Shown: piece by piece, positions 1 through 21,709 of the stretch | Layout: each line of letters begins with the position of its first letter | Position numbering within the stretch: position 1 is the first letter of the stretch | Notes under the pieces: generated by a model | Database searches by the model: none | The model's input: the letters and a program-made list of their open reading frames with translations, nothing else | What the model was told of the DNA's origin: nothing | IMG/VR virus record: IMGVR_UViG_3300046001_001050 | Coordinates: 1 to 21,709 of that record | DNA length: 21,709 nucleotides | DNA from: a virus | Direction: 5' to 3' (one strand) | Translations under genes and position numbers: made by a program

Positions 1-1
1 T

Positions 2-964
2 GCAATCCCATTGCTCCAAATGGAGCAATTCGCAATGAAAGCCCCCTACCCGACCAAAACTGGCGGAAACAAAACCATTAGGTTTTTCCGCTTTGGCGAC
101 CCTAGCATCACTGCTATCTCCGCCTTGTCGGAAGGAACAACCCCATCCTCTGGTGACGAGCGTGATCTCACGCTGTCTTCAGTTGAAGCCACGCTTGTAC
201 AATACGGAAGCAAGATCATCCTAACGGATGTTGTTCTCGCAACCGAATTGTTCTCGCACTTGGCACAGGCCACCAAACAACTCGGCGAAGATGCCGCCCT
301 CCACGCTGACACTCTCTGTCACCGCGCGTTGGTGCAGGATTCCTCGACCAGCACTGGTACTGGTGTAGCAGTCAAGTCCTACGCTCGTTATGCTCAAAAC
401 ACAACGAACGGCACGACCTGGGCTACCTCGTCAGTTGCTAACAGCGCAATGACCGCCACCGACTTGCTCGATGGTGCGACTTCGTTGTTCATCGCCCGCG
501 CTCCTAAGATCAAGGACGGCTACGCGCTTGTCGCGCATCCTGCCGTTATCCGTGATCTACAGCAGGACGATGATTGGTTGAAGGTGTCGAGCTACTCGGC
601 TCCCGACCAAATCTTCAAAGGTGAGACTGGTAAATTGTTTGGCGTGTCGGTCATTTCTTCGACCAACGTCCAGACCTTCAATACCTCCGCCTCTGGTATC
701 GCTGAAAACAGCGTGGGAACAACTGGTGTTAACACTGGTTATGCAAACGTCCTCCTCGGTGGTGGCGCGTTTGGTGTTCCTAGCTTGTCTTCATTGGCCG
801 CCTCTGGCTCGCCCTTCGCTCCGAAGGTCACGATCCTTGATGCTGCTGATAAGAGCGATCCCTATGGACAGCGCGTCGTAGCGTCTTTTAAGACGTTCTA
901 TGCGGCCAAGCAACTCGATCCTCGGTTCTTCCGAGTCATCGTTGCGAAGTCCAACTACAGCTAA
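2..964 (+). CDS. Major capsid protein, N4-gp56 family (5' partial)
   Basis: This protein forms the icosahedral shell of the virion. The reading frame is open from base 2, so the true start and probably a few dozen N-terminal residues lie before the window; the TTG at 11 is only the first possible start inside it. The N-terminal part follows the pattern of N4-gp56-type capsid proteins: a Lys-Pro-rich stretch, then GGNKTIRFFRF, a variable loop with SALSEGTTP, then VEATLVQYGSKIILTDVV and a helix with LGEDAALHADTLCHRAL. About 318 codons remain, fitting a family of roughly 300-400 residues. The gene ends in tandem TAA stops (962-967) and is followed by a strong hairpin. Family assignment is from recalled sequence pattern, with no search run. 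An HK97-type fold is expected from the family. Confidence 0.85.
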   Translation, partial: AIPLLQMEQFAMKAPYPTKTGGNKTIRFFRFGDPSITAISALSEGTTPSSGDERDLTLSSVEATLVQYGSKIILTDVVLATELFSHLAQATKQLGEDAALHADTLCHRALVQDSSTSTGTGVAVKSYARYAQNTTNGTTWATSSVANSAMTATDLLDGATSLFIARAPKIKDGYALVAHPAVIRDLQQDDDWLKVSSYSAPDQIFKGETGKLFGVSVISSTNVQTFNTSASGIAENSVGTTGVNTGYANVLLGGGAFGVPSLSSLAASGSPFAPKVTILDAADKSDPYGQRVVASFKTFYAAKQLDPRFFRVIVAKSNYS

Positions 965-1010
965 TAATTAAATGGGAACCATGCTAGTCATTGGTATGGG
1001 TCCTCGGAAA

Positions 1011-1036
1011 GCTGGGGAGGGTAAAACCTCCCCAGC
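1011..1036 (+). terminator. Perfect 10-bp hairpin after the capsid gene (terminator or attenuator)
   Basis: GCTGGGGAGG (1011-1020) pairs perfectly with CCTCCCCAGC (1027-1036) around the 6-base loop GTAAAA. The stem is GC-rich and is followed by CTCTTCC rather than a clean T-run, so it may slow or partly stop transcription, or protect the 3' end of the capsid mRNA. It sits in the gap between the capsid gene and the next start at 1062, the usual place for such an element. Confidence 0.65.
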
Positions 1037-1061
1037 CTCTTCCACCAAGGAGAAACCAGCT

Positions 1062-1316
1062 ATGAAAGAAGGATTGGTTAAATTGCCGATCTCTATGTTC
1101 GAGCTAGGTGAAGGCGAAGAAAACGCCACACCAGAAGCTGGAGACATGGTGGAATTGGAAGGTGTAGTGGAGAAAATCGAAGGTGGTGTGGCTATGGTGC
1201 GTGTAAACAACGCTATGGCTGAAGCATCTGAAGAAGAATCCGCTGTACCCGAAGAGTCCGAAGAAGACCGTATGATGAAGATGGCCGAGGAGTCGGATAA
1301 GGAAAACTATAGCTAA
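1062..1316 (+). CDS. Small acidic protein downstream of the capsid gene
   Basis: An 84-residue, very acidic protein with no recognised family. The start at 1062 is chosen because AAGGAG (1047-1052) lies at good spacing before it. An in-frame ATG at 972 would add 30 residues but would read through the post-capsid hairpin. The first half has a short beta-like segment (MVELEGVVEKIEGGVAMVRV) and the second half is a Glu/Ser-rich tail ending in EESDKENYS. It overlaps the next gene by one base (TAATG at 1314-1318). Its place after the capsid gene suggests a virion or head-assembly accessory role, but nothing in the sequence proves that. Confidence 0.7.
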   Translation: MKEGLVKLPISMFELGEGEENATPEAGDMVELEGVVEKIEGGVAMVRVNNAMAEASEEESAVPEESEEDRMMKMAEESDKENYS

Positions 1317-1606
1317 TGCCTGTTTACCAGTACGAGGACTCCAGAAATGGGAAAGTTGTCGAACTGGAAAAGGCTGTGGCCGAAAGGGATTCTGTCCCTC
1401 GTTACCTTAAACGATTCACCGTCCCTCAAAGATTGAGCCTAGTGGGGGTTGGCGAACCCCTCGACAACCCGCTGGGAGTCAATCAAACAAATCTATTGAA
1501 GGGGTACTATCGCCAAGAACAAAAGCTTGGCAGTAGATTCAAAAGCAAGTTCACGCCAGATAGCATCAAACGTGAAAGCTTAAGGAGAAAAAAATATGTC
1601 AAATGA
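1316..1606 (+). CDS. Small basic protein with FmdB-like N-terminus lacking cysteines
   Basis: A 96-residue protein translationally coupled to the gene before it (TAATG). The opening MPVYQYEDSRNGKVVELEK resembles the start of FmdB-type zinc ribbon proteins (MPxYxYxC..CG..xE), but there is no cysteine anywhere, so it cannot bind zinc in that way. The C-terminal third is strongly basic (RFKSKF, KRESLRRKKYVK), which would suit nucleic acid or capsid interior contact. It overlaps the start of the next gene by 11 bases, and the next gene's AAGGAG lies inside it. Function unknown; the FmdB likeness is a weak impression. Confidence 0.7.
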   Translation: MPVYQYEDSRNGKVVELEKAVAERDSVPRYLKRFTVPQRLSLVGVGEPLDNPLGVNQTNLLKGYYRQEQKLGSRFKSKFTPDSIKRESLRRKKYVK

Positions 1607-1790
1607 GTTATTTCGCAGCCCGATTAAGGCTAAGAATAAAACTGTAAGAATTGTGAGTACGCCCTTTGAGAACGTAATTGAGTTTACGGCAAGCTCCAGC
1701 GGTGGCACTGTTAACACAGTCGCAACAGCCCCTGCGTCCTTGAACGTGACTCTTAACGGCACGTCTTACAGAATCGCACTACACAGCTAA
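1596..1790 (+). CDS. Hypothetical small virion-region protein
   Basis: A 64-residue protein with AAGGAG at 1582-1587, 8 bases before ATG 1596. The first 35 residues are basic and beta-like (SPIKAKNKTVRIVSTPFENVI). The rest is rich in Thr, Ser, Ala and Val, as in many small phage head or tail decoration proteins. No family is recognised. It is separated from the next gene by only four bases and belongs to the same structural operon. Confidence 0.65.
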   Translation: MSNELFRSPIKAKNKTVRIVSTPFENVIEFTASSSGGTVNTVATAPASLNVTLNGTSYRIALHS

Positions 1791-1794
1791 TTGT

Positions 1795-2031
1795 ATGCGA
1801 CTCTTATCTCGCCTTACGCTTGGTAATGGTGGGACAATTATTGCATCGTCAGCTTCCACTAATACTGGAAGCTACGATGCGGTAACTGCTCTTACTCAAT
1901 CCACAGCTACCCTTGTTATCAGTGGTGCTACAACTGCCGCAACCTACGCTGCTGGTGTGACCGTTTACGGTGACATCGACCAGGTTGCTTTAACTGGCGG
2001 TGCGATGGCAATCTATAATCGCAAAGATTAA
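1795..2031 (+). CDS. Hypothetical small Thr/Ala-rich protein
   Basis: A 78-residue protein starting four bases after the previous stop, with no clear ribosome binding site, so it is probably translated by reinitiation. Composition is Ser/Thr/Ala/Gly-rich with alternating beta-like segments (NGGTIIASSAS, TATLVISGATTAATYAAGVTVYG). It ends with AIYNRKD, and its stop overlaps the AAGGAG of the next gene (2030-2035). No family recognised; a small virion protein is the likeliest role from composition and location. Confidence 0.6.
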   Translation: MRLLSRLTLGNGGTIIASSASTNTGSYDAVTALTQSTATLVISGATTAATYAAGVTVYGDIDQVALTGGAMAIYNRKD

Positions 2032-2042
2032 GGAGTCCTAAA

Positions 2043-2459
2043 ATGGGCCGCCAGTGGAACACGATTATTGAGAGTTTAGGACCGCTTTCTGGCGGAACTG
2101 GCTTATCGATTAACGCCAACCTAACCGAGTTAGAGGCGTTGGTTACAACCCTCCAGGCTGACGTTGCCGATGGCGTGCGTATCCCCAACGCCACAACTGG
2201 CGGAACTGGTCCTACTGACTTCACCTCGACTAGCTACGGCACGATTGCAACGGCAAGCACTGGCAGACTGGGATGCACGATCTTCAATTCTGGCCCAGGC
2301 AATCTGCACGTTATGCTAGGCACGGCAACTGCCAGTACATCAGCTTTCACAGTTAGGTTAAGTGCTGGAGACTACTACGAAGTTCCATTTAACTACACTG
2401 GATTGATTGGCGGTATCTTTGCCACCGCTGGAACTGCTGAAGTGACGACACTCAGTTAG
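2043..2459 (+). CDS. Probable virion decoration or accessory protein
   Basis: A 138-residue protein with AAGGAG at 2030-2035, 7 bases before ATG 2043. An N-terminal helix (LTELEALVTTLQADVADG, about residues 27-45) is followed by a beta-rich domain whose pattern is common in small phage head or tail surface proteins: LGCTIFNSGPGNLHVMLG, then a SAFTVRLSAGDYYEVPF strand pair, then a GTAEVT end. The recurring layout of a nearly constant GDYYEVP turn near the C-terminus is the main hint. Exact role unknown. It is close to the next gene, whose AGGAG (2458-2462) overlaps its stop. Confidence 0.65.
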   Translation: MGRQWNTIIESLGPLSGGTGLSINANLTELEALVTTLQADVADGVRIPNATTGGTGPTDFTSTSYGTIATASTGRLGCTIFNSGPGNLHVMLGTATASTSAFTVRLSAGDYYEVPFNYTGLIGGIFATAGTAEVTTLS

Positions 2460-2468
2460 GAGTAGGCG

Positions 2469-3401
2469 ATGCCTCTCACTAAAGCCACGCTTCAATCTAC
2501 TGGGCCTTTTGGCAATCCAGATCAGATTGGATACATCAACCCATCCTTCTACGATGGGACTGGATCACTATGTATTTTGCCAGTAACAAACTCACGATTT
2601 GATGCGACTGGAACTGTTGGGTTTGGTGTTAGGGCAATCTTTTTTTATAGATTTTTTATATCAAAACCTACAACTATTAGCGGAGTTTCACTAGCATTCA
2701 CGGCAAACACAGCAACCACAAAAACCATTACATCAATTACGGAAAGTAGTGGTACTGCCACCGCTACCTCAACGGCTCACGGCTTTGTGGCTGGCGATAG
2801 AATAAGAATTGCTGGTGCTACGCCATCAATCTATAATGGAACAAAGGTAATTCTAACTGCCCCAACAGCAGATACGTTTACTTTTGCGGTTACGGCTGGG
2901 ACTGGTTCTGCATCTGGAACAATTACGGCAAGAGAGTTTGTTGGTTGTTCAATTTATGATTACGACGCAAGCAATCTTCTTCCAAAAAATAAATTAATTG
3001 ATTGTGCCATATTGCCATCAACTTCAAATGTAATTACAAACTTTGATTCAAACATAACTCTACCCACAGGAATGTGTTGGGTTGGGTTTGGATGTTCAAG
3101 AAACTCTAATAACAATACTTTTGCAACTATTGTGCAGGGCGATAACAGCACATCAATGGTTAACAGTCTTTTATTTGGAGAAAAAACTGGGTCTTTTTCA
3201 CAATTTCGCGGTGGGGTTGGGGTTTTTGCTTATGACAATGTTGTAAACCCATCGCTATCTAATGGAAATTCTGGCCACGCTCCATCGCTAACTGCTGGTC
3301 TTCCAGCAAATCAATCGGCAGTAGTCGGAATTGCGTCTAATGCATCAGCAGGAAGTGATTGGCGATGCAAGGTTCCATTCCTCGGTCTTGTGGTAGCCTA
3401 A
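2469..3401 (+). CDS. Phage appendage-like protein with inserted beta domain
   Basis: A 310-residue protein with AGGAG at 2458-2462, 6 bases before the start. Residues about 85-157 form a compact inserted domain with the pattern TSITESSGTATATSTAHGF, VAGDRIRIAGA, YNGTKVILTAPTADTFTF. This Thr-rich beta unit recurs in many phage tail and surface proteins. The flanks read as a beta-sandwich-like receptor or decoration protein. The stretch 2640-3200 is visibly more AT-rich than its neighbours and uses AT-ending codons, which suggests recent exchange. Its stop overlaps the start of the small lipoprotein by one base (TAATG, 3399-3403). A surface-exposed virion protein is the best guess; the function is not recognised. 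Confidence 0.65.
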   Translation: MPLTKATLQSTGPFGNPDQIGYINPSFYDGTGSLCILPVTNSRFDATGTVGFGVRAIFFYRFFISKPTTISGVSLAFTANTATTKTITSITESSGTATATSTAHGFVAGDRIRIAGATPSIYNGTKVILTAPTADTFTFAVTAGTGSASGTITAREFVGCSIYDYDASNLLPKNKLIDCAILPSTSNVITNFDSNITLPTGMCWVGFGCSRNSNNNTFATIVQGDNSTSMVNSLLFGEKTGSFSQFRGGVGVFAYDNVVNPSLSNGNSGHAPSLTAGLPANQSAVVGIASNASAGSDWRCKVPFLGLVVA

Positions 3402-3520
3402 TGCCCTTCCTCCTCCTCGCCCTCTTGCTCTGCTCCTGCTCGCCAAAGCCAGCGGATAACAATGTACTGCCTCGCTATTCCGATATGGGAGCAGCCACGG
3501 ATGCTGGTAATGTCAAATGA
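3401..3520 (+). CDS. Very small lipoprotein, possible outer-membrane spanin (Rz1-like)
   Basis: A 39-residue gene (ATG 3401, TGA 3518-3520) held between two overlaps: TAATG with the gene before and ATGA with the gene after. The product starts MPFLLLALLLCSCSPKPADN, a short hydrophobic signal followed by a lipobox-like LCSC, so Cys13 would be lipidated and a 27-residue mature peptide left in the periplasm. The size, signal and early Pro-Lys-Pro recall Rz1-type o-spanins, which help break the outer membrane at lysis. No Rz-like partner overlaps it, so spanin identity is an inference. An alternative is another small phage lipoprotein, for example one that blocks superinfection. Confidence 0.65.
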   Translation: MPFLLLALLLCSCSPKPADNNVLPRYSDMGAATDAGNVK

Positions 3521-3795
3521 AGCGCATCGCCATGTGGCTGACCAATTTGAGTTTGCGTTTCTTAATGACGGGGCAGGAATACGCTTGTTTCAAGGAGGCG
3601 TTAAAGTTTGCCGTGGAGAACAACAACATGGTCAAGGAGACCAAGTATATTGGCAAGGTAAAGCATCTCCTATCTGTCAACAGAAGCATCAAGCGGATTG
3701 TCGAGGAAGGTCGAGATCGGGACGAGGTTGTGGATGCCGTTGTCCATCTTGCAGTTTCACTAAGATACTTGGAGGGTAAAGGTCGTGAGTCTTGA
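3517..3795 (+). CDS. Hypothetical helical protein in the lysis-like cassette
   Basis: A 92-residue protein starting in the ATGA overlap with the lipoprotein stop. The start MKRIAMWLTNLSLRFLMTG is amphipathic rather than a true signal peptide. The middle is helical and charged (CFKEALKFAVENNNMVKE, RSIKRIVEEGRDRDEVVDAVVHLAVSLRYLEG). There is no catalytic motif or clear membrane segment. It overlaps the next gene by 11 bases, and that gene's GGAGGG lies within it. No family recognised; it is probably co-translated with its two neighbours. A competing frame over 3462-3779 is a Gly/Arg/Cys-rich shadow. Confidence 0.65.
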   Translation: MKRIAMWLTNLSLRFLMTGQEYACFKEALKFAVENNNMVKETKYIGKVKHLLSVNRSIKRIVEEGRDRDEVVDAVVHLAVSLRYLEGKGRES

Positions 3796-4033
3796 TGAGG
3801 TTTCGGATCTTAGGGACAAGGTTGCCAACGTGTCAGAGCGACTTGCCAGAATGGAAGAACGCCAGATGACGCTGATCTCAATGATCGAAAGGTCACTTGC
3901 TTTCCACGGGGATGTTGCTAATAGATTAGGTGCGCTGGAACACCTGCGGACGAAGGTTCTGGCTGTAGCTGGGCTGATAGGGCTTGCTTGCTCAATGGCC
4001 TGGGATGTCCTCAAGAACCGCTTTAACGGATAG
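3785..4033 (+). CDS. XhlA-like small membrane protein (holin-associated candidate)
   Basis: An 82-residue protein with a GTG start at 3785, 8 bases after GGAGGG (3771-3776). Residues 1-55 are a heptad-patterned coiled coil (VSDLRDKVANVSERLARMEE and onward). Residues about 57-75 form one membrane segment (VLAVAGLIGLACSMAWDVL), followed by a short KNRFNG tail. This plan, a cytoplasmic coiled coil followed by a C-terminal anchor, is that of hemolysin XhlA-type phage proteins, which act with holins in lysis. It lies after a candidate spanin lipoprotein, which supports a lysis cassette. Alternatively it could be an inner-membrane spanin-like partner with reversed order. The function is inferred. 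Confidence 0.7.
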   Translation: MSLDEVSDLRDKVANVSERLARMEERQMTLISMIERSLAFHGDVANRLGALEHLRTKVLAVAGLIGLACSMAWDVLKNRFNG

Positions 4034-4044
4034 GAGATAATACA

Positions 4045-5646
4045 ATGGCTTCATTTACCGCAGGAACTACATTTGTTGACGGGGTATCCAATGACGTAAC
4101 AGCCGCCAAGCTAGGCGCGCTCGTTACCAACGCAACGCCTACTTCTGGCTTTATTCAAGATCGTACTGCTGAGACTGTTACTGCTACAAACGACACGCTT
4201 TTAATTGGTGACGCTTCCGACTCAAACAACCTAAAGCGCATTACAGTAGCCAACTTCGCCCAAACCTTGCCTACGGCCAATGTTACAACTGGTACGATTG
4301 AGACAGGCACGTTTGGGACTACGACATCTACAGCGGCTACGATTACTACTCTTACCGCTGGAACTACTACTTCTACCGCTGCCACAATCACTACTGGCAC
4401 GATCCCAACCCTAGTTGCAACAACCCTTATCACGACAGGCACAGGCACAGCAGCAGCCCCAGCAATCGTTCCTACTGGCGATACAAACACAGGCATCTTC
4501 TTCCCAGCGGCAGACACCATTGCGTTTAGCGAGGGTGGAACTGAAGGAATGCGGATTGATTCGAGTGGGAATGTTGGGATTGGGACTACCCCATCTGGTC
4601 AAAAACTAGATGTAAATGGAGGATCTGTTTTTCGCGGGACACTATTTCTTGGAGATGGATCTTCTTCTGTTGTTAGAAAATTAAATGCAAGCACGCCATT
4701 AACTTTTGCAAATCAAGGTGGATCAGCCGAGATGACGATTGATTCGAGCGGGAATGTTGGCGTTGGAACTGCGAGTCCTACTTTAAAACTTACAGTAGCC
4801 TCAGATGATACATTGGGTGGAATCTTGGTTACAGGATCAAACGCACCTGGAATTCGCTTGAACGATACTACGGATGGAAATAGCTATTCGGCTGTATTTG
4901 CACAAAACGGAGGAGTTCTATACATTAGCGCAGATGCATTAAATACAGCCGCAAATTCAAGCATAAGATTCGAGGTCGATCAGGCAGAACGTCTCCGCAT
5001 TGACTCAAGTGGCAATGTTGGGATCGGGACTACTTCGCCAGGCGCAAAATTCGGAGTTAGCGATGGCACTGTAAACATTCAGCTTTCTCCAGATTCAGCA
5101 AATTCAAGAGGAGTAATTGGAACTGCAGGAGGACACTCCATTGCATTTGCTCCAAATGGTACAACAAGATTGACAATTGATCAGGCAAACGGAACTCTCA
5201 CATCGCAACCAACATACGACAATACTGCTGCTGGATCTACTGTTGTTGTTACATCTGCTGGACTTGTTAGAAGAACATCTTCATCAATTAAGTATAAAAA
5301 AGATATTGAGAATTTGTATGGATCAATTGTTGATAATGCAATTTTAAATTTAAGGCCAGTTTGGTATAGAACAAAAAATCCAGAAGGCGATGATAAGTCT
5401 ACCTGGAGTCATGTTGGACTGATTGCAGAAGAAGTTGATTCTGTTGAGCCAAGGCTTGTAAAATACAAAACAGTCGAAGTTTCGATTGGTGAGAATGGTG
5501 AAAGAATTGAAACTCAACTTGAAAGTCCTATTCCAGAGGACGTTGACTATGCAAAACTTTCTGTAATTTTATTGTCCGAAGTTAAGGCTCAAAGAATTAA
5601 AATTGCCTCACTAGAAGCAAGACTTGAAGCACTAGAAGCCAAATGA
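4045..5646 (+). CDS. Tail fibre/spike protein with C-terminal S74 intramolecular chaperone
   Basis: A 533-residue adhesin that would form trimers on the tail and bind the host surface. AGGAG (4032-4036) is 8 bases before the start. Residues 1-30 may be the virion-anchoring end. Residues about 85-125 contain a Thr/Ala-rich tandem repeat. The middle has three copies of the IDSSGNVGIGTT motif (from residues 170, 231 and 318), common in phage fibres. From about residue 410 lies the endosialidase-type chaperone domain (peptidase S74): TSSSIKYKKDIENL, then NAILNLRPVWYRT, then HVGLIAEEVDSVEP, with a final coiled coil (AQRIKIASLEARLEALEAK). In this family the domain helps trimer folding and cuts itself off at a conserved Ser near its start. 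The second half is clearly more AT-rich than the first, suggesting a mosaic gene. ATGA overlap with the next gene. Confidence 0.88.
   Translation: MASFTAGTTFVDGVSNDVTAAKLGALVTNATPTSGFIQDRTAETVTATNDTLLIGDASDSNNLKRITVANFAQTLPTANVTTGTIETGTFGTTTSTAATITTLTAGTTTSTAATITTGTIPTLVATTLITTGTGTAAAPAIVPTGDTNTGIFFPAADTIAFSEGGTEGMRIDSSGNVGIGTTPSGQKLDVNGGSVFRGTLFLGDGSSSVVRKLNASTPLTFANQGGSAEMTIDSSGNVGVGTASPTLKLTVASDDTLGGILVTGSNAPGIRLNDTTDGNSYSAVFAQNGGVLYISADALNTAANSSIRFEVDQAERLRIDSSGNVGIGTTSPGAKFGVSDGTVNIQLSPDSANSRGVIGTAGGHSIAFAPNGTTRLTIDQANGTLTSQPTYDNTAAGSTVVVTSAGLVRRTSSSIKYKKDIENLYGSIVDNAILNLRPVWYRTKNPEGDDKSTWSHVGLIAEEVDSVEPRLVKYKTVEVSIGENGERIETQLESPIPEDVDYAKLSVILLSEVKAQRIKIASLEARLEALEAK
4552..5034 (+). repeat. 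Three dispersed IDSSGNVG(I/V)GT repeats in the tail fibre
   Basis: Near-identical 13-codon segments start at 4552, 4735 and 4996. They encode RIDSSGNVGIGTT, TIDSSGNVGVGTA and RIDSSGNVGIGTT. The DNA of the copies differs at synonymous positions, so they are old protein-level repeats. Each is followed by a short beta stretch, as expected for repeating layers of a trimeric fibre shaft. Confidence 0.8.
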
Positions 5647-6341
5647 CCCTAACCGAAATCGCTCAGTACGCTGGCGAGAAGGTTGGCAAGACCGACTCGG
5701 ATACGCTTACCTTTTTGCAGAAAGCAGCAAGCTTGGCCTATCGGCGCGTATGGGACTTTGCTCCTTGGCGTGAGACTGTAACCAACTCCACCTATTCAGT
5801 TGGAACAAGCCGCACAATCACGCTTGGTACGAATGTAGAAACTCCTCTCTCTGTGGCTTACAACGATGCCGAGGTTGATCCGATTGACTTGGCAACGATT
5901 GTAAGCCAAGACCCAGGCTTGCTTTCTGATGACCGTACTGGCGATCCAGATACATATCATTTTACTGGCCGTAACAGCAGTGGCGTTGCACAGCTTAACC
6001 TTTACCCAAGGCTTGCCACATCTGGAACGATTCCTTTGCGTGTTGTGGAGAAGCTAAAGTGCATCACTCGCTCCAACTACATCGTTGACTTTCCTCCTTC
6101 CAATGATGCTCTTGGTGATGAACTTCGCTTGCCCCACGTTCATCATTTGGTTCTTGCCCTAACTCACGCTGACGCATTAGAGCGTGAACGGCAGTACACC
6201 AAAGCGCAGGTAATTACGCAAGGTGCAAATACGGATCTTGCGGCTATGGCTAACTACGAGTTGAGCCAGGTTGGAGGCGTGAAACAGATTACCCCACAAA
6301 GCCTTGGCGAACTAACCATAGAAGAAATGTTCTCAGCTTAA
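5643..6341 (+). CDS. Probable head-tail adaptor (tail tubular A / gp4-gp11-like)
   Basis: A 232-residue protein starting in an ATGA overlap with the tail fibre gene. The plan is an N-terminal helical part (LTEIAQYAGEKVG, then DTLTFLQKAASLAYRRVWDF, residues 1-40), a central beta-rich insertion (about 45-150), and a C-terminal helical bundle (LPHVHHLVLALTHADALERE, QYTKAQVITQGANTDLAAMANYEL). This resembles ring-forming adaptors that join the portal to the tail nozzle in podoviruses, of the kind found as T7 gp11 and P22 gp4. The gene directly before a nozzle candidate supports this. The call rests on topology and order, not on sequence identity. Confidence 0.55.
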   Translation: MTLTEIAQYAGEKVGKTDSDTLTFLQKAASLAYRRVWDFAPWRETVTNSTYSVGTSRTITLGTNVETPLSVAYNDAEVDPIDLATIVSQDPGLLSDDRTGDPDTYHFTGRNSSGVAQLNLYPRLATSGTIPLRVVEKLKCITRSNYIVDFPPSNDALGDELRLPHVHHLVLALTHADALERERQYTKAQVITQGANTDLAAMANYELSQVGGVKQITPQSLGELTIEEMFSA

Positions 6342-6351
6342 AGTAGGCTTT

Positions 6352-8184
6352 ATGCCTTACTACATAGACACAACAGACGATGTACTGTCAATTGCTGGGT
6401 CTACCAGCTTTGAGGGTGGGCAAGCTTCTGGAATTTCCCCAAGCTTAATTGCAAATAATCAAGCCAGCGAAATTTCCAACATGACGATTAGCCCGTCTGG
6501 AATCCTCCAGACTAGGCAAGGCATTGAGCAAGTATCTGCAAACGTATCGAGTGGATCAGGCATTCAAGGCATGCACTACTTTGACACGCCTAACATTGAG
6601 GAAATTGTTGTTGCTTGCAATGGATCAATTTTCAAATCAACAAGCGCAACAAGCTTTGCCACAACCTCTGGAACTGTAACAAGCGGGGCTGTACAGGTTG
6701 ATTTTTCTCAGTTTAATAACAGGCTTTATTATACCGATGGGGCAAGCAATCTGCATTTTACGGACGGAACAACGGCATTTAGGCAAGGCACAAGCGTTCT
6801 TTCGATAACAGTATCAACCCAGGGATTGGGATATACTGGATCAACCGCAGCCGTAACAATAGGCGCACCCAACATAGCCTACGGAACAACAGCCAGCGCA
6901 GTTGCCACAGTTACCAGCGGTACAATATCTGCGGTAACAGTTACCTTTGCTGGATCGGGCTATACAACCGCGCCAACAGTTACCATTGCTGCTCCTCCCT
7001 CTGGTGGTGGGCATTTTACAGCAACAGCGACAGCCAGCGTTTCAGCATTATCGCCATCTGGCCTTCGCCTCATTCGCCAGTTTACCAATCGCTTATTTGC
7101 CGTAGGAACTGGAGCAAACCGCAACACGCTTTACGCATCCGACATCCTTGATGCTGAGGTATGGAAGGCAACCAATACAATCGTTGTCGGTGGCAATGAC
7201 GGCGAAGATATTATTGCCATCCAACCATTCTTTGACTTTGAATTGCTGGTTTTCAAGCCAAACAAGATTTACCTAGTAACTGTTGACCCAACCTCAACAA
7301 CTGCTTCTGGCTGGACTGTAAGGCTGATTAACGACAAGGTTGGATGTCAAGCATCCAGATCCGCAATCTTTACCAACAAGGATGTATTATTCCTGTCTAA
7401 TGACGGAATAAGAAGCGTTGTGAGGTCAGCAGCCGATGACTTTTACACCGTAGGGCCAACTCTTAGCGAGCCAGTTAAGAATGTGATAGCAAGAATCAAT
7501 AGGAGCTATATTGGTTCTTCAAACGGAGCGTTCCATAACAACAGGTATTATCTGGCTCTTCCTCTGGATAACTCAACAACCTGCAATTATGTGCTTGTTT
7601 ACAACACGCTGTTTGGATCATTTGAGGGCTTGTGGTCAATAGCTGCAAACGCAATGACCAAGACCAACTTCTCTGGCGGGTACTCAGTAAACTGCGTAAA
7701 GCTTGCGGTTGGCAGTCCTACAGGACAGGTTGGGCATCTTTACGATTACCTTGATCCAGATTTGCAGGGTGATGGCAATACAGAGTACAAGGACTACGGA
7801 ACTTCCTATGCGTCCTACGTTGTGACCAAGGCTTATGATTTTGACGATAGGATTTCAAAGAAGTATGGCTCGCATTATGAGATGGAGTTTTATTTTTCAA
7901 CAGCCACTAATTGCACGATAGGCATGAAGCGGGAGACAGATTCCCAATATGTCACAATTGGAACAGCCGTAGACACATCGACCCCAGGAGGATTAACCCT
8001 ACCATTCACGCTACCAGCTACGCTTTCGGCTCAAACCTACAACTTTAGGGCTGACAGTCTTAGATCTTATCAGAAGTGGCGCAATATGAAGTTCAAGATG
8101 GAAGCTCCAGGCAAGAAGCTTTCCATTAAGCAAATTATGATTGCGGCCAACCCAGACACCATCGAGGTGCAAAAGAATATATGA
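6352..8184 (+). CDS. Probable tail nozzle protein (tail tubular B-like)
   Basis: A 610-residue beta-rich protein. Early motifs (ISNMTISPSGILQTRQGIEQ, residues about 41-60, and FSQFNNRLYYTDGASNLHFTDG, about 118-139) are typical of phage nozzle or stabilisation proteins with a propeller-like platform. So are IRQFTNRLFAVGTGANRNTLYASD and the ANRNTLY-SD-x-ED-like pattern in the second third. Residues about 148-233 are an inserted domain with two copies of a GxGYTxxPTVTI repeat, seen in other phage tail and surface proteins. The likely role is closing the end of the short tail and guiding DNA release. Only a weak ribosome site precedes ATG 6352. It ends in an ATGA overlap with the next gene. Confidence 0.62.
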   Translation: MPYYIDTTDDVLSIAGSTSFEGGQASGISPSLIANNQASEISNMTISPSGILQTRQGIEQVSANVSSGSGIQGMHYFDTPNIEEIVVACNGSIFKSTSATSFATTSGTVTSGAVQVDFSQFNNRLYYTDGASNLHFTDGTTAFRQGTSVLSITVSTQGLGYTGSTAAVTIGAPNIAYGTTASAVATVTSGTISAVTVTFAGSGYTTAPTVTIAAPPSGGGHFTATATASVSALSPSGLRLIRQFTNRLFAVGTGANRNTLYASDILDAEVWKATNTIVVGGNDGEDIIAIQPFFDFELLVFKPNKIYLVTVDPTSTTASGWTVRLINDKVGCQASRSAIFTNKDVLFLSNDGIRSVVRSAADDFYTVGPTLSEPVKNVIARINRSYIGSSNGAFHNNRYYLALPLDNSTTCNYVLVYNTLFGSFEGLWSIAANAMTKTNFSGGYSVNCVKLAVGSPTGQVGHLYDYLDPDLQGDGNTEYKDYGTSYASYVVTKAYDFDDRISKKYGSHYEMEFYFSTATNCTIGMKRETDSQYVTIGTAVDTSTPGGLTLPFTLPATLSAQTYNFRADSLRSYQKWRNMKFKMEAPGKKLSIKQIMIAANPDTIEVQKNI

Positions 8185-8549
8185 CGGCTATTGAGTACAT
8201 TGAGGAAAGTGGTGTTCCAGAGGCTATGTGGCCTAACCTGGCTGAGTGGTTTGGCTGGTTCGAGAAGCAGGGCATGGTTGGTATTGTGAGGGATGAGGAT
8301 GGCATAGCTGGCGTGGCTTTGGCTAGGTGCATAAAGGATGGGCAAAAGGCTGACCATTATGTGCATAGCGAAGACGGTGAGAATGTGTTTGTTGATTTGA
8401 CTATCTCCTCAAAAGGTGCTAAATCCTTACGATGCTTGCTGTTGCTCCTATGGGAGCGTTTTGGTCCTCGCAAGCGGATCACATTTAATCGTTCTGGCAA
8501 ACCAAGGAGTTACGAATATATGAAATTTATGCGAAAGGCTTTACTCTAA
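8181..8549 (+). CDS. GNAT-like small protein (T7 gp13-like position)
   Basis: A 122-residue protein in an ATGA overlap with the nozzle gene. The pattern is an N-terminal helix pair (PEAMWPNLAEWFGWFEKQG), a strand pair (MVGIVRDEDGIAGVALARCI), a strand with VFVDLTISSKGAKSLRCLLLLLWERFG, then RKRITFNRSGKPRSYEYMKF. This follows the order of an acetyltransferase (GNAT) fold. Small GNAT-like proteins sit between the tail tube genes and the internal virion genes in T7-like phages. The usual acetyl-CoA loop (Q/RxxGxG/A) is replaced by SSKGAKS, so catalysis is uncertain. Fold and role are inferred. Confidence 0.5.
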   Translation: MTAIEYIEESGVPEAMWPNLAEWFGWFEKQGMVGIVRDEDGIAGVALARCIKDGQKADHYVHSEDGENVFVDLTISSKGAKSLRCLLLLLWERFGPRKRITFNRSGKPRSYEYMKFMRKALL

Positions 8550-9010
8550 TGGGTGGCGGTCCTTCTATTCCTGCACCGCCGCCTCCGCCCGATCCGCTGA
8601 AAGCGGCAACGGCAAACGATATTTTCTATCGCTCATCTCTGGAAACATACATCCAGAAACAACCTGAAATTGCTGATTTGGAGCAAAGGTTGCGGGAGAA
8701 GTATTCTCCTCGCCAGCGTGAACTAGAACGCCAGATGTCGGCATTGGATTTGCAGAGATCAGCTCAGGCTGGATTACAGGTTGAGCGCGAGCTTGGCCCA
8801 CAGCGTTCTCTGGAAGCTATGCGCCGTCAATTTGAAATGTCTCCAGAAGCATATGCAACTCAGCGTGGATTGGGTCAGCAAGCCGCAATTCAGTTCGCTC
8901 GCCTTTATGGTCAATCTCCTATGGGTGCTGTACCGCAGAATGTTCAGCAATCGCAGGGAATAGGTAATGTTGATTACTTGAGCAATCTTCCAAGAGTAGG
9001 GGTTAGTTAA
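8549..9010 (+). CDS. Probable internal virion protein, small
   Basis: A 153-residue protein starting one base inside the previous stop (TAATG). It opens with MGGGPSIPAPPPPPDPLKAA, a Gly-Pro-rich head often seen on small phage ejection proteins. A long charged coiled-coil stretch follows (EIADLEQRLREKYSPRQREL and onward, about residues 40-105), then a Gln-rich tail. The order small internal protein, then two large helical proteins, then a lysozyme is the podovirus internal-core layout. Function is inferred from order and composition. Confidence 0.55.
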   Translation: MGGGPSIPAPPPPPDPLKAATANDIFYRSSLETYIQKQPEIADLEQRLREKYSPRQRELERQMSALDLQRSAQAGLQVERELGPQRSLEAMRRQFEMSPEAYATQRGLGQQAAIQFARLYGQSPMGAVPQNVQQSQGIGNVDYLSNLPRVGVS

Positions 9011-9011
9011 T

Positions 9012-11264
9012 ATGGCAACAGCAGCACAGCAAGCGGCAGCAGATAAGGCAAGACTTGCAGCCATTGCGGCAATCAAAAAAGATTTGCCACAATTAGCAAA
9101 TCCAGAAGCTTATGTCACGACAGCAAATAAAGCAGATTTAGCTGGAGCTAGGAAGGAATACCTACAAACAAATCTAGGACTAAACCCAACTTTATTTAAG
9201 TCTGGTACTTCATACAACATACCATTAGCTAATAAGGCGTACGCAGTAAAGTCACTTGGCCTAGATTATACCAAGTTTGCAAAGAACGGTTACGACATAA
9301 AGCAGGCCAACGAAGCCGCAAGGTTCAAGGAACTTGGGGTAAAGGATGTTGAGTCGCTTATTGACTCCAAGGGTAAATTCAACGTAGCTGGCGGAGAAGA
9401 GAAGTTAATTAAGGATGTCTACAAACTAGACCCAGCCAATTTTGCTTTTTCTGGAACAGTAGTTGTGGGGCAAAGGCCAAATCCTGTTACTGGCAGGCAA
9501 GAAAACATAACCCAACAAGTATTGAAATATGACATCGCAAAGGCGGGTCAAAGGTTTGAAGAAGCTCGCCCAAAAATAGAGACAGTCTCGCAATATCCAG
9601 CGAACTTCACACAAGCTGTTAATAATTACTCGAAAGCTTTTGAGGCTGCAATATCGGTTGGGCTTGAGAACATAAACGATGCGGATAAGGCAACCCTTCA
9701 AAAACTAGGCAGAACAGTAAGGGACTTTGCTGGTAAAAACATCAGCGAAAATCAGCGCAGCATTATTGATAGAATCAATGACGTAGATACGACAATCAAT
9801 AATTATGATGCTCAAAGAAGAATTACGGCAGAGCAAGCCAGAAACATCCCTGGAACGCCAGAATACAATGCTCTTACTGTCCCAGAAAAGGCAGCAGCAA
9901 ATGCAGCGTGGAGGCTAAACAAGGACAAGAATGCCGCATATTCAAAACTCCGTATTGATAGAGAGTCAATCACCCGCCTTGCCACTGATGCAAAAAACCT
10001 AGCTCCTCGCTTTCAAGAATCATTTACTAGATATGGCCTATCTGATGTTGTTCAAGGCATTGGAGGAAGGGCCGCCGATCTTGCCAAGGTTGATACTGGG
10101 CTTGCAAATCTTCGCGCCAATAAAGTCTTTGGAACTGATGCGTTGTCTGGGAAGTTAAACTCTCAAGTTACAGACGATCAGATTCTTAATGACATCAACA
10201 CGGCCAGAAAGAATGAGTATAAAAGCCTGTATGATATTGGCACAGCCGCAACAACCGATCTGCAAAGCCAGATTGCTCAAGCCAACCAGTTCTTGTCCGA
10301 TCTTCCAGCAAACGACCCTAGGCGTGCCGAAGCACAGAAATCAATTGATAGCCTAAATTCAGAATTGGCAGAGGCGCAAAAGGATACTCTTGAGGCTAAG
10401 AATCTTTTTGAGAATTATCAGCCCGTATCTGGCGAGCAAGCTACTGGTGCAATATCGCAATTCAGAGAATCCTTACGCCTTCCAGAAGAACGGACACTAA
10501 GGCAGATTGACGAGATTGACCCCACTGTTGGCGCGACTGTTCGCGGTCTTGCCAAGCAGTACCAGACGATGGCAGAGACTCCTCTTGAGGCAACGACCAG
10601 CCCAGAGACAGAAGCCTTTAGGCGTGATGTTGAACAACGGATTGCTGGTCAAGTTGCGCTAGGCTCACAGCTTGGTGCGGAAGAGCAGAGGCAGTACCAG
10701 CAGGCTGCAAGGGCAGCGCAGACTGCCAGAGGCAATATCTTTGGTGTAGCACCAGCCGTAGAGGAAGCAGTCACAACGGGATTGGCTGGGGAGCAAAGAC
10801 TTCAGGCTCGCCTTGGTGCAGCCCAAGGATTCTTGGCTTCTGGTCAAAGTATGTCAGACGCAATGGCGCGTGACGTTGGTCTGCGTAACGCCCTTACTCA
10901 ATCCCGCCTTGGCGCGGCTCAAGGCTTTATTGCAAGCGGTCCTACGCTGTACAACTTGGCTTCACAGCGTCTTGGACAACAGCAGAATATTCTTAACAAT
11001 TACCTAGCAGCCTCCGCACCTCAAGCCACTGGTGGCTTCCAAGCCACACCTTCAGCCGCCAATCCGTACGCCTATGTCAATCCTAACGCTGGATTCATTG
11101 GCGCGCAGAATGCGGCCAGCATTTACAATACGTTGGCGGATTTACAAGCCAGTCAGTATGGTTCGCAGGTTGGGGCATTGTCTAGGCAGGAAACTGGATC
11201 GCAAGCATTTGGGAATATTGCCTCTGGTCTTGGTAGTCTATTTAGTTTCAGCAAGGGATTTTAA
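9012..11264 (+). CDS. Large helical internal virion / ejection protein candidate
   Basis: A 750-residue Ala/Gln/Lys-rich protein, mostly helix. Residues about 50-150 hold degenerate 27-residue repeats (unit pattern LGLxxxxFxxxGYDIxxAN). A central coiled-coil region (about 200-470) contains the STLQ/SDLP-type heptads around AQKSIDSLNSELAEAQKDTL. The C-terminal part has two copies of RLGAAQGF(L/I)ASG at residues 600 and 632 and a Gly/Ser/Ala-rich end, GNIASGLGSLFSFSKGF, that could insert in membranes. It lies between a small internal protein and a 1114-residue protein, the place of DNA-ejection proteins. No enzyme motif seen. The assignment is from order and composition. Confidence 0.55.
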   Translation: MATAAQQAAADKARLAAIAAIKKDLPQLANPEAYVTTANKADLAGARKEYLQTNLGLNPTLFKSGTSYNIPLANKAYAVKSLGLDYTKFAKNGYDIKQANEAARFKELGVKDVESLIDSKGKFNVAGGEEKLIKDVYKLDPANFAFSGTVVVGQRPNPVTGRQENITQQVLKYDIAKAGQRFEEARPKIETVSQYPANFTQAVNNYSKAFEAAISVGLENINDADKATLQKLGRTVRDFAGKNISENQRSIIDRINDVDTTINNYDAQRRITAEQARNIPGTPEYNALTVPEKAAANAAWRLNKDKNAAYSKLRIDRESITRLATDAKNLAPRFQESFTRYGLSDVVQGIGGRAADLAKVDTGLANLRANKVFGTDALSGKLNSQVTDDQILNDINTARKNEYKSLYDIGTAATTDLQSQIAQANQFLSDLPANDPRRAEAQKSIDSLNSELAEAQKDTLEAKNLFENYQPVSGEQATGAISQFRESLRLPEERTLRQIDEIDPTVGATVRGLAKQYQTMAETPLEATTSPETEAFRRDVEQRIAGQVALGSQLGAEEQRQYQQAARAAQTARGNIFGVAPAVEEAVTTGLAGEQRLQARLGAAQGFLASGQSMSDAMARDVGLRNALTQSRLGAAQGFIASGPTLYNLASQRLGQQQNILNNYLAASAPQATGGFQATPSAANPYAYVNPNAGFIGAQNAASIYNTLADLQASQYGSQVGALSRQETGSQAFGNIASGLGSLFSFSKGF
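9159..9401 (+). repeat. Degenerate 27-residue repeats in the 750-residue protein
   Basis: About three tandem units, starting near residues 50, 78 and 104, share the pattern of a helix ending in LGL or LGV, then a variable FxxxG turn, then a Tyr/Phe-x-Ile/Val-x-x-Ala-Asn segment. A fourth degraded unit may follow at residues 131-150. Seen only at protein level. Confidence 0.5.
10809..10940 (+). repeat. Paired RLGAAQGF(L/I)ASG segments
   Basis: Two 12-residue segments start at codons 600 (base 10809) and 632 (base 10905). They differ by one residue (Leu/Ile) and at many synonymous bases, so the protein motif is kept while the DNA has drifted. They lie in the C-terminal, Gly/Ala-rich part of the internal protein. 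Confidence 0.7.
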
Positions 11265-11287
11265 CAAACTATAATTGGAGCAATAAT

Positions 11288-11935
11288 ATGGCAATGTTTA
11301 ATTTTAATCTTGATGGGCAAAAAGAAGTCGCAAAACCAATGCGGTCTTATATTGATATTGACGCAGACGGAAGACCAAAGGCGCGGGTTTATGCTGATGA
11401 ATATGATACGGTAAAATCCAACCCAGACTTTGAGCCTTTTCTTAATGGTGCTGGAAGAAATATGCAAACAGCGCAAGATACTTTTGCAGATGAAATGAAC
11501 GAAGCAAGAATTGAGGCTGTCGAGAAAAGAATTAAAGCAAAAAGGCAGGAAACAATTAAAGCCGAAACAGAAGCGAGAGAAGCGCAAGCAGAGGGAAATG
11601 TGTATACTGGCCCAGACTTTTTGGGTAGTATTGGTGGGTTGCGTAAAACTTTTACAGAGAAGGCAACATCTCGCCAAGAAGAGCTAAAGAAATTACTTGA
11701 AGAGCGTGCTGGCTATATGGGTACTCCAGAAATTTCTGCTCCTATGGATGCCGTAGGATCTGAGCCGATGCAAGAGCAAGCTCCCGCAACTCAGAATGAA
11801 TATATAAACTTGAGATCTCCGAATGGAAGTGTTCAGAGAATAAAGAAAAGCGCATGGAGTGGTCAGTCAAAAACTAAGCCTGGAAAGAAAGTTTCTGAAG
11901 TATATTTAGATTCGGGATATTCAATCGTCCCTTAA
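11288..11935 (+). CDS. Hypothetical internal virion protein with coiled coil
   Basis: A 215-residue protein with GGAG at 11277-11280 before ATG 11288. The N-terminus (FNFNLDGQKEVAKPMRSYID) is followed by a strongly charged coiled coil (about residues 60-145: MNEARIEAVEKRIKAKRQET and onward, then RQEELKKLLEERAGYMGTPE). The C-terminal end has a basic SH3-like beta segment (YINLRSPNGSVQRIKKS, KKVSEVYLDSGYSIV). It lies between the two large ejection-protein candidates, which suggests it is packed in or assembles with them. No family recognised. Confidence 0.55.
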   Translation: MAMFNFNLDGQKEVAKPMRSYIDIDADGRPKARVYADEYDTVKSNPDFEPFLNGAGRNMQTAQDTFADEMNEARIEAVEKRIKAKRQETIKAETEAREAQAEGNVYTGPDFLGSIGGLRKTFTEKATSRQEELKKLLEERAGYMGTPEISAPMDAVGSEPMQEQAPATQNEYINLRSPNGSVQRIKKSAWSGQSKTKPGKKVSEVYLDSGYSIVP

Positions 11936-11939
11936 CGCA

Positions 11940-14900
11940 ATGGCTCAGGTTGCAGATCCCGAGGGGTTGCTTGAGCCTATTGAGCAGCAAGCGCAAGAAC
12001 AGCAAGATCCAGAGGGTCTTCTTGAATCACCAACTCAAGCACCACAACAAGCGGCACAAGATCCAGAGGGATTGCTTGAGTCAGTAGAAGAAAAGCCATC
12101 AAGACTAGGTGCTGTTGGCAGAGCAGTTGCTGAAGAGTTTTTACCAGCTACTGCTGCTGGTCTTGCAGTAAAGGGAATAAGCTCATTACCGATACCAACA
12201 GTTCCAAAGTTCTTGCTTGGAGCAACTGGCGCAATTGTATCGGCTGGCGCGGCTGGCAGACTACAAGAAGAGGCCGCAAGGAAGATTGCTGGAGACAAGG
12301 CCGTAGAAGAGTTTAAGGCGCAAAGACAGCGTGATATAGCGGAATATCCAGTATCTACTTTTGTTGCATCAGCCCTAACTCCAACTGCTGGTGCAATTAT
12401 TGGCGTGGGTAGAAAAGGATTGACGGCAGCAGGGCAAGCTGTTCGTGGGGCTTTCACAAAGTCTGAGACTGTCGCGCCGAAGGTTGAGGAAGCTGTTGCG
12501 CCCAAAGTTGCTGGAGAGATTGCCGAACAATTGCCAGTACAGCAAGAGCTACCATTGGGAGGAGTTGCCAAAACAAGCGAAGATATTGCCAAGGAAAGAG
12601 CGCAATTGATAGCAAATGTGGAGGCACAAGCCGAACCAGGGCAGAAGATAAGCAAGTTTGCGGAAAGATTGATAGCCTCCGAGCGCACGCCAGATGACAT
12701 TGCCAAGGCGATTGCTGACAATAGGTCATTGTATAATACTTTTTCACCCAAAGGCATTGCGGAAAATTTGCAAAAACTTTCACCGCAACAAAGGAATGTA
12801 TTCGCCCAATCAGATGACTTGGTTGGCAAGGTTGCAAAACAAGTCAATATGAATGAATCGTTTGATCTTAACGATATACCAGCAGCTAAAGCTCAGTTTC
12901 TTGAGGTTAGAAAAGGATACACAAATGCTGGTCAATTGCTGAATGTAGCCAAGCTTGCTGTCACAAATCCGTTTCAATACGCATTTACTTTAGAGAGAAC
13001 TCTTGAAAGTGCCGCAAGGCAATATGCAACAAAAGGGGAAAAGGCAATGCAGGCTGCGGAGGCGGCAAAGCAACTTACTCCAGAGCTAGAGAAGCAAGCC
13101 ATAACTTTATTCAAGAATAAGCAAGTTGCAGAAAAAGCAATGCGCGAAGCCTATGATAAGGCAAGAACTGATTTCTCCAAGAAAGCAGACCAACTGGCAG
13201 AGCAACGCCAATCCGAAGCACTGCTGGCAAGCGGTAAGCTGGCTGAATTTGAATCTGAATTGTTGGCAAAACAATTGGGAATGCAAATACCAGATTATAT
13301 CAGAGGCAATCTTTTAACTACTCTATCCCAAGGCGCAAACATATTGGGAAATACGGTCAATATGCCGACACGCGCTGCGACTAGGCAGGTTGCGTCGTTG
13401 TTGGATCAAATTGAAAGGAATATAATAAGGCCAGTTGCCACAAGAATACCTGGGGTAAAAGGCGTTGCTGAAAAGTATCTGGCAAAAGAGAGGCAGTTTA
13501 TGTCTCCGCTTGGGCGAGGCTCGCTAGAAAGATTTATTGAAGTCGGGAAGGGCGGAGGCAGAGGGCTAAAGGAAGGAGTGGCTGGCCTTAAAACAGGCAT
13601 ATCTCCAGAGGGTCTTTTGTCTGGCGAAAACATACGAGGCTTTAGACCATTGAACGCTTGGAAACAATTGTTTACTGGAAAGGGATTAGCCCAGCCTATT
13701 GCAGAAGGCATAGAAGGAACTGCCGCAAAGGCGATGGATCGGGCAAGGCTTCTTGCAGAAGGCACGCTTGGAATCCCGCCAGAAGTTATGTTTAGGCTTT
13801 TGCAACTTGGAGATACTCCAGCAAGAAGAATGGCTCAAGCAAGATTGCTTACTGAAGCAAGGCAATTAGAGGGTCTAAAGGGCGAAGCACTTAGGCGCGC
13901 AGTAAAATATCCGACACAACTAGAAGTAGATAAGGTAGCATCTGAAGTTGCTGAAGCAGTTTACCAGCAGGACACAAAGCTATCTAGGGGCATACAATAC
14001 CTAGCAGAGCTTGCCCCAAAATATCTTGAGAAAATACCAGGAGTGGGACGGCCACTAGCTGGCGTGGCAAGAACAGCAACAACGGCAGTTCTGCCATTCC
14101 AAAAAACGCCAACAAATGTAATTGACGAAATTCTGCAATACTCAATTCCAGAATATTCTTTTATCCGTGGTCTTGCTGAACAAGGACAAGGCAACTTTAG
14201 GCAGGCAAAACTACAGTTTGCAAAATCTATCGTTGGGTACGCAATTGGAAATATCGCAGATGTCTTGTCTAAAGCTGGCGTTATAACAGACGAAATGCCA
14301 AAGTCAGACAAGGCGAGGGACGTGCAATTCCAAGCCGCGCCATCCAAAATGATAAACATTGATGGCGTGAAAAGGTTTTTGCAAACTGGATCTAGGCAAG
14401 AGATGGAGTCTGGGGATTCATTAAGATCGCTTGAAAGACTTGGCGTTGTTGGTGCGATTATGTCAACTCGCAACGCAGCCAATCAAGCTACTGAAGGCGG
14501 GACAGGATCATTGGGCGAAGCATGGGGCGCAACACTTCCAGAAACTCTTAAATTTGGATTCAATCAAAGCTTCCTGAGAAACATGAATAGCTTGCTTGGA
14601 ACAATTTCTAGGGGCGAAGCAAAAGATATGGACGCTTGGCTTGCAAATTACTATGGGGCGTTGTCGGCTGCGGTATTGCCAAATCAGTTAACATCAGTTT
14701 CTAGGTATATGAGCGAAAATATGCCAGACAAGATTCAAGTTAAGGACATAGAAGGTGGCGATTTTGGAACAAAGTCTTACAACATATTCAAGGAAGTGGT
14801 TAAGAGAAAGTTGCCTGGTGGTGCTGAAGGTTTGCCTTCAAGAATAAACGTATGGGGCGAGACAATACCTCAAACGCCAGAAGGTGTCGATCCATTTATC

Positions 14901-15284
14901 TATAATTTCATAGATCCAACAAGACCAAGGCGGGTCACTTACGATGACGTGGCTCTCGCTGCTTATGATTTGTATAAGAAGACTGGAAAAACCGAAGGTA
15001 TCCCGCAAGTTCCAGACCGAGATTTGCAGGTCTTAAAAAGAAGGACTGGTCAGAAGGCAAGATTTAGACTTGACCCAACGCTTTATGAGGAATACGCAAG
15101 CGCAGTTGGCAAGGCAAACAGGCAAGTTGCGGAACAACTTTTAGGTGATAAAAGATTTAGAAGGCTTGATCCAGAAGAACAAGTCAAAACACTGTCTAAT
15201 GCTTACAACAAAGCAAGTAAGACCGCTAGAGAGAACTTCATCAGAAAGAACCAAAGAAGTATAGAGTTTGGACAGGAGTTATAA
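11940..15284 (+). CDS. Giant internal virion / DNA-ejection protein candidate
   Basis: A 1114-residue protein, the largest in the window. The N-terminus has three DPEGLLE motifs (residues 6, 23 and 41) separated by Gln-rich linkers. Two hydrophobic Ala/Gly stretches follow (about residues 62-103 and 137-170), with patterns such as FLLGATGAIVSAGAAGRL, that could form membrane helices after release. The middle is long helices. The last 200 residues contain VVKRKLPGGAEGLPSRINVW, then VDPFIYNFIDPTRPRRVTYD and VALAAYDLYKKTGKTEGIPQ, a C-terminal pattern found in large phage internal proteins. There is no lysozyme domain, but a GH108-like gene follows directly. The likely role is forming a channel across the envelope for DNA entry; this is inference. 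Confidence 0.6.
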   Translation: MAQVADPEGLLEPIEQQAQEQQDPEGLLESPTQAPQQAAQDPEGLLESVEEKPSRLGAVGRAVAEEFLPATAAGLAVKGISSLPIPTVPKFLLGATGAIVSAGAAGRLQEEAARKIAGDKAVEEFKAQRQRDIAEYPVSTFVASALTPTAGAIIGVGRKGLTAAGQAVRGAFTKSETVAPKVEEAVAPKVAGEIAEQLPVQQELPLGGVAKTSEDIAKERAQLIANVEAQAEPGQKISKFAERLIASERTPDDIAKAIADNRSLYNTFSPKGIAENLQKLSPQQRNVFAQSDDLVGKVAKQVNMNESFDLNDIPAAKAQFLEVRKGYTNAGQLLNVAKLAVTNPFQYAFTLERTLESAARQYATKGEKAMQAAEAAKQLTPELEKQAITLFKNKQVAEKAMREAYDKARTDFSKKADQLAEQRQSEALLASGKLAEFESELLAKQLGMQIPDYIRGNLLTTLSQGANILGNTVNMPTRAATRQVASLLDQIERNIIRPVATRIPGVKGVAEKYLAKERQFMSPLGRGSLERFIEVGKGGGRGLKEGVAGLKTGISPEGLLSGENIRGFRPLNAWKQLFTGKGLAQPIAEGIEGTAAKAMDRARLLAEGTLGIPPEVMFRLLQLGDTPARRMAQARLLTEARQLEGLKGEALRRAVKYPTQLEVDKVASEVAEAVYQQDTKLSRGIQYLAELAPKYLEKIPGVGRPLAGVARTATTAVLPFQKTPTNVIDEILQYSIPEYSFIRGLAEQGQGNFRQAKLQFAKSIVGYAIGNIADVLSKAGVITDEMPKSDKARDVQFQAAPSKMINIDGVKRFLQTGSRQEMESGDSLRSLERLGVVGAIMSTRNAANQATEGGTGSLGEAWGATLPETLKFGFNQSFLRNMNSLLGTISRGEAKDMDAWLANYYGALSAAVLPNQLTSVSRYMSENMPDKIQVKDIEGGDFGTKSYNIFKEVVKRKLPGGAEGLPSRINVWGETIPQTPEGVDPFIYNFIDPTRPRRVTYDDVALAAYDLYKKTGKTEGIPQVPDRDLQVLKRRTGQKARFRLDPTLYEEYASAVGKANRQVAEQLLGDKRFRRLDPEEQVKTLSNAYNKASKTARENFIRKNQRSIEFGQEL
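11955..12080 (+). repeat. Three DPEGLLE motifs at the N-terminus of the ejection protein
   Basis: DPEGLLE occurs at residues 6, 23 and 41, with spacings of 17 and 18 residues and Gln/Ala/Pro-rich linkers between. The codons differ between copies (GAGGGG, GAGGGT and GAGGGA in the middle), so the motif is kept by selection rather than by recent copying. It could be a docking peptide for another virion protein. Confidence 0.75.
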
Positions 15285-15285
15285 T

Positions 15286-16428
15286 ATGGCAAAATTCAAC
15301 GTAAACCCAAGTAAAGATGTTCTCACACCCCAAATGCGAGAATCAATGAATAGGATTTTAGAAGGAGGAAATATGGAGAAAGATATGACCAATCGTTCTA
15401 TTGCTGAAGATTTAACCAACAGGCCGTATGTACCAGTTCCAGATGATATTCGCGGAGAGTCTTCTCGCCTATTGCTTGATCCTGCTGGTGCTGGCGAAGT
15501 CGGCACTACAGTAGGTGGCGCGCCAAATACAAGGGCAATGATGGATGCAGATTTGCGGCAACAAATAGAGGGCAAGCTTGATGAGGGTGCTGGTGGTGTG
15601 CCAGCCAGCGCAATGCCATACCAAGAGCCAGCCGCATCAAGACCAGTGCAACCTCGCGGAACTAGAGCAGGGACTGGGAATGCGCTGAATGATTGGGTTG
15701 CCAATAATACCATTAACTGGGAGGCAAGAAGGGATAAGCAAGGCAATTTAGCTGTATACGATATTCCATCTGGAGACTACGGCGGCACAAGAGAAGTCGC
15801 TGGAATTACGGATAAGTACCATCCAGAGGCGTTTAAGCGCATATCTGCATTACCTCCAGCACAAAGAGAGAAGGCGAGCGCAGACTATGTGCTTGAATAC
15901 ACTGCTCCAATTGCAAATCTTGTACCAGAACCATTGAAGGCTCAAGCTGTTGACTTGGGATTTAATCGCGGTCCTGGCGGATACACGACATTAGTGCAAC
16001 AAGGATTGAATGCGTTAGGAGTTCCAGTAAAAGTTGACGGGGCGTTTGGCAGGAAAACATTGGATGCAATGAATCAAGTAGATCCAGAGCAGTTAATTAA
16101 CGCTACTGAGGATGCTTACCTACGGAAAGAACGCGCAATGGCGGAGGCCGATCCGAATAGAGCGAAACTATATCAAGGCATAGTGAATCGCTCAAACAAA
16201 AGAAGGCAATCTGCAACAATGTATGCCAAGGCCAACTTGCCATACACAGGACCACTCGAACCAGAGGTTAAGCCTCCACCCAAAGAAAATGTGGATGAGT
16301 CTTCTCCAAGATACGCAATGGCAAACTTACCTTACATTGGCCCACTAGAACCAGAAGTTAAGCCTCCGCGCAAAGAGGAGGAGGTTGAGGACTACTCGCC
16401 AAGACCACTAGGACTTGGGCTTGGTTAG
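15286..16428 (+). CDS. GH108-like muramidase (virion lysozyme or endolysin) with duplicated Pro-rich tail
   Basis: A 380-residue protein predicted to cut the glycan chains of peptidoglycan. The start at 15286 is taken because AGGAG (15274-15278) lies 7 bases before it; an ATG at 15268 would overlap the upstream gene. Residues 1-135 are a low-complexity linker. The catalytic domain runs about 140-305: NWEARRD (Glu146 fits the catalytic Glu), a DYGG then GITDKYHP segment matching the GGxTxxGI-x-YHP pattern of GH108, DLGFNRGPGG, then the peptidoglycan-binding-3-like VKVDGAFGRKTLDAMN and a closing LYQGIVNRSNKR. Residues 313-372 are a tandem repeat. There is no signal peptide. Its place after the ejection proteins favours a virion-borne enzyme, but an endolysin is possible. 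It meets the next gene tail to tail with a 4-base overlap. Confidence 0.75.
   Translation: MAKFNVNPSKDVLTPQMRESMNRILEGGNMEKDMTNRSIAEDLTNRPYVPVPDDIRGESSRLLLDPAGAGEVGTTVGGAPNTRAMMDADLRQQIEGKLDEGAGGVPASAMPYQEPAASRPVQPRGTRAGTGNALNDWVANNTINWEARRDKQGNLAVYDIPSGDYGGTREVAGITDKYHPEAFKRISALPPAQREKASADYVLEYTAPIANLVPEPLKAQAVDLGFNRGPGGYTTLVQQGLNALGVPVKVDGAFGRKTLDAMNQVDPEQLINATEDAYLRKERAMAEADPNRAKLYQGIVNRSNKRRQSATMYAKANLPYTGPLEPEVKPPPKENVDESSPRYAMANLPYIGPLEPEVKPPRKEEEVEDYSPRPLGLGLG
16222..16401 (+). repeat. Tandem 30-residue repeat at the muramidase C-terminus
   Basis: Two 90-base units begin at 16222 and 16312. Both encode YAxANLPYxGPLEPEVKPPx followed by an acidic, Ser-Pro-containing linker. The first 20 residues are nearly identical, but the DNA differs at several third positions. 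The Pro/Glu-rich form suggests a flexible arm or docking tail. Confidence 0.85.
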
Positions 16429-16787
16429 TCGTCAATCTTGGGCTTACTGGTAATCCAAGAGCCTTTCTCCCCATCAAAATAAGAATTGCCATTCTTCCAA
16501 GAGGAGGAGCTTCCATAAAAAAAGCTACCAGATTTAACAACTAGCTTGCCATTACTAAATACTTGCTTCCCATTCGCACCGTAATAACCACCAGATGTCG
16601 CAAAACCCCTGCCATTGGAATAGATGAATTTACCATCTGATGTTACTGCGGTGTTTCTGCCAGTAATGATTGCTGATTTGCCAAGCACACCTCCAGCAAA
16701 ATCACCAATACTTACTTCATCATCTTCATCCGCCATCACCGATGCCATCAGCATCGCCGTCAGTGTTATCATTGTTATTGCTTTCAT
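16425..16787 (-). CDS. Secreted Gly/aromatic-repeat protein on the reverse strand
   Basis: A 120-residue protein, the only gene on the - strand. It begins MKAITMITLTAMLMASVMA, a good signal peptide with cleavage probable after VMA, and continues with an acidic DEDDE. The mature part is built of short degenerate units of the form aromatic-x-(N/D)-G-K (FIYSNGRG, YYGANGKQVFSNGK, FFYGSSSSWKNGNSYFDGEK), suggesting a beta-repeat with MORN-like spacing. There is no cysteine. Its stop (TTA, 16425-16427) overlaps the muramidase stop. The ribosome site is weak (GAGACTTTT), and on the - strand a TTGACG (16823-16818) could be a -35 box. A secreted accessory product acting at the host envelope is plausible; function unknown. 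Confidence 0.7.
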   Translation of the reverse strand: MKAITMITLTAMLMASVMADEDDEVSIGDFAGGVLGKSAIITGRNTAVTSDGKFIYSNGRGFATSGGYYGANGKQVFSNGKLVVKSGSFFYGSSSSWKNGNSYFDGEKGSWITSKPKIDD

Positions 16788-16825
16788 AGTGAAAAGTCTC
16801 TAGCACAAACCGAAAACCGTCAAGC

Positions 16826-17209
16826 ATGAAATTAACATCACGCCAAGTTGGTGCGGTAGGGGTAGCTCGCGTTACTGGCGCGTTGCTGCGGTGCGGGTAT
16901 AACGTGCTTACGCCCTACGAGGATTTCGCTGGGTATGATGTGGTGGCCGAGAAGAACAATAAGTTTTTCCGCATCCAAGTTAAGACCGCGCAGACCGTAG
17001 AACCTGGGCGCACCAAGTACCGCTTCACCACCAGCAGTGGCAATGGATTTAATATCCCCAAGCGCGCTATCAGTGGCGTGGATTATGTGGCCTGCTGGGG
17101 TATGAACGATGACCTTTTCTGGCTGTTACCCATCGCCAAGTGCAAAAGCATAACAACTAAACTTTGTCCATCGACAGGTCAGAACTGGCGTGTATTCCAA
17201 AGCTTGTGA
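16826..17209 (+). CDS. PD-(D/E)XK protein, intron homing-endonuclease-like (PDDEXK_5 type)
   Basis: A 127-residue protein. An opening helix with VGAVGVARVTGALLRCGYNV is followed by EDFAGYDVVAEKNNKFFRIQ, VKTAQ, a beta run, then VDYVACWGMNDDLFWLLPIA. This is the layout of small PD-(D/E)XK proteins related to group I intron homing endonucleases. Asp38 (GYDVV) and the Gln51-x-Lys53 pair (RIQVKT) fit the active site. The helix motif is normally GxxGE; here the Glu is Val13, so cleavage activity may be weak or lost. ATG 16826 lacks a clear ribosome site. It ends in a possible GTGA overlap with the next gene. Alternatives are a standalone nuclease or a catalytically dead DNA-binding protein. Confidence 0.6.
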   Translation: MKLTSRQVGAVGVARVTGALLRCGYNVLTPYEDFAGYDVVAEKNNKFFRIQVKTAQTVEPGRTKYRFTTSSGNGFNIPKRAISGVDYVACWGMNDDLFWLLPIAKCKSITTKLCPSTGQNWRVFQSL

Positions 17210-17385
17210 ACGAGAAAGAAGCGTGGGCTAAGTTCGAGGCTGGGTTAAAGGACATGGAGTCCTTCGATGAGGCTGTAGCTTGGGTGAAGAAGAACAAGAA
17301 GATCGTAGAGAAACTGACTATGATGGCAATGATTAGACGATTTAATGAGGATATTAGCAAAGCTAATAAGACTTGGCGCAACTAA
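17206..17385 (+). CDS. Small helical hypothetical protein
   Basis: A 59-residue protein if the GTG at 17206 (in the GTGA overlap with the previous stop) is used; a TTG at 17164 would give 73 residues but a 46-base overlap. It is rich in Lys, Glu and Ala and reads as two or three helices (NEKEAWAKFEAGLKDMESF, DEAVAWVKKNKKIVEKLTMM, IRRFNEDISKANKTWRN). No motif or membrane segment is seen. It lies between two PD-(D/E)XK genes and may be a small DNA-associated protein. Function unknown. Confidence 0.5.
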   Translation: MNEKEAWAKFEAGLKDMESFDEAVAWVKKNKKIVEKLTMMAMIRRFNEDISKANKTWRN

Positions 17386-17439
17386 AATAGATTAAAATAT
17401 ATATCGACACCATTGCGGGTTGACAGCTAAACCCGATGG
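17386..17439 (+). promoter_or_regulatory. AT-rich gap with weak promoter-like and hairpin signals before the resolvase gene
   Basis: This is one of the few gaps between genes here. It contains the AT-rich run ATTAAAATATATAT (17391-17404), which could hold a -10 box (TATATA at 17398-17403) with TTGGCG (17373-17378) 19 bases upstream, a poor match. A 6-bp inverted repeat, CGGGTT (17416-17421) and AACCCG (17430-17435), sits just before ATG 17440 and has no T-run. No AAGGAG precedes that start, so the hairpin may affect translation. Confidence 0.3.
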
Positions 17440-17886
17440 ATGGGCAAAATCAATAGTCGGGCTAAAGGCGCAGCGGGTGAGAGAGAGTTAGCAAATTACT
17501 TGCGCGAACAAGGATGGCAGAAGGCTCGCCGTAGCCAACAGTTCGCAGGCAATCCCGAAGGCGGTAGCGGTGACGTAGTCTGCGAGAACTTTCCATTTCA
17601 TATTGAAGGCAAGCGTTGCCAAGCACTCAAACCCGAAGACTGGATGGCGCAGGCCAAGCGTGACTGCCCAGCGGGCAAGATCCCATCTGTATTCTTCCGC
17701 CGTAACGGACGCAAAGAATGGCTAGTCATAATGACCGCCGATAGCGTGTGTGAATTGGCTCGACAGATAGCACCAGCCAATGTCACTATCGAGTATGCAA
17801 AGACCGCAACCATCGCGCAGGGCTTTTACGTCAAGTCACCAGCCTTTGAAGACCTTACCCCAACAACAATAAACCCAAACAAATAA
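17440..17886 (+). CDS. Holliday-junction-resolvase-like PD-(D/E)XK nuclease
   Basis: A 148-residue protein of the small phage resolvase type. Motifs in order: KGAAGERELANYLRE (Glu14), RRSQQFAGNPEGGSGDVV (Asp45), FHIEGKR (Glu56 and Lys58), then a QAKRDC helix and IPSVFFRRNGRKEWLVIM, the strand that closes the fold. All four active-site residues of the PD-(D/E)XK signature are present. Such proteins resolve branched DNA during recombination and packaging. It lies upstream of SSB-like and RecB-like genes. The last 30 residues are a variable tail. The frame ends shortly before the next AAGGAG. Enzyme class is fairly secure; exact substrate is not. Confidence 0.72.
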   Translation: MGKINSRAKGAAGERELANYLREQGWQKARRSQQFAGNPEGGSGDVVCENFPFHIEGKRCQALKPEDWMAQAKRDCPAGKIPSVFFRRNGRKEWLVIMTADSVCELARQIAPANVTIEYAKTATIAQGFYVKSPAFEDLTPTTINPNK

Positions 17887-17902
17887 ATAAAGGAGAAATA
17901 AC

Positions 17903-18544
17903 ATGGGACTAACCATAAGTGAATCAGCAAAACAAGAACGCAAGTTGCCCGAAGCTGGCGCAACCGTAGGCGTTCTTTACAGCCTAGTTGATCTAGGCCA
18001 CCAGAAAACAAATTGGGACAACCAAGAGAAGTGGACACCTAAGGTCCGCTTGACCTTTGAGTTGCCCGATCAAACCGATGAGTTTGAGGTAGAAGAGAAT
18101 GGCAAACGCACCACAGTCCAGAAGCCTATGGTCGTTTCCATTGAGCAGACCCGCAGCCTTGGCGAGAAAGCAAGCCTTCGCAAGCTTCTCGAGCAGTGGC
18201 GCGGTCAGACCTTTACTTCCAAGGAACTCCAAGCATTCAGCTTGAAGAACCTTCTTGGTAAGCCAGCTATGCTGACCTTGATCCACAAGACCAGCCAGCA
18301 GGGTCGGCAATACTGTGCAATCGCAGGTGCATCCAAGCTGCCCAAGGGTATGAAAGCACCAGCCACCACAACTAACGATCAGTTGTATTACGAGATCGAG
18401 CAGGGTGAGGCTGGGCAGTTCAATGATATGCCAGATTGGTTGCAGGAAAAAATCCGCGCCTCCAAGGAGTTTGCTACCGCTGCTGGTAAGTCCACGGCCA
18501 CTAAGGTCGAGGTGGACGCAGACGGCAACCAAGTGCCATTCTAA
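17903..18544 (+). CDS. Probable single-stranded-DNA-binding-like recombination protein
   Basis: A 213-residue protein with AAGGAG (17890-17895) 7 bases before ATG 17903. The N-terminal 140 residues look like one OB-type beta barrel: TVGVLYSLVDLGHQKTNWD, KWTPKVRLTFELPD, a middle loop, KASLRKLLEQWRGQTFTSKE, LLGKPAMLTLIHKTSQQGRQ and CAIAGASKLPKGM. The C-terminus is flexible and ends VDADGNQVPF, like the acidic-aromatic tip of many SSBs that recruits partners. It sits directly upstream of a RecB/Cas4-like exonuclease, as SSB-like proteins often do in phage recombination modules. The family is recognised only by pattern; an uncharacterised DUF669-like protein is the alternative. Confidence 0.6.
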   Translation: MGLTISESAKQERKLPEAGATVGVLYSLVDLGHQKTNWDNQEKWTPKVRLTFELPDQTDEFEVEENGKRTTVQKPMVVSIEQTRSLGEKASLRKLLEQWRGQTFTSKELQAFSLKNLLGKPAMLTLIHKTSQQGRQYCAIAGASKLPKGMKAPATTTNDQLYYEIEQGEAGQFNDMPDWLQEKIRASKEFATAAGKSTATKVEVDADGNQVPF

Positions 18545-18549
18545 ATTGT

Positions 18550-19368
18550 ATGGCTCTTACAATCACAGCGAAAGAGCCTACTAATTCCCGTCTGGTCGCA
18601 ACTGACCAGGCGGGACATTGGTACACAGCCGAGGGTGAATCCGCCCACGTTGTGATTGGCAAGAACGGAAAAGAAAGAAACACAACCGTAGCCGATGCAC
18701 GCCAGATGGGATTATACCCATCCGTAACCAGCGTACTTGGCATTATGGATAAGCCGCAATTGACGGCGTGGAAGATAGAGCAGGCAATTATGTCCTCGCT
18801 CACACTTCCGAAGGAGGCAGATGAAACGCTCGAAACCTACGCTCGAAGAGTGGTTAAGGACTCTAAAGAATCAACAACGAAAGCAGCTGAACACGGCACG
18901 AAAATGCACACTGAAATGGAGAACATCCTCTTGGGAAGAGCCGTATCCAAAGATGAAACACTTGCTCCATACATTGAAACCTTTAAGAAGTGGGCCGATG
19001 CAAACATTGAGAAAACCTACTGGTGCGAAAAAGGCTTGGTGGGTGCTGGTTACGCTGGAAGATCCGATGCCTATGTAAGAATGAAGGGTGTTGGTGACGC
19101 AATGATCGACTTGAAGAATCGCAAGGTAAACCCTAAGTACGATCCTTTCTACGATACAGATTGCGCCCAGCTTTGGGCATACAGGAATGCAAGCGAGAAT
19201 CCTAAATGTGCCTGCGTGTCGGTGGTCCTAGCGTCAAACGATGCTACCAAGCTGATGACGAAGGTGTGGGACGAAGACGAACTCTACCAAGCTGGTATTG
19301 CCTTCTGCGCGATGCAGAAAGTATGGGCTTGGGTCAAGGGCTACACGCCTCCTGGTATGAAGTTATGA
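18550..19368 (+). CDS. RecB/Cas4-like PD-(D/E)XK exonuclease
   Basis: A 272-residue nuclease starting 5 bases after the SSB-like stop. Motifs in order: YPSVTSVLGIMDKPQLTAWK (residues 57-75), GTKMHTEME (His120), YWCEKGLV (Glu160), GYAGRSDAYV (Asp173), MIDLKNRK (Asp187 and Lys189) and CAQLWAYR (Gln207 and Tyr211). This is the motif set of RecB-type nucleases, including Cas4 and phage lambda-type exonucleases. There are no four cysteines for an iron-sulfur cluster, so it is not a standard Cas4. It probably trims DNA ends to expose single strands for the SSB-like partner. ATGA overlap with a tiny downstream frame at 19365. Confidence 0.75.
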   Translation: MALTITAKEPTNSRLVATDQAGHWYTAEGESAHVVIGKNGKERNTTVADARQMGLYPSVTSVLGIMDKPQLTAWKIEQAIMSSLTLPKEADETLETYARRVVKDSKESTTKAAEHGTKMHTEMENILLGRAVSKDETLAPYIETFKKWADANIEKTYWCEKGLVGAGYAGRSDAYVRMKGVGDAMIDLKNRKVNPKYDPFYDTDCAQLWAYRNASENPKCACVSVVLASNDATKLMTKVWDEDELYQAGIAFCAMQKVWAWVKGYTPPGMKL

Positions 19369-19436
19369 TCGACCCAGCAGATGTCTTATGGCTAGAAGGA
19401 TTACTCGACCAATTCTATAGGAGTTTAGCAAAATGA
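19365..19436 (+). CDS. 23-residue frame bridging two genes by ATGA overlaps
   Basis: ATG 19365 sits in the exonuclease stop (ATGA) and its own TGA (19434-19436) sits in the start of the next gene (ATGA, 19433-19436). The product is MIDPADVLWLEGLLDQFYRS followed by LAK, helical and acidic. AGGAG at 19419-19423 for the next gene lies inside it. Two precise overlaps make accidental occurrence less likely. It may be a real microprotein or simply a ribosome-coupling leader. Confidence 0.4.
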   Translation: MIDPADVLWLEGLLDQFYRSLAK

Positions 19437-19729
19437 ATGCACCTACAATCCAAGAGATGGGTAACGCTGCGCAGGAGATAGTCTGGCGCGTTATGGGCAA
19501 GGGATCGGATAAGTCGCAATACGGAGATTGGTTGGAGAAGGATAGGCCGACTCACGATTACCATATTGCCAGAGCAATTCGCCACCTAGCTACAGCGCAG
19601 ATGCAGTTGCACAAGTCCTCGCCTTGTCCAGATAATAACGGTGAAACAAGCGTTGACCACCTTGAGCGTGCGCTGGTAAGGTCGCTGTTCGTGTTAGCAC
19701 AAATCAAAAAGGAAGTACCAAGACTATGA
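19433..19729 (+). CDS. Hypothetical protein, possible dATP/dGTP diphosphohydrolase-like (DUF5664) fragment
   Basis: A 98-residue helical protein with AGGAG at 19419-19423. A YGDW motif (QYGDWLEKDRPTHDYHIARA) precedes IRHLATAQMQLHKSS, and the second half has VDHLERALVRSLFVLAQIKK. This loosely matches phage DUF5664-type proteins, in which an N-terminal YG-x-W segment precedes an RHL helix and an HL-x-x-A helix. The likeness is weak and it has fewer metal ligands than expected. Alternative: an unrelated helical phage protein. ATGA overlaps occur at both ends. Confidence 0.6.
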   Translation: MNAPTIQEMGNAAQEIVWRVMGKGSDKSQYGDWLEKDRPTHDYHIARAIRHLATAQMQLHKSSPCPDNNGETSVDHLERALVRSLFVLAQIKKEVPRL

Positions 19730-19896
19730 ACCAAGAAGAAATAGACAAAGATTGGGATGAGTTTTTCAGCAAGCCTCGTCCTTGGCTTTACTCAAACTAT
19801 GGAGACAAGGCAAGCGACAGCGATGAATCTGAAACACAGGAATCTTTCCAGAAGTTTTGCGATAACGAAGGAAACAATAGGTATCCCAGAGAATGA
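19726..19896 (+). CDS. Small acidic hypothetical protein
   Basis: A 56-residue gene starting in the ATGA overlap and ending in another, with AAGGAAG (19709-19715) upstream. It starts MNQEEIDKDWDEFFSKPRPW and goes on with an Asp/Glu/Ser-rich, probably disordered stretch (DKASDSDESETQESFQKF). There is one cysteine. It is strongly acidic, like some phage inhibitors that mimic DNA, but no match is recognised, so this is only a compositional hint. Confidence 0.6.
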   Translation: MNQEEIDKDWDEFFSKPRPWLYSNYGDKASDSDESETQESFQKFCDNEGNNRYPRE

Positions 19897-20030
19897 AGAT
19901 CACTCGCGTAGTTAAGATTGACGGAGGCTGGGAGCTTTACGGCATATCCGAAAAGGAGAAGAAAGAAATCCAAGTTGGCTTTTGTGGCGAAAACCTACCG
20001 CTGGATTCTTGGGTTAGGATTGAAAAATGA
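19893..20030 (+). CDS. Small hypothetical protein, 45 residues
   Basis: ATG 19893 overlaps the previous stop and TGA 20028-20030 overlaps the next start (ATGA at both ends). The product begins MKITRVVKIDGGWELYGISE and has a Lys/Glu-rich middle and an LPLDSWVRIEK end. It reads as a tiny beta-rich domain. A longer frame over 19918-20148 covers the same DNA but breaks both overlaps and is rejected. Function unknown. Confidence 0.6.
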   Translation: MKITRVVKIDGGWELYGISEKEKKEIQVGFCGENLPLDSWVRIEK

Positions 20031-20182
20031 AGCTGGCGTTGTCTTGGATCTTTTATCACATTGGCAATATCACAAGCTTAACGCTGATGCGATTGGGTCA
20101 CGGATACGGTTTTTACAATCGAATGATGATCTGGTCATCTGCACTTGATAAACACGGCAAAATATGGAAGAACGTAAAATGA
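20027..20182 (+). CDS. Small hydrophobic protein of a widespread phage type
   Basis: A 51-residue protein, overlapped at both ends by ATGA. It starts MKLALSWIFYHIGNITSLTL and continues with MRLGHGYGFYNRMMIWSSAL and a DKHGKIWKNVK end. I recall the pattern Tyr-x-x-Gly-x-x-x-Ser ... YN-x-(L/M)-M-W-S-x-x-L-D-x-x-G-K-(I/L)-W from short phage proteins of unknown function, which supports it as a real gene. The N-terminal half may be membrane-associated. It precedes the glycosyltransferase and is co-translated with it. Confidence 0.65.
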   Translation: MKLALSWIFYHIGNITSLTLMRLGHGYGFYNRMMIWSSALDKHGKIWKNVK

Positions 20183-20844
20183 AACAAGCATTAGTAACTC
20201 AATCGTTTGGTGAGGACTGGCAGAAGATTATTGATCTGACTAGGCCGAGGATGGAGGCGTACTGCAAACGCCACAACTGCGACTTCATTCTGATCGACAA
20301 GCCACTCACGCATCCAGCGCAATACTCTAAGTCAGCGATCGGAAACATCATGGCCACTAAGGGCTATGACCAAGTCACATTCGTTGACGCAGATGTTTTG
20401 ATTGCAGCCGATTGCCCCAAGCTATCCGATGACGCTGGCGTGTTCTGTGCCTTTGACGAGGGAGCTTACTTGGATCGCAAGCCAGATATGGTGAAGTTGG
20501 CTGGAGCTTTTGGCGGGATGATCGAGCCGAAGTTCTATGTCAACACTGGCGTGTTCGTAGTTCATACCAAGGCCGTTGGTATATTATCAATGCCGCCCAT
20601 TGGCCTGCACCCTAACCACTTCGCCGAGCAGACATGGCTCAACGTGATGGCGCACCTGTGGAACATCCCGCTAACCGAGCTTGACCCTTCCTTCAATTGC
20701 ATGACCAGCGTTGAATCCCACTTTGGATTGAACCGCTACAAGGACGCGATGATTATTCATTACGCTGGGCAGTCGAACGATCTGACTAGATTATCTAACC
20801 AGATTAAAGCTGACGAAGCGAAGCTGGTGGAGCTGGGTCGGTGA
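20179..20844 (+). CDS. GT8-like glycosyltransferase
   Basis: A 221-residue enzyme that would transfer a sugar from a nucleotide-sugar. The start at 20179 is preferred because it makes an ATGA overlap; an ATG at 20164 would add five residues. Motifs fit a GT-A fold of the GT8 type: ALVTQSFGEDWQKIIDLTRP, SKSAIGNIMATKGYDQVTFVDADVL in two pieces with the metal-binding DAD (70-72), FYVNTGVFVV (120-128), EQTWLNVM and a closing IIHYAGQ (His194). Metal-binding DxD and His are both present. It has no membrane segment. In phages such enzymes may modify DNA, virion proteins or host surface sugars. Its target is unknown. Confidence 0.72.
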   Translation: MKQALVTQSFGEDWQKIIDLTRPRMEAYCKRHNCDFILIDKPLTHPAQYSKSAIGNIMATKGYDQVTFVDADVLIAADCPKLSDDAGVFCAFDEGAYLDRKPDMVKLAGAFGGMIEPKFYVNTGVFVVHTKAVGILSMPPIGLHPNHFAEQTWLNVMAHLWNIPLTELDPSFNCMTSVESHFGLNRYKDAMIIHYAGQSNDLTRLSNQIKADEAKLVELGR

Positions 20845-21161
20845 GGTCAACCCAGCTATGTCGCGGTGATTACGATGACAGAGTGCAGCAGTTGGCTGGA
20901 GAGGTTGCACTGCAGGCTATCCGCGACCTGCGGATGTTGCGCAAGAGAGGGATGGTTAAGGGCATGAAGATTGTTAAGGGTCACCAAGGCGTGCCACTCA
21001 ACGATGCGCTGGAGTATAAGAACTCGCACGAGGTACAGAAGCTACTGCGTGATTTTAAGACGGGCGTTGTCTCTTGGTGGTGCAGAGCCAGCGGGGTGCA
21101 GATTGATAACCGCACATTGTTACGGAAACTAAAGGAAAACGACTATGTTTTGCCAACTTGA
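20841..21161 (+). CDS. Hypothetical helical protein
   Basis: A 106-residue protein with a GTG start in a GTGA overlap with the glycosyltransferase stop. It is rich in Arg, Leu and Lys and largely helical: YDDRVQQLAGEVALQAIRDL, RMLRKRGMVKGMKIVKGHQG, then SHEVQKLLRDFKTGVVSWWC and a final DNRTLLRKLKEN. The Gly-Val-x-x-Trp-Trp-Cys region and the closing helix recur in small phage proteins with a DALEY-type motif, also seen here (NDALEYKNSHEV). Positive charge suggests nucleic-acid contact. It overlaps the next gene by 17 bases. Confidence 0.6.
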   Translation: MRSTQLCRGDYDDRVQQLAGEVALQAIRDLRMLRKRGMVKGMKIVKGHQGVPLNDALEYKNSHEVQKLLRDFKTGVVSWWCRASGVQIDNRTLLRKLKENDYVLPT

Positions 21162-21291
21162 TCTGGCTGGAGTTGTTTGGGTAATCGGTTGGTTTGTGCT
21201 TTACAGTTCGCTGACTTTGTCGGCAATCTACTGCGCTGGTTACTTGATCTTCAAGTTAATCGAAATCATAAGAAAGGAACTAGACAGATGA
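21145..21291 (+). CDS. Small membrane protein, 48 residues (possible pinholin-like or accessory)
   Basis: ATG 21145 follows an AGGA site (21133-21136) with good spacing and lies within the end of the previous gene. The protein, MFCQLDLAGVVWVIGWFVLY and on through SSLTLSAIYCAGYLIFKLIE, then IIRKELDR, has two adjoining hydrophobic helices or one long one and a charged C-terminal end. That size and plan are compatible with a small phage holin, pinholin or inner-membrane effector. Its stop overlaps the next start (ATGA, 21288-21291). Confidence 0.6.
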   Translation: MFCQLDLAGVVWVIGWFVLYSSLTLSAIYCAGYLIFKLIEIIRKELDR

Positions 21292-21485
21292 AAAAGAAAA
21301 ACAGAAAGATAACTCTGGTAAAAACATTAGAGCAAGAATCCGTAAGGGTAATGATCGATGTCGACGATGATCTCTACGAGGCGTTGGCAAGGGCTGGCCG
21401 TCAACACTTGGCTAAAGATAAGATGGCTTGCTTTGAGTACGCACTAAACAAGGCGTTGCTGGAACTATGCGAGGAACTCAAATGA
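21288..21485 (+). CDS. Small protein with ribbon-helix-helix-like layout
   Basis: A 65-residue protein whose start at 21288 is fixed by the ATGA overlap and an AGGA upstream (21275-21278). An in-frame start at 21177 would only translate DNA coding the membrane protein. The sequence has a basic N-terminus (KKKNRKITLVKTLEQE), a strand (SVRVMIDVD), then helices (DDLYEALARAGRQHLAKDKM, CFEYALNKALLELCEELK). That is the order of ribbon-helix-helix DNA-binding proteins, including antitoxins and phage repressors. The role is inferred; there is no adjacent toxin obvious. ATGA overlap follows. Confidence 0.55.
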   Translation: MKKKNRKITLVKTLEQESVRVMIDVDDDLYEALARAGRQHLAKDKMACFEYALNKALLELCEELK

Positions 21486-21709
21486 CCGAGTTTAAGCAGA
21501 AGGTATTAACCGCTTCAGTAGATCGCTACGTCCTGACCAAGACGCAGTGCGAGATGCTGCGCCAGGATGCGGAAATGATCGGGATGAAGCGTGCGCCTGT
21601 GCTGTCGAAGGATGGAGTAACACGTACGGTATCACGTACGCGAACCTGCTCATCGTGCTGGATACCATACGCCAAGCATCACAACTGGATTTATAATATC
21701 ATGCGAGAG
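21482..21709 (+). CDS. Hypothetical protein, runs off the window (3' partial)
   Basis: Starts in an ATGA overlap with the RHH-like gene and stays open for all 76 codons to the end of the window. The visible part begins MTEFKQKVLTASVDRYVLTK, has a basic middle (MIGMKRAPVLSKDGVTRTVS) and a CSSCW pair late on (residues about 59-63). No family recognised; the CxxC may be half of a zinc site completed beyond the window. Confidence 0.55.
   Translation, partial: MTEFKQKVLTASVDRYVLTKTQCEMLRQDAEMIGMKRAPVLSKDGVTRTVSRTRTCSSCWIPYAKHHNWIYNIMRE

Follow-up and report, generated by a model that had tools for sequence, protein, structure and literature searches.

What role does a phage assign to a single small gene for a secreted protein that is read on the strand opposite to its other genes and whose stop overlaps that of a muramidase gene? 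We addressed this question for a viral DNA of 21,709 nucleotides, hereafter called the window (the whole stretch of DNA that was analyzed), in which positions 16425 to 16787 of the minus strand encode a protein of 120 amino acids (MKAITMITLTAMLMASVMA / DEDDEVSIGDFAGGVLGK...KIDD). The striking trait of this locus is visible only by comparison: about a dozen exchangeable classes of the mature protein are found behind a mostly shared leader. The features discussed below are as follows.

11231..16720, no strand: block replaced between the window and the class-0 phage G029, which is 89 to 95% identical in long conserved stretches on both sides
11940..15284, plus: large ORF of 1114 aa, a putative internal virion or ejection protein by position and size
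15268..16428, plus: muramidase ORF (PG_binding_3; phrog_315 endolysin), the convergent neighbor
16425..16428, no strand: 4-nt overlap of the stop codons of the secreted-protein gene and the muramidase gene (80 of 106 loci)
16425..16787, minus: gene of the secreted multi-allelic protein (120 aa, class 3 of 12), from translation, 36 relatives, and class clustering
16428..16730, minus: mature domain, the exchangeable cassette, with a predicted N-terminal helix followed by 11 predicted strands
16731..16787, minus: signal peptide of 19 aa, with a cleavage site predicted from the sequence
16795..16823, minus: promoter-like element TTGACG-N17-GAGACT, whose first hexamer starts 36 nt and whose second ends 7 nt before the ATG
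16826..17209, plus: PDDEXK_5 nuclease, the divergent neighbor, hardly linked to class

The gene, its promoter-like element, and its relatives

The N terminus of the product, MKAITMITLTAMLMASVMA, has Sec-type features, namely, a Lys close to the first residue, then a hydrophobic core and small residues ahead of the cut, which probably lies before DEDD. By a simple heuristic of our own, other than SignalP, such features were present in 106 of 107 distinct loci, which is consistent with the signal peptide and secreted product proposed in the first-pass annotation of this DNA. This putative signal peptide is the sole clue that connects the protein with the cell envelope. The mature part of the window protein is made of repeated aromatic/Asn/Asp-Gly-Lys units. 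Cys is absent from the window copy, as had been pointed out, but this is not a trait of the family, since Cys was found in other classes (CGRGC and RCGD). The stop codons of the gene and the muramidase gene share positions 16425 to 16428, in agreement with the 4-base overlap described earlier; where the muramidase-side ORF could be called (106 loci), the two genes overlap by 4 nt in 80 loci, are directly adjacent in 22, and stand 2 to 9 nt apart in 4. Besides, our reading of the ORF list also identified this gene as the sole credible one on the minus strand, the other minus-strand ORFs being mostly antisense to longer plus-strand ORFs. Complete homologous genes in 107 distinct loci, together with the low dN/dS of the mature part (see below), confirm that the gene is real, well beyond chance.

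We examined the DNA between the start codons of the gene and the PDDEXK_5 nuclease, which are 38 nt apart. TTGAC was found upstream of the gene in all 107 loci, and TTGACG-N16/17-GAKACT was found in 101 of them, with its first base 34 to 36 nt and its end 6 to 7 nt before the ATG; in the remaining six loci, one hexamer departs from this pattern at one or two bases. The window form, TTGACG-N17-GAGACT, occurs once in the window and was absent from 100 of 100 shuffles. In a wider set, the element was present once each in 263 of 318 loci, and all 263 copies lie 6 to 7 nt before the ATG of an MK.. frame. As the pattern was derived from the same loci, some of which had been fetched by an overlapping pattern, the loci collected through the nuclease (see below) are the fair sample, and 79 of these 80 carry the element, including class-7 loci with an otherwise different leader. 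A Shine-Dalgarno-like AGGA, GGAG, or GAGG was found upstream of the gene in none of the 107 loci, compared with 9 of 19 other window starts checked. Based on the placement of the element and the lack of a Shine-Dalgarno sequence, we infer that the transcript would start at the ATG or a few bases from it, yielding a near-leaderless mRNA under a host-type sigma factor. The independent promoter mentioned in the first-pass annotation has a candidate in this conserved promoter-like sequence, which was not picked up by a generic promoter scan with a stricter -10 requirement. The element on the minus strand occupies most of the 38 nt between the divergent starts (16788 to 16825), and any plus-strand start signal of the nuclease must share them. 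The nuclease start has no Shine-Dalgarno sequence as well.

A scan of viral contigs yielded 36 relatives of the secreted protein, of which 10 were 84 to 96% identical to the window protein and the other 26 were 35 to 45% identical, with near-identical signal peptides and different mature parts. The upstream DNA and the signal-peptide DNA were highly similar throughout, and a DNA pattern of the upstream element matched at least 119 stretches. Because the protein scan and the DNA pattern both favor leader-sharing loci, the neighboring nuclease was also used as bait. Of the 177 relatives obtained in this way, the analysis used the best 80; as these are the nearest nucleases, more distant relatives are sampled less well. 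The secreted-protein gene was present at an identical position and orientation in 80 of these 80 loci: it was complete in 71, the contig of L087 stops after MKAITM, and the gene runs off the contig end in eight more. Furthermore, a profile search found exactly one copy in 277 of 282 sequences (281 loci plus the window, with some contigs present more than once), and the other five are fragments cut at the gene by the contig end. Thus, the secreted-protein gene is a single-copy core gene of the sampled group, not optional cargo. The first-pass annotation had suggested a moron gene, for which a lone reverse gene with its own promoter-like element at a module junction would speak, but such cargo is scarcely credible, since every sampled relative has the gene (80 of the best 80 of 177 bait loci), close relatives do not differ in its presence, and no terminator-like site was found in 15900 to 17500.

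Classes of the mature domain and their exchange

From 204 loci with a complete gene, we kept 107 that differ over about 550 nt. Their mature parts clustered into 12 classes at 60% identity (25, 23, 13, 10, 9, 6, 6, 5, 4, 3, 2, and 1 members) and into 14 at 80%, and the window protein belongs to class 3. Pairwise identities were bimodally distributed, with 11 to 57% between classes and a mean of 88 to 98% within them, save for class 1, which contains subtypes (76%). All classes can be aligned as one family, in which Val15 and Gly48 (numbering of the window mature part) are invariant and Gly13 and Gly40 are nearly so. One signal-peptide type is common to nine classes (99 of 107 loci), whereas the 8 loci of classes 7, 10, and 11 carry different ones. 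Homologues whose signal peptide is conserved, which had been named beforehand as a test of the gene, therefore exist. In equal-length pairs, the within-class means were 0.004 to 0.045 for dN and 0.10 to 0.45 for dS, class 1 apart, and the mean dN/dS of the mature part was 0.04 to 0.14 in ten of the eleven measurable classes, class 11 having a single member. Class 1 reached 0.55 (dN 0.40, dS 0.72). Because within-class dN/dS is low, we regard the classes as discrete proteins held constant by selection rather than as a cloud of point mutants. Of 70 samples, 18 had at least two loci, and more than one class coexisted in all 18, which is near the expectation of random draws, as two random loci share a class with a chance of 0.14, and is counted here as coexistence only. 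L267, a locus outside the 107, has a class-2 mature part 97% identical to that of L120 over 100 aa, a different signal peptide, and a nuclease 50% identical to that of the window.

We ran AlphaFold2 with the family alignment on the mature parts of the window and class 5. The window mature part was predicted as a helix and 11 strands (pLDDT 90.2, pTM 0.84; pLDDT of the other four models, 88, 67, 58, and 45), and that of class 5 was predicted as a helix and 12 strands (pLDDT 89.1, pTM 0.83; other models, 89 to 70). In the two models, strands recur about every 7 residues, in line with the aromatic/Gly repeat noticed earlier, and most of the class 5 domain keeps a 6+2+4+2 = 14-residue register. 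When 28 members were aligned, variability was lowest at four of the 14 phases, where Gly or aromatic residues prevail (mean entropy, 1.15 to 1.27 bits, versus 1.88 to 2.54 bits for the other ten). Foldseek detected nothing significant in BFVD (window model) or the PDB, and the best Z values of a VIA fold search were 4.2 and 4.5, none of them reliable; the weak matches were mostly antiparallel barrels, meanders, and Rhs-like shells. Of the beta-solenoid raised as a possibility in the first-pass annotation, the strands are thus predicted, and the weak matches are mostly antiparallel meanders or barrels, leaving both a solenoid and a meander as candidates. The absence of a fold match does not establish a new fold, and the mature domain, with its natural variants, may be viewed as a candidate for a new binding scaffold of beta-repeat type.

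Among annotated phages, the window protein had no match at E up to 10, class 5 had one match at E 1, class 0 had none at E up to 1, and the window had no near DNA match. Annotated phages therefore hold no convincing relative of the three class representatives compared. Nothing alike was named in three annotated regions of distant relatives, as judged from the annotated names alone. Two scans of bacterial genome contigs with a few short peptide patterns, an insensitive approach, returned 64 and 87 pattern matches, none of which was confirmed as a relative. Pfam, PHROGs, and PDB sequences gave nothing significant for the family; we take as chance the best PHROG match (E 0.0057, "PAAR," in 3 of 28 members), the best Pfam match (E 0.014, in 1 of 28 members), and the best PDB-profile match (E 0.04).

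For correlation tests on the leader and the signal peptide, classes 7, 10, and 11 were left out, and 500 permutations were run. The distance between intergenic leaders was hardly correlated with class (r 0.004, reached by 189 of 500 permutations), and neither was that between signal peptides (r 0.056, 17 of 500), although there may be a faint link for the latter. Correlation with the first 150 nt of the nuclease was higher for both the leader (r 0.21, 8 of 500) and the signal peptide (r 0.30, 0 of 500). Besides, a single signal-peptide subtype was found with up to eight classes. Because the signal peptide is hardly linked to class, we consider the mature part to be an exchangeable cassette. 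Individual pairs illustrate both sides of it: L080 and L092 share 99.4% of the mature DNA and 69.8% of the nuclease DNA, and L032 (class 4) and L047 (class 9) agree at 95.8% in the nuclease and at 96.3% over the final 600 nt of the muramidase side.

Larger exchanges were seen between the window and contig G029 (L289 plus L165, class 0). Identity was 94.5% at 1 to 1791, 89% at 3399 to 4583, 91% at 5638 to 11231, and 92 to 93.5% over most of 16720 to 21709, and 11231 to 16720 is replaced in G029 apart from a 275-nt stretch at 66.5%. Thus, the ejection block, the muramidase, and the mature domain were replaced together. The right border lies at 16720 against G029, about 10 nt inside the mature part, and at 16684 against L012, another class-0 locus, indicating that one cassette border is near the junction of signal peptide and mature part. 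These comparisons show a multi-allelic cassette locus. The replacement of 11231 to 16720 is, in itself, a clean modular exchange.

Linkage of class to other phage genes and possible functions

Across all loci, linkage was measured on alignments to the window's proteins with a coverage of at least 60%. Because this inflates the between-class distance for the muramidase, each locus's own ORFs were clustered as well (101 muramidase-side and 91 large-protein ORFs from 107 loci). Divergence within and between classes was 10% and 45% for the muramidase (z 10.7, n = 40) and 26% and 66% for the 1114-aa ORF at 11940 to 15284 (z 19.7, n = 41), which has no family match. The gene at 9012 to 11264 was weakly linked to class (z 3.2), and those at 5643 to 6341 and 6352 to 8184 showed no link. 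The nuclease, 38 nt off on the other side, was hardly linked (9.5% within versus 10.5% between; z 1.7, 21/500, n = 106), and several early genes farther right were moderately linked (SSB, z 5.1; exonuclease, z 4.2; 20164 to 20844, z 3.7). The ORF at 20164 to 20844 stands alone and reads to us like a small glycosyltransferase; its weak match in PHROGs is phrog_28746, of unknown function (E 2e-4). In the C-terminal tail of the muramidase (window 16222 to 16425), the tandem repeat YAxANLPYxGPLEPEVKPP occurs twice, and, in the last 22 residues compared, a tail ending in GLGL[SG] is confined to class 3 (10 of 10).

Clustering of the loci's own ORFs placed 43 loci of classes 1, 2, 4, 5, 6, and 9 in one muramidase cluster, built from the C-terminal 170 aa with a linkage threshold of 90% identity. 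We defined a background P of 32 loci of classes 2, 4, 5, 6, and 9 with a muramidase tail of LSTFGQG or LSAFGQG, leaving out class-1 loci with a similar muramidase and another large protein. Within P, class was linked neither to the muramidase (z -1.9 to 0.8), whose variation is small there by construction, nor to the large protein (z at most 2.3 over the 31 segments compared; n = 22), nor to the other genes tested (z -1.5 to 1.0, with as few as 9 and at most 31 loci per gene). Furthermore, class 6 is present on more than one muramidase/ejection background. Outside P (75 loci), the large ORF co-varies with class, and so do early genes (SSB, z 6.2; 20841 to 21161, z 4.4; exonuclease, z 4.0; nuclease, z 2.8), a pattern suggestive of lineage structure. 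That class tracks the muramidase, the large protein, and early genes could reflect either a partner encoded by the phage or no more than lineage structure. For the loci outside P, adjacency and the lack of homology for exchange between dissimilar muramidases explain the linkage, in our reading, at least in part. In L030, L077, L078, L080, and other background-P loci, the complete large virion ORFs measure about 1363 to 1630 aa (stop to stop), and their size varies in a poorly shared central region (alignment columns 540 to 840).

As the tail fibre, we took the ORF ending beside the conserved 5643-to-6341 homologue; it exceeded 150 aa in 23 of 37 contigs, and the other 14 were dropped. Uneven fibre matches inside class 0 had given an early hint that fibre and class are not linked, and similarity was indeed 26.1% within and 25.7% between classes (z 0.1, n = 23). 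An exclusion directed at the fibre receptor would predict that class tracks fibre type, and class does not track this candidate ORF, whose role as the receptor binder is uncertain. A match to the tail fibre was set aside on the strength of this candidate ORF, whereas a match to the phage's own muramidase or large virion protein, suggested by the linkage over all loci, was weakened by its absence within P. No phage gene tested is a consistent partner for class. Because neither P nor the tail fibre offers a matched partner, a target outside the phage is more likely, though the partner may lie among phage genes beyond those covered. Among phages with near-identical capsid genes, the fibre ORF (window 4045 to 5646) is extremely mosaic, and several fibre ORFs have a common coiled-coil-like end (..LEALEAK), which we take to be a candidate chaperone-type C terminus. 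The tail-type protein at 6352 to 8184 occurs in two kinds, about 40 to 43% identical to that of the window in many contigs and 57 to 98% identical in others, with no clear link to the class of the secreted protein.

We tentatively propose that the protein is an early exported specificity factor that blocks superinfection through a specific envelope target and whose types are swapped as cassettes, a reading to which we give somewhat less than an even chance. The small protein would be exported early in infection from a host-type promoter of its own, facing the late structural genes, and its mature domain, in which a regular beta-repeat sheet is predicted to follow a helix, would act in the periplasm or at the envelope. 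Incoming phages would depend on an envelope target there; by binding one specific form of it, the protein might block superinfection and perhaps also avoid the loss of progeny to debris. Discrete forms of targets or competitors could keep about a dozen specificity classes stable. A phage would gain a new class by homologous exchange, with homology provided by the leader/signal peptide and the muramidase 3' end, and the swapped unit would be the mature cassette of about 300 nt or the cassette with the whole ejection/muramidase block. Superinfection exclusion is proposed here by analogy, because the protein has no known homologue and no fold match. A bolder extension, in our view unlikely, is that the gene forms a core phage compatibility system of about a dozen cassettes, possibly with an unseen beta-repeat fold, that is maintained by frequency-dependent selection and decides coinfection. 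If so, several exclusion types would circulate within one phage population and pass between its members by recombination.

The main rival, which we consider somewhat unlikely, is that the exported protein serves counter-defence or host conditioning: it would bind a polymorphic envelope or periplasmic protein of the host, such as a defence factor, a protease, or a lysozyme inhibitor, and aid the current infection with no exclusion of other phages, its classes mirroring host alleles. Discrete, stable classes under purifying selection and the lack of a matched phage gene in background P fit host polymorphism equally well, and classes coexist in 18 of 18 multi-locus samples, though random draws would mostly do so. 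The protein has, however, no significant family match in Pfam, PHROGs, or PDB sequences, and most described counter-defence proteins act in the cytoplasm. Sequence alone does not separate this rival from superinfection exclusion.

Quite improbable is a cognate inhibitor, similar to Spackle, in which each class would fit the type of virion muramidase or ejection proteins that its own phage encodes. The convergent gene that overlaps or abuts the muramidase side, the linkage of class over all loci to the muramidase and the large virion protein set against the hardly linked nuclease, and the joint replacement of ejection block, muramidase, and mature domain between the window and G029 would all accord with it. 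These points are offset by the muramidase cluster that spans 43 loci of six classes, the lack of linkage in the five classes of P, and the occurrence of class 6 on more than one background; linkage elsewhere is explicable by adjacency and by dissimilar muramidases that lack homology. Still less probable, in our judgment very unlikely, is an extracellular or virion-surface accessory or lysis-related protein whose diversity represents neutral or immune-like turnover without exclusion. A signal peptide, a Gly/aromatic beta-repeat, and an adjoining peptidoglycan-active enzyme would suit such a protein, but a late structural or lytic function sits poorly with a promoter-like element that points against the late genes, as does neutral turnover with the low within-class dN/dS.

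Comparison with known systems

Superinfection exclusion, the reading that we prefer, has precedents among small proteins that virulent phages export early: the respective papers describe T4 Spackle (PMC7677548) and T5 Llp (PMC9586334) as exclusion factors, and PMC11990801 also names Llp and Cor. PMC7677548 presents Spackle as a disulfide-bearing bundle of alpha helices that is, in general, highly conserved across its 178 homologues. The protein studied here resembles Spackle (gp61.3) as a small exported phage protein, with features of a cleavable export signal in 106 of 107 loci by our sequence-level heuristic, and would resemble it further if its presumed periplasmic site, early expression, and exclusion role hold. 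Spackle targets the virion lysozyme, and the gene here adjoins a muramidase gene. Unlike Spackle, the protein is predicted to be beta-rich (one helix and 11 to 12 strands), has no Cys in the window copy, falls into about 12 divergent classes, and is unmatched to the muramidase in background P.

According to PMC9586334, Llp inactivates an outer-membrane receptor from the periplasmic side. T5 Llp and T1 Cor are likewise small exported proteins and inactivate such receptors; they are lipoproteins, whereas the Cys-free window protein has no lipobox with an acylated Cys, and class here is unlinked to the candidate tail-fibre ORF (z 0.1, n = 23). Because fold and conservation are unlike those of Spackle and the lipobox is lacking, the protein is, as tested, a member of neither family. 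T5 llp runs against the neighboring late gene of the receptor binder. We know of no swappable mature cassette behind a common signal peptide for Llp or Cor.

Polymorphic toxins have, as described in PMC3482391, a conserved part and a variable part that is exchanged by recombination with cassettes. The locus is similar in its conserved part and its variable part swapped by recombination, but its variable parts are homologous and form one alignable family rather than unrelated toxin domains, the whole protein has 120 aa, and no adjacent immunity gene was recognized, the neighbors being a muramidase and a nuclease. Targets of diversity-generating retroelements are also variable binding proteins, some of them in phages. 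Judged from the class pattern, identity with such a target is unlikely: we found discrete, synonymously diverged classes, purifying selection, and block exchange rather than point-mutated variants.

Most work on exported superinfection-exclusion proteins has dealt with individual model phages. Here, an uncultivated phage group has a core signal-peptide gene with about a dozen stable, tradable types. If the proposed function is true, the type specificity of exclusion in natural populations becomes testable, as does the question of whether exclusion structures which phages recombine. We did not find such a locus described in a search of the open-access literature. Thus, the core, multi-allelic, cassette-swapping form and the predicted beta-repeat domain are new as far as searched, and in kind the protein resembles known exclusion proteins.
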